Below, in pieces: positions 1 to 64,000 of a DNA stretch of 64,000 nt. The stretch is from Hysterangium stoloniferum (Eukaryota > Basidiomycota > Agaricomycetes > Hysterangiales > Hysterangiaceae), in assembly GCA_015178975.1 (NCBI GenBank), contig WHVD01000038.1, positions 1 through 64,000 on the forward strand, given 5' to 3'. The notes under the pieces are model-generated. The model saw only the letters and a list, made by a program, of their open reading frames with translations. It searched no databases and was not told the origin of the DNA. Made by a program: the position numbers and the translations under genes. How positions within the stretch are numbered: the first letter of the stretch is position 1; each line of letters begins with the position of its first letter.

Positions 1-3
1 TCA

Positions 4-540
4 ATGCATCGTCAGATCATTGAAGCACAGCAACAAATCGACAAGCCACAAACTGTCCCTATGGCTAGGCTTCGCACCAGGGAACGGTGCCGGGCCTGGC
101 GAGAGCAACATCAAATGCCTCTAGTGGCAAGGCTGTCTCCACACCCAGACAGCTCCCATAGGCTCCCAACAACACGCCGACAGCATGCGTCGAGTGCTTC
201 CCGTAGCAGGACCAAGCCGCGTAAGAGCGCCTCAACACAGTCGGCACCATCTCTTCTGCAACGCCTCGACGCTGAGCCCCACCAGGGCATACGTGGCCAG
301 TCCTCTAAGTCGGCAGTGAACGGCTTACACACAGAATGGGAAGCACCCACCTCACATGAGGACGCGGCGGTGGCACAAGGGAGCGGGGTGCACACTGAGG
401 GGATGAAGGTTGATGTGTGGGGAGAGGAGGATACTGGAGCGATGATTTTGATGAGTTGGAGCAGGGAGTGTTGGAATTACACGGTTGACCCGTCTGCGAT
501 ACTGGGCACACTGCTGTGCAGTGTGGGAGGGCGGATGTAA
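4..540 (+). CDS. Unrecognised ORF at the 3' internal end of an LTR element
   Basis: An open frame of 178 codons that runs from the window edge into the first bases of the LTR starting at 536. The product is Arg/Ser/Pro-rich in its first half and I recognise no domain. Just before the LTR lies a purine-rich stretch (about 522-535, GTGTGGGAGGGCGGA) that looks like a polypurine tract. The segment is therefore probably the 3' end of the internal region of an element whose body lies left of the window. It may equally be non-coding; only the context supports it. Confidence 0.25.
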   Translation: MHRQIIEAQQQIDKPQTVPMARLRTRERCRAWREQHQMPLVARLSPHPDSSHRLPTTRRQHASSASRSRTKPRKSASTQSAPSLLQRLDAEPHQGIRGQSSKSAVNGLHTEWEAPTSHEDAAVAQGSGVHTEGMKVDVWGEEDTGAMILMSWSRECWNYTVDPSAILGTLLCSVGGRM

Positions 541-824
541 TGGGAGCAGACTGGGTGGCGGACGATGAATCGGGCGGGTAACCGCCCTAGTCTTAGATGG
601 TAAGGGGTAAAGCGAAGATGCTGGAAGTTTTCGATCAGTAGAGGGTTTCAGACTTATAAGAGGTTGTCAGGGAACGTAGCTTAGAGGGGCGAGCATAAAT
701 AGGTGAACCCCTAGTAGTTAGAAGGGGGTCTTTTTTCGAATTGGAGCCTATTCCTACTCTGTGCGTTCCGCTTCGTAAAGAGCTCAACTGAAGGATTACG
801 CTATCTATAAAGCCGAACCTTACA
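536..824 (+). mobile_element. LTR (family 5), probable 3' LTR
   Basis: The 289 bp sequence starts TGTAATGGGAGC and ends CCTTACA, giving the TGTAA/TTACA inverted termini typical of LTRs. It is clearly homologous over its length to the solo LTR at 43822-44107, for example in the shared GGGCGGGTAACCGCCCTAG. A polypurine-like run precedes it, so it is read as a 3' LTR in plus orientation rather than a solo LTR. Confidence 0.75.
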
Positions 825-1749
825 CTGGCCACATTAACATATGCGGATGACCATCCGGAACTTAGACTCATGACCAGTCTTTATTTGGCCAAGCCATGTT
901 GCAGAAACAAAATGGTATATACTCTTGCCCAACAGTCTGGGGGCATCACATGGCAAAGTGATTTGCCAGTGCATGCTATGTATTCACCACTTCAAAAAGA
1001 CCTCTGTAGTATGTGCATAGCTATCATCAACTCAGTGGAATGTTAATTTATACATATCTACATATATGTAAATTTCATGGCATTCTAAATGAGCCAGAAG
1101 TGTTGTAATCCAATTTCAGATTAGTTTTGAATAGTTATGCTAACCTGTCGAAGAAGCACCTTACTTTATTGCCATACAATGAATTCAACTGTGAAAGTGG
1201 TATATTGTGGGTTTTGTGGTGCTGGAGAATAAGCCTGAGGAGCAGGGTTCAAAACATGCAATGAAGTTGCTGTGACTTAGGGAGACTGTCAAGATGCCAG
1301 GAGATGGTGACACAACACTTCTTGAATTTTTGCTCTCTAACTATCCTCTAAAACTGTGAAAAAAAATATGAAGTTTTCCCAAAAACACACTACTTTTTTA
1401 AAATGTGTGGGGAATTTGATGCATTCTGAAATATTGTTTGGGAATTTTATAAAGTGAATTGTGTTCTCTGGGCTATTTTTGTTGTGGAATATTTGTTATA
1501 AGTAGAACCATGTACATAGAATAGCTGATATCCAAGACTCTACTATTAACTACCTCTTTCCAGGAAGGGAAAAGGAGGAAATACATTATGTACACCCTGA
1601 TGGAGAACCAACAAGTAGTGTGGTGCAAGCTGAAATACCCTCTAAAACCCCCTGTGGCATGCAGCAGCAGAGTTCAGTTTGGACTCAACCAGGGTAGGAT
1701 TCAAACTGCAGAAACTTGACTGAGATATTTTTCAGCAAGTTTTTTTGTT
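825..1749. other. No gene seen; AT-rich repeat debris
   Basis: Stops occur in all frames and I see no recognisable coding, RNA or terminal-repeat structure. The stretch may hold decayed 3' parts of the element that continues at 1750. Confidence 0.5.
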
Positions 1750-2165
1750 GTCAAGTAGTATAGAAAAACTGTGCTCTTACAAAGACCTGGTCCCTAAGCT
1801 TGAAATCCAGGGCTAGTAGATATTGACAGTCTGCTGACTTCTTTATGTAGGCTTGAGCATCAAGGATGGACTGTTAGAGGGTTTAATGAAATTCATCTAG
1901 GTCTGTGACAAACTCGTGAGCATGTCCAGTGGCCAGATCATGTTCCAGGAGGACTGTAATTGTGGTATTATAGCTTTCATTAGCAAATAAAGGGAAAACA
2001 CCAGTAGTAGCATTGGGGACATTGTTATAGGCAAACTCAGCTAGAGGCAAGAGCTCCAACCATTCATCTTATTGATAATTGCAATAAATTTGCAAATATT
2101 GTTCCAACATTTAATTTACTCTTTTGGTCTGGCCATCACCTTCAGGATGGAGGATAACCAGAGAT

Positions 2166-2524
2166 TTTTAAAATTATTTATTCACTCAATTATGTATATC
2201 TATATTGTTTGACATAAAAATCAATATTTCATTCAGATTTGGTCTATCAGATGATACTCTGGAGATGGGGATATATTAATATATATCCTGCATCAGATAA
2301 AAGATTGTCAAACAATTATCTGTAGATTATCCTTTTGGGATAAATTCCAGAACATGGATTGGTAGGCCAGATAGTTCTGGTTAGGGAAATAAAGTTAAAT
2401 TATATTAGGGATTTTTTGTGAAAAGTCACATATATACCAGAGAATACATCCTATCTCAAAGATTAAGCCATAGCCCAAATAAGCTTGTTAACTATGTTAT
2501 CTGTGCATATTTTAAAGGGCATAC
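2166..2524. repeat. Direct repeat U, copy 1 (AT-rich insertion)
   Basis: The segment interrupts the decayed integrase and matches 2804-3160 along its length, with landmarks such as TTATTTATTCACT, CCAGATAGTTCTGGTTA and GCATATTTTAAA. The ends look like weak inverted repeats (TTTAAAA... against ...TTTTAAAG), so it may be a MITE, but I could not fix its boundaries. Confidence 0.5.
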
Positions 2525-2803
2525 AAGTCATGCATGATTTGCAATAATGCTTCAGAGACCCAGCCAGGGATACTCTTAGCAAATGATACTAAGAATCTGT
2601 TGGACTGTCAAGATGGGATATGATAATTGGATCAATTGGAAAGCACTAGAATTATATAACTTCTCAATATTGATAATAGTGATGGTGCAAAGCATATGTA
2701 GGTGTAATTAGAGAGGTAACTCTAAGGAAACCCATTAGTTGTTCAGAGGTAAATATGGGCTTGAAATTATGCATGTTGACTATGGAAAATAACCCAAAAC
2801 TTT

Positions 2804-3285
2804 AAAAGTTATTTATCCACTAAAGTATATATATTTATATTGTTTGCTGGTAGAATTAATATTTAATCAAATTCAGTCCATCAGGTGACATTCTGGAGAA
2901 TAAGAAAGTATTAATATTTATCTTGCAATCTGACAAAAGGTAGTCAAACAATCATGTTTAGATTATCCTTTTTGGGGATAAATTCCACAACATGGATTGG
3001 TTGGCCAGATAGTTCTGGTTAAGTGTCTAAATCAAATAAATTTAAATTATATCAATTATATTTGAAAGTTCGCATATGTACAAGAGAATGCATCTTATAC
3101 TAAAGATTAAGTTATAACCCAAATCACTTTGTTTAACTATGATGTTTGTGGATATTTTAAAAGTCACAGAGATACTAGAGAATGCATTTTATCCCAAAGA
3201 TTAGGTAACAACCAGATAATCCTGCTTAATCACAACATTTGTGCATATTTTATAAGAGCAATCAAGTCTTAAAGATGAAATTTTG
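2804..3285. repeat. Direct repeat U, copy 2, with an internal tandem duplication
   Basis: A second copy of the repeat at 2166-2524. Its last ~95 bp are duplicated in tandem: about 3065-3155 and 3160-3255 both contain AGAGAATGCAT, AAAGATTA and GATATTTTA/GCATATTTTA landmarks. Confidence 0.5.
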
Positions 3286-3289
3286 GGGT

Positions 3290-3501
3290 CGTTATGACCG
3301 TGTCGCAACCCGACGGTCCCTGAGGTTACCACTGCCTATCGATGATTCAAGTTAGCATTCAAGTCACTGCATCGGAAACTGTTGGACCCCCGATGCTGAT
3401 GTATGCTTTTGCGGTGATCAAACTCTGTTTTAAGCTGAAGCCAAGTCCTTCCAATTGGTCCCATTGGCCTACCGACATTAGTCAATTTTTAGTTCTTAAC
3501 A
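3290..3501 (-). mobile_element. Short LTR, family 3 derivative, flanked by GGGGT duplication
   Basis: Its reverse complement begins TGTTAAGAAC and ends GGTCATAACG. It shares both end regions with the 750 bp solo LTR at 60238-60987, including the GGCTTCAGCTT core and the CGTCGGGTTG end, but is only 212 bp, lacking the middle. GGGGT stands directly on both sides (3285-3289 and 3502-3506), so this is a real insertion whose outer edges are intact. Confidence 0.7.
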
Positions 3502-6300
3502 GGGGTAATGAAATATAAACTCCTAAAACATGTAGTTATAGCCAGAGGAAATAGTCTCACTTGAAAATATGAGGACCTTTTCATAACTTTTGCATATTCA
3601 ATGAATTGTGACTATCTTCCTATAGCATATTTGTGACTCCCCTCATTATGATGGATCCTATTATCTAGTCATAGCATCAGGTATTCAACCAAGCTGGCCA
3701 GGCCCAAAACAAATCACTAGGTTGAACTGAAAGGGATCTGCTGGTGCATAGTCAGATGCATCCATTTCAATAATAATTGGATGGTCTGGCTGCCAGTTTG
3801 CTAACATGGGTGCTGACACAAAGATACATCCTTGAGGGTCTGAAAAGCTTTTCTACATAGACAGTAAAATTCCATGGTGCCCCTTGCAAGTAAGATGAGT
3901 CAGGGTACTATATTGTTGTGGATGAAATGATGATAGGATGTACAAATCCAAGGAAAGACTGTCACCTTGCAGGGTTCTGGCTATTTTTGCAGATTTCCTA
4001 GACCTTTTGTTCATCCATTGTAAGACCATTGGGACCCACAATGAATCTAAGGTATTTAATGCAATCAACATCAAATGAACTCTTTTCCTCACAGGTGACA
4101 CAGGTGAAAAGACTGTTTTGGAGACATGACAGCACTTCATGAAGATATTCCTCATGCTGTACTGCATTCCTCCAAGTAGATATGTATGTATATCATCCAG
4201 ATAGATGATGACACAAACATTGAGGATGTCGTCTAAGATATCATGGCATAACCAACCATTCAAATGAGCTGCAACATGCAAGTCAATCTTGGTATAGATA
4301 CATAGATACAGGCTCTCTGGGGGGGCATTGAGAAGGTCAGTAATGAGTGGAAGAGGAGATCTACAGTATCCCTTTTGATGGCTTTTTAAGTCCTCCACAA
4401 TCAATGCAAAGATGCAAAGAACCATCTTTCTTCCTTACCAACAGTATTGGTGGGCCATAAGGTAACTTGGAGGGCTGAATATATCCAATACAAAGGTATT
4501 CATCAATAAATTCTCAAGAGATGTTAGTTCAGATTGCAAGAGAGAGTAGATATGCATAATATCATAAGACTTATGTATGTATTTTCAGCCAAACTATCAG
4601 CATGCTGCTTACAGAAAACATCTGCCAACTAATGGTACTTCTCCAGGACACCCTCAATATCAATTGTGGTCTCTGAAATGTTAGATAAATGCACAGCAGT
4701 GCCAGTCTGGGAGATGCTCAATTGAAACATTGTAAATCCATCTAGCTTGTTAGCACATGAGAAAGCATTAGCACTAATAATAGAACTAGGCGGAGGTTCC
4801 ATCATGGAGGTGTTTGGCCAGTGGAGCTGCCACTGTCCTGGCTGAAAGGGACCAGGGAGTTGGTGAGTTGGTGTTGGGAGTTCAAAAAATGATATTGGTA
4901 AATGTCCAGTCAATCAATGGATTGTAGCCAGCAAGCCAGTCATACAAATCTAACTGTGTCACATAAAGAGTAACAAGCTGAAGGTTCCACATGGAAAAGT
5001 GATGCACAGGTTGTGTAATGACACTGTTGTTAGTGCCATTGAATGATTGAAGATTATGAATAATAATAAAATCAGTATCAATGGGTTGAACCAGAGTCAA
5101 CTAAAGCTTTAAAACTGCAAGGGATTAATTATGAAATTGGAGAAATGAAAAGGGAAACAGGATCTGAAAAGTAGATTCATTCAGACAATAAAACTCAGTT
5201 GTACAGGGGGATTCAATGCAATTCTCAGCCTGTGTGGATGTCCAAGAAGTGTTTACACCTTTTTTTACCCAGATACCCACTTCACTGTTGTGCAGGCTTG
5301 TCAGCCTTCATAGCATGAGCTCTAGTGCTATTATTAAAAGGGTACTTATTAGCCATATTGCTGGCAGTGCTGCACCACAACCATACTCCTCTCTCCTCAT
5401 AATGTTGCTTTTTAGCAACTGTTAGTTTACAGTCTGCACCACCCTGTACCCAGTTAACCACTTGAATTATCCCTTGCTGTGAACATGGAGGTTTCAGAAT
5501 TACCCTGGAGGTTGTTACATTGTTAGAGGTCAAAGTAGTCTTGTGTTTGCTTTGGACTTCTTTGATGTGTTTTTCCATTGTTGCCATTGTTGCTAGATGA
5601 TGAGGAGACCTGTTTGTTGTCCTGGTTGCTTTTTGCTATGCACTCCAAGTTGTTTTCACAATAGAGTTCAGCATACCATTCCCAATATTGAGTGTCACAT
5701 TGCTGAGTCTTGATACACATATTGAGGAGAGTGCTGGGCTTGCCTCCACTATGACAGATGTCATCCTTAAGTTGTGAAGGGAGGCCAGAATAGAAAAAAT
5801 GACACAGGGGCTGTATCATCCAACTCAATCAGAGTAGCCAGAGAGTTGAACTGAACAATGTATTCAGTGATCTGCTGGATATCCTTCATTTTTGGCCAAT
5901 GTTGCTTTTGTGTCATTGACTGCATTATGTGGGCTAAAATTGAGTCTGAGTCCAGTAACATAGGACAGATAGTTGTTAAGCAAGCTGGGCTGATAATCAT
6001 TGAGGTTGTTCAATGCAGGTTCAAACCAATTAATTGTGGTACCCTGAAGATAAGATATGATGAAGATAACCTTGCTCTTATCTGTGGTGAATTTCTTAAG
6101 CAGTTGCTGAAGTCAAGATTGAATTGTATAAGGAAAGGTTACAATTTGAAGTGTCAGTCCTATGAAAGCATTGGGTTCCTTGATGTTGACATATCAAGCA
6201 GATTTCCCCTTATTACCTTTCAGGAAAGCAGTGAGAACTTCAAGTGCTGTCCAGAGAGTAGGTTAAGGTGTCAACATGGAACTACAAGTAGAGCTGAGTA

Positions 6301-6717
6301 CTGAAGAATTGCTACCATGCAGGAGGCTGGAGTAACTGCTATGGTGTGATGAGTGATGAGAGTTGTGAATCATGTTGGAACTAGAAAATGAACTATGGTT
6401 ATAATTGGGAGCTCTGCCACCATGAATACTATTATGGGAACTGGGTGGACCACCACTAGGATGATTGCGATGATGGGAGCTATGATGCAAGCTATGAACA
6501 GAATGATATGAAATATGATGAAAAGGGACATGTTTAAGAACACTACCACAAGGACTGGGAAGAACAGGAAGAGGCTGAGGAGGACTTAATGCAGTTTTAC
6601 AGTTGTGATATGGTTGGAGAGTGTTGGTAATAGTGAACCAATGAATTGACATTCTGTGGTGGAGAGATTGAGTTTCCTGACAGCCTCTTGTCTCTTTACC
6701 AGAGGATGTCAGTAGGC
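6301..6717. other. Uncertain His/Ser-rich open frame on minus strand
   Basis: A 129-codon minus-strand frame (6263-6652) is rich in His, Ser and Pro. It lies just upstream of the decayed gag and could be gag leader sequence or simple-sequence drift. I do not recognise it. Confidence 0.2.
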
Positions 6718-6943
6718 TGTAAGGGAGTGTAACTCCCTACACTGTGATTTGGTAATAGATAGTTCCACTATTGTCCACATTCAATTGTTGACATTCCATT
6801 GTTGTCTACATGCCATTGTCCTCATCTCCCATTGTTCCCCACTAGTATATAATATGTACATGTGGATTTCAATACAGCAGTGGTTTATTCCTCATCACTC
6901 ATTCTAGTGTCTGTCTGCACCTGCAGCAGATACTAGTCTTACA
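6718..6943 (+). mobile_element. Solo LTR (family 6, copia-like)
   Basis: The 226 bp sequence starts TGTAAGGGAGTGTAACTCCC and ends ACTAGTCTTACA. The inverted TGTAAG/CTTACA termini, a TATA-like TATATAATATG near 6846 and the small size suit a Ty1/copia-type LTR. The flanks (TAGGC left, AGGCC right) do not form a perfect 5 bp duplication. Confidence 0.6.
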
Positions 6944-7580
6944 AGGCCATTTAAAAAAAAAAACAGTATGTCCAGTTCAAGTTTGAATATACCATTAATA
7001 ACTAAATGGGGAATATCAAGAGGGGTTAGTATGCACTCAACTGGTGAGTCTGGTTACTCTGTGACAAATGGAGCTTTACTTCAACTTATGTATTATGTCC
7101 TCAAATAAACTGTTAGGTGCTCTGGCATTTTGAAACAAACAAGAAGTACATAGAATATAACTATGGCACTTAGCTTCTACTTTGGGGGACTGAAGACTAA
7201 GGGTAAGGAGAACTAAGCTATGGCATGGCTAAAAGCTAAGACCAAGGTTTGGCAGCATGAAACCATACTCCAAAGACAAGGAAAGGGATTGCAAGTCAAT
7301 ATTCAACCTCACAAACAATAGAATACAAGGTAGAGCTTTTATACTAAAAGTAAATGGAAAAGTGGAGGGCCACAACGGAGATACAAACATAACTGGAACA
7401 AAAATAATCAAGAAATGGAACAAAGGGAATAACAGAAACAGATAAATGTTTGAAGTGGCAAGTGACATGGTGGAATAATGCAATGGACAATGGAATGCCA
7501 CTGTGAATGGGATCACATAGTTAATATCAAAACCTAGGCACACGAATGGCCTGAATGGAGAACACATGTTAATATGTTTT
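6944..7580. other. No gene seen
   Basis: AT-rich spacer with short open frames only and no recognisable domain or terminal repeat. Confidence 0.5.
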
Positions 7581-7591
7581 GGGGGTGTCAC

Positions 7592-8429
7592 TGTTAGGAT
7601 ACACACACAGGCCGGGTTTCCGGAGAAACCCGCGGGATATCCAGTAGGACTTGGCTTCAGCTTATAGGCTGCGCCCTCGCTAGATTGTGTTGTCCAATTT
7701 CAAACGGACAGACGGGGATCCCGGGGAGTCCGGGCGGGGTTCGTGGGTTGTAGGTCGTAAGTCGGGGGTGGTGGGTCGTAAGTCGGAGGTCGTGGGTTGT
7801 GAGTCGAGTTGGTTGAGAGAGATAGATGCGCCGGAGCCCGTGGGCTCTGACTAGTGCGAGCGATGTGAATCGAGTAAGGTTTTAGAGCGGAAAATATTAT
7901 TAGATTACTGGGGGGAATCTAAGCTAATTTTCTGACTGGATTGTATGTACAACATCTGCCAGTTTATATAGACCGTGGAATGCATAACATACCAAATTGA
8001 GTAATAATGAAACGAAACTAACAAAACATGAAACAGGAATAGTAAACACCAAATTGGTGTTAGGAACGGGACGGAACGGAGCGGAGTCTGAATCGTGACA
8101 AAGCATAACCCATAACGGGAAACAGAGCGGGAGCGGAGTCCTAAATCGCGACAGGTCATTTGACTAAAATGGGAATGGGGCTCGATTAGAGCGGTGACGG
8201 GATTCTAAGTGGGGACCGGTGACTGATGCGTGGGACGAAGACGGACATAGACAGAGACGGAGTCCAGGGGAGGTCCAGTGACTGATATGTCGTAATGAGG
8301 TCGAACGTAACAAGTCTTGATGTAATGGAGTCCGGGCGGGAAATCCTATAAACAGACGATTGGTGCTTGTAGCGCGTGGGGGCATACGGGTTAGTGCCCG
8401 GAGTCCGGCGGGATTGTCCGGTCGTAACA
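7592..8429 (-). repeat. Element 1 left LTR (3' LTR in element orientation)
   Basis: On the plus strand it starts TGTTAGGATACACACACAGG and ends GTCGTAACA. It holds a TATA box (TTTATATA at 7963-7970, minus sense TATATAAA) and the 11-nt self-primer match ATTTTCTGACT (7927-7937). The GGCTTCAGCTTATAGGCTGC core shared with other LTR families also lies in it. Confidence 0.9.
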
Positions 8430-8579
8430 GTATCCTCCCTTTATGCCGAAGTCCCAAAGAGGCTCTAGACCTAGATAAGGTTCTTGTCGGCTACATGCAT
8501 GTGTCAAAAGTCATGTCAGTTACACGTATGTGTCAAAGAGTCATGTGATCTGGAAGGTAAGGTTCAAACGTGACGAGCC

Positions 8580-8589
8580 TATATATAAA
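8580..8589 (+). promoter_or_regulatory. TATA-like box of the antisense gene in element 1
   Basis: TATATATAAA about 50 bp before the ATG at 8640, followed by a pyrimidine-rich leader. Element 2 has TATAAAAA at the equivalent place (about 35101), which supports a conserved promoter pointing away from the LTR. Confidence 0.5.
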
Positions 8590-8639
8590 TTTGAAAAAAT
8601 AGAAATTTCTTCTTCTTTATTACCCCCATCTTCGATAAA

Positions 8640-9667
8640 ATGGGACCAAAACCAACACCCAAACGAGCGATGTCAACCACGGGGTCCTCCATGGGCTCTC
8701 CGTATCAGGCGCCTTGGAGCGCAGCCCAATTGTTGGCGTGGCGTGAAGAGCAGCGCTGTCTTCGTGAAGAGCAGCGCTGTCTTCGTGAAGAGCAGCGCTG
8801 TCTTCGTGAAGAAGCAGAGAAGGAGGCGAGGGAGGCCGAGGAGGCCCTGGACAAAGAGTACCAGGCAGCATTGGCCGTGGAGGAAGAGGCTGCAAAGGAG
8901 AGGGAGCGTGAGGTGGAGGAGGCTGCACGGGTGGCCGCGGAGAATGCCCAGGTGGCTGTGGAGAAAGCCCAGTTGGCCGCAGACAGGGCCGCAATTGTTG
9001 CGGGAAAGGTAAGTCCCATTATTCACTTGTCGAAATTTGCTGACTTGTATTTTTCAGCACACGGTGACAGAGGTGGAGTCGGAGTCTGAGGGGGAGCCAG
9101 AGAGCCCCCAAAAGGTAAGCCTCATGTCCGTGGGATAACCGTGGAGACTGACCGTATCAACAGAAGGCAAGGAAGGCGGCACCAGTCCATCTTCCGACGC
9201 GGAACGAGCCGCGGTGTTCCGGTTGTAACGACCGGAACACTGAATGCAACCGAAAGTCCGGCCAGGGTCTGGGGTGCTATCAATGCGTGCACCTCAAGGC
9301 GAGGTGCTCACTTGTTCATGAGCAGGCCACGGGGTCTGGGGCGCGAGATGTAAGCGGGTCAGACGGGTTGTCCGGGTTGGACAAAGTCCTTGGACGGATC
9401 GCCGAGGGCATCGAGGCCCAAAACGAGTTGCTCCGGAAGAGCAACAAGGTCCACATAGTGGTGGTGAAGGCGCTGTGCGGACTCCACGAGGAATTTTGGA
9501 AGTTCCTGGTGGAGTATGGCGGCTATGTTTATGAGGAGCTGCAAATCGGGAGTTCCGAGGATGCCGGATCGGATGAGGACGGGGTTGACGTGGAGGTCGC
9601 AGAGCTTCCTGAGGAAGTAGCTGAGGCGGCAGGGAAAAAACACAGCCCCATAGAAATAGATGAATAG
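8640..9667 (+). CDS. Antisense spliced gene of element 1: coiled-coil, Zn2Cys6-like protein
   Basis: Exons 8640-9008, 9058-9114 and 9164-9667 are joined by two 49 bp GT-AG introns, all phase 0, giving 309 aa. Residues ~30-120 are a charged coiled coil rich in Glu, Ala and Arg, with three copies of REEQRCL. Exon 2 is acidic. Residues 160-190 hold C-X2-C-X6-C-X9-C-X2-C-X6-C, which fits the fungal Zn(II)2Cys6 binuclear cluster pattern (CX2CX6CX5-12CX2CX6-8C). A helical segment follows, then an acidic tail. The gene runs opposite to gag-pol, starts ~210 bp from the 3' LTR and ends ~200 bp from the pol stop. The family suggests DNA binding or transcriptional regulation, but function is inference. 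The same architecture recurs in element 2. I know of no described family. Confidence 0.8.
8742..8804 (+). repeat. Three perfect 21 bp tandem repeats in the coiled coil
   Basis: The unit CGTGAAGAGCAGCGCTGTCTT occurs three times in frame and encodes the heptad REEQRCL. It expands the coiled coil by whole heptads. Confidence 0.9.
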
Positions 9668-9871
9668 AATAGAAAATAGAACTTGATAATAACTGAACAT
9701 AAAAGTAAAGCACAAAAAACATAAAAAATAAAAGTCAAAGCCAAAGTCCACGGGGAATCCGCTTAAAGACTTGACAAGACATGTCAGAACCTGTAAAAGC
9801 AAAGAGAGACATAGGGCGACAGGGAATAATGAAAATGAGTCCAAATGTAACACGGGGTCCGTGGGGTGCAG
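9668..9871. other. Spacer between convergent antisense gene and pol
   Basis: About 200 bp, A-rich after the antisense stop (AATAGAAAATAGAA, then AAAACATAAAAAATAAAAG). Either strand could be using this stretch for 3' end formation. Confidence 0.4.
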
Positions 9872-12800
9872 TTAGAGAGAAGATAATGGTCCAGGTTTGA
9901 GCGGGTAAGCTGTATGAAAGTCAGTAACAATTTCCGTGGCATTACCGAGTTCCATGGCCAAAATCCATGAGGTCTCTTCATCGGTGCCCTCGTAACCCAC
10001 CCACTTGACCAAGTAAAGCAGTTTACAAGTGCATCGACACTTGTCTATTTTTGAATCTAAAATCTGTGAGATTTCAAACTCAGGTTCTCCATCAATGACG
10101 ACAGGAGGAGGTGGAGATTGCACGCGATCCGGGATAGTGTTAGCAGTACAAGGTTCTAGCATAGAAACATGAAATACCGGGTGTACCGCGCGCATGCTAT
10201 CCAGAAGCCATAGAGTCCAAGAGACTGAACCTACTTGTGCGATAATTTCAAACGGACCTAAATATTTTTCAGCAAGCTTCTTTGATGGATGGGTAGTCCG
10301 GAAGAATTGAGCTTTGACATAAACACGGTCACCAATCTTGAAGTTGGGTGACGGGATCTGGTATTTGTCCACTGAATGTTGGTATTGCTCTTGGGCGGAC
10401 AATATTGCAGTCCAGAGTTCCTCGTGGAGCTCGTGGAGGTCTATGGTGAACTCTTGAGCACGAGCAGAGGTGAGATTTTGTTCTGGATGTACTGTAATAT
10501 TGATTATATCCTTTATTTGCAAAGAATGGGGAAACACCAGTAGTGGCCGAGGGTGCATTGTTGTAAGCAAACTCTGCAAGTGGGAACAAGGTTTTCCAAT
10601 TGTCCTGTTGGTAGTTGCAATATATGCGGAGGTATTGTTCCAATGTCTGGTTGACACATTCGGTTTGTCCGTCACCTTCCGGATGATGTCCGGACGTGAA
10701 ATGTAATGTCATGTCCAAGGATTTTCCGAGGGATCTAAAGAAGTGAGACACGAACTCTGATCCTCTATTGGAAGTCATGTGGGACAGAACTCCGTGCTTG
10801 GAAAATACGTGGATAATGAAAAGTTCTGCTAACTGCACGGACGTAATTGTATCATAAGTAGGGATGAATATACCTTGTTTTGAGAATCTGTCAACAACGA
10901 CTAGAATAGCAGAAAAGCCTTCAGAATCCGGTAGGTGTTCAATGAAATCCATAGAGATAGAATTCCACGGGTGTTCCAGTACCGGGAGTTGTTTCAAAAG
11001 GCCGTATGGCTTGTGTCGCTGAGATTTCGAGTGGGGACAAGTAGTACAAGATTTACAATAGTGCTTAATGAATCCACGGAGTCCGGGCCAAGTGTATTCT
11101 CTTCTTATTAATGATAGAGTTTTGTTGTACCCGAAATGTCCTGAGAGTGAATGATCATGTTTGTATTGAAGGATCCTGAGGCGGAGGCCATTGGAGTCCG
11201 GTACATAGATACGATCGTCAAGTCTAATGAAACCATGTTGATCAAGAGACCGAGGTTGATCGGGGTCCACGGGATTGTCCAGATGAGCTTTAGTAACTGG
11301 GTCTAGCGGAATTGCCAATAGAATATCTTGATGTAACTTCTCGATATCCATAATGATAATTCCACGGACAATGGGGTTGATGAGGAAAGTTGCGCGGACC
11401 GATGCGATAAGCTGTTGATTCGTGAAAATAGGTTTCAGGTTGTGCGGATTTACCATTGCATAGTCATTGCTCCCCTCTTTAGGATAGACGTCCCATCATC
11501 TAGTTAAAGCGTTGGGTTTGCCGCTGAGACGGCCGGGTCGAAAGTGGATAATCATGTTGAAGGCAGAGAGATATTCAGACCAGCGGGCCTGCTGGCGGGT
11601 CAAAAGTTTTGTGGTAGAAAAGTATTCCAGGTTTTTGTGATCTGTTACAACGTCAATAGGAGCTCCTGAACCTTCCAAATAGTGTCGCCACACTTTGAAA
11701 GCTGAAAAGATTGCCAGAAGTTCTTTATCATGAACGTCGTAGTTGAGCTCTGCTCCAGTAAAAGTCTGGGACAGAAAAGCCATGGGGTGGACTTCTCCGT
11801 TGGAGTCCTGGATAGAGAGAATGGCTCCAAGTGCATAGTTGGAGGCGTCCGTTTCAACAATGAGTGGGAAGTCCGGTTTCCAATGTGACAGAATAGGAGC
11901 TGTAGAAAAAGAATTTTTTAAAAGATTGAAAGCTTTTTGACACTTATCATTAAAGTTCCACGGAGTACCCTTACACGTAAGATGGGTAAGGGGTACCATG
12001 ATGTCGGAATATCCACGGATAAAACGTCTGTAAAAATTGGCAAAGCCGAGGAAGGATTGTATATCTTTAACTTTTCGGGGTTCGGGCCAATCTTTGATGA
12101 CTTGCACTTTAGTTTCATCCATGTGGAGTCCATCGGGTCCCATCATGAAACCTAGGTATTCCATGGAGTCCGTGTCAAAAGTACATTTTTTACCATTTGC
12201 GAATAAACCATGTTGTCTGAGCCTCCGGAGAACCTCACAGACTTGTTTGTCGTGTTCCGCAGGATTCTCGGAGTAGATAAGAATGTCGTCCAAGTAAACA
12301 ATGACACATACATCGAGCATGTCGGAGAAAATGTCGTTGATAAAATGCTGAAAAACAGACGGAGCATTGGTGAGTCCAAAAGGGATGACCAACCACTCGA
12401 AGGCCCCATAGCGGGTTCTAAAAGGTGGTTTTCCATTTGTCGCCCGCGGCAATCTGGACCAAATGATAGGCGTGCTTGAGATCTATTTTGGTGTAAATCC
12501 GGGCATTCCGTGGAGCATTGAGCAGGTCAGATATAAGTGGGAGTGGATATTTGTCCTTTTTGGTGACAGCATTGAGTCCTCTAAAATCAACACATAGTCG
12601 AAGGGATCCATCCTTTTTTCTGACAAACAGGACAGGTGCTCCAAAAGGAGACTTTGAGCGTCGAATAAAACCTATGGACAAATGTTCATCCAGGAAATCA
12701 CGGATTGCAGATAGTTCCATGGATGAAAGCGGGTAAATATGTCCTAGGGGTGGCTGGGCGCCATCTTCAAGATTGATTTTTAAGTCGTATTCTCTGTGAG

Positions 12801-13600
12801 GCGGAAGCCGGTCAGCTTTCCACTTGCTAAAAACATCCACGAAGTCATGATATTTCTCCGGGACACCTTCTAGGTCAGCAGCTTGCTCAGATTCAGATAC
12901 TGGGGTTGAAAAATGTCCAGTTGCTTCATCAATTTTTAAGTTGATAGTGAATGCCTGGGACCCATCCATTTTTGAAGCCCTAATAAAAGCTGCAGCATTA
13001 ATCAGAGAAATGGATGGAGGTGCCGTGGGTTCCGGGGAAGCTATAGGTGCCATAGGGATCACAGGAGTCCTCGAGACTGCAGGTGCCGGGAAGGCCATGG
13101 GTGCCGTGGAGGCCGAGACAGGCGCAGTTTCCTCGGTTGCCGCGGGAGTCCGGAAAGTTATACTGTTAGCTATCCAGTCAATCAACGGATTGTAGCGGGT
13201 AAGCCAGTTATGTCCTAGGACCACCGAGCAACTTGAGTCTAACTGGGTCACATAGAAAGTGACCAATTGAGATGTTCCACAAGGGAAATTGATGGGTAAA
13301 TCACAAGCTTGGGTAACAACCAAATTACTTGTGCCATTGAAGAGGCGGAGGCTGACGGGATTTATCGAATAAGTTGACAAAGAATTTTTTTGCGTGAATT
13401 TTGTATCTAAAAAACAATGAGTCGAGCTGGAATCTATGAGAGCTGAAAAAACGAATTTCGGAATCATATTAGACATAAGTTTAACGAAAAATGAATCAGA
13501 ATGTGAAAGAGCGGATGCGTTGAGGCGAGTGAACTCTTGAATGCACAGAGAGGCAACACAACCCCTAACCCATGTGGAGTCTGTGGGGTTGCTTACTCTT
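9872..13600 (-). pseudogene. Element 1 pol (protease-RT-RNase H-integrase-chromodomain), broken
   Basis: Read downward from the gag overlap the domains are: aspartic protease near 13440, carrying ALIDSSSTHC where element 2 has ALIDSGSTHC; RT with YLDD near 12290; RNase H around 11850-11600; integrase zinc finger and core (11200-10650); and a chromodomain near 10020-9900 containing YLVKWVGYEG. Four lesions are visible. One extra T at ~12429 shifts the frame. CGA became TGA at ~11496. One C is missing near 10505. The integrase reads TSNRGSEF where element 2 has TSDRGSKF, so a catalytic Asp is Asn. The -1 frame relative to gag matches element 2. Family knowledge: the chromodomain guides integration to modified chromatin. 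Confidence 0.9.
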
Positions 13601-14885
13601 TTTTCGAATTGGCAGCCGGTTTGTCCTTCGACGGGGTTTCCGTGGAGGCTTTGGCTGATCGACCCTTTGAAGAGTTTGCTTTTGCCAGCGGACATTCCGG
13701 GACTCGATGACCGGGTTTCCTGCACAAGAGACAGAGGTTGTTGTCCATACGACGTTGTCTTTCTTGTGGAGTCAATTTGCCATCGGGTCCGAGTTTGCCT
13801 GAGAGGTCGGGTTTTCCGGCTTGCTTGCCGGACTGTTGACCCTTGTTGTTGTCCTTATTGTCCTTATTGTTGTTGTTGTTGTTTGAAGACTTTTTATCAT
13901 TCTTCTTGTCAGATTGCGTGGAGTTCTGGTTGCTGGTTGACGAATTGTTGTTATTGTTTTTGTCCTTGGACTTGTTTACTTTGTCCGCGGATGTCTCGCG
14001 GGCAACTTCCGCGTGACATTCCCAATAACATGCGTCCGTGTTTTGAGCTTTGAGGTGCATACGGGACAGGGTTTTTGGCTTGCCATCTTCTCCTTTCGAG
14101 ACTTCATCTTTAAGGCGGGACGGCAGACCGGCGTAGAATTGGTGGCGGAGAGCGGGATCGCCCCACTGACAACGAGCTGCAAGATTATTGAATTGGACGA
14201 TGTAGTCCGTGATGCGCTGCATGTCCTTCATACGAAGATTTATGAGACTATTCTCGGCTTCTCCTGTCGGGTCATATGGGCCGAAGTTGGTTTCAAGCTC
14301 CTCAACAAACACCTCCCAATGTTCAAGCCAGAGCGGCTCTTCCTCGGATATCCTGCTAAAAGCTGGTTTGAACCATTTCAATGCAGATCCCGACAAATAT
14401 GACAGTGCGTAATTGACTTTTCGGGAGTCCATGGAGAATGCAGCAGCACGATCATGGAAGTTGAAGTGACATTGCATGAGGAAAGTAGAGAGTTTGTTTG
14501 GGTTGGAACCCGTGAAGGGTTCCGGAGCATTGACTTTTGACCGTGGAGGTTCTTGTTCCTTTTTCTTTCGTTCTTCGAGCAGGTGCATCATGAATTTATC
14601 TATGGTTCCTGCTAAAAATTCAGAAGTAGGATCCCCCAAATGGGGTCGTTGAAGAGGCAGAGGGTTTTCGAGAGGGATTTTGACACCTTTGCCCTTGTCG
14701 GGGGCCACGGAATCGTACTCGTTCTCGGATTCGTCCAGGTTTTCCGGGACTTCTTCGATACGGGCTTCTTCCATGGGTTCTGACTGGTTCGCAAGTGTCT
14801 GACTGGTATACAGAGTTAACGGGGAATGAAGAGTCGACGGTCCAGGCATTGATGACTGTGCACGTGTACTTCTTCTTGGTGGCAT
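13593..14885 (-). CDS. Element 1 gag
   Basis: A 430 aa intact frame starting MPPRRSTRAQ 24 bp after the primer site. The capsid-like middle (about residues 120-270) includes the conserved segment DYIVQFNNLAARC. An Asn/Asp/Lys-rich linker follows, then one CCHC zinc knuckle, CLLCRKPGHRVPEC (C-X2-C-X4-H-X4-C), expected to bind the genomic RNA. The frame ends at TAA in GAAAAAAGAGTAA; pol continues in the -1 frame. About 35% or more of the residues appear shared with element 2 gag by eye. Confidence 0.92.
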   Translation of the reverse strand: MPPRRSTRAQSSMPGPSTLHSPLTLYTSQTLANQSEPMEEARIEEVPENLDESENEYDSVAPDKGKGVKIPLENPLPLQRPHLGDPTSEFLAGTIDKFMMHLLEERKKKEQEPPRSKVNAPEPFTGSNPNKLSTFLMQCHFNFHDRAAAFSMDSRKVNYALSYLSGSALKWFKPAFSRISEEEPLWLEHWEVFVEELETNFGPYDPTGEAENSLINLRMKDMQRITDYIVQFNNLAARCQWGDPALRHQFYAGLPSRLKDEVSKGEDGKPKTLSRMHLKAQNTDACYWECHAEVARETSADKVNKSKDKNNNNNSSTSNQNSTQSDKKNDKKSSNNNNNNKDNKDNNKGQQSGKQAGKPDLSGKLGPDGKLTPQERQRRMDNNLCLLCRKPGHRVPECPLAKANSSKGRSAKASTETPSKDKPAANSKKE

Positions 14886-14908
14886 AATGAAAACAATCTG
14901 CGAGTATT

Positions 14909-14919
14909 AGTCAGAAAAT
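14909..14919 (-). promoter_or_regulatory. Self-priming primer-binding site, element 1
   Basis: The minus-sense sequence ATTTTCTGACT lies 2 nt inside the 5' LTR edge. It is the exact complement of AGTCAGAAAAT in the left LTR (7927-7937 on the plus strand) and differs by one base from the right LTR (15257-15267). This is the Tf1-type arrangement, where the 5' end of the transcript primes itself. Confidence 0.7.
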
Positions 14920-14921
14920 AC

Positions 14922-15759
14922 TGTTAGGATACACACACAGGCTGGGTTTCCGGAGAAACCCGCAGGATATCCGGTAGGACTTGGCTTCAGCTTATAGGCT
15001 GCACCCTCGCTAGCTCGTGTTGTCCAATTTCAAATGGATGGACAGGGATCCCGGGGAGTCCGGGTGGGGTTCGTGAGTCGTAGGTCGTAAGTCGGGGGTC
15101 GTGGGTCGTAAGTCAGAGGTTGTGGGTCGTGAGTCGAGTTGGTTGAGAGAGATAGATGCGCCGGAGCCCGTGGGCTCCGACTAGTGCGAGCGATGTGAAT
15201 CGAGTAAGGTTTTAGAGCGGAAAATATTATTAGATTACTGGGGGGAATCTAAGCTAATTTTGTGACTGGATTGTATGTACAACATCTGCCAGTTTATATA
15301 GACCGTGGAATGCATGACATACCAAATCCAGTAATAATGAAATGAAACTAACAAAACATGAAATGGGAATAGTAAACACCAAATTGGTGTTAGGAATGGG
15401 ACAGAACGGAGCGGAGTCCGAATTGTGACAAAGCATAACCCATAATGGGAAACGGAGCGGGAGCGGAGTCCTAAATTGTGACAGGTCATTTGACTAAAAC
15501 GGGAATGGGGCTCGATTAGAGCGGTGACGGGATTCTAAGCGGGGACCGGTGACTGATGCGTGGGACGAAGACGGACATAGACAGAGACGGAGTCCGGGGG
15601 AGGTCCGGTGACTGATATGTCATAATGAGGTCAAACGTAACGAGTCTTGATGTAACGGAGTCCGGGCAGGAAATCCTATAAACAGACGATTGGTGCTTGT
15701 AGCATGTGGGGGCGTACGGGTTAGTGCCCGGAGTCCGGCGGGATTGTCTGGTCGTAACA
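14922..15759 (-). repeat. Element 1 right LTR (5' LTR in element orientation)
   Basis: 838 bp, the same length as the left LTR. The differences seen by eye are mostly CpG transitions. It contains TATATAAA (minus sense, 15293-15300) placed 33 nt before the predicted transcript start at 15267. Confidence 0.9.
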
Positions 15760-16299
15760 GTTACGACCTGTTCCTGGATGTTTTAATATCCGACTTCCCT
15801 CCGACTATGGAACATCATAGTTACCATATCTTCTGCATTCTTCCCTTGTTCCGCATTTGGTAATTTGTCTGTTGACAAGTATTCACTCGTTCATCTATTA
15901 TATTCCCATTTCGGAATATTATCTCCCCGATATGTCTTCTTGTATTCCCATTTTAGAAATACTCCTATTTCCGTCTTATTATGGTCTTAGTTTATAGTAC
16001 AATAACAAGAAGACTTATATTAGTTTCTGCGAATTTGTACTTTACTTTAGATCTGATATCATCTTAGTTTCTTATTCCCTCTTCCGTCTTTTTGTACACT
16101 TAATATTCAGAACTCTTCGGAACTCTGAATATCCATATCTTCCATTGTAAGTCTCTCCTCTGAAATTAAGGACTTTGAGCATTTGTGTAGAGGGGCAGCA
16201 CATAAGCTGAAGCCAACGTCCTGACCCTATCCGATAGTGCCCGAATTCCCAGTGACTTTCCAATAGTTCTGGAATAAGTTCCCGACATGGCACTTAACA
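15760..16299 (+). mobile_element. Older solo LTR (family 2) split by element 1
   Basis: From GTTACGACC to CACTTAACA this is the reverse complement of the element 2 LTR, diverged. Its first bases, TGTCAC, lie on the other side of element 1 at 7586-7591. The outer flanks are GGGGG on both sides (7581-7585 and 16300-16304), a perfect 5 bp duplication for the solo LTR once element 1 is removed. Confidence 0.85.
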
Positions 16300-16304
16300 G
16301 GGGG

Positions 16305-17038
16305 CACCATTGTCAGCGACACTACAATTGGTGTAAGTTTGTTACTAAGGAGAATCCCTAATAACCTGTCCACAATGATCAAGATGTTATGACAGTTGCT
16401 GTCACAAACATTACAAGACCATTTCCAACAAAATCTCCAACAACCTTTCAACTCTTCAACTCAATCTTCAACCTTCAACTTGTCTCACATTGTCATCATT
16501 CATTATTTCATAAATGATCTCATTCTTAAGTCATATTATGGTCATTGATAATATTCAAAAGCATCAAAGGACAATGAGAGGAGTGAGGGAAGACAGTCAG
16601 AAAATATGTACTATAGTCCATTACCTATTCAGCATATTACTATTTGTTGTAACCCATTGAGACTTTATTTGACATATCTATTTGTGAGCCTTTGTTTTCT
16701 AAAATGGCCTCACACTTTATCATCAGGACAAATCAATACTTCATTGGACGAGGCATGCAATTCTCAATATAATAGAAAATAATTCAATTACTATTCCAGA
16801 ACTGTCAATAAAATTTGATTCATGTCAGTTGCTAACACAGTGAGTCATATGTCAGTTTATAGGCAAATACACACAGAGTAGAAGGCTAGATATCAGGTCT
16901 TGGATGATGTGAACATAGATGTAGATGAAAGGGTAATGTACATAAGCCTCATGATGCAGAGCATTATAAAGAGTAAAATTGGAAAGTGACTTATGACATT
17001 TCAAGCTCTGAACAATCATGGTCACACTGAATTTCATA
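16305..17038. other. No gene seen
   Basis: AT-rich spacer. A pyrimidine-rich stretch (16430-16480, CAACTCTTCAACTCAATC-like) is vaguely similar to the complement of 42030-42120. I see no coding signal. Confidence 0.5.
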
Positions 17039-17256
17039 TACAGTGCCTCAAAAAACCCTTCCAATGTTTGGTACTTCAGATTTACATCCCTGATAACTCA
17101 GAGAATAAAAATGGAAAAATATCAAAAGAATTTGCAAATATGCTCTATCATATCAAGATTCTGGAAATACAATGCCATTACATAAGTTCCAAATATGGAA
17201 ATACTACAAATATGTATACATGGGAGACTCATTGGAAGGGTTTTTTTTGCTGGCAG
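17039..17256. mobile_element. MITE-like element with Tc1-type inverted ends
   Basis: Begins CAGTGCCTCAAAAAACCCTTCCAATG after TA (the repeat core is AAACCCTTCCAATG) and ends with the inverted core CATTGGAAGGGTTTT. It is about 218 bp with no coding capacity. The cores resemble those bounding the Tc1-like terminal repeat at 28544-28752. Confidence 0.55.
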
Positions 17257-17258
17257 CC

Positions 17259-17536
17259 TGGATGGTAGCAGACTTGGGTTAGGGTGGACTTGGCATTGGG
17301 GCCACTGGGCCTGCCTCTCCATTGGTGTCTTAGACTACTAGAATTTTTCCGATTAGTTTGTTTCACGGGTTTTTTACTTGTTGCAAGGGGCTCTACTGCT
17401 ATTATCATAAATAGGTAGAACCCTTGTATGGTTATGATAGTCTCTTTCGAATAGAAACCTAGTTCTACTCATATTGTTCCCTTTTGCAAGAGCTCTCTAA
17501 GGGATTACGCTACTTCTTCATAGTGGAACCCTTACA
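17259..17536 (+). mobile_element. Diverged LTR, family 5
   Basis: Shares GTCTTAGA, CATAAATAGGT, TCTTTCGAAT, GGGATTACGCTA and the end AACCCTTACA with the LTRs at 536-824 and 43822-44107, in the same order and orientation. The left edge is approximate and no target duplication is visible. Confidence 0.6.
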
Positions 17537-18640
17537 CTTTTTGAGTATTTTATTTGCTATTTAACATTTCTTATTATTACTACTAGTGAACTGATCACCC
17601 ACTAGGCTCTTTTACTACGCATGCACCTGTAAATCAACATAAATACTTTTGTCAAGATGTCCGAAATCAATCAACCAATCACTTGATGAGGCACAGTCTG
17701 AAGTGTGATCCCCATTTGGAGCAAAAGAGTTGTTCGATGATGGGTGGCTGTTGATATTGTTGATAATACAGCTCTTGATTCTGTAAGTCATACTTCTTCA
17801 CCTTTGCATGCCACAGGCCCTGAACCTCTTAGCTCTGCACTAGCAGGAAAGGGGGAGGATGGACCGTGATGCTGAGATGAAAGGGGTATCACAATCTACC
17901 TCTGATTCCTCAATGCCCACTCTAAGTGGAAGGGCTGGTAACCCTAAGGTGATGCCTCAAGAAAGGAGTCAATACCTAATGAGGAGAAGATGACCCCTTT
18001 TCCCACTTACAATGAGTATTCAAGTACTCAGATCTCCCTCCATAACTGGACTCAGCAGTATGGTCTTCTGCACCCAGAAGAGATTGCCTCTCCATGAAAG
18101 ACTTTCCGAATGAAGCATCAAGCCATGAAACCTCTTTTTCAATCTCACTCACTTTACTTCCCAGAGTGGTTTGAGGTGGGGGTGGTAGTAACAAAGAAGA
18201 AAGCAGGCAGGAGGAAGCTGAGATAATAGTTATGGAACACTGCCCAACTCAAGAGTTTAGATGGGCAGATAGTTCCGATTCTGATGAGGATCCATTGGGG
18301 TCACTGCAGGACATGCATCCTACCCAACACTGTGTGCCCATGGTGGATTAAAGGATCAGAAATTTTGGCAGCATGACCTAAGCCGTCAGTAAACCTAAGT
18401 GCTATTGTCATTGAGGTACATGACAATGAACCTACATCTGATGTACTGGAGCCTGCAAGCGCTGAGGGAACAAGACCAGAAGGGTCATCCCTATCCACTA
18501 AGGGGAAGGTGCGAATGGAGGGTGAGAATATACTGGGGGACCAGAGTAAAATGACTTCACATTCATACACTACTGCCAAGAGTGAGAGGCAGAATAGTAA
18601 GCCTTTGAGGGGTCCACAGCCCAAGAGGGTGACCAGCTGA
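17537..18640. other. No clear gene; possible leader of the gypsy element that follows
   Basis: Plus-strand peptides are interrupted by stops. The region probably includes decayed 5' internal sequence of the element at 18641-24080, but no LTR edge was found. Confidence 0.4.
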
Positions 18641-21600
18641 TATGTGAGAGAGTTCTTACAAGTGCCTGAGGGTGGGTACTTTGCACCCAGAGGGCAAGGA
18701 GAATTCGGACCACCCTCTGATTCGAGCAGTTCCTCCAGTAGAGATGGGTCAGATGAATCGTTGAGTAGCACTACAACTGGATGGTCAGCTAATAGGAGTG
18801 CAGACTCACCTAATTCAGGGTCGGAGTCAGAGAATGATACTGGAGGCCCGGCCAGAAGAAGAATAGAAAGAAAAACTCACCCAGCTCTAAACAGATAAAA
18901 TCTGAAAGATACAAATGGTCAGCAGCTGATGCCAAGCAGACTAAGAAACTCTTAGCAGGAGTCAAGATGAAGCAAGCTGTGGTATATAATGGCATAGCTG
19001 ATCTTGATGTCCTAGAAGCATTTGTCTACACCTATGATCTTTGGACAGAAATCAACGGGTTAGATTGTAAATGGGCCATGAAGCTAATAATCTACTTTTG
19101 GATGGCAAGGCAAGCTCATTTTATATGAAGCATGTTGCCCTGAGCCGGAAATGGTGGACACTTAAAGCCATTTATGACAAACTTTTTGATTACTGTTTTC
19201 CAGTGGATTATAAGCTGAGGTTGTGGAAATGACTGACCTCATCCAGGCAAGGTGGAAATTGTTTGTGTGATTTTGCACAAGACATGGAGAATAGTGCTGC
19301 ATGTTTCCTTGATATGCAAGAGCGACGACTTGAGCAAATTGTGTGGGATGGGGTGCACAACTATATCAAAGAAAAATGGTTAGATAATGGTTTAAATCCA
19401 GATAATACCTCATGGAAGTGACTTATCAAAACTGCAACACGGTTTGCAGCTGCTCAGAAGTTTCATCAGGCAGAAAAAGGACAGTGAGAAGCCCCTTCAA
19501 CTGGATTGGCCCAATTATGGCCACAACAGAGTGAACTAGCCAAACAGACAGCAGGATGGGCTGATGGTATGAGAAATCCTCCTCATCCTTCCACATCATC
19601 AGGGTCAGGTGGAATGGGAACCACTACTCAAGTGCAGAGGTCTAAATTGAGTCGAGCTGAGATGAACCAGCTATGGGCAGAAGGGTGGTGTTTTATGTGT
19701 AAGAAAGAGGGTCATGAAGCACAGAATTGCCCTCAGGGGAAGGTCCTCCCTGCCGCCCCTGCCCTGAAATGGGTTACCAACATGTCAGCAGGGTCTATCT
19801 GAGTGCAATGACTTACCAAATTGGAAAAAAAAGAAGGAGCAGGTGGATATCCCTCTTTGAATGGCCTCCTTTGTGCTTGGAACTGTGGAGGCTCAGCAGG
19901 AATTTAATAATTTACATGATTGCATCTATGCTGCATGGCTGCAGAAAACTATTATGGAGTACTTCATGCCAGACACCATGGTAGCTGAGGGGCATAATCC
20001 AGTAACACAGTTTGAGGTTACCTATTCATTTGAGGCATTCATGGTGAAAGATAATGTCTTACCTGGTGCTCATTTGCGAATTGGGAAGATAGAATGTCAG
20101 GAGCCCAGGTATCGAGTGGCCCAAAGTATCGTAAATAACACTGCATGGGCAAGGAAACTGCTCCCTGCCAAATGCCCTGACTGAGTTAAGGTTGCTGCAA
20201 TTATACAGCAGCACTGCTGTCTGCATGTCTTGAACTCTGAGTCAGTTGCTGCTGGAATACAACATACTGAGCAGTTTCGGGTGGTATTTGATCAGTTATA
20301 CTGGACATATGAGATCATAGACTGCCTCCAACCCCAATTATATATGGCAGTTAGCAAACAGGCTCTCTTCAGTGGTGACTGGGCCATTTCACAAGTGGTG
20401 AGTACCACTATAATCATGGAGGGAGGAATGGCAGGGAGATTCTCTTGTGGATGACAATCCACCATGTTCAGAGGAGCAGACATCGAGACAACAGCTTCTG
20501 GGAGCATTGAAGGATTACTTCCTCCCAGAAGAAGCATTGCAGGAAGGCATTCCCCCCAATATGTACTTTAGGGTACACACAGAAGAGGCTGGACTCCAGA
20601 TATGGGATAAAGTGAATACTGATCTCCCACTGTTTATGCCTTGGTCTGTCATCAGGCTTGATGAGGACTTCAATGATAAAATACAGGCTGTATACAAGGA
20701 ACACATACCTGGGTTCTCCAGCAATATGCCTGCCTTTAGAAGATACTGCCAGGATGCAATGTGCCAGCTGTTGGAGGTTTGCTTTTGCATATATTATTTC
20801 TGTCAAGATATCTGTGGAATGGAGAGACAGTGATTCTGAGTCCATTGTACAGCTGGATTATATGAGATTCATGACTGGGAGTTGGCCATTAAGTACATAG
20901 TGACTCCAGACCATCTACAACATGATGAGTAGAGTGTTCCCCAGATACTAACTCAGCAAGCAAATGGGAGGATTCAACCGAGGGTGTTGTCTTTGTAAAT
21001 GCTGCTCATATGCCTAAGAGGAAGACTTCAGGAAAACCAAAGGATCAGTTGAACAAGGGAGAGGTCGAAATGGTTGGATGTACCTCAACGAAGCCCAAGG
21101 ATTTTACTCTTCCCAAACCAGGATGGTGGGTGCGCGATGAGCAATGAGAGCGTGTTCAGTTTGGGCTGAGTTAAGGTTCAGAGAATAAAGGTGTTTTTGT
21201 TATTGAGGCTTTTATCAATGGGCACCCAGTGAATGCTCTTATCAATAGCACACTGGCAGATTTTATGTCAACAACCCTAGTTGATCAGTTACAGGTATTG
21301 AAAGACCTACTTGTAAAACCATTGATTCTCCAGTTGGCAGTACATGGATCATGATCCAAGATTAATTATTCTGTGACAGCTCAGTTTACATATCAGAGCA
21401 TACATAAGTTGTTTGCACTGTTTCAGTGTGGCTAATCTTGATTCCTATGACCTGATCTTAGGGACACCATTTATTTTCCAACACCAAGTTATGCTTGGGT
21501 TGAACCCTACACGAGTTAATATCAGGTCAAACCTACCATGAAGGGGACACTGTAGCTATGCTACATTCTGCAGTGGCATAAGCTTTTGATGACAAGTTGG

Positions 21601-24080
21601 AGAGGTTAAGGGCAGACTTGCATGCTGAAGTGACCAACCTGGCAAGGCTTACTGGTGTCAACAAAATGTGGTGATGGGAATCAACTGAACAACATGCCTT
21701 TGAAGATGTGAAGTGGATAGTTCAGGCTCATTGAGACCGTTATTGAATTACTTTGGACTACTCACCAGGTCACCTAGCCATCAACTTGGTTACAGATGCA
21801 TGTTTTATGGGTGTCAGTGGTATCCTTAGTCAAGGTGAAGATGTGAAAATGGCAGCAGTAGTGTCTTTCTGGTCTGGGAAGTTCAATTCAGCTCAACAGA
21901 ACTATCCTGTGCATGAGCAGGAGTTGTTGGCAATTGTCAAATCCTTGAAACGGTTTCATCCTCAGTTACTGGGCATAAATTTCAGAGTGTGCATTGACCA
22001 TAAAGGTATAGAGTATATTCTTACCCAGAAGAACTTATCTCCAAGGCAGACACATTGGCTGGACCTGTTGAATGAATTTGACTTTGAGATTCACTTTATC
22101 ACCAAAAAGTCAAATACGTTTGCTGATGCACTATTGCATATATACAGTAATGAGCCCTTGGGGATTGTAAGGGCGGAGTCTGAGTATGTAACTGATCCCC
22201 CACTTCTGGATGATGAAGAGAAGGGGGCAAAGCCAGTCCCAAGGGTATGGGGCAAGGGTGTGTCAACACCCTTGTATACAGGGTCTACAGTAGTGGTCAC
22301 TGATGAACCCTCAAGGCAGTCAAGTAGGTTGGCCACTCATCCACATCCATCTTATGCAACATTCACTGGAATGGTATCACAGGGACAACATGGTATGAAG
22401 CCAGCAGGACATACTGTGGATCAGACCATGGAAGGCTTCCCCAGTCTTTCCCCTAAGGAGTCAACACAGGAGATAAGGGTACACCTATCAATTCCAGAGG
22501 ACCCAGCTCTTCTGAAGAGATTGACCCACTATTGACAATGGAGGGTGGGAGGCATCAGACACAAGGGGGATCATTCTCTGATTTTTCTCTCACAGATATT
22601 ATGTCACAGTCTGATCCAGGGTTGGACATCCCTGAGGTGTATGGTACTGACCATTTCTTTTCAAAAATACTGGCAGCACCATAAAGGCTTTAAGTCACAG
22701 CATGGTCTTTTTTTTTCAATATGGCAGGGAGCAAACTCCTTTGTATCCCTGATATTGCTGTGGGCAACTGACGGGTGTGAGAAATGTTGATTACACATGC
22801 TCATTTTATTTTGACCCATCTAGGGGCAAGGAAAACCACCACATACTTGCGAGCAACAGTGTGGTGGTGTCCAATTTTAGACAGGCAGACGGGAATCCCG
22901 GGGAGTCTGGGTGGGGTTCTTGGGTCGAGGGGTCATGGGTCGGAGGTCGTGGGTCGAGAGGTCATGAGTCAAGATGTAAGTTGAGATAGGTAAGAGAGAT
23001 AGATGTGCCGGAGCCCATGGGCTCCGACTAGTGTGAGCAGTGTAATTCAAGTAGGAGTTTAGAATGGAAAATGTATTAGATTACTGGGGGGAATCTAAGC
23101 CGATTTTCTGACTGGATTGTATGTACAACATCTGCCAGTTTAAATAGACCATGGAGTGAATGACATACCAAATCCAGTAATGATGAAACGAAACTAGCAA
23201 AACATAAAACAGGAATAGTAAACACCAAATTTGGTGTTAGGAATGGGACGGAACGGAGCAGAGTCCGAATCGTGACAAATCATAAACCATAACGGGAAAT
23301 GGAGTGGGAGGGGAGTCCAAATCGTGACAGGTCATTTGACTAAAATGGGAATGGGGCTCTGTTAGAGGGATGATGGGTTTTCCAAGCGGGGTCTGGTGAC
23401 TGATACATGGGATGAGGATGGACATAGACAGGGATGGAGTCCAGTGGGTTTTCCAGTGACTGAAAGACAATGTAACGAAGTCAAACGTAGACAAGTCTGA
23501 TGTACAGAGTCCGGTGGGAATTCTGGTAAACTGACAATCAGTGCGTATAGGGCGTGGGTGCATATAAGTTAGTGCCTGGAGTCCAGTGGGATTTCCAGTC
23601 GTAACAGGTGGCCATTGATGATGAAGGATGTTGAGGTGTTTTGCAGGTCATGTAGTGTGTGTGCCACCTCCAAATATGATACAGAGATCACAGGGACAAC
23701 TCCGCACACTGGAAGTACCCTCGCATCCATGAGAGGCCATTGGCATCAACTTCATTGGTCCACTCAAAAGATCACCTTGGGGAGTTTGACAGTATCTGCC
23801 TGATAATTGTCCATTTAACCTGAATGGTCCATTTAGTCCTGACATGTACCAATTATACAGCCATTCACATGGCTGAGGTGATATTTGAACAGGTTTATAA
23901 GTTGCATGGGTTACCAGTGAGGATTATTAGTGACAGAGACTCACTGTTCACTAGTATATTTTGGAGAGAGCTTCACCAGCTGATAGGAGTTGAATTATGA
24001 ATGTCATCAGCTTACCACCCACAGACAGATGGAGCCACTGAAATGGTCAATCAGACTATGATGCAGATGCTGTGGCAATG
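18641..24080 (+). pseudogene. Decayed gypsy element of a second lineage (gag-pol), plus strand
   Basis: The pieces are in collinear order. A Ser/Asp-rich gag leader lies at 18644-18898. The capsid-like region at 18960-19480 includes VLEAFVYTYDLW and LEQIVWDGVHNYI. A CCHC knuckle, CFMCKKEGHEAQNC, is near 19695. A protease-like segment, FINGHPVNALINSTLADF, is at ~21210. RT is largely deleted. RNase H at 21753-22130 includes TDACFMGVSGIL and VHEQELLAIV. The integrase zinc finger (FCRSCSVCATSK) is at ~23640, and the integrase core at 23930-24060 includes RIISDRDSLFTS and SSAYHPQTDGATE. Multiple in-frame stops. A short LTR is inserted in the zinc-finger region (22868-23606). No chromodomain or antisense gene is seen. 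The gag differs strongly from elements 1 and 2. Confidence 0.8.
22868..23606 (-). mobile_element. Solo LTR, family 1 short form, flanked by GGTGG
   Basis: 739 bp. It begins TGTCCAATTTTAGAC and ends GTCGTAACA, matching the element 1 LTR except that the outer ~110 bp are absent. GGTGG stands on both sides (22863-22867 and 23607-23611). It splits an integrase zinc-finger coding region whose reading resumes after it. The conserved TTTTCTGACTGG self-primer segment is present near 23103. Confidence 0.8.
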
Positions 24081-24400
24081 TGTTGGATAGGATTATGGCT
24101 TCAGCTTATGTTCTGTATCCCTGTACAACCACCAGTCTCTTAATTTCAGACAGACAAAGACTTAGTGTATTTTCAGACAAGATGGTGGGAACTGAAACTA
24201 GCTTGTTTCCTTCCAACTCTTAGCCCTGGACCCCTGGTTTGCAGCCAAGTGTTGATTTATATCTTGCTACATACTTCTTGCTTGTTTTGAAATACCAGAG
24301 TACCTGACAGTTTTGTACAAGGTGCAACACATAAATTGAAGCCAAGCTTCACTTGCTTCTAGTAACTGGAGTCACCAGTTGAGTATGTATTGACCTTACA
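24081..24400. mobile_element. LTR-like fragments in opposite orientations
   Basis: TGTTGGATAGG at 24081 is followed by GGCTTCAGCTTATGTTCTG, the core shared by LTR families 1-3, in plus orientation. Around 24320-24345 a second core-like motif appears in the same orientation (TGCAACACATAAATTGAAGCC read on the minus strand). Edges are not definable. Confidence 0.35.
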
Positions 24401-24628
24401 GTTCCCCATCCTTGTTTCCCTGTGTCCTTGATATTGACAATAGTACACCATATAATGTATTCCACAAAGAAAATGGCCCTATCAACCTAACTATTCATCA
24501 TTCAATGAAGGTTGGGACAAGGACTGATCCAAAACTGTACTTGATCTGGAAAAAAAGATGCAAAAGGAAGATACATCCTCTGAAATGGATATTTCTGGGG
24601 TTTTAGTGGGTTTTAGTAGGGAGAGGGT
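24401..24628. other. No gene seen
   Basis: Short spacer with no open frame of interest. Confidence 0.4.
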
Positions 24629-25250
24629 TCAATGACTCATCGTGAGTGCCATGTATTCAGCTTCTGGGGTGAGTTGGTACTGGGAGCCCCTTGCCGTCAG
24701 CCCTCTAGTTTGAATAAATACGTGTCCTGCACACGAGTGACGTGTATCAAGATCCTTAGCATAGTCGGCATAAAGATAGCCAACAGGGACTAAGTCCTTG
24801 CATTGGCCATCATAGGTTATTTTATAATCAAGTGTCCCTTTGATGCATTGGAGGACATGGGCCAGTCCACTGTGATTTTCCTGGATTTGATGCGAATTTG
24901 CTAAGCGTAGAGACTGCATACGACAGGTCCGGTCATGTGGCGATTTGCACATACATGATAGATCCGAGCATTTCGCGATATGGTTTGTGGGCAAAGAAAT
25001 TTCACTCCTCAATTGTCTGGGAGCCCTGCTCTTTAGCCAAAATGAGACCAGGGGGTAAGGGTGTAGCGTGGTGATTGCAGCCTGTCATGTCAAAGCGTGC
25101 AAGAACACACTCAAGGTACACACGCTGTGAGATGCCGATTGTTCCCGCTACCCTGTCCCTGTCGATTTGGAAATCTAGAACTAAATTAGCGTCCCCAGGT
25201 CCTTGGTCCCAAAAATACAGGAGAAGCCTTAATAAATGATAAAAGTAGGG
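24629..25250 (-). pseudogene. Ty1/copia pol fragment (RT end and RNase H)
   Basis: Minus-strand reading gives an RT-connection piece (ISQRVYLECVLARFDMTGC, about 25060-25140) and then an RNase H segment with VGYLYADYAKDLDTRHS and TPEAEYMALTMSH. This order is diagnostic of copia pol C-termini. The piece is truncated at both ends and has no LTR. A shorter related piece lies at 44268-44470, so the fragment is part of the duplicated host block. Confidence 0.75.
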
Positions 25251-25690
25251 GACCGATGACCGATCGCGAGAGCCAGTTTGTTATCGCCAGGACGGGGTTG
25301 TCATAGTGAAAAATTAGTGTCAAAAAATGAAGTGAGATAAAAATAACTACTATAACTAATCAAATACCATTACCTTTTACGGTTTCGTGCGTCATTCACT
25401 CTTGGTTGCTCTCAATCGCTCCTGGAGGCGAAGCCACTCCTTAACAAGTACATAGTTCGCTTCAGTCTCTGTGGAATTTGGTGGACTTACTGACCACTGT
25501 ATTAGAGCTGAGAAACTTGAGATCTTATCCGAAGGACGAGCCATACCAAGGTGCAAGTTGGCAATAGCCAACTTGGAATATTCAGTTAGCTAATACAGCT
25601 CGTCACTTCAAGAAGTCTTGGTTGATTTGGAACCCTGCAGGCTCTGATCGGACAGCTACCTGATTCCTCCTTAAGCCGTAGACTTTAGGT
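25251..25690. other. Duplicated non-coding stretch of block X
   Basis: Closely matches 44470-44870, for example CCATACCAAGGTGCAAGTTGG in both. It may contain promoter or exon remnants of the F-box-like sequence that follows. Confidence 0.4.
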
Positions 25691-25699
25691 GCCTTTTAA

Positions 25700-25865
25700 A
25701 GCACGGGCCATACGAGCTGCAAGACGCTATTACATCCTTCGTTGATCACCACAAAGACCTTTTGTCTCTTGCATTGACCTCTCGAGGGCCTTATGCGGTG
25801 ATCCGGATCACCTAGAATTCCGACTTATTCGTTGCGATCTTTAAGAAGCCCCATAGCTAGGAAGC
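25700..25865 (+). pseudogene. F-box-like fragment, copy A
   Basis: The plus-strand reading ELQDAITSFVDHHKDLLSLA resembles the F-box-like N-termini common in agaricomycete proteins. A small deletion relative to copy B (44880-45070) removes TATT and shifts the frame into a stop. The rest of the gene is not recognisable. Confidence 0.4.
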
Positions 25866-26735
25866 ACTGTTAATTCGACCACGGCTCACGGCGAGATTGA
25901 GGTGCTTAGTTTTGCTGAAAGCTCCGTTCAGTAGCACACACGAATGCCACGATAATGCCCCCCCATTGTATCCAGGAGTATCCCATTTTGACCTTAATTC
26001 AACACACCGGACATATCCTGCGTGTTGTCGCTTTCAATCAAACACCACAGGATCCATTTCTGGGGAATGTACCGAAGGGGTCGCATTGACGCGACTAGGC
26101 TGGGACCATATAACGTGAATGACCGAAATACCGATGTCACGGATATACGGTATCTTCCAATCTTGGGTTAGACATAAAAGGTGGCATCCACCCCTAAGTT
26201 TCATCTGGGTTAAATCTGAAGTAACCATCTTTGTGAAGTTCCTCCGTCACTCGAGTGGATATATTGCAAGTGGGAACCTGCAGCGTGCCGCAGTGTCCAA
26301 GCTCTTTACTGAGGGATTTCAACATGGAGGCATTCTGGCAAGGTATGAGTACCAATTTCCCAGAGTCTGCAGAAGTAGGATATTCTGTTTGGTTTGGATC
26401 ATTTCGACAACTTCGCTCGCTTGAGTGTGAGGGGAAGTTCTGTATGGCGACAAGAGGGGGAACCTCGTTCCTCGCCCTTCGTTTGGAGTCAATCAGAAGT
26501 CGCCTGAAATGCCACTTACTAACAGAAATAGCCTGGCTTGCTCGGCTACTTCGGACCGAGTGGGGAAATTTGGAAAATACTGAAGGAAATTCAACTCTAT
26601 GAGGGGAATAAAGTCACAAAATATTTCAACAACCCTCAACCAAACTTTGTATTGCAAGTGTTGATATGCAGAAAAATGCGTATCAGACCGTGAGCATCCC
26701 AACGGCTTGCAACACAATACCATAAATTCCAAGAT
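25866..26735. other. Unresolved host-like sequence, partly duplicated
   Basis: 25950-26230 matches parts of 45225-45830. 26230-26735 has no counterpart in the window and holds overlapping short plus-strand frames without a recognisable domain. Confidence 0.3.
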
Positions 26736-26799
26736 ACATATGGGGAAATATCAGACATTCAAGAAATATTGGAGTCCATTGTTAAAACCAAATTTACCT

Positions 26800-27785
26800 T
26801 TATACACCTTTGCTCAATCCCTTTAGGACAACGTTACCAAAACTCTCGCTATCATTGAGGCGAGGAAAAGGCACTGATGGAGCATCCCTATAACGGATAA
26901 GTATTTCACGTCAGCCATTAATTCTATTTTATTGAGAACCTCTTACACTTCCAAAAACTGACACAGCCTGGTCCAACCTTCCCCAACTTCATACACGAGA
27001 AGCTTTTCTTCAGGGACAATTCTTTTAACCTTCTCATTATGCTCCAAAATGATCCGCTTCGGGTTAGTGAAAGCATCTTGACCGTAAAATTTCTTTACTG
27101 TATTCCAATATGAGAATACAAATCGCTAACGATACAGATCACATACAGACATGGTCGCAATGCCATATAACGAAAAATTCTTCTAGAGGCGTCTGATCCT
27201 CAGGCTCCATCTGCCGCATTAATTCAATTGCCGGAAATATTGTTTTTTGTGCGCTGGTGACCCACTTGTCTGGATCTCGTGTCGTCTTTAGGAGAAATAT
27301 ATCTTATCGTTCATGTGACTCTTTGACCATCACAGCAACGACACTTACCAATATAAACTTCGCGTTAGGGTACGCCTCATAAAGTTCGCCAGGAAAAAGT
27401 GCGGCAGGTTGGTCCAGAACGGCGTGATAACCTTGTAAAATCATGTCGAATTGCTCCGGAGTCGCTGGTCCTACACATGATCCAAGACGTCAATAAGTAC
27501 AAGTCTTGGATAGGAATAAAAAAACACATGCCATCGCTGATCTTAAACCATGCATCGGAATCGTTTTTTCCCTCGCGTACAGGCGAATGAGTGTGATAGC
27601 AAGGACCGAAACCAAGTATATCCAATGCCTCACTGAGACTTGTGGTCTGTTGACATCGCAGTGGATTGCAGTTAACAGTTACCCAGCTCTGATGATTCGA
27701 GTCATTGCTCTCTTACCCCTGTGCGACTGAGACCCAGGCATATTACCTTGACTGGTGCTGGTGTTCTTATCTCAGACACGCTCAT
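26800..27785 (-). CDS. Sulfotransferase-like P-loop protein, copy A (Sulfotransfer_4 type)
   Basis: Six exons, read downward: 27717-27785, 27532-27646, 27349-27470, 27147-27285, 26947-27097 and 26800-26887, giving 227 aa. The N-terminus carries CLGLSRTGTTSL, the P-loop/PSB-like motif that binds the phosphosulfate donor in this superfamily. It is followed by ALDILGFGPCYHTH, GYHAVLDQPAALFPGELYEAYP, KFIL..TRDPDKW and LLVYEVGEGWTRLC, all hallmarks of the PF17784-type family. The enzyme's substrate is unknown. Introns are 49-70 bp. Intron 2 starts with GC instead of GT. The frame is intact, and the paralogue at 42426-43419 has identical exon lengths. Family assignment is from motif recognition only. 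Confidence 0.8.
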
Positions 27786-28540
27786 GGTCAACCCAGTTTG
27801 CGATGAAGTTTGTGCTGTAAGAGATAAAGGGTCGACGGTCACGAGTCAGGCCATTGTAGTGACCCCCCTCAAATGACAGTCACGACACTTCCATATGCAC
27901 GTGTATATTCAATTAATTCACCACCTGTGTATCTTCTATTTGTAACCTAATTCCCTTGCCGCATAGTGCCACTGAGCTCCAACCTAATTAGAATGCATAA
28001 GCTACTTTGCCGCAGCCTGCTGGATGGTCCTGCACTTCCCGGCAGCTAGACGAACCAGATTGTGACATATGCAACAAACAACACGTGTCCCTTCCACGGG
28101 GGCTATAGGAAAGTGCCGCACAGGGTGTCGCGCAACTGCGGCGACATGTTTCTTTTTTCAAATTAAGTAGATACTTCATCAATTTTGTATTGGAAATTAT
28201 CAAAATAAAATTAGATTATCAAAACATGAGAACTGTTACATCTAGTGTACAGTTTCCTGGTGAAATATACCTTGTGCACCACTTCAATTGGCACATCCCT
28301 AGTTTTAGCCCTTCCTTGAGTAATATTAATGCTCAAATGAACTTACTAAAGTCCAAAATAACAAAATGTAACTTTTAAATGACAGGGGTTCTAAGTTTAC
28401 ACCAAAAGATTGTTATGTCACAACAGTTATCTTCCTAATTAGGAAGGAACTGCTGCAACACTAAAACAACTTTACTTATGGATGATGGAGGGTAAAAAAA
28501 TGTCAAATACTGTGTGTGAGATGCTCTATATTGTGTAACA
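27786..28540. other. Upstream region of sulfotransferase A and unassigned sequence
   Basis: 27790-27910 matches the upstream of copy B (43420-43560), suggesting the shared promoter was duplicated with the gene. A Cys-rich minus-strand frame near 28000-28150 is not recognised. The remainder is AT-rich. Confidence 0.4.
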
Positions 28541-29490
28541 ATGACTTCAAAAACCCTTTCCATGCTAACCCCAAATGCAGTGTGTGAAGTGCACTGCCTT
28601 ACAGCATGGGAATTCTGCTTAGCTTTGGTGGAGTCATACATAGTACATACCCTTGGCTACAGGATTGCTCCCTGGGTCAGATGATTTGGGCCACAATGTG
28701 TAGAGATACGACCAATTTAAAACAGCAATACCATGGAAAGGGTTTTTTCACTTTTGAACTGGAAAGGGTATTTACATATTATCAGTACTTGGTATAACCA
28801 CCTTTTCCTTTAAGCACTGCCTGAACCCTTCTAGGCATGCTTCCAATCAATTTCTGACACTCCTCAACTGGTATTCTATCCCACCCCACTTGAACCCTTT
28901 CCCACAATTTATGGATTCCATTGGGGGGGGGTTCATGCTCTGCAAGCCTTCTCTTGAGACAACCCCAGAGATGTTCAATAGGATTCAGGTCTGGAGACTG
29001 TGCAGGCCAAACCATAGTCCTGAATTCTTGCTCCTCTAGTCCCTTCTTGACAGGTATACTTGGGGTCATTATCCTGCTGAAAGATGATGTTAGGAGGATT
29101 GAGACCATAATACTCCAGGGTTTGCTGGAGCTCATCCTTCAAAATTTGAAGATAGAGGTCTTGTTAAGGGGTGCGTACATGGAGGGTTTCTGGAGAAACC
29201 TGTGGGAAATCCAGTAGGACTTGGCTTCAGCTTATAGGCTGTGCCCTCGTGAGATCGTGTTGTCCAATTTCAAATGGGTGGACAGGAATCTAGGGAGTCT
29301 GGGTGGAGGTCGTGGGTCAAGAGGTCGGGGAGTCAAGATAGATATGTAAGTCAGACATTGAGTGATAGATGCGTCGGAGCCCATGAGCTCCGACTAGTGA
29401 GAGCGGTGTGATTTAAAGAGGAGTTTAGAGTGGAAAATGACTAGATTACTGGGGAGAATCTAAGCTGATTTTCTGACTGGATTGTATGTA

Positions 29491-31076
29491 CAGTGGCTTC
29501 CCAATGTTTTGGTAATTCTCAATAAATGCTTTATAACCCACCAGATAAATTTTCTAAAATAGTGAAATTATTCTCACATATACCTTAGCATACTAGCTTT
29601 GACATACATAAATATTACATAATATATATGGATATTGGTGTCACAGTGAATATTTAAAAATGACCAATCATTGGGACAGTTTTGCAGCCACCCTTTTTGA
29701 ATCAGATATCTTGTTATTCTAGTACTTTGTATGGCCTCCCTTAGGCTTTATTATAGCATCAAGTCTTCTGGGCATATTTTCAATCAGTTTCTGCCTTCTG
29801 AGGCTCAATCTTTGCCCATTCCACTTCCACCCTCTCCTATAATCCCTAAACTCCCTTTAATGGTGAAGGATATTTCTGGAGCTGTTTCTTCAGGTGGAAT
29901 CAAAGATGTTCTATGGGATTCAGGTCAGGAGACTGTGCTGTCCAGTCTAACACCTGAATATGATTTTCAAAAAACTATTTTTGTGCCATCTTGGATGTGT
30001 TTAGGTTATTATCCTGCTGGAAAATGGCCTTATCTGCTGGAATATCCAAATCTTCAATGCTCTGGGACAAATGCTGAGCCAGTATCTCCACATATTGTGC
30101 AGAATCCATCCAATCTTCAATCCCTGCAAGCATTCCCACTCCATTCCAACCCATACAGCCCTACACCATGATATCTCCACCTCCATACTTGACTGTAAGT
30201 TGGGTTGTCCTATCAGAAAGTGGTTCTCCAGCTTTCTTCAACACATATTTATGTCCATCTGACCCAATCTTATTGATATTGGTCTCATCAGACCACAAGA
30301 CCCTTTTCTGATCATCCACAGTCCAGTTTTGGTACTTGAGGGCAAAGCTTAACCTGGCCTTTATATGTTGAGCCTTGAGCAAAGGTCTTTTTGCATTGAC
30401 TACAGCTTTGAAACCATGCTGTTTCAAGGTCCTTGTGACTATTTTGGGTGAGACATGATATTTATTGATGGAATTAATGTAGTGTGTAGCCTGGATAGCA
30501 TTATCTAGTTTGCCAGAGGTGATTTGATATATGATCCCCCTTTGGTCAGTAAGAGAAAGCTTGGATGGACATCCTCCTTTCAGGTTTTCTTTGTCTATCT
30601 CTATCTCCTGAACAATTCTACTGATAGTAGATTTGCTAAGACCTGTTGTAGAGGCTACATTCCTATTGGAGAGTCCATTTTGTAGGAGGGAGATGGCTTG
30701 TTCTTTTTTGAGAGGGGAAATAGCTTTCATGATAAGAATGATAGTTAAAATGTGACATTTCATGTCACATATTAATTAGAACATCAAATAGATGTCACCT
30801 GAATTTTCCTGTAATTTTCCTGGCCCTCTGGAATATAATATGATATAATGAAATGTGTGAAAAGAGAGGGTTGCAAAACTGTCCCAATGATTGGTCATTT
30901 TTAAATATTCACTGTGACACCAATATCCATCTATATTATGTAATATTTGGGTATATCAAAGTAGTATGCTAAGGTATATGTGAAAATAATTTCACTATTT
31001 TAAAAAATTTATTTGGTAGGTTATAAAGCATTTATTGAGAATTACCAAAACATTGGGACAGTTTTGGAAGCCACTG
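29491..31076 (-). mobile_element. Tc1/mariner element B with ~205 bp inverted repeats
   Basis: 1586 bp, flanked by TA on both sides (29489-29490 and 31077-31078). The terminal repeats 29491-29692 and 30871-31076 are near-identical inverted copies; the left one lacks ~10 bp near its end. Each repeat begins and ends with inverted versions of the same site (AAAACTGTCCCAATG / CATTGGGACAGTTTT). One transposase pseudogene lies between them. Confidence 0.88.
29730..30763 (-). pseudogene. Tc1-type DDE transposase of element B, three nonsense codons
   Basis: The N-terminal 200 codons are open (30763-30161): a helix-turn-helix region with LLQNGLSNRNVASTTGLSKS, then RVLWSDETNINKIGSDG with the first catalytic Asp. 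Reading on in the same frame shows FQQDNN (second Asp) and SPDLNPIEHL (third acidic residue). Stops stand at three places where Tc1 relatives have Trp: after GGDIMV (~30165), before FFENHI and after NPIEHL. Each is a single G-to-A change of TGG. The HTH binds the terminal repeats and the DDE core cuts and joins DNA. Confidence 0.85.
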
Positions 31077-31596
31077 TACAACATCTGCCAGACTATATAG
31101 ACTGTGGAATGAATAACATACCAAATCCAGTAATAATGAAAACGAAACTAACAAACATAAAACAAGATAAGTAAACACCAAACTTGGTATTAGGAATGGG
31201 ATGGAACGGAAGTGGAGTCCAAATCATGACAGATCATTTGACTATAATGGGAATGGGGCTCAGTTAGAGGGATGATGGTTTTTCTGAGTGGGGTCCAGTG
31301 ACTGATGTGTGGGACAGAGTCAGACATAGACAGGGATGGAGTCCAGCGGGTATTCCAGTGACAGATACATGAAGTAACGGAGTCGAATGTGGACAAGTCT
31401 GATGTATGGAGTCTGGCGGGAATTCTGGTAAACTGACAATTTGTGCATATAGAGTGTGGGTGCATATAAGTTAGTGCCCAGAGTCTGGCAGAAATTCCAG
31501 TCATAACAGGTCTCCATCCATCCTACCATCAATCTTGCTAGCAAAGCCAACTCCTATATGCTCTTAAAAGTGAATATTATACAGAACGCCTTTTTA

Positions 31597-31623
31597 TTAG
31601 GGGTTAGGGTTAGGGTTAGGGTT
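31597..31623 (+). repeat. Interstitial telomere-like repeat
   Basis: About four TTAGGG units (GGTTAGGGTTAGGGTTAGGG). TTAGGG is the telomere unit of most filamentous fungi. It marks the exact break of Tc1 element A. Confidence 0.85.
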
Positions 31624-33550
31624 TATATTAGTGACAAATGTCACATGATCCTTTGCTTGCCTAGGGAAAGTGTGACACTCTGTGAAGAGTGGTGGAAGTT
31701 CTAACCATTCTATATATGAAGAATATCGACCATTTAGGTACGACACAAAGATGTATTGACTATCTAAGTCTAATACAGAGGAGGATATCTGAAAACTATT
31801 AAGTATACCAAATTCTAATATACTCTTAAGGTCATTTAAACATCTGGGATGTCATTCAAACATAATTTGAAAGTTTTAAACTCTCTCATACATTACAAAC
31901 TAAAGAATCTTTCCAGACATGAGTAGACAATGAAAAAAATTAGTAGTTTGAAACACTAATACTTTTAAAAAATAGATACCTTTAGATAGTCCATTCCATG
32001 CATATGTATATCATTGGCATCTCTAAATACATATGTATTACTTCGGAATAGATCTGTCAATCTGAACAGATTTCTACTTGATTCAGCATATCTAGAATAT
32101 ATAGGTAATTTTACTTAATAAAGAAGGTCATAGGATGAAAAATTTCCAATGACATCTCATATATTTTACTAGGAAATAACTACAGTTTAGTTTTTAAAAA
32201 ACAAATTAACAACAAAAGTATTAGCAAGTATTTACATAAATTGGAAAACTATATACAACAGGTTCTATTAATTGATTCTGAATTGTTTAGGATGTAATAT
32301 GGAGAATTGTTTCTTATGATTGGTGGCTAACAACATAATAGTCTCAGAATAGATACTGCTATTTAAAGATGGAGTTTTGTAGCAATTTTGCTTTTATTAG
32401 TAAACATTTGATATTATAATGATTACGGACAACCTCCAAGGAAGACTTATTTAACAGAAATCACATAGTCAGTAGAGAACTTATTATTGCTGGCAGAGGA
32501 TACAGTGTTAGGAGAATTGCTGGAAGGTGTAATGCTGTGAGAGGATGTTGCATTGGGAGTATTGCTGGGAGCAGTATTGTTGGGAGAGGATGCTGCATTA
32601 GAAATATTGATATTCAGTGTACTTAGTATCCAGGCTGAAAATACTAGAGATCATTGTTAATGTGTTGAACAACTTCAAGAAAGTATCAAACCCTCTATGG
32701 GTCACTAGGATGCAGTTTAATGTATCCAAATGTGGTTCCTTGAATATGGCAAAAATGCGTAAACATTCCTAGTATTTTAAGTTCCCATCCCCGATAGGTC
32801 TAACGACATGTAAGTAAAATATGAGACAAAGCGTATATCTGGGATAGTCTGGATCTCTTTAGCAGGCAGGGTTGGGAGTGAAGGTATTCATTATAGTAGT
32901 GTATACAACAAAGAGTATTTACAACTAATATATATTAGCAAACTGAATGGTGTTCCATAAATATTAGGAACTAGTTCAGTTTGCTAATATTGCATTAGTT
33001 GCAAATACTCTCTAATAAAGTGCACACATCACGGTTCACACTGCCGAAAATGCTGTCGAATGACCATGAGCAAGTCAACTAAGCTGGAATAGATATTCAG
33101 ATGCATCTCCGTTTTGTCTTCAAACTCCTTGAATCTCCGAGCTATGAATTATATCCAGGATTAGGAAACAGTTTATGACAAGTAGGTCGGTAATAGACAA
33201 CCATGTGATTTATAATTAGTAGTCTACAATATTGAAGTGTGCTAGGGAATAATTGACCTACAGTTGCAGACCATCAAAATCAGCCAATTTGGTTACCTCA
33301 TTTTTCTACATTGCCACAAATACTTGGGGTAGTTAAAAGCTGTAAAAACATGTATAGTAGGACCTAATGAAGATATTTCAACGAGATGATTTCCACATTT
33401 CGAAGATATTTAGTGAGACAACCTCAAAAATTTTGGCCACCCCAAAAACAAATCAGGAAAAATCTGAAAAAATATGCAATTCAGAGCTTTCTATGAGCCA
33501 AACATGATTCTACTAAATATATTTGAGGTTTGTCTGAGCATAACAGTACA
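31624..33550. other. AT-rich, gene-free stretch
   Basis: No open frame of note. Contains a short imperfect repetition of GAGGATGYTGCATTRGGAG-like units (32490-32605) and the hairpin at 32913-33011. Confidence 0.5.
32913..33011. repeat. Short inverted repeat (hairpin, MITE-like)
   Basis: Left arm 32913-32956 (GAGTATTTACAACTAAT...CTGAATGGTGTTCC) pairs with right arm 32968-33011 (GGAACTAGTTCAG...ATTAGTTGCAAATACTC) with few mismatches. A similar arm-like piece recurs at 46860-46880. Confidence 0.6.
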
Positions 33551-33599
33551 ATACAATATATTTGAAGATTAGCCGCCTACTGAGTGGGGTTTTGATGTT

Positions 33600-34020
33600 T
33601 GCAAAATGTGCACCAAGTGTGTGCCAGTATGCCCATTTGAAAATACTGATTACTGCATGGCCTGGCTACTCAGCAAACAGGACGACTTCGTGAACCAAGA
33701 GTCTATGCTCAAGTCTCTTATCAAAAAGGCTGGACATGAATGTATTTTTTTACTCAAGTTCCACTGTGAGCTCAATCCAATTGAGATGGTAAATTAAATT
33801 GTTTAAGTATTGGGGATGGGTCAAATATCATTACCGTGAGGTCCCCAAGAAGAATTTCACTGAATCACCCTCCCATTACCTAAATGCATGCCCTACTGAT
33901 GTAATCCAGAGGTTTATTCCTGGCGATTCATGAGTGCATACCAGAAGGGGCTCACTGGTAGTGCTGCTACATGGGCTGTCAGGAAGCAAAAACAAACCCC
34001 ATCAGGTTTCTAATATGGCA
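33600..34020 (+). pseudogene. DDE transposase C-terminal fragment
   Basis: The peptide IFLLKFHCELNPIEMV (about 33750-33795) corresponds to the FHCELNPIE box around the last catalytic Glu in a DDE transposase group common in agaricomycetes. A downstream frame continues with a piece ending QKGLTGSAATWAVRK (~33940-33985). A frameshift separates the two parts. No ends or upstream domains are found. Confidence 0.55.
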
Positions 34021-34383
34021 ATGATGTCGATTGATGCTGTTATAAACCCTAACTAGCTTACAAAATTTCACAAAATTTGACCAAAAATTTTGACCACTCT
34101 AAAACCTAATGGGAAAAATATGAGAAAAGTGCTTTTCAATGTATTTTGACCAGCTGGATCCAAATCTGGAATTAGTTTCTTCTGTTACAAATCGAATTTT
34201 ACTCAATAAAGTTGAATAAACAATTGAAGAATATTTAACAATATCAAATAAAGATGCTTCATTCAATGAAGTATTAATTCATCCTGTTGATAAAGCATGA
34301 GGCAAAGATAGGACACAGAGGCTCATGAATAAATAAGTCAAAGAAAGGCTAGGAAAAAGTTGGACGATTATATAGTACAGTAA
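34021..34383. other. No gene seen
   Basis: AT-rich spacer up to the target duplication of element 2. Confidence 0.5.
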
Positions 34384-34388
34384 ATAAT

Positions 34389-34971
34389 TGTTAAGTGCCG
34401 TGTCAGGAACTTATTCCGGAACTATCGGGAAGTCACCGGGAAGTCGGAAACTCGTGGATAGGGTCAGGACGTCGGCTTCAGCTTATGTGCTGCGCCTCTA
34501 CGCAAACGCTCAATGTCCTTAATTTCGGAAGTGAACTAACAACGGAAGATATGGATATTCAGAGTTCCGAAGAGTTCCGAATATCGAGCGTACAGAAAGA
34601 CGGGAGGAGGAATAAGAAACTAAGTCGATATCAGATCTAAAGTAAAGTACAAATTCACGGAAACTAATATAAGTCTACTCGTTATTGTACTACAAACTGA
34701 GACCATAATAAGACGGAAACGGAAGTATTCTTAAAACGGAAATACAATAAGACATATTAGGAAGACAATATTCCGAGACGGGAATACAACAACAAACGAG
34801 TGAATACTTGTCAATGGACAAATTACCAAATGCGGAACAAACGAAGAACGCGGATGATACGGTAACTATGATGTTCCGTAGTCGGAGGTCAAAGTCGGAA
34901 GTCGGGGATCGGAAGTCAGGAGTGGGAGACCGGAAGTCGGATATTGAAACATCCGGGAACGGGTCGTAACA
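34389..34971 (-). repeat. Element 2 left LTR (3' LTR in element orientation)
   Basis: Starts TGTTAAGTGCCGTGTC and ends GGGTCGTAACA on the plus strand. It contains the shared GGCTTCAGCTTATGTGCTGC core, the self-primer match ATATCAGATCT (34628-34638) and a TATA element (TAATATA, 34665-34671; minus sense TATATTA). Confidence 0.93.
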
Positions 34972-35226
34972 GTACCCCCCTGTTAGGCCGAAATCCCATA
35001 GAGGCGATTAGGTACTGAGTGTTTGAAGCGACGGCTGACTGTTATGTGTCGTGAAATTTACGCAATTATGGAGGTGAGAGTTTCGGTTATTATTCTGAGT
35101 ATAAAAACCTCCAAATATTCGAATTAACGTTTTTGTTTCTTTATCCACGACTTGTATGTCGATTCGTCGCCGTTATTCATCACTACCCCGGAAAACTCAG
35201 ATACCGAAATATCCATCCTGCAAAGA

Positions 35227-36297
35227 ATGTCGAAGGTCGCAGAACTTCAACAAAAACGCCAGAAAATGGAGGAGTTGAAGCGACGACAGGAGGAGGAGGA
35301 AAAAGCGTTGATAAAAGAGTTGAGGGATGCGGAAGAGGCGGAAAAACGGGAATTGGAGCGGGCGAAGGTGGAGAAAGAAAAAGAGTTGGCGAGGTTGCGG
35401 AAAGTGATGGAGGATCGGAGGTTGAAGGAAGAAGAAGTGAAGAAACAACAAGAAGCTGAGGCGGCGGAAAAACGTAAGGAGGTAAGGGAAGGAAAGGTGA
35501 GTCCGATTCCATAGATTTCCGTGGTTACAACCGATAACTGTTGCGTACAGCGAAAAGCCGTGGAGGTGGAAGTAGAGGGAGAAGCTGGGCCTTCGAGTCC
35601 TAAAGTAAGTGCATCTACAAAAGGTCGGTAATTGACTAATCTTCCGCAACAGAAACAAAAGGTCAAGGCTCCGGAACGGATGGAAATTGCCCATGACACT
35701 CCATGTGTTCGATGTTCCGTACGGGATACAACTTGTTGGAAACAGAAGGTAAAATGGGGTGGAACTTGTTATCCTTGCGCGGTCCTCAAACTTCTGTGCA
35801 CTCTTGCTGCGAAAAGGGTTCCGAAAAGCGAAAAGGCTCAAAAACCTACCATCGCAGAAGGTTCAGGAGCGACCAAAACGGCGGAAACTAAGGTGCCGAG
35901 TACGGATGGTATGGGCGTTGAGCTCCTTAAGGAATTGGTCGATACAATGGTCTTCATCGGGGTTGAGATGCGGGAAATGCGGGAAACACTGGATCGCCAT
36001 AATGAGATCCAGGAGAAGGGTTTCCGTTCGTTGGTCCGGAATTTCCGGAGGCAAAACGATTTCCTGGAGAAGATGATGGTTAGTATCGGTGTAATCGCGG
36101 TATCCGAACGATTTGCCGATAAGGCGAAAAACCAGCCGAATGATCCATTGGCGGAGTGTGTGGAGCGGAGATGGGGGTCGGGAAAAGAGGAGAGTGAAGA
36201 TGAGGAGGTACAGGATATGGTGGAAAGTGCGGAAATTGCTGAAGAGCCGGAGGTTGGGACGGAAGGTGGATTTGGGGTGTCAGAGACTTTAAGATAG
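35227..36297 (+). CDS. Antisense spliced gene of element 2: coiled-coil, Zn2Cys6-like protein
   Basis: Exons 35227-35496, 35551-35604 and 35653-36297 are joined by GT-AG introns of 54 and 48 bp, both phase 0, giving 322 aa. Exon 1 is an uninterrupted Glu/Lys/Arg coiled coil and exon 2 an acidic linker. Residues 126-157 form C-X2-C-X6-C-X10-C-X2-C-X6-C, again fitting the Zn(II)2Cys6 pattern. A helical segment (MREMRETLDRHNEIQEKGF) and an acidic tail follow. Domain order, intron number and intron places equal those of element 1 although most residues differ, which argues for selection. The start is uncertain: an earlier ATG at 35156 lies in another frame and would give a 39-codon upstream ORF. 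The gene ends 78 bp from the convergent pol stop. Confidence 0.8.
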
Positions 36298-36374
36298 ATT
36301 TAATAATATTTTTTTGACTTGCAAAACCTAAAACGAGTGTGAAAACAGAAGTGTCGGAAACTTGAACAGAAAGA
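36298..36374. other. Short spacer between convergent stops
   Basis: 77 bp between the antisense stop and the pol stop, including AATAATATTTTTTTGAC. This compact tail-to-tail arrangement makes overlapping 3' ends likely. Confidence 0.4.
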
Positions 36375-39300
36375 TTAGAGTGATGATAAAGGTCCGGGTT
36401 TGCCTGGATAAGCCGTGTGGAAGTCAGTAACAATTTCCATAGCATGTCCAAGTTCCGTGGCCAATATCCATGAAGTTTCCTCGTCGGTACCTTCATAACC
36501 TGCCCATTTGACTAAATAGAGCAATTTACAAGTACGTCGGCGATTGTCGATTTTAGAATCCAAAATTTCGGAAACTTCGAATTCAGGTTCTCCATCAATG
36601 ATGACCGGAGGGGACGGAGGTTGAATATGTTCCGGGAATGAGTTAGGAACACAAGGTTCTAGCATGGAAACGTGGAAAACGGGGTGGACTGCTCGCATAC
36701 TGTCGGGAAGACGGAGAGTCCATGAAAGTGAACCGGCTTGTGCTATAATTTCGAAAGGTCCTAAGAATTTCTCAGCGAGTTTTTTAGAAGGTCAGGTAGT
36801 ACGGAAGAATTGAGCTTTTACAAAAACCTGATCACCAACTTTAAAATTAGGAGGCGGGATCCTGTTTTTGTCCGCGGAACGTTGATAATGTTCCTGTGCG
36901 GAAGAAATAGCTTTCCGAAGTTCTTGATGTAATTCGTCGAGGTCGGTAATAAATTCTTGAGCACGGACAGAAGCCAAATCTCGTTTGGAATGTACTGTGA
37001 GATTCGGATTATAGCCTTTATTGGCGAAGAAGGGAGATATGCCGGTGGTTGCATTCGGAGAGTTATTGTAGGCGAATTCCGTGATCGGAAGAAGGGATTT
37101 CCAGTTGTCCTGTTGATAATTACAATAGATGCGGAGATATTGTTCCAGTGTTTGATTAACGCGTTCCGTTTGTCCATCACCTTCCGGGTGATATCCCGAG
37201 GTGAAGTGTAGTTTCATGTCGAGGGCTTTTCCGAGGGCCTGGAAGAAATGGGAGACGAACTTGGAGCCTCGATCAGAAGTTACGTGAGATGGAACTCCGT
37301 GTTTGGAAAATACGTGAATAATGAAAAGTTCCGCTAATTGTAAGGACATGATTGTATCATGAGTGGGTATGAAAATGCCTTGTTTCGAGAATCGGTCCAC
37401 AACGACTAGAATGGATGTAAAGCCTTCGGAAGTCGGGAGTTGTTCGATAAAATCCATGGAAATTGAATTCCAAGGTTTCTCTGGTATCGGGAGTTGCTTG
37501 AGAAGGCCGTACGGCTTATGCCTCTGGGTTTTAGAGCGTAAGCAGGTGGTGCATGACTTACAGAACTGAGTTACGAAATCTCGGAGGTTGGGCCAAGTGT
37601 ATTCTCTACGGATTAAACCAAGAGTGTTGTTGATGCCGTAATGTCCGGAGATTGGATGATCATGTTTATACTGAAGTACGCGGAGTCGGAGATTGTTGGA
37701 ATCTGGAACGTAGATACATCCATGGAGACGGATAAAACCTTGAGAGTCTTGTGACCATCGGGGTTGGTCGGGATTGTCGGGAACTTCTAAATGTGGCTTG
37801 AGGGCCGGATCGGAAGTGAGTGCAGAAAGGATATCTTGATGTAATTGCTCAATGTCCATAATCATGACGCTACACATAATTGGATAGTAAAGGGAAGTTG
37901 CTCGGATAGATGCGGAAAGTTGTTGCATTGTAAAAACCGGTTTCAGGTTATGTGGATTAACAACAGCGTAGTTACTTTCCCCCTCTTTAGGATAGACGTC
38001 CCATCGTCGAGTCATGGCATCTGGTTTTCCACCAAGACGTCCGGGTCGGAAACGGATAATCATGTTGAAAGCGGAAAGAAATTCAGACCAACGGGTCTGC
38101 CGGCGGGTTAAAAGTTTAGTGGTAGAAAAATATTCGAGATTTTTGTGATCGGTAACGACGTCAACGGGAGTTGCGGAACCTTCGAGATAATGGCGCCAAT
38201 GTTTGAAAGCTTCAAAAATTGCCAAAAGTTCCTTATCATGAACGTCGTAATTGAGTTCGGATACTGAAAGTGTCCGAGAAAGGAATGCGACCGGATGAAT
38301 TTCACCGTCGGAATCTTGAACGGAAAGGATCGCGGCAATTCCATAATCGGAAGCATCGGTTTCCACAATAATTGGAACATCAGGTTTCCAATGGGAAAGA
38401 ATCGGGGCAGAAGTGAAAGCATTTTTTAAAGTCTGGAAGGCGGAGCGGCATTTGTCGTCAAAAACCCATGGTTGAGTTTTACGGGTAAGACAAGTGAGCG
38501 GTACTGTAATATCCGAGTAGTTCCGAATAAAACGACGGTAAAAGTTGGCAAAACCTAAAAATGATTGAATGTCCTTGACCTTCCGTGGTTCGGGCCAGTC
38601 ACGGACAACTTGAACCTTGGTTTCATCCATACGGAGACCATCAGGGCCGATGATGAAACCTAAGTATTCAATAGAATCCATGTCGAAATAACATTTTTTA
38701 CCGTTGGCGAAAAGACCATTTTTACGGAGTCTTCGGAAGACTTCATGGACCTGTTCATCGTGAAGAGCGGGATCCTCGGAAAATACCAAAATGTCGTCCA
38801 AATAGACTATAACACATACGTCAAGCATGTCGGAAAATATATCATTAACAAAACGTTGAAAAGCGGAAGGGGCATTGGTAAGGCCGAACGGCATAACCAA
38901 CCATTCAAAGGATCCATAGCGAGTCCGAAAAGCAGTTTTCCATTCATCACCCTCGGCAATTTGGACCAAATGATAGGCGTGTTTGAGGTCTATTTTGGTG
39001 TAGATCCGAGCTTTCCGTGGGGCGTCGAGTAAATCGGTAACGAGTGGAAGTGGATACTTGTCTTTCTGTGTAATGGAATTTAACCCTCTGAAATCGACAC
39101 AGAGTCGAAGAGAGCCATCCTTCTTTCGGACAAAAAGGACGGGTGCTCTATACGGAGACTTTGAGGGACGGATAAAACCTATTGACAGATGTTCATCCAG
39201 GAACTCCCGAATAGACAAAAGTTCCGATTGGGATAATGGGTAAATAGGTCCTAATGGAGGGTTTGAACCGGGCTCAATATCGATTTTTAAGTCGTAGGGC

Positions 39301-40077
39301 CTATGTGGTGCAAGCCTGTCAGCTTTTTGCTTACTGAAAATGTCCGCAAAATCATGGTATTTTTCGGGAACTCCTTCCAGATCGGCTTTTAGCTCGGATA
39401 ATTCTGGAGTCGCAAAACGTCCAGATGCTTCATCAACTTTTAAGCTGATCGAAAAACATTGCGAGCCATCCAGTTTACTCGCCCTAACAAATGCCGAAGC
39501 GTTGATGAGAGAGATTTTTGGGGGCTCGGAAGTTTCGATAGAAGCCGGAGATGCCGTTGATGCCGAAAAGGCGTTGGCCGGAAAAGACGCTGCAGGAGGA
39601 ACGGAAGTGTCGGGAGTCCAGAAAGTAATACTGCCCAATACCCAGTCAATCAACGGATTATATCGGGTGAGCCAGTTGTATCCAAGAACTGCCGAACAGC
39701 TAGAGTCCAACTGTGCTACGAAAAATGTAACCGTCTGGGATGTTCCACAAGGGAACCGGATAGACATGTCGCAGGCTTGAGTAATTGCCGTATTGCTAGT
39801 GCCGTCAAACAAACGCAAGGAAATTGCGGGAACAGAATGGAGTTTCAGATTATGTTTCGTGGCAAAGGTGGTCTCTACAAAACAGTGTGTGGAGCCGGAA
39901 TCTATTAGAGCTCGGAACACTAAATTTCCAAGAAAGTCAGAGACGAGTTTTACGAATAATGAATCGGGATTAGAGAGAGCGGACGCGTTGAGACGGACAA
40001 CCTCGGAAACACGGAGAGAGTCAACGCAACCCTCTTTCCGTGCAGATTCCGGAGGGTTGCTTACTCTTTTTTTGACT
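36375..40077 (-). pseudogene. Element 2 pol, one nonsense codon from intact
   Basis: Entered by -1 frame change from the end of gag, then open to 36792 (1042 codons from the first Met). The protease has ALIDSGSTHC (39910). RT spans about 39290-38560 with VIVYLDDILV at ~38800. RNase H follows with IVETDASDYGIAAIL and DHKNLEYFSTTK. The integrase has an HHCC finger ending FCKSCTTCLRSK, a core with DFIEQLP, VTSDRGSKF and GDGQTERVNQ, and a GPY/F-like region. After TGA at 36792-36794 the same frame continues to 36375 with YLVKWAGYEGTDEETSW, the chromodomain. The stop most simply arose from CGA. A readthrough product without chromodomain would still have RT and the integrase core. Confidence 0.9.
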
Positions 40078-41287
40078 CCGTGGCGGGTTTTTCCTTAGAC
40101 GTCATAGTCGTAGTGGAAGTTGCCGCGCGAGCCTTGGAAGAGCTGGATTTAACGATACAGTCGGAAACCTTGTGTCCGCCTTTCCCGCAGAAAAGGCAGA
40201 GGTCGTTGTCCATACGTCGTTGTTTCTCCTTCGGGGTGAGTTTACCGTCGGTACCCAACAAATGGGAAATGTCCGGTTTGTCGGAAGTTGACTGTTTTTC
40301 CTTGTTGGATTTCTTGTCTTTCTTCCGGTCGGAATTTGATTTGCCAGTATTAGTGCCAGAGCTGGTATTATTGCCTGAGTTGTTGCCAGAAGACTTGCTA
40401 GTTGATGCCTTGTTGTTCTGAGAACGTTCCGTCGGGTTCTCTCGAGAGACCTCGGCTTTTCGTTCCCAATAACGGGCATCGGATGTTTGAGCTTTCATCC
40501 GCATGAGTTGGAGAGTTTTTGGCTTCCCATCTTTGCAGATTTCGTCTTTAAGGCGTGACGGAAGTCCCATATAGAAATGGTGCCTGAGGGCGGAATCGTC
40601 CCATCCACATCGTGCGGCGAGGGTATTGAACTTGACGAGATAATCGGAAACTCGTTGATTGTCCTTCATCTTGAGCGTCATTAGTTCGTTTTCTGCTTCG
40701 CCGGATTGATCATAAGGTCCGAAATTAGTTTCCAGTTCTTCCACGAAAGCATCCCAGTCGTCGAGCCATACGGGTGTCTCGTCGGATATTTCAGATAGTC
40801 CGGGTTCAAACCAATCCTGAGCGGTATCCTTGAGATATGAGAGCGCAAAATTGACTTTTCGACTGTTGGATTTAAAAGCATTGGGTCGATCACGGAAACT
40901 GAAACGGCATTGGAGAAGGAAATTCTTCAATTTTTTCGGATCCTTGCCGGTAAATGGTTCGGGTTCTTTGACTCCGGTGCGGGATGATTCTTTGCTATCC
41001 TCAGCGGATTTCAAATAGTCAGCGAATTTCACAATGGAGTTGATAAACAACATTTCAGTTGGTTCGTCGGGAGATTTCTTTTTCGATGTCTCCGGCTGAT
41101 CTTCTGCTTCGTTGTCGGAAGTATGGGGATCATTGGGATCCTTTGTTACCTCGGTAACCTCCTCGGTAACTTCTTCGATTGAAGCTGATGTTGTCGGCTG
41201 AATTGGGGTTTCTGGTTGGGTGGTGTAAAGTTGCAACGGGGATTGAAGTTGGGATGGTCCTTCGGCAGCTTTGCGTTTGGGACCCAT
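40061..41287 (-). CDS. Element 2 gag
   Basis: 408 aa starting MGPKRKAAEG. A capsid-like middle includes DYLVKFNTLAARCGW, then a Ser/Asn/Lys-rich linker and a CCHC knuckle, CLFCGKGGHKVSDC. It ends TCA AAA AAA GAG TAA. The run A AAA AAA fits a -1 slippery heptamer, and the pol frame is exactly -1 and open through this point (KKRVSNPP...). Structural protein of the virus-like particle. Confidence 0.93.
   Translation of the reverse strand: MGPKRKAAEGPSQLQSPLQLYTTQPETPIQPTTSASIEEVTEEVTEVTKDPNDPHTSDNEAEDQPETSKKKSPDEPTEMLFINSIVKFADYLKSAEDSKESSRTGVKEPEPFTGKDPKKLKNFLLQCRFSFRDRPNAFKSNSRKVNFALSYLKDTAQDWFEPGLSEISDETPVWLDDWDAFVEELETNFGPYDQSGEAENELMTLKMKDNQRVSDYLVKFNTLAARCGWDDSALRHHFYMGLPSRLKDEICKDGKPKTLQLMRMKAQTSDARYWERKAEVSRENPTERSQNNKASTSKSSGNNSGNNTSSGTNTGKSNSDRKKDKKSNKEKQSTSDKPDISHLLGTDGKLTPKEKQRRMDNDLCLFCGKGGHKVSDCIVKSSSSKARAATSTTTMTSKEKPATESKKE
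40064..40076 (-). promoter_or_regulatory. Probable -1 ribosomal frameshift site between gag and pol
   Basis: The heptamer A AAA AAA followed by G lies two codons before the gag stop. Pol has no ATG near its start and lies in the -1 frame. Element 1 keeps the same frame relation, but its run reads G AAA AAA. Confidence 0.6.
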
Positions 41288-41308
41288 GATGAGCGAGTCG
41301 CAGAGTTG

Positions 41309-41319
41309 AGATCTGATAT
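41309..41319 (-). promoter_or_regulatory. Self-priming primer-binding site, element 2
   Basis: Minus-sense ATATCAGATCT, 2 nt inside the 5' LTR, is the exact complement of AGATCTGATAT in both LTRs (plus-strand ATATCAGATCT at 34628-34638 and 41561-41571). No match to a tRNA 3' end is needed. Confidence 0.75.
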
Positions 41320-41321
41320 AC

Positions 41322-41904
41322 TGTTAAGCGCCGTGTCGGGAACTTATTCCGGAACTATCGGGAAGTCACCGGGAAGTCGGAAACTCGTGGATAGGGTCAG
41401 GACGTCAGCTTCAGCTTATGTGCTGCGCCTCTACGCAAACGCTCAATGTCCTTAATTTCGGAAGTGAACTAACGACAGAAGATATGGATATTCAGAGTTC
41501 CGAAGAGTTCCGAATATCGAGCGTACAGAAAGACGGGAGGAGGAATAAGAAACTAAGTCGATATCAGATCTAAAGTAAAGTACAAATTCGTGGAAACTAA
41601 TATAAGTCTACTCGTTATTGTACTACAAACTGAGACCATAATAAGATGGAAACAGAAGTATTCTTAAAACGGAAATACAATAAGACATATTAGGAAGACA
41701 ATATTCCGAGACGGGAATACAACAACAAACGAGTGAATACTTGTCAACGGACAAATTACCAAATGCGGAACAAACGAAGAACGCGGATGATACGGTAACT
41801 ATGATGTTCCGTAGTCGGAGGTCAAAGTCGGAAGTCGGGGATCGGAAGTCGGGAGTGGGAGACCGGAAGTCGGATATTGAAACATCCGGGAACAGGTCGT
41901 AACA
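41322..41904 (-). repeat. Element 2 right LTR (5' LTR in element orientation)
   Basis: 583 bp. TATA (minus sense TATATTA) sits 33 nt before the first base of AGATCTGATAT, a normal TATA-to-start spacing. This LTR would drive gag-pol. Confidence 0.93.
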
Positions 41905-41909
41905 ATAAT

Positions 41910-42425
41910 ATAATATAGTACAAGTTTTCTGACTGACTTCCTTCATTCCTATCATTGCCCTTATATACTATATATCATTTACCTATAATGATAATATGAT
42001 ATCCAAGTGAAATCATCAATGATATCAACCTAAGACAAGTCAAAGATATTCGAGATTGTCGAAGATATTGTCGAAGAATAGTCGAGTTGGAAGTTGAGTC
42101 GGAAATTGAGTTGGAAAGTCAAAGGAATGTCAAAGAAATATTAAATTGAATATTATTGAAATTTGAGCTTGTACATTCATGACATCTTCCCAAAAGTTCT
42201 CAATCATGAGATATTAAACTTGCCGACTTTGATTGTCCGAAACTGTAGCTTTATTAGATAAACTAGCTGAACTAGCGGTTTCAAATTCCATTTCATGTGT
42301 TAATTTTCTTCGAATATGACTAATTGATATTTGAAATCAAATTCTGCCTCAAAGCAAGGTTACACATGGGGAAATATCAGACATTGAAGAAATATTGGAG
42401 TCCATTGTTAAAACCATATTTGACT
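41910..42425. other. No gene seen; downstream region of sulfotransferase B
   Basis: 42365-42425 already matches the copy A downstream region. 42030-42130 is a GTCGAAGATATTGTCGAAGA-type imperfect repeat. Confidence 0.4.
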
Positions 42426-43419
42426 TTATACACCTTTGCGTAATCCCTTTATGACAACGTTAGTAAAACTCTCGCTATCATTGAGGCGAGGAAAAGGGAC
42501 TGATGGAGCATCCCTGTGTCCAAATAACGGATAAGTATTTCACGTTAGCCATTAATTCTATTTTATTGAAAACCTCTTACACTTCTAAAAACTGACACAG
42601 CTTGGTCCAACCTTCCCCAACTTCGTACACGAGAAGCTTTTCTTCAGGGACAATTCTTTTAACGTTCTCATTATGCTCCAAAATGATCGGCTTCGGGTTA
42701 GTGAAAGCATCGTGGCCGTGAAATTTCTTCACTGTATTCAAATATGAGAATACAAACCGCTAACGATACAGATCACATACGGACATGGTCGCGATGCCAT
42801 ATAACAAAAAATTCTTGTAGAGGCGTCCGATCCTCGGGCTCCATGTGCTGCAGTAATTCAACTGCCGTAAATATTGTTGTTTGTACGCTGGTGACCCACT
42901 TGTCTGGATCTCGTGTCGTCTTTAGGAGAGATACACCTTATCGTTCATGTGACTTTTGACCATTATAGGAACGACACGTACCAATATAAACTTCGCATCA
43001 GGGTACGCCGCATAAAGTTCGCCAGGAAAAAGTGCGGCAGGTTGGTCCAGAACGGCGTGATAACCTTGGAAAATCGTATCGAATTTCTCCGGAGTCGCTG
43101 GTCCTACATATGATCCAGGACGTCAATAAGTACAGGTCTTGAGATAGGGATAAAAAAACACATACCATCGCTGATCTCAAACCATGCATCGAAATCGGTT
43201 TGTCCATTGCGTATAAGCCTATAAGTGTGATAGCAAGGACCAAAGCCAAGTATGTCCAGTGCCTCACTGAGACTTGTGGTCTGTTGACATCGCGGTGGAT
43301 TGCAGTGAACAGTTGCTCAGCACTGATGATTTGAGTCATTGCGCTCTTACCCCTGTGCGACTAAGACCCAGGCATATTATCTTGACTGGTGCTGGTGTTC
43401 TTATCTCAGATACGCTCAT
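42426..43419 (-). CDS. Sulfotransferase-like P-loop protein, copy B (Sulfotransfer_4 type)
   Basis: Six exons, read downward: 43351-43419, 43166-43280, 42982-43103, 42781-42919, 42581-42731 and 42426-42513, with introns of 70, 62, 62, 49 and 67 bp and all GT-AG. The product is 227 aa, the same exon lengths as copy A. The start MSVSEIRTPAPVKIICLGLS leads into the P-loop SRTGTTS. Other motifs are ALDILGFGPCYHTY, AVLDQPAALFPGELYAAYP, TRDPDKWVTS and KLLVYEVGEGWTKLCQFL. An apparently functional paralogue. The family uses or resembles PAPS-dependent sulfotransferases; the substrate is not predictable. Confidence 0.82.
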
Positions 43420-43599
43420 AGTCAACCCAGTTTGTGATGGGGTTGTGCCGTAAGAGGTAAAGGGTCGACGGTCACGAGTCAGGCCATTTGTAGCGACCCC
43501 TCAAATGACAGTCACGACACTTCCATATGAACTACACGCGTCTACTCAATTAATTCACCACCCCCACTGGTGGTTGGACGAAGTGATTTGGTTATAAAA

Positions 43600-44176
43600 G
43601 GCTAGGGTACGATAGCCATCCCGATGGCTGATTATGATTCAAGTGGCCTGTAAGTCTTTAACCTGAAACTCTTGTGAGTTGTGAGTTGGCCAATCCAGAG
43701 AATTGGGGAATCGCATAAGGATGTATATTGTATATTGCCATTGACAGCACTCAGATGAGTCTGAAGCCTATGGTTTCGATCCCACTTTCAAAGGTGCAGC
43801 CGCTTGAGTACGCTTTAGCTTTGTAACGGGAGCAGACGTGGTGGCGAACTTTGAATCGGGCGGGTAACCGCCCTAGTCTTAGATGGTAAGGAGTAAGGAG
43901 AAGACACTGGAAGTTTTCGATCATTAAAGGGTTCCAGACTTATTAGGTGTTGTCAGGGGACGTAGCTTACTATTGCCAGCATAAATAGGTGAACCCCCCA
44001 TTAGTTAGAGTAGTCTTTTTCGAATTGGAGCCTATTCCTACTCTGTTCGTTCCTCTTCGTAAGAGCTCAACTGAAGGATTACGCTATCTACAAAGCCGAA
44101 CCTTACAAGCTTGGACTCGGATTACTAATACGCTGGGCCATTATATGTTCTGGTGGGGGTCTCAACGTGAAGTTTA
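43600..44176 (+). pseudogene. Unrecognised plus-strand gene start interrupted by a solo LTR
   Basis: TTATAAAAGG at ~43601 precedes an ATG near 43627 (MADYDSSGL) and a GTAAGT donor. A later open stretch (about 43755-43821, ...VQPLEYALA) continues in frame across the LTR into WTRITNTLGHYMFWWGSQ (44113-44173). The LTR thus sits inside what was probably an open frame. No domain recognised. Confidence 0.3.
43822..44107 (+). mobile_element. Solo LTR, family 5, flanked by AGCTT
   Basis: 286 bp from TGTAACGGGAGC to GAACCTTACA, with perfect AGCTT on both sides (43817-43821 and 44108-44112). Same family as 536-824. Confidence 0.88.
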
Positions 44177-44267
44177 GCGATTGACACGGATGTAAGCAAG
44201 AGGTTTAACAAGATGGAGGATAGTGCTATAGTTCCGACCAGATCCACCCACGATGCCACAAAAATTT

Positions 44268-44470
44268 ATGGTGATTGCAGCCTGTCATGTCAAAACATGC
44301 AAGAACACGCTCAAGGTACGCGCGCTGTGAGGTGCTGATCGTTTCAGCTACCCTGTCCCTGTCGATGCGGCTACCTAGAACTAAATTAACATCCCCCAGG
44401 TCCACCGTCCCAAAAATACAGCAGAGGCCTTAATAATAAATGATAAAAGTCGGGAACCGATCACCCATCG
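44268..44470 (-). pseudogene. Ty1/copia RT fragment, duplicated
   Basis: Matches 25060-25260, including the CCTGTCATGTCAAAA and CTACCCTGTCCCTGTCGAT stretches. It is shorter than the copy at 24629-25250 because its RNase H part is missing. Confidence 0.6.
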
Positions 44471-44879
44471 CGAGGACCAGTTTGTTATTGCCAGGACCGT
44501 GGTCATAGTGAGAAATTTGTGTGTCAAAAAGTGAAATGAAATAAAAATAACTACTACAACTGATCAACTACCATTACCTCTTACGGTTTCGTACGTTATT
44601 CACTCTTGGTTTCTCTCAACCGCTCCGGGAGGCGAAGGCACTGCTTAACAAGTGCATAGATCGCTCCAGTCTCTGGAATTTGGTGGGCTTGCTGACCACT
44701 TTATTAGAGCTGATAAACTTGAAATCTTATCCGAAGGACGAGCCATACCAAGGTGCAAGTTGGCAATAGCCAACTTGGAATATTCAGTTAACTAATACAG
44801 CTCGACACCTAAAGAAGTCTTAGTTGATTTGGAAACCTGCAGGCACTGATTGGATGGCTACCTGATTCCTCCTTCAGCT

Positions 44880-45070
44880 TGGACTTTAGGTGCCTTTTAA
44901 AGCACGGGCCATACGAGCTGCAAGACGCTATTGCATCCTTCGTTGATCACCCCAAAGACCTTTTGTCTCTTGCACTAACCTGTCGAGGGCTTTATGCGGT
45001 GATTATTCCGGATCACCTAGAGTTCCGCCTTATTCGTTGTGATTATTAGAATCTCCATGTCTGGAAAGCC
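44880..45070 (+). pseudogene. F-box-like fragment, copy B
   Basis: The plus-strand reading ELQDAIASFVDHPKDLLSLA is followed by LTCRGLYAVIIPDHLEFRLI, close to the F-box-like motif seen at the N-terminus of many agaricomycete proteins. A stop follows after RCDY. It keeps the codons that copy A has lost. Confidence 0.45.
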
Positions 45071-45854
45071 CTGTTATTTCGACCACGGCTCACGGCGAGA
45101 TCGAGGTACTTATTTTCGCTGAAAGCTCCGTTCAGTAGAGTAGAAGTAATACCACGGAGGATGGTTGGAGATGACAATAACAACTATCAAAAGCGCACGC
45201 GAATGTCAAGATCATGCCCCCCACCCCAATTGTATCCAGGACTATCCCACTTTGGCGAGTTCCTTAATTCAACACACCGGACATATCCTCTGTGTTTGTT
45301 GTTTTCAATCAACCACCATAGGTTCCATTTCTGGTTAATATACCGAAAGGGGTCGCATTGACGCCACCACTCTCGATACTGCCTCGGGTGTAAAAGTCGG
45401 TCAAGCCCGAAACCGTCCCAAATAAAAAAAATGCGTGAGATGTCTGAAGGTAACGTCTTCAATTAACAAATTCCTGGCCCGAAGAAATGACCGCACTAGA
45501 AGGTATCCTTGATAAGCTTTGAAAAAAGAAAAAAAATCACCCCGTTAGAATCAGGATCCCCGGCCAGCACACGATACCAAGTCGGTCCAATTCCTGGGCC
45601 AGGTGAGTGACTTGAGCCAAATCGGGCGGGCGAATGTGTGTGAGAGATCGAAGGCATAGCATATCCCTAATAATTCCGATTCATTCCGAGTCCAGACTGT
45701 GGGTAATCTAAAGGAAGTGGATATGACGAAGAGCTTGAGGTGGAAAGGTAGCCCTGGGAGCGACTAGACTGGGGCCATAAAACGAGAATGACCAAAATAC
45801 CGATGTCACGGATATACTACCGGAGTGAAAAGGCCCAGCTGCACCAAAAAATAT
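45071..45854. other. Unresolved host-like sequence
   Basis: 45225-45360 and 45760-45830 match block X of copy A. 45370-45760 is absent from copy A and on the minus strand gives a Ser/Tyr/Pro-rich reading (YLSTSSSSSYPLPLDYP) that could be an exon of another gene. Confidence 0.3.
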
Positions 45855-46166
45855 TTATTTTGGGATGCTTTCCAAAAATTTTGCTAAAACAGCGGCCGTC
45901 TGTGTGCCTGAGGCCCTCCCCCACAAAGAGATTAAATCCATAGTAAATCGTCGTAGAGACGGCCAATGGGCCCGCTCCAAAATCTCAGGTAACACCCTTC
46001 TCATGAATACGTAGGCCGGGCACGCAGGCAAGCCATGGACGAGTGTCTCAGTAAATGCAGAGGGAACCAGGAAAATATTTCGGTTGACACAAATTGTTCC
46101 CAAATTATTGAGAACTGGGTGAGATTGGGAATCGTACAATGGTACTGGATCAAATACACGCGACAA
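45855..46166 (-). CDS. Hypothetical protein exon
   Basis: A 103-codon frame (…VFDPVPLYDSQSHPVLNNLG…) with ordinary composition, probably the last exon of a spliced minus-strand gene. The frame continues upward to about 46190 through DILTPPPLS. No domain recognised; the upstream exon was not fixed. Confidence 0.3.
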   Translation of the reverse strand: MSRVFDPVPLYDSQSHPVLNNLGTICVNRNIFLVPSAFTETLVHGLPACPAYVFMRRVLPEILERAHWPSLRRFTMDLISLWGRASGTQTAAVLAKFLESIPK

Positions 46167-49735
<3,569 letters not shown>

Positions 49736-49976
49736 GCCGTCTGGGGGTGGAGATAGATGAAACGAGATAATAGATGCGTTGCGAGGTGCCTTTTTCTTTT
49801 TCCTGTCGGTTTTTTTTTTCTCTTGGTGTTTGTGCTTGTGCTTGTGCTACTCTTACGTAGACTGTACTAATTTCTCCCAATCATAAGTTCAACATGTTTG
49901 TGCTGCGTTTCCTTATTTTCTCTATGTATCTAGACAACATCAAATGTGGAGAACATTCTTTTGTCCATTCAAGTGT
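49736..49976. other. Shared 3' region of two convergent genes
   Basis: About 240 bp between the stops of the kinase and the deubiquitinase, T-rich, holding both transcript ends. Confidence 0.5.
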
Positions 49977-52900
49977 TTATACCTTCTCAAACAAATACAG
50001 GTACGCCAACGCCTTCAACTCCCTCACGCTCTCCCGTTCCGCCTTTACAACCTTTTCGTCATTAAATAACACCCACCCTTCCTCCGCACCGCCACCCGTT
50101 TCCGTCCTGATATGTGCGACGTAATGCCCAGAGTGCACCGACGGCCCTTTGTGCGATATGAACGCCTTCAGACGGTATTTTGCCGGGAGCGTTGTTGACC
50201 CGTGGATTTTTGGACTTTGAGCGGATGCAGGAGCAGGGCCGGGCGCGTCGTCCAAGCCAGTGTCGTCGGGGTGGCTGAAAAGCCATTCGATGGCGCGTTC
50301 GGGGTTATTGGACTGTGGAAGAGGGGGGAAAGGGCATTCATCTCAGCCTCAGCGCGACGGGCGAGGCAGAATGTGTGTGGCGACTCACCGTCTCCCTCAA
50401 TGCCTTCCTAGCCTGCGCAGTTGTAAATCCCATATCCTCCATCATGGCAACTTGCTCCGCAGACGGTTCCGGCCCACTGACGCGTGTCCCCGCACTCTTC
50501 GACAGCACAATCGGATCATCGATGTCTATATCGACCGAAAGAAAAAATCAGTCGGTCGAAAGAATGTTTAATACCATGAACAACGCACCCGGATCTTCCA
50601 TATGTCCAAATAACCACTCCATAGCCGCTTCCGCATCACTGTTCCCAGTAGCAAGTAATGCCTTTTGACAACGGACAGTAGGGAATCCCATGCCTTCTAG
50701 GGCTGCGAGCGCGGCAGCATTGAAGGTTGGGAGGGAAGGGGCTTCTGTAGAGGAAAGACCAAAGTTAATGAGGTGGTAATGCAAGAGGGAGCTAAGTTGG
50801 ATAAATGTGGAATGGGAGGGGCTGGGAGGACTGGCAAGACGGATCGACTCAACAACATGTTGCGTAATGGAGCGAATACGAATGAGAATAGGCGAGGGAA
50901 ACAAGTAAAAGAGGACAGAATGCAGATCAATAAGCGCTCAAAACTACTGACCAGTCTCATCCGGAAGCGGCGTCTCATCCGGTTGCAGTCCCGAGGCAAT
51001 GTATTCATCCAAAACCAGCACGTCCTCGTCAGGTAGGTCAACGGGAATGTCTGCAGGATCGGGTCAATAAACACAAAACCTTTCTCAGATGAAGCGCAAC
51101 CCACCAAGTTTTGTAGGTACCCAGCTCACGAGCTGAAACTTCTTCGCGTGTACAACAAGGACATCAGGGAAAGTCGCAAAACGTGCACGTCTGTAAATAT
51201 ATCCGCGGCCCAATCAGCATCGTTTCCATAGTACCGAGATGACGAGGTCAAACGAAGACTAGGAAAGACTCACGTCTGCGCCACAACCCCCACCTCACAC
51301 CGCGGACATGTATACTCAACGGCATGTTCCCCCATAACATCCCCCACGCACTCACGCAGCTTCACCCGCTGATACAGCACTTTCCCCTCCGCATCCCGTC
51401 CGGCCTCCAACGCCGGAACACCCGCGCTCAAATCATCGTGCTCGTCAACGCGATACCGCACTCCTCTGCACTGCATACACTGCAGCCTCTGCTCCATCCC
51501 AAAGCGGAAGACGTCAGCAGGCTGCGGCCCAGGCTCACTGGCGCCGGCACGCTTTTTGGCTTGTTGGCGCAAGACCTTGAGAAGGTGCGCGAAGAACTCT
51601 TCCGCGTCTTGCTGCTTCATCGTCGAGAACTCCTCGTGGCCCTTTCCAATGAGAGACTTGAACATCGTCGGCTTGATGCCTTCTTGGAATACCGGGGCCG
51701 GTGCGGAGGTCGAGGAGAGATGGACGAGGGGATCGGCGTCCATCGTCATGGGTTCCACGACGTCGACCGGGGCACCGGCGGCGTGAGACGAGAAGTGGGA
51801 GCGGGGGTGCGAGTATCTCCCCGAAAGGAGTCCATCTGCCATTTTGCGCATCTGGCAGTCGATACAGGACGCAGGGAGCTGTTCGGGGCAGGTGCGGGCG
51901 TGGGTGAGGAAGGATGGGAGGTAGTATGTGCGGAAGGCTGGCAGTGCGAAGACTGATTGCAGGGTGGACGCCATGTAGCAGCTATTTCCCAGATTGCTGA
52001 GTCCTGTCAGTCCTGGCCCGAAGACGGGCTCGAGAGCTTTGCCGTCCTCGCCTGTCAGGCTAAAGTCGAATTTGAGGTTTTGTTCGATTTGCTATTGTAT
52101 CAAGTTCAATTGAGGAAAAGGGGACATGACAAGAGCAGTGGCTAGCTCACCAATTCAGTCATGGACTTTTCAGTCTTTGTCTGTGTCGCGATGTTGATGC
52201 CGAACGCAGATAGATGACGCGCAAGGTCCGAGTCGAGCTTCGAATCGCCGCAAGCGTAGCAGAATATGTCTGCATTTCCCTCCGGAGTAATTGTGCCCAA
52301 CTTAACCGCCACAGGATGTCCCGTCTCCTGATTATGAGCCAGACCATGCGAGTTTCCTCCAACCCCACCATATTGCGAACGTCCACATCCTAATGCTCCA
52401 CATGTAAGACACATCCACAAGTTATCCTTCAAATCGCATTTCGAGCAATGTGCGACGCCCGACTCCAGGACATGAACACCCTGCGGCTGCAGGGTAGTAG
52501 TATGAGTGCAGGGAGTAATTTCTTCTTCCCACGCTTTGATTTCGGACTGACGTGCAGAGGACATGGCGCCCATCACATCCGTAGACAATCGTTTCACCTG
52601 AAGAAGAGACATCAAATCACTATAATAATATTTATAAACGACTACGGCGTACCTCAGGATGATGCGATTCTTCGGGTAATAGCCTTCCTCCTTCCCCATA
52701 ACAAGCCCAACACCTCAGCGTCGTCATAAATTCATACTTGTCCTCCTCCCTCTCCTCAACTATAGCAAGCTTCTTAAGAGGGGGCCCGCTACTGCTCTAA
52801 CACCAACACAAATACAAAAACTTCTCAGCCCATATTCTCATGCTCACAGAACGAAAAAAAAACACGCCTGACTCACTCGTTTCGAATTCGGCTTCAGCTT

Positions 52901-53192
52901 CCTCCGCACATTCAGGCTAAACGGATGCCCAAGCTTCCCATAATGCAGCTGCGCATGTCTCCGCGTCGCATCGTCCCCCACACACCCACCATTAAAGCAC
53001 GACAGGCACACATCGATGCCTTCCGGTAGATCCTACCAGATCGCGTAAGCACAAGTGACATCCCGTTTCGATTGGAAAAAAAGGGGGACACACTTGATTG
53101 TCAAAGCATTGTGTACATTCCTCTCGGTGAACAGACTGTGAAAGACGAGGGCTGGGGATGCGAGACAGTTGGTGGAGATGAGCGCAGGACAT
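49977..53192 (-). CDS. UBP14/USP5-type ubiquitin carboxyl-terminal hydrolase
   Basis: Ten exons, read downward: 53094-53192, 52877-53032, 52653-52796, 52151-52597, 51274-52091, 51105-51190, 50952-51050, 50589-50744, 50389-50525 and 49977-50312, giving 825 aa. Family role: takes apart free, unanchored polyubiquitin chains. An N-terminal variant Zn finger (ECTQCFDNQ...CLSCFNGGC) comes first. A ZnF-UBP (~163-245; CSKCDLKDNLWMCLTCG, GCGRSQYGG, GHPVAVKL) binds the free ubiquitin tail. The Cys box GLSNLGNSCYMASTLQ (Cys ~320) and the His box GPSVHSGHYVAHIR (His ~777) form the active site. Two UBA domains (ALEGMGFPTVRCQKAL; MEDMGFTTAQARKAL) sit between them, the second split by an intron. A zinc-binding CMQC...CPRC pair lies within the catalytic domain. 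Intron 7 is long (207 bp). The first exons are less certain than the rest. Confidence 0.92.
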
Positions 53193-53279
53193 GTTGAAGG
53201 AAATGTGACGCGATGTCACACATGTTATGCCGGAGCGGTAATTACCATCTTGGACTATCAATATTCGCATTGGAAAATG

Positions 53280-54382
53280 ATTCTGTGCAATTCTTATGTC
53301 TTTGGGAACTAAATTCTAGAAGATTCTGCGGGGCTTCAATAAAAACCGGTATTCATATATCAGAATCATTTAACTAGACGTGGAGCCTATAGTAACTTTA
53401 AAATTTAAAGTTAGTAATATTACTACTAAAATCGGTTGGATTTGGCCGTGTCTGAGCTTCCATATGCAATAATTCCCACCGCGACCATCTCTTCAGGCTA
53501 GGAAATCCTCAATTGAGATTGCGTGCCAGACGCGACCCTGGTGGCTAGCAATCCGGCAACAAGAGGTGCGCAAATTTTTGAAGGACATTGTTAACGTCGT
53601 TTTGTTTAACCGACTTTTAGGATGAGTGATTACATGTTTTTTCAGCCCTTATCTGCATTTTCGCGGGCTGTCACCTATTTTATATAGCATGAACCTGACG
53701 ATCTCTGCTTCCACCAATGAAACTCTGCCTTTTCCTCTCAACGTCAAAAGTGGTAATCTTGATGCACTCGGCTACCTCAAAGAGCACCCTGGTCTTAGAA
53801 CGGCCGAGTCTAAGAAGGTTTTCGACAACCTTGACAAGGAGACACGAGAGCTATGTCAATCTTGTTTCAGCCTCATGAATATCGTCAAAGTCTTTCATCT
53901 TCTGGATGTGCGATGCACTGGCTAAGGAAATGGAGAAAAATTCTCGTTGCTGTGGCGGCACCTAATCGACACACCCATAAGGTCGAACACTTTTTCCTTC
54001 GTCTTCCACCTTAATCCCGCCGCACTCAGGCAACTTTTTTTTGGCTACTAGATTCATGGACATATATGTTTATTTCTCAAAGATACGTTGTTCTCGTGAT
54101 CTATGGGCTTTCCCGAGCCGTCGAGAACTTGAGCGCAATAGCACTTCTACGCAAAATATGATAGCTTAGCCTTCTGAACGAAAATAGGGCAGATCGATGT
54201 GCGGAGCTAAGATGGACACGGTGGGGCGCAGGATATATCGGGGATAAATATGCATTACCGCGGAAGTAATAATGAAATAGCAATTTAAAACATTTCCAGC
54301 ATGCAACAGACCACCTCAGACCACACCAGCTGGGTCCTTCCTTATTTACGGCCATCTAAATTTCGAATGGTGCCGACTTCAT
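53280..54382. other. Intergenic, one short ORF
   Basis: Apart from the ORF at 53689-53925 no coding signal is seen. It contains the deubiquitinase promoter next to 53192. Confidence 0.4.
53689..53925 (+). CDS. Small hypothetical protein
   Basis: 78 codons starting MNLTISASTNETL, preceded by TTTTATATAGC (a TATA-like box directly before the ATG, so the true start may be further on). Ordinary composition and soluble. No family recognised; it may be an exon fragment. Confidence 0.25.
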   Translation: MNLTISASTNETLPFPLNVKSGNLDALGYLKEHPGLRTAESKKVFDNLDKETRELCQSCFSLMNIVKVFHLLDVRCTG

Positions 54383-55770
54383 TTTCCGGGACTTGCGGGG
54401 ATCCAAAGGTTTTTGTTCTTCTGGAAAGGCTCCGACGACACGGTGGCCTTATGGTGGATTAACCCTGCTTTTGCTTTTGCTTCTTTTTCGTGGAATAGCT
54501 CAGAAGACGTGTCGGGCTTATGATGGATTAGCTCTGCGCCTGCGCCTGCTTCTTTCCTGTGGAATAGCTCAGAAGATATGTAGGCCTTATGGTGGATTAG
54601 CTCTACGCCTGCTTCTACTGTTTCTTCCGAAAAAGCTCAGAAGAAATAGCGGACTTATTAGCCCTGCGCTTGCTTCTGCTTCTTTTCTTGTGGAAAGGTT
54701 CAGGAGACATGCCGGAGTTATGGTGGATTACCTTGGGCTTGTTCCTCCTTCTTTTCTTCTGGAAAAGCTTGCACGACACGAAGGCCTTATGATTAGCCTT
54801 GTTGACAGTACATTGGCTTCTTCCTGGAACGCTCGAAAGGTGCGACTGCCTTACTTTTGGTGGATTAGCTGGGAAGTTGCTTCTTCTTCTTTTTCGGTTA
54901 TCAAGGATTGCCCAACAATCAGAATTAAGAGAAGTTCTTTTATTCTTGGTTATCCTGAAAGACCGGTCAGCCAGTGACTCCCAGACTTCTGACGGTTACT
55001 ATGGTCTTAAGGTGGATTAACCTCACTTTCCGGGACTTGTGGGGATACAAATATCTCTTTTTTTCCGGAACTGATATGACGACACGGTGGCCTCATGGTG
55101 GCTTAGCCCTGCGCCCGCTTCTGCTTCGTTTCTTGTGGAATAGCTCAGACGACATGCCGGCCTTATGGTGGATTAGCCTGGGTCTGCTTCTTCTCTTGTC
55201 TTCCCGAAAAGCTCAGAAGACATACCGGGCTTATGGTGACTTAGCTCTGCGCCTGCGTCGGCTTCTTTTCTTGTGGAAAGGTCCAGGAGATATTCCGGGC
55301 TTATGGTGGATTAGCCTTGGGCCTGCCTCTCCTTCTTTTCCTCTGGAAAAGCTTCCACGACACGAGCGCCTTAGGATTAGCCTCGTTGACAGCTTTTACA
55401 TTGGCTTCTGCCTGGAAGGTGCGACTGCCTTACCTTTGGTAGATTAGCTGGGAAGTTGCTTCTTCGTCTTCTTCGGTTCTCAAGGATTTCCCAACAATCA
55501 GAATTAAGAGAAGTTCTTTTCTTCTTGGGTATCCTGAAAGACCGGCCAGCGAGTGTCTCGCGGACTTCTGACGGTTACGATGGTCTTAAGGTGGAGTAAC
55601 CGGGGACTTGTTTCCGTTTCCGTTTCTTTTCTTTTCTTTTCTTAGGAATTATCCTTTTATACCAGCCAGCCAGGTTCTTGAGGATTTCCCAATCGTAAGA
55701 ATCAAAGAGATTCTTTTCTTCTTGGGTATTCTGAATGACTGGACAGCCAGATTCCCGAGGCCCGCCGGTC
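54383..55770. repeat. Higher-order minisatellite
   Basis: A ~645 bp unit (54383-55027) is followed by a second, similar unit (55028-~55605) and part of a third (to 55770). All begin near GGGACTTG and carry AACAATCAGAATTAAGAGAAG-type ends. Inside each unit, ~70-90 bp subrepeats carry CTTATGGTGGATTAG and CTTCTTTTCTTGTGGAA. Long open frames here are products of the repeat. Confidence 0.8.
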
Positions 55771-55849
55771 AATCATATCCACCCCGCACCTAACACACCG
55801 AGAAAAATTTATTTAGAAAACCTATAAAGCATGTCCCACAATATCTAGT

Positions 55850-56080
55850 CGAACCAGGATATTCTGTCTAATTCCTTCCCCCTCTAGATCTATATCCAGC
55901 TCGTTGCTACTGCCTATTTCCTTCCCCTCCCAGAACAACATCCAGCTCGTTGCTACTGCCTATTTCCTTCCCCTCCCAGAGCAACATCCAGCTCGTTGCT
56001 ACTGCCTATTTCCTTCCCCCTCCCAGAACGACATCCAGCTCTTCATTACTGAATAATTCCCTTCCCCTCTCATAACGACT
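55850..56080. repeat. 46 bp tandem repeat in front of the DUF2235 gene
   Basis: Copies of CCAGCTCGTTGCTACTGCC... start at 55896, 55942, 55988 and 56035 (the last diverged). Pyrimidine-rich CCTTCCCCTCCCAG is part of each unit. It ends ~25 bp before the ATG at 56104, so it lies in the promoter or 5' UTR. Confidence 0.85.
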
Positions 56081-56103
56081 CCCACCTTCTTATCTCCAGA
56101 ACA

Positions 56104-59100
56104 ATGGACAACAACCTAAGGTGCGTATAATTCTGTCGGCCTCAGCCATTGATTTCGAGCTTTTATCAAATGGTTCATGTAGTCAAAGTCCGAGAGAAGA
56201 CGGATGCGAATGTAAAGCTCAACCATCCGATGTACAAGGGAGGAATTTAGTTGTCTGCATTGACGGGACCTCAAATCAATTTGGGGATAAGGTATGTCCT
56301 TATGTTTATCGACAAATTTATGACCCATCTGATTTTTCTCTAAAGAACACCAATGTCATCGAACTTTACAGTCAGCTCGTCAAGGATGACGCAGTTCAAC
56401 TCGCATATTACAATAGCGGCATTGGCACCTATGCCAAACCCTATTGGAAGTCCGTGAGTTACTTGATACATGTGCTCTACAACAAGATTGCCCTCGCAAT
56501 TGCCTGGTATGATGACGTTGTACATAACTGATTGTTGATTAACATCATATCCCTAAAGGAACTTTGAGAAGATCATTATGGATGCCTACCGATGGTTGGC
56601 AGACAACTACCGGGATGGTGACCGCATCTATTTATTTGGTAACGTAGAGGAAATTCGGTGCTTCGTTTTCTTCACTAATCGCATACTTCAATCACAGGCT
56701 TCTCACGGGGTGCATATCAGGTACGAGTTTTGGCGGGAATGATTCACAAAGTCAGTGTTTGCGGGGTATTCTCCACGATCTCTTCACTTATGCTGAGAGA
56801 TTAGGTTGGCCTCATACATAAAGGCAACGAGGAACAGATTCCATTGTAAGATTGAATCCTTATCTCTATTCCCCAAGGGTATTGAGGTCATCTTAGTGCA
56901 TATGAGCTGTATGCAGATCCGGCAAGTGACGGAAATCCGCCTGGCACTTCATACCGAATGAACCTGGCCCAACGCTTTAAGGACACATTCTCTAGAAAAG
57001 ACGTTCGAGTGCATTTTATTGGGGTTTGGTAAGCTGATCATCCTGTTCAGGTTGTGTGCTTTATTAACAATAAACTTGTTGTTTCTCAGGGATACTGTTT
57101 CTTCCATTGGGATTATAAGAGGTCCAAATCTTCCAGGAACGGTCACATTAGACCACATGTGTTTCTTCCGCCATGCACTTGCCCTCGATGAACGCCGGGT
57201 GAAATTTCTTCCCGAGTATGCTTGTGGTGGAGTCAATGCTTCCAATGCTGAACACCTCGCTCAACAACAAACAGTTAAGGAAGTTTGGTTTCCGGGCACC
57301 CATTCCGATATGTGAGTATCTTTTTTTATCCCTACGATATAATTCGTGTCCACTGACTGGGCTTCGCAGAGGTGGAGGAAGCGTGATCAACGGTGACTTA
57401 GACCGTAGACACCCTGCCTTCTTATGGATGTCCTATGAAGCTGCATGGGCAGGTCTGAGGTTAATGCGCTCCGATGTAGCGTGGAAATGGGATGAACTAG
57501 GCTCATTGCATGAGTCACTCACGTCGGTTTGGAAACTTCTAGAGTATTTGCCGATAAAACGACTGTCCTATGAATCTGGCGACAGCGTCACTTGGCGGTA
57601 CGTTCTTACCGCATGGGGTTCAACGTGTTAATTTTATAGGGCATTAGTCCACATCGTGGCCGAGGACGCAAAATCCAGCCTGGACAGAAGGTGCACGTCT
57701 CTGCGGCATATTGTCAAAAGTCATATTCACCCAAGGCCGTCCTACCTGTGGATGGTACACAATGGGTTGACTTTATTGGCCTTGGTGACCCAGAAGATCA
57801 GTTGTCTGTCTTGCGGGAACTTAAAGATATAGATCTACTAGAAATGGACATCTTTGATTCAAATGCTGCAGACATCATCCTGAAGATGATTGAAAGCTCG
57901 CCAGATAAAACAGGACCGCTGCACCGTCTGGCAATTATGGTGAAGTCAGGTTAACAATTTTTCTTTATTCCACATCAATATCTGATAACATGGCTTTCTG
58001 ACGTAGCTTCGGGCATGATTGCGCTTTGTGGTGTGAACGACGTTGCTAATCGCTTGGGGGCACTCCTGCCAGCGTGTCCCACACCCCTTACATCACACAT
58101 CACAGTTCAGATTGGCTACTATTCCCAGTTCACCAACATACCTAGCATATCGCGGTGTGCAAAAAATTAATTGAACTCATAAATAGGTCTCTAACTAATT
58201 TTGTTTTCGATTATTCAGGGATTGTCTTCTCACAATTCTCAGAGCGAGTTCCGCGGATTTCTTCAAGGTGCTCCTAGCCGACTGTACGTTGACCACATAT
58301 CCGATAATACCCATCTGACCACACCAAAGTGAACTTCCGAAAATGGCATCTGACCACACTGGAAGCTGTCCTGAGCGATAGTCAGCATTTGGCATCTCTC
58401 ATTTTCGGTGCTATTAAGGATCAAGTGGTTTCGGTAAACGCAAAGTTCTTGCAGTATGTCTTTCAAATTCCTCAGAACTGAATTACGCTTGATAAATCCA
58501 AGTCGACCGTCGTGGTTGGTTGGCATAGAGTTAGCCTATTGGTGGCCTCTACTCAACACCCTGCAGGAACGTGAATATGGTGATGCACAACTTTATCAAT
58601 TATGTAAATCTACTTATGTATTGGCCGTAGACATATTCCGAAGCAACACATTGACGGCTGGCGAAATCATAGATCTGATAGAGCCCATCCTGCGGGAACC
58701 CCAACAAGCGTTTGCTGACCAGTCCATTAACATTCTCACAAGTCTTGCGGAACGCGGTAAGCGTATTCCTGCTGGCCAGATATTATCACACTCAATGTTG
58801 CTACAGAGGTGTTTCGCACCATGGTGGTGACTAACCATATTGGTGACAAGCTGGTGACTTGGCTGGAAAGTAACGACCAAACTCTCCGTGAAACCGCTAC
58901 AACGCTCCAGGCTCTACTTGGGATACATGGTACGTCCTTGTCGTTGCGATCCTATCTTTCTTCCTCTTTAACTCGCATTCAAGTAGATGAACCCCAGGCG
59001 GGCAGTGCAGGAAGTGATGATCCACCTGTGATCGTAGAGGAGAGGTCAATGTCTGGAGTAGACATTGAAAGTGGTCAAAAGGGGAAGGGGAAGGAAATGA

Positions 59101-59381
59101 CTAACAATAATTGTCTGAAGTGTCGCAATAAAAATTGCGAGGGTAGATGGGACATATATCAATGCCCAGAAATGCAGGTGAGTCCTGGTACAATATTGAC
59201 AATGGTCAAGTTTGTGATTGCAAGCAGGCTGGTTCATCAAGCAACCATCCCAAATGAGGATTTGAAGGGTTGCATAGCTGGGCACACACAGTCTCATCTC
59301 GTCTGTGCCATTACATGCAACATTTCAAATATTAGTTCCCTCTCTTTGTCTTACTTTAATTTCAAATTATTAGTTAAATAG
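56104..59381 (+). CDS. DUF2235 alpha/beta-hydrolase-like protein with long helical C-terminus
   Basis: Fifteen exons: 56104-56120, 56183-56291, 56346-56506, 56559-56638, 56698-56750, 56805-56845, 56897-57028, 57090-57311, 57370-57597, 57648-57949, 58007-58154, 58219-58283, 58330-58453, 58503-58756 and 58807-59381; ~836 aa. The DUF2235 hallmarks are LVVCIDGTSNQF (~28-39), TNVIEL, GFSRGAYQVRVLAGMIHKVG (nucleophile Ser ~125), VHFIGVWDTVSSIG, HALALDERRVKF and EVWFPGTHSD. The catalytic role is not established for fungal members. The C-terminal ~400 residues contain HEAT/ARM-like helices. Intron 9 is placed at GCATTAG so that GRGRKIQPGQKVHVS stays in frame. The 3' end is uncertain: a possible donor lies at 59176 (MQ|GTGAGT). 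Confidence 0.8.
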
Positions 59382-59738
59382 TACACTAGTCCTGCTCGCG
59401 AAATAGCAACTGTTCATTCACACGTGCAAAGTTCCTTCTTCATGGTTTTGGTTCTGTAACTGAAAATTGATTCAAGTGTGACGGGGTGTACGTTGCGACA
59501 GTTTCAAGAGCATCCAAGTTGCAACCCACTGCACGTCTTCGTTTCAGTGTCGATGAATAGTGAAAGCTAATTGACCAAGATGTACGATGACCGCAAGAGG
59601 TTGGAACGTCTCAGCAATGTGTCCGCCCTTCAAGGGCCTGTTTCAACTATTTAAAATGATCTCCATCTTCCCCCATGCCCACATTATTACGCGTACCGTG
59701 GCTGGCACCGGCAACAAGATAATAGAATATATGGATGT
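59382..59738. other. Intergenic
   Basis: No gene or repeat edge seen between the DUF2235 gene and the foldback element. Confidence 0.45.
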
Positions 59739-59740
59739 TA

Positions 59741-61141
59741 CAGCTGTTCCGAGTACATAGTGTGAAGTTCAAAGATCAATGAAAATTCTGTTTTTGGTCC
59801 CAAAAATAATTTGCCATGTAGCTCCATGATGGGGAGGAAGCAAGATATGACACTTTGTATTTGCCATATAGGTACATGTGGCAAGTTATTCCTGAATTTC
59901 TTATTTCCTGTTATTTAACATTTGGACTTCCATGGAAGACTCAGCTCCCTCACCACAATTGCACACTTTTTTGGTTTGAAACTTGGAGAGAATAATATGA
60001 TACATATATAATATATAAAAGCCTAAACAAGAATGGATGCTTACACAGTATGGAATGCAGGGAATAGCCACACTTGTATGCTGCATTAGTGTAGGTGTGG
60101 CTGCTCCCTACATACTTTTATATAACATATCCCCAAGTTTCAAACCAAAAAAATATGCAATTGTGGTGGGGGAGCTGATTCATTCATGGAGGCCCAATGT
60201 TAAATAGCAGGAAATGAGAAATTCTGAGTATGGGAATTGTTAAGAACAGAAAACTGACTGATGTCAGTAGACTGACAGGGACCAAATGGAAGGACTAGGC
60301 TTCAGCTAATGTGCTGTGCCCTTGCAAGTAACCATTGGGTGTCCTTAAATTTTGGGCAGGTGGAAAACTAGTCCTGTCGATAATCCTCTTGATAAGTCAC
60401 TGATTGGAAGCTGAAGGATAAGTTGAGAGCTGGGTCAAAAGGTTGGAGACCAAGAGTGAGCAAGCACAAGCAGAGGTGGAGAGTGGGATATTCAAGTGAG
60501 ACTATGAGGGATGTATACAAGTGTTCTGCGTTGATATTCTGAGTGCCTTGTAGCTACATTACAGTTGGACTTAAATACTAGTTATTGGTGTCTTGAAATA
60601 CTAACTAAGGTAATAGCAGAAATTTCCAATTTGACAAATAAACTTTGACTAGAAACTGGAGGGTTACATTATGATTGGAACCCATGATTAAGCAAGAGCA
60701 GAATTATAAGAAAAGGAAATAGTCCAAGAGCTACAAGTATATATGGGCATATGTGAAACATAGAGTAGAATAGATCCTCATAATAAAAAAAAAAAGGGGA
60801 TGTATCAAAGCATAACCAGATGGTACGAGTATAACCTGATGGGCATAAATGGGGTTTGATCACCATGAAGGTATATGTCAGTGTCAGTTTGCTGACAGTT
60901 GCCAATATGATGACTTGGTGAGTGACTTGAAATGCAGGCAGGTGATAATATCATTGGGGACCATCGGGTTGTGACACAGTCGTAACAGGAATAACTTGCC
61001 CTATATACTTATACAATATGGCAAATACAAAGTATCATATTTCTGTCCTGTTATGGAGTTATAATGGCAATTTATTTTTTGGGACCCAAAGTGGAATTTT
61101 TATTGATTTTTGAACTCTGCACTATGTACTTGGAACAGCTA
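59741..61141. mobile_element. Foldback MITE, flanked by TA, split by a solo LTR
   Basis: Left end CAGCTGTTCCGAGTACATAG and right end CTATGTACTTGGAACAGCTA are inverse copies, with TA outside both (59739-59740, 61142-61143). The arms pair along ~310 bp to a centre near 60080 (GCAGGGAATAGCCACAC against its inverse at ~60095). Without the inserted LTR it is ~645 bp and has no coding capacity. Confidence 0.8.
60238..60987 (+). mobile_element. Solo LTR, family 3, flanked by GGAAT
   Basis: 750 bp from TGTTAAGAAC to CAGTCGTAACA, with a perfect GGAAT duplication (60233-60237 and 60988-60992). Contains the shared core GGCTTCAGCTAATGTGCTG. It lies in the right arm of the foldback element. Confidence 0.88.
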
Positions 61142-61143
61142 TA

Positions 61144-61922
61144 ATCCAGTGTCTTGACTCCACAGACTCAACCACACTCTGTCAACTGCAACTCCATATA
61201 CTGTATTTTCCCACCCTCCTTCCCACTCAACCAAACTCATCAGTGTGAATAGGGTGAATTAGGTTGTAAAGATGTCATGAGTACAATGGTTTGGCAGAAG
61301 TGCATATAAATATATACATGTCACAAAAATTCAATTAATCAATTATATTTTCTTTTAAATACACAATTTTCTATGTAACCATACTGCAGAGGAATCTAAT
61401 GCAAATGAAAATACAATGCATCAAGTCCCCTGGGAGTATAGCCCTTGGTTTGGTGATTATGAATACTTACACTTATGACACAGCCAAGGGTTTCATTGCT
61501 ATTGTCAGTCAAAGTGATGGCCAGGGAGTCCAGGCCACCATTGTATTGTGGTCACTTTCAGTACCTTCAGAGAGGACTGACATTGCCAATATACTACTGG
61601 AAGAGCTTTTGTGCATAAAAAATGGTTTTGGCTTCATTTGCTCTAGTAAATAGACAATAAGCATAATATTCACATCACTTTATGACTTTTATCCTCATCT
61701 TCAACTTTATCATCCTGCTGTCCAGGCAAGCAGGGAGCAAAGCAAGGGATTGAATACCCTTATCAAGACCACTGGACATTGCCTCATCACTGTCCACAAT
61801 CAAATGAGGACAAAGCAGTTGGAGAATATCCTGGACAATAGGAGGAATTGAGATCCACTGAGTAACTGTACTTTACAAATAAATCAATTGTTTTGGTGCA
61901 CTTGAGGATGTTATTGCACTTG
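61144..61922. other. No gene seen
   Basis: AT-rich. An 84-codon frame at 61399-61653 has no recognisable features. Confidence 0.45.
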
Positions 61923-62515
61923 TGTTAAGTGCCATGTCGGGAACTTATTCTGGAACTATTGGGAAGTCACCAGGAAGTCGGAAACTACTAGATAGGGTCA
62001 GGACGTCGGCTTCAGCTTATGTGCTGCACCTCTACGCAAACGCTCAATGTCCTTAATTTCGGAGGTGAGACTTATGATGGAAGATATGGATATTCAGAGT
62101 TCCGAAGAGTTCTGAATATTGAGTGTACAGAAAGACGGGAGAAGGAATAAGAAACTAAGTCGATATCAGATCTGAGGTAAAGTACAAATTCGCGGAAACT
62201 AATATAAGTCTACTCGTTATTGTACTACAAAATAAGACCATAATAAGATGGAAACAGAAGTGTTCTTAAAATGGAAATACAATAAGACATATTAGGAAGA
62301 CAATATTCCAAAATGGGAATATAACAAACAAACGAGTGAATATTTGTCAATGGACAAATTACCAAATGCGAAACAAGGGAAGAATGCGGATGATACGGTA
62401 ACTATGATGTTCCTTAGTCAGAGATCGAAAGTCGGAAGTCGGGGATCAGAAGTCGGAAGTGGGAGATCGGAAGTCGGAAGTCGGATATTGAAACATCCGG
62501 GAACGGGTCGTAACA
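61923..62515 (-). mobile_element. Solo LTR, family 2, flanked by ACTTG
   Basis: 593 bp, same family as the element 2 LTRs, with a perfect ACTTG duplication (61918-61922 and 62516-62520). Confidence 0.9.
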
Positions 62516-62527
62516 ACTTGCAAGGTC

Positions 62528-63345
62528 TGTTAAGATATGTACAGGGTGGGTCTCTGGAGAAACCTGTGGAATATCCAGTAGGACTTGGCTTCAGCTTATA
62601 GGCTGTGCCCTCACTAGATCATGTCATCCAATTTCAGATGGGTGGACAGGAATCCTGGGGAGTCTGGGTGGGGGTCGTGGGTCAAGGGGTTGTAAGTCGG
62701 AGGTCATGGGTCATGAGTCGAGATGTCGTGAGAGAGATAGAAGCGCCGGGGCCCATGGGCTCTGACTAGTGTGAGCGGTGTAATTCAAGTAGGGATTAGA
62801 GTGGGAAAATGTATTAGATTACTGGGGGGAATCTAAGCCAATTTTCTGACTGGATTGTATGTACAACATCTGCAAGTTTAAATAGACCATGGAGTGAATG
62901 ACATACCAAATCCAGTAATGACGAAATGAAAACTAACAAAACATAAAATGGGAATAGTAAACACCAAGTTTGGTGTTAGGAACGGGATGGAACAGAGCAG
63001 AGTCCGAATTGTGACAAAGCATAACCCATAACGGGAAATGGAGTGGGAGTGGAGTCCAAATCGTGACAGGTCATTTGACTAAAATGGGAATGGGGCTCAG
63101 TTAGAGGGGTGACGGGATTCTGAGCGGGGTCCGGTGACTGATGCGTGGGATGAAGACAGACATAGACAGAGACGGAGTCCAGGGGAAGTCCGGTGACTGA
63201 TATGTGTCGTAATGAGGTCGAACGTAACAAGTCTTGATGTACCGAGTACGGGCAGGAAATCCTATAAACAGACAATTGGTGCGTGTAGGGTGTGGTGGCA
63301 TCCAGGTTAGTGCCCGGAGTCCGGTGGGATTGTCTGGTCATAACA
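62528..63345 (-). mobile_element. Solo LTR, family 1, flanked by AGGTC
   Basis: 818 bp, same family as the element 1 LTRs, from TGTTAAGATATG to TCATAACA. Perfect AGGTC duplication (62523-62527 and 63346-63350). Conserves ATTTTCTGACTGG near 62840. Confidence 0.9.
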
Positions 63346-63350
63346 AGGTC

Positions 63351-63605
63351 ATACAAACCCAAAATAGATGTTAAGGTAACACTAACAAGGCTACCAAACA
63401 CAAGATAGAATATAGAAATATGAAGTGAAGAGGGGACAGCTCAACGACAGGGAGATCATACTTGTTTTAGTGGGATTCCTAAGAGATTGAAAGTAAAGAA
63501 ATGAGTATGTGCAGGTCTACTATTTATACTATTTGTTTAGTGTTTATTTAGTATTTAGTATTTATTAGAAATCTGAGAAAAATGCTCAAAATGGCATGTA
63601 CATAT
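63351..63605. other. No gene seen
   Basis: AT-rich spacer with TTTAGTATTTAGTATTTA-type simple sequence. Confidence 0.4.
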
Positions 63606-63608
63606 GCA

Positions 63609-63670
63609 CCCTACAGTGCATAACCACACCCTACAGTGCATAACCACACCCTACAGTGCATAACTGCACC
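63609..63670. repeat. 20 bp tandem repeat, three copies
   Basis: CCCTACAGTGCATAACCACA occurs three times with one or two changes in the last copy. Confidence 0.85.
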
Positions 63671-63809
63671 CTCAGCACTTATGTAAGCCCACCCAGTGCT
63701 GTGTACACCCATGTGGCTTGCTGGCACTTGTGTAGGTGCCAACTGCATTTGCAGTGCCAACACACAAGGAGGCCCCATGGGCACACAGTGCAAAGCACTG
63801 TGTTAAAAG

Positions 63810-63880
63810 TGTCAGACTGGGGATTGAACCCAGGGCTTCTGCATATATAGCAGGGGTGTTAACCATTACACCACCTGACT
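63810..63880 (-). tRNA. tRNA-like sequence, anticodon read as UAU, possibly a pseudogene or SINE head
   Basis: On the minus strand AGTCAGG-T-G-GTGT-AATGGTTA-ACAC forms acceptor and D arms with a perfect 4 bp D stem. CCTGC-TATATAT-GCAGA is the anticodon arm. CTGGG-TTCAATC-CCCAG is a perfect T arm. Box A (TGGTGTAATGG) and box B (GGTTCAATCCC) are good. Oddities: position 33 is A instead of U, and 1-72 and 27-43 do not pair. It sits among tandem repeats, so it may be tRNA-derived repeat DNA. Confidence 0.5.
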
Positions 63881-64000
63881 CTGGGAAACACTGCTAGCAT
63901 TACTCAATATAACACACTATATGTCCATTGGGGCATAGGCAGTGCCATTGGCCTTGTGTTGGCACTATCATTTGGCTGTGCCACTGCTGCATCGCATCAC

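Follow-up and report, generated by a model that had tools for sequence, protein, structure and literature searches.

Element 1 and its antisense gene

The window, a stretch of 64,000 nucleotides from contig WHVD01000038.1 of Hysterangium stoloniferum, contains a Ty3/Gypsy LTR retrotransposon with a chromodomain at 7592-15759 on the minus strand (element 1, family 1), recognised by its LTR pair and ORFs. Its 3' LTR (7592-8429, minus strand) and 5' LTR (14922-15759, minus strand) are 94.5% identical. The flanking 5-mers, GTCAC and GTTAC, agree in 4 of 5 letters. The gag ORF occupies 13593-14885 and the C-terminal part of pol occupies 9872-10675, both on the minus strand, and pol of the window copy is split into several frames. 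The C-terminal part of pol matches SH3_Tf2-1 and has a Chromo match just below the Pfam cut-off (PF00385, 23.4 bits, E 5.7e-5). The chromodomain at the integrase C-terminus of L089, a related copy of family 3, scored 26.1 bits, above the cut-off of 25.1. By this feature, element 1 was classed as a chromovirus.

A gene on the plus strand, opposite to gag (14885-13593) and pol, lies between the end of pol (9872) and the 3' LTR, inside the target-site duplications, the position of an antisense ORF of the aORF-3R type. This gene (8640-9667) has three exons and a spliced ORF of 309 aa. Its leader (8430-8639, plus strand) carries a TATA-like TATATATAAAT at about 8579-8589 in front of the ATG at 8640, as seen in an alignment with 12 rows displayed, and a purine-rich tract (minus strand) adjoins the LTR. 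The leader block 8430-8579 is conserved, with a pairwise divergence of 0.019 versus 0.115 at third codon positions. Exon 1 (8640-9008, plus strand) is rich in E, K, R and A and looks coiled-coil-like, judged by eye only, without a coiled-coil program. Intron 1 (9009-9057, plus strand; GTAAGT...CTGAC...CAG) is 49 bp long here and 48-60 bp in 35 aligned rows. Exon 2 (9058-9114, plus strand) is followed by intron 2 (9115-9163, plus strand; GTAAGC...CTGAC...CAG), also 49 bp. Exon 3 (9164-9667, plus strand) encodes a cysteine cluster and an acidic C-terminus. Both introns are GT-AG introns of phase 0. The frame is likewise preserved with two alternative acceptors for intron 2 (introns of 52 and 61 bp), and the aligned copies fit 9163.

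The cluster, C-X2-C-X6-C-X9-C-X2-C-X6-C, is encoded at 9215-9307 on the plus strand. All six cysteines are invariant in 19/19 exon-3 proteins of families 1 and 2, and in 21/21 proteins once family 3 and the protein P0002 are included. The preliminary description of this DNA had read a three-exon antisense frame inside the LTRs, with two frame-keeping 49 bp GT-AG introns, junctions at 9008/9058 and 9114/9164, and a Gal4-type cysteine spacing. The ORFs, the LTR pair and the aligned copies bear out this reading, the 35-row alignment supports both junctions, and the invariant cysteines agree with the spacing.

Related families

A second element of the window (element 2, family 2; 34389-41907, minus strand) is a related retrotransposon with ATAAT on both sides. 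Its LTRs (about 34389-34971 and 41322-41907, minus strand) are 97.8% identical, and its gag-pol lies at 36792-41287 on the minus strand. The antisense gene on the plus strand has a leader at 34972-35153 with a TATA-like GAGTATAAAAACC, and the divergence of 34972-35094 is 0.021 versus 0.082 at third positions. Exon 1 (35154-35496, plus strand) has a frameshift near its start in the window copy, a spot at which all 28 other alignment rows (8 displayed) differ from it in length. It is followed by intron 1 (35497-35550, plus strand; 54 bp), exon 2 (35551-35604, plus strand), intron 2 (35605-35652, plus strand; 48 bp) and exon 3 (35653-36297, plus strand). The divergence of intron 2 is 0.213 versus 0.04-0.08 in the exons. 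The cluster C-X2-C-X6-C-X10-C-X2-C-X6-C is encoded at 35704-35799 on the plus strand. The antisense proteins of families 1 and 2 are 28% identical, and the two families share the intron positions as well as the six cysteines.

In family 3, intron 1 is at the equivalent place, and an intron-2-like gap lies between GPSSPK and the cluster exon. Copy L089 suggested a family without the cysteine exon, a reading that we rejected: L089 is a copy with a deletion that lost about 755 bp of the gene, 7 of the 8 copies measured are about 755 bp longer there and have room for the whole gene, and the L092 piece holds the six cysteines. The cysteine exon in L092 removes one point against the reading favoured below. 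None of the 150 scored matches exceeds 45% identity with P0002, which is therefore from elsewhere. Another protein, P0001, was dismissed as a homologue from another species, because its residues 65-201 match contig C334 at 99%, which makes it a gene model of the same genome. Among viral contigs, 176 stretches fit a pattern and none was confirmed as a relative. The pol sequences of the gene-bearing families are 78-84% identical and form one clade, so the link between the gene, CpG and CGG counts as one evolutionary observation.

Conservation and selection

Copies were collected by the gene itself, a choice that admits only gene-bearing copies, as the best 150 of 1358 and the best 150 of 1036 candidates; intact copies are hence over-represented. 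The family 1 set had 35 rows, the window copy and 34 loci picked among the high-scoring ones. The dN/dS sets excluded L001, L009 and L039, which are the window copies already serving as reference, L006 and L011, which duplicate L010 and L005, and L055, which has an insertion; codons with gaps or stops were skipped.

The whole antisense gene was intact in 24/35 of these family 1 rows. Intron lengths were 48, 49, 50, 51, 53, 58 and 60 bp, and those of intact copies were 49, 50, 58 or 60 bp. The intron 1 donor was GTAAGT in 33/35 rows, the intron 2 donor was GTAAGC or GTAGGC in 33/35, and in all 35 both introns ended in the acceptor CAG and contained a branch word resembling CTGAC. The pooled dN/dS of the antisense gene was 0.255 in family 1 (35 rows; other frames 0.343-1.59) and 0.354 in family 2 (29 rows; other frames 0.430-1.19). 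The values for pol were 0.186 and 0.192, respectively. The pol comparison used 150 codons in place of 9872-11116, where pol of the element 1 copy changes frame. The dN/dS comparison across copies that had been proposed as a check on the exons thus indicated purifying selection rather than neutrality, and the protein is conserved across the family as in other aORF-3R genes. The antisense gene is real, is the element's own, is under purifying selection and keeps its introns in frame.

Antisense ORFs have also been discussed as possibly acting through the transcript, by double-stranded RNA control (PMC7264820), so that the open frame would be incidental. The dN/dS values of both families, the frame kept across variable introns and the conserved splice sites make this extremely improbable here.

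The cysteine cluster

The Zn2Cys6 (PF00172) consensus is C-X2-C-X6-C-X5-12-C-X2-C-X6-8-C, and all 21 proteins (three families and P0002) fit this spacing. The Zn_clus HMM search called for earlier was run, and its results stayed under the Pfam cut-off. The window protein had no Pfam match, bZIP included. Among the 19 exon-3 proteins, 4 matched Zn_clus at E up to 1 (best 0.62), below the cut-off, and the only Pfam match of the family 3 fragment was Zn_clus at E 0.25 (11.9 bits versus a cut-off of 21). The genome has 42 Zn_clus matches in host genes, and neither window gene is among them.

A profile of the proteins scored 26.0 against host Zn2Cys6 domains, versus 18.5 (sd 4.4) with the non-cysteine columns shuffled, and 5/60 shuffles reached the score. 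With family 3 and P0002 added, the values were 25.9 versus 17.8 (sd 4.1), and 3/60 reached it. Against the same host domains, family 2 alone gave a probability of 5.6%, and hhalign gave 91% for the family 3 fragment. With the A1 profile, 4 sequences in the PDB reached an E of 10 or lower; the best was a designed helical protein (0.064), and two were the Zn2Cys6 factors LEU3 (0.53) and PPR1 (1.9). A basic first loop is typical of Gal4-type domains. The first loop here is only weakly basic, with one Arg each in NDRNTE and SVRDTT and two in TARNRA (family 3). Membership in Zn_clus was not established by Pfam and profile comparison, as the matches were below the cut-off and shuffles that kept the cysteines sometimes reached the score. 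The similarity to host Zn2Cys6 domains appears to be largely cysteine spacing.

A gene that is real and selected could also encode a convergent zinc-binding or protein-protein motif that does not read CGG, for example in a protein that works together with integrase, with Gag or with a silencing factor of the host, with the CGG pairs described below caused otherwise. The sub-threshold Zn_clus scores, the likeness that lies largely in cysteine spacing, the low similarity of family 2 alone and the weakly basic loop all speak for such a motif. We consider it unlikely, and it leaves unexplained why a Gal4-type spacing coincides with spaced CGG pairs that are specific to each family. We believe that the product is probably a zinc-cluster DNA-binding protein.

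CGG pairs along the elements

Gal4, Ppr1 and Leu3 recognise pairs of CGG triplets. In our site scan, 1,536 triplet-pair classes were ranked against dinucleotide shuffles. The top two classes in L069 (family 1) were the inverted pairs CGG-N3-CCG (22 versus 2.3 expected) and CGG-N5-CCG (25 versus 2.7). The direct pair CGG-N6-CGG was the top class in L072 (20 versus 3.2 expected) and in element 2 (19 versus 3.5), both of family 2, and CGG-N3-CCG was the top class in L089 (family 3, 4.3 kb; 10 versus 1.0). Four control sequences had no CGG pair within their top 7 classes. In the element 1 copy, TCC-N2-GGA ranked first, ahead of the CGG pairs. This copy holds 12 CGG-N3-CCG and 12 CGG-N5-CCG sites at 7713-15737, and element 2 has direct CGG-N6-CGG sites at 34417-41795, 15 on the plus and 6 on the minus strand, with both LTRs counted in each.

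The coding sequence was compared with codon permutations. In family 1 pol, the two CGG-pair classes occurred 15 versus 2.0 and 11 versus 1.7 times (0/600 permutations each) and ranked 1 and 2, with z of 9.5 and 7.6; across four control coding sets, z reached at most 5.6 in any class. The N5 pairs in gag numbered 5 versus 0.8 (0/300). In pol alone of families 2 and 3, the pair signal was no stronger than the best class arising by chance in the controls (L072, rank 8; L089, ranks 4 and 6). Of 26 family 1 pol sites, 4 had a counterpart at the corresponding alignment position in one or more of three other pol sequences, and 4 were unalignable in all. An enrichment confined to the LTRs was ruled out, as it runs across the element: each full 500-bp bin holds 16-45 CGG/CCG in family 1 and 15-28 in family 2, coding sequence included. 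CGG pairs with family-specific orientation and spacing are new here, and they are in excess over shuffles and, in family 1, also over codon permutation.

The inverted pairs could serve in RNA, as tiny hairpins dispersed in the genomic RNA and used for packaging by Gag or by the antisense protein. By pairing alone, CGG-N3-CCG and CGG-N5-CCG could fold with loops of 3 or 5 nt, and the triplet excess of family 2 is one-stranded, on the genomic-RNA strand (CGG 92 versus 93.9, CCG 196 versus 119.9). However, the direct repeats of family 2 make no such hairpins, and CGGAA is raised there on both strands (26 versus 10.3 and 57 versus 14.4). We consider a role in RNA quite improbable.

The three gene-bearing families keep their CpG, with an observed/expected ratio of 1.1-1.4, an indirect pointer to methylation, and five other retroelement pieces are CpG-depleted. 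Among the pieces without a known gene, which were L087, L088, L090, L091 and window positions 21753-22535, L090 was checked for the gene over 1290 bp beyond pol. CGG itself is raised in pol, with z of +4.9, +5.6 and +6.4 in families 1 and 2 and +2.9 in family 3, and two copia pieces and the host ORFs are CGG-poor (z -4.1, -5.5 and -2.7). The copia and L090 controls hold few CGG and could hardly show pairs, and the host sets, a fair control, showed no spaced CGG pairs (max z 1.3).

The pairs might instead be sites for host zinc-cluster activators or a composition by-product of a CpG-rich lineage, unrelated to the gene. The 42 host Zn_clus matches would provide such activators, and the gene-bearing families are one clade with high CpG. 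Against this, pol holds as much CpG in total as its codon permutations although CGG is high, the fair host control lacks spaced pairs, and the sites cover the whole element rather than the vicinity of a promoter, with a spacing that depends on the family. We regard this explanation as rather unlikely.

The family-specific CGG pairs favour a regulator directed at the element itself. The idea of an element-borne regulator thus gained support on this side, but a demonstrable Zn2Cys6 factor did not, given the Pfam scores and the cysteine-based similarity. The further suggestion that the gene was acquired from the host was not supported.

Proposed function and known systems

We propose that the chromovirus has, besides gag-pol, a second gene that is transcribed in the opposite direction from a putative TATA-type promoter of its own, located just internal to the 3' LTR. 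The host would splice the antisense mRNA twice, and the introns would outlast retrotransposition because the genomic RNA corresponds to the opposite strand, where they are no introns. The product may be a nuclear dimer with a coiled-coil-like region and a Zn2Cys6-like cluster, and the dimer would bind CGG triplets in pairs of family-specific orientation and spacing. Since such pairs are spread along the element, the protein could occupy its own element but few loci elsewhere. It would probably be of use by holding young copies transcribable, through anti-silencing and/or activation, like VANC for VANDAL. From sequence evidence, we rate this proposal as a whole, a self-binding zinc-cluster protein that acts on its own element, perhaps against silencing, at slightly better than an even chance.

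A broader version is more tentative, and we give it somewhat less than an even chance. In it, the whole genome of this clade, coding sequence included, would be a platform for its own antisense zinc-cluster protein, and each family would have its own CGG code, a co-evolving private self-recognition that keeps active copies transcribable in a genome whose retroelements otherwise lose their CpG by mutation. Resident family 1 copies lost 8.0% of their CpG versus 2.0% of other C/G, about four times faster. CpG inside paired sites was lost at 7.4%, hardly slower, so resident copies are not protected, and site protection in them was rejected.

VANDALs are DNA transposons, unlike the element described here. 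VANC of Arabidopsis VANDAL is element-encoded and has family-specific short motifs that are dense in the element itself (PMC5735166, PMC10398659). A family-specific motif dense in its own element was likewise found here, and in coding sequence alone it exceeds the controls only in family 1. In the accounts of VANC, the motifs are mainly noncoding and often tandem repeats, whereas here they run through gag-pol.

HBZ is spliced and is a bZIP protein with a leucine-zipper region. It is a nuclear protein from an antisense retroelement gene of HTLV-1 (PMC11963269), and the HTLV antisense promoter is the 3' LTR (PMC7264820). The present gene differs in its cysteine cluster, in having no bZIP Pfam match and in its TATA-like site inside the element. 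Fungal Zn2Cys6 proteins (PF00172) share the cysteine spacing and the CGG-pair logic of the candidate sites; here the match is below the Pfam cut-off, the first loop is weakly basic and the cluster is mid-protein behind a coiled-coil-like region.

Additional antisense ORFs between pol and the 3' LTR have been described as gene23 of plant Grande, in RIRE2, as TRP28 of Retand and as brtn of Botrytis Boty (PMC7264820, PMC11963269; brtn also PMC8365987), and the Grande ORF has its own promoter and a nuclear product (PMC7264820, PMC11963269). As described there, they resemble the present gene in position, orientation and conservation within the family. The present gene differs from those descriptions in belonging to a basidiomycete chromovirus, in having two introns whose places are conserved, and in its six-cysteine cluster and the CGG pairs along the element; the word intron is absent from the main text of PMC7264820 and PMC11963269. 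Novikova 2010 (PMC2864245) shows fungal Gypsy elements with extra ORFs whose function is unknown, and its Fig. 3 legend states no orientation, intron or domain. In the literature searched, with subscription journals mostly outside it, we recognised no report of an antisense gene of this kind in basidiomycete elements. Accessory genes in antisense orientation are already known, and so is anti-silencing of the VANC type.

There is no consensus on what the antisense genes of LTR retrotransposons do (PMC7264820). Here, a candidate target site can be read from the sequence and differs per family, which points at a function. If the proposal is true, self-recognition through dense motifs would be known from two unrelated kinds of transposable element, here with the sites placed inside protein-coding sequence. 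It would also be relevant to the question of how an element with many copies remains active in a fungal genome that is losing CpG. The conserved introns indicate that introns can persist in a retroelement over long periods when their gene is oriented opposite to the genomic RNA. In one family 1 copy, L026, the antisense gene is intact and the gag and pol frames are long; its LTRs are 100% identical along 822 bp, and GCTGA flanks it at either end.

Structure and surroundings of the antisense gene

Element 1 (7592-15759) is a Ty3/Gypsy retrotransposon whose gag and pol are encoded by the minus strand. The three-exon spliced reading proposed in the preliminary description for 8640-9667 was found exactly as described, with plus-strand exons at 8640-9008, 9058-9114, and 9164-9667, two 49-bp GT-AG introns in phase 0, and a spliced product of 309 aa. 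The antisense gene lies between pol and the 3' LTR and is enclosed by the LTRs (7592-8429 and 14922-15759). The pol end matched SH3_Tf2-1 and Chromo, the latter just under the Pfam cut-off in element 1 and exceeding it in the family 3 locus L089. Two further LTR-like sequences, at 22864-23607 and 62541-63345, share 82% and 85% identity with the LTR of element 1.

A TATA-like site was located at about 8579-8589, approximately 50-60 bp upstream of the antisense ATG. The block from the LTR to this site (8430-8579) was among the most conserved stretches, with a pairwise divergence of 0.019, compared with 0.115 at third codon positions, 0.067 in intron 1, and 0.097 in intron 2 of family 1. A similar word occurred in the conserved leaders of two families, ATGTGTCAAAGAGTCATGTGATC in family 1 (8430-8579) and TGTGTGTCAGAACGTCATGTGACC in the L089 leader of family 3, and may be part of the antisense gene's promoter.

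Selection on the gene in family 1

The genome of H. stoloniferum (111 Mb, 554 contigs), a fungus placed in Phallomycetidae, was searched for copies. Exon 3 gave 1358 first-look candidates genome-wide, and 108 of the best 150, which were scored, had no stop (counted by eye). All three exons were intact in 24 of the 35 family 1 rows. The dN/dS comparison of genomic copies over the three exons, suggested in the preliminary description, gave a pooled value of 0.255 in the gene frame (35 rows), in a sample skewed to intact copies and with near-identical copies carrying much weight. This indicates that the gene is under selection. The remaining five frames ranged from 0.343 to 1.59, and the lowest was the minus-strand frame that shares the synonymous sites of the gene. 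The final 150 codons of family 1 pol gave 0.186. We consider the gene itself almost certainly real.

Length differences in exon 1 were chiefly a 42-bp step (33 rows), with six further gaps of one to four bases and one 1-bp insertion; intron lengths differed by single bases and by more. In element 1, two additional 21-bp units (LREEQRC repeat) occupy 8750-8791, where 33/35 rows have the 42-bp gap. Family 1 copies were also noted near contig ends (the first few kb of C1, C16, C25, C33, C51, and C102), perhaps as a result of the assembly breaking at repeats.

Homologues in families 2 and 3

Element 2 (34389-41907), a family 2 copy with LTRs 97.8% identical and ATAAT on both flanks, carries a homologue at the corresponding position and on the same strand (tblastn identity 28.7%, E 2e-6). 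Its plus-strand introns (35497-35550 and 35605-35652) match those of family 1 in position. Exon 2 starts with RKAVEVE in family 2 and HTVTEVE in family 1 (RKATEVE in another family 1 copy). In the window copy, the gene is frameshifted close to its start. Across 29 rows, the dN/dS of the family 2 gene was 0.354, with 0.430-1.19 in the other frames and 0.192 in pol (300 codons). Divergence in family 2 was 0.213 in intron 2, only 0.047 in intron 1, and 0.04-0.08 at codon positions. Intron 2 (35605-35652) existed in two very different versions among otherwise similar copies, as if they had been exchanged by recombination.

The pol of the L089 family was 82-84% identical to those of families 1 and 2. 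In L089, exon 1 is followed by an intron 1 of 53 bp and by exon 2, which breaks off after its RKA start. With this remnant as the query, 211 candidates were obtained and 40 matches were scored; 33 of these spanned nearly the full query, and all except the L089 locus itself stopped at or near the break-off point. In seven of the eight family 3 copies with both places known, the gene-to-RT distance was about 755 bp greater than in L089. A 286-bp piece of L092, one of the seven, contains the exon 2 end, an intron-like stretch, and C-X2-C-X6-C-X10-C-X2-C-X6-C. The longer distance and these six cysteines together indicate that all three families retain the cluster and that L089 is a deletion copy. 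Around 2805 (-) of L089, the interval from pol to exon 2 has become shorter by about 755 bp, a loss that includes the cysteine exon and is not shared by seven other family copies.

Relationship to Zn2Cys6 proteins

In an alignment of 19 exon-3 proteins from families 1 and 2, none of the six cysteines varied, and LK stood between the last two. The database protein P0002, at most 45% identical to the best 150 scored matches in the genome, has the same cysteines. The proposed likeness to Zn2Cys6 proteins held for the cysteine spacing, but the Zn_clus HMM search gave no Pfam match for the window protein. Four of the 19 exon-3 proteins matched Zn_clus with E values no higher than 1 (best E 0.62), and the sole Pfam match of the family 3 piece was Zn_clus (E 0.25, 11.9 bits vs. 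the cut-off of 21). Zn_clus had 42 matches genome-wide, and neither window antisense gene was among them. When the A1 profile was compared with PDB sequences, four matched with E of 10 or lower; a designed helical protein came first, and LEU3 and PPR1 were two of the others. The family 3 piece matched one PDB sequence, a ribosomal protein (E 5.9). With hhalign against 12 host Zn_clus fragments, values were 85% or 47% depending on the setting; taken separately, family 1 gave 76%, family 2 gave 6%, and the family 3 piece gave 91%, compared with 73% when all were combined. Shuffles with the cysteines fixed matched the real score in 5/60 cases, and in 3/60 with family 3 and P0002 added. We do not file the antisense protein as a Zn2Cys6 member; it may function like one.

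Paired CGG words in the elements

An excess of CGG words over the element was seen while candidate targets were sought in the LTRs. We ranked 1,536 triplet-pair classes against dinucleotide shuffles. In the family 1 locus L069, the top classes were CGG-N3-CCG (22 vs. 2.3 expected) and CGG-N5-CCG (25 vs. 2.7), with A 3' of CGG in 14/22 N3 sites and G in 19/25 N5 sites. In the element 1 copy, TCC-N2-GGA ranked first (17 vs. 2.5), followed by CGG-N5-CCG (11 vs. 1.3). The top class of family 2 was the direct pair CGG-N6-CGG (20 vs. 3.2 in locus L072 and 19 vs. 3.5 in element 2). In L089 (4.3 kb), CGG-N3-CCG (10 vs. 1.0) was on top, followed by direct CGG-N7-CGG (15 vs. 2.2). No CGG pair appeared in the top seven classes (z up to 7.6) of a gypsy piece, two joined copia pieces, or two host stretches. 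CGG and CCG were distributed along the full elements. On the family 2 genomic-RNA strand, CGG was without excess (92 vs. 93.9) and CCG in excess (196 vs. 119.9), so the strands are unequal; both CGGAA and TTCCG were in excess there.

Synonymous codons were then permuted with the protein and codon usage kept. In family 1 pol, CGG-N5-CCG (15 vs. 2.0, z 9.5) and CGG-N3-CCG (11 vs. 1.7, z 7.6) ranked first and second of 1,536 classes, each reached in 0/600 permutations, and the highest z of any class in four control sets was 5.6. The direct N6 pair ranked first in element 2 pol (11 vs. 2.8, z 5.0) and only eighth in L072 pol (z 3.6); in family 3 pol, direct N7 was fourth (z 3.8) and CGG-N3-CCG sixth (z 3.7). 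For family 2 and 3 pol alone, the CGG-pair z was thus not above the controls under codon permutation. Among single words, CGGA ranked first or second of the 4-mers in family 1 and family 2 pol, and CGGAA ranked first of the 5-mers in family 2. CGG was raised in pol, with total CpG equal to the permuted value. Of the 26 family 1 pol sites, four recurred in the pol of at least one other family and four were without an aligned place. By these statistics, the CGG pairs are family-specific and strongest in family 1.

CpG retention and decay

The observed/expected CpG was 1.15 in L069, 1.20 in L072, and 1.25 in L089. It was 0.98 in host DNA, 0.56 in the gypsy locus L090, 0.35 and 0.31 in two copia pieces, and 0.02 in the RT segment (466 codons) of L091, a gypsy piece within a long open frame (1298 aa). 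The gag-pol of the older element 1 copy gave 0.82, and the retroelement piece at 21753-22535 had 3 CpG vs. 15 by permutation. Resident family 1 copies lost CpG at roughly four times the rate of other C/G, and CpG in their paired sites was lost about as fast as other CpG. The high CpG of the gene-bearing lineage and its loss in resident copies indicate that the replicating lineage keeps CpG and CGG against a decay to which its own resident copies are exposed. This pattern argues for selection on the sites rather than for lasting protection.

Proposed role of the antisense protein

The antisense gene is a selected, intron-bearing protein gene in an element that moved recently. The host would transcribe and splice its mRNA, and its introns would not be introns on the genomic RNA strand. 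The protein would dimerise and read paired CGG, and the pair spacing would confine it to its own family. Binding would lead to activation or anti-silencing. We lean modestly towards binding of the protein to its own element. The full course, from transcription and splicing through the reading of paired CGG to activation or anti-silencing, is given odds just beyond even, and anti-silencing in particular is a tentative suggestion.

Antisense accessory genes are already known from plants and from Boty of Botrytis (PMC7264820, PMC11963269, PMC8365987), and motif-dense self-recognition is likewise described for VANC (PMC5735166). What is new, as far as our literature search shows, is that basidiomycete elements carry an antisense gene whose introns are conserved and whose product has a six-cysteine cluster; CGG pairs along the element are new to the same extent. 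Elsewhere in the window, a minus-strand ORF at 30161-30763 resembles a Tc1/mariner-type transposase.
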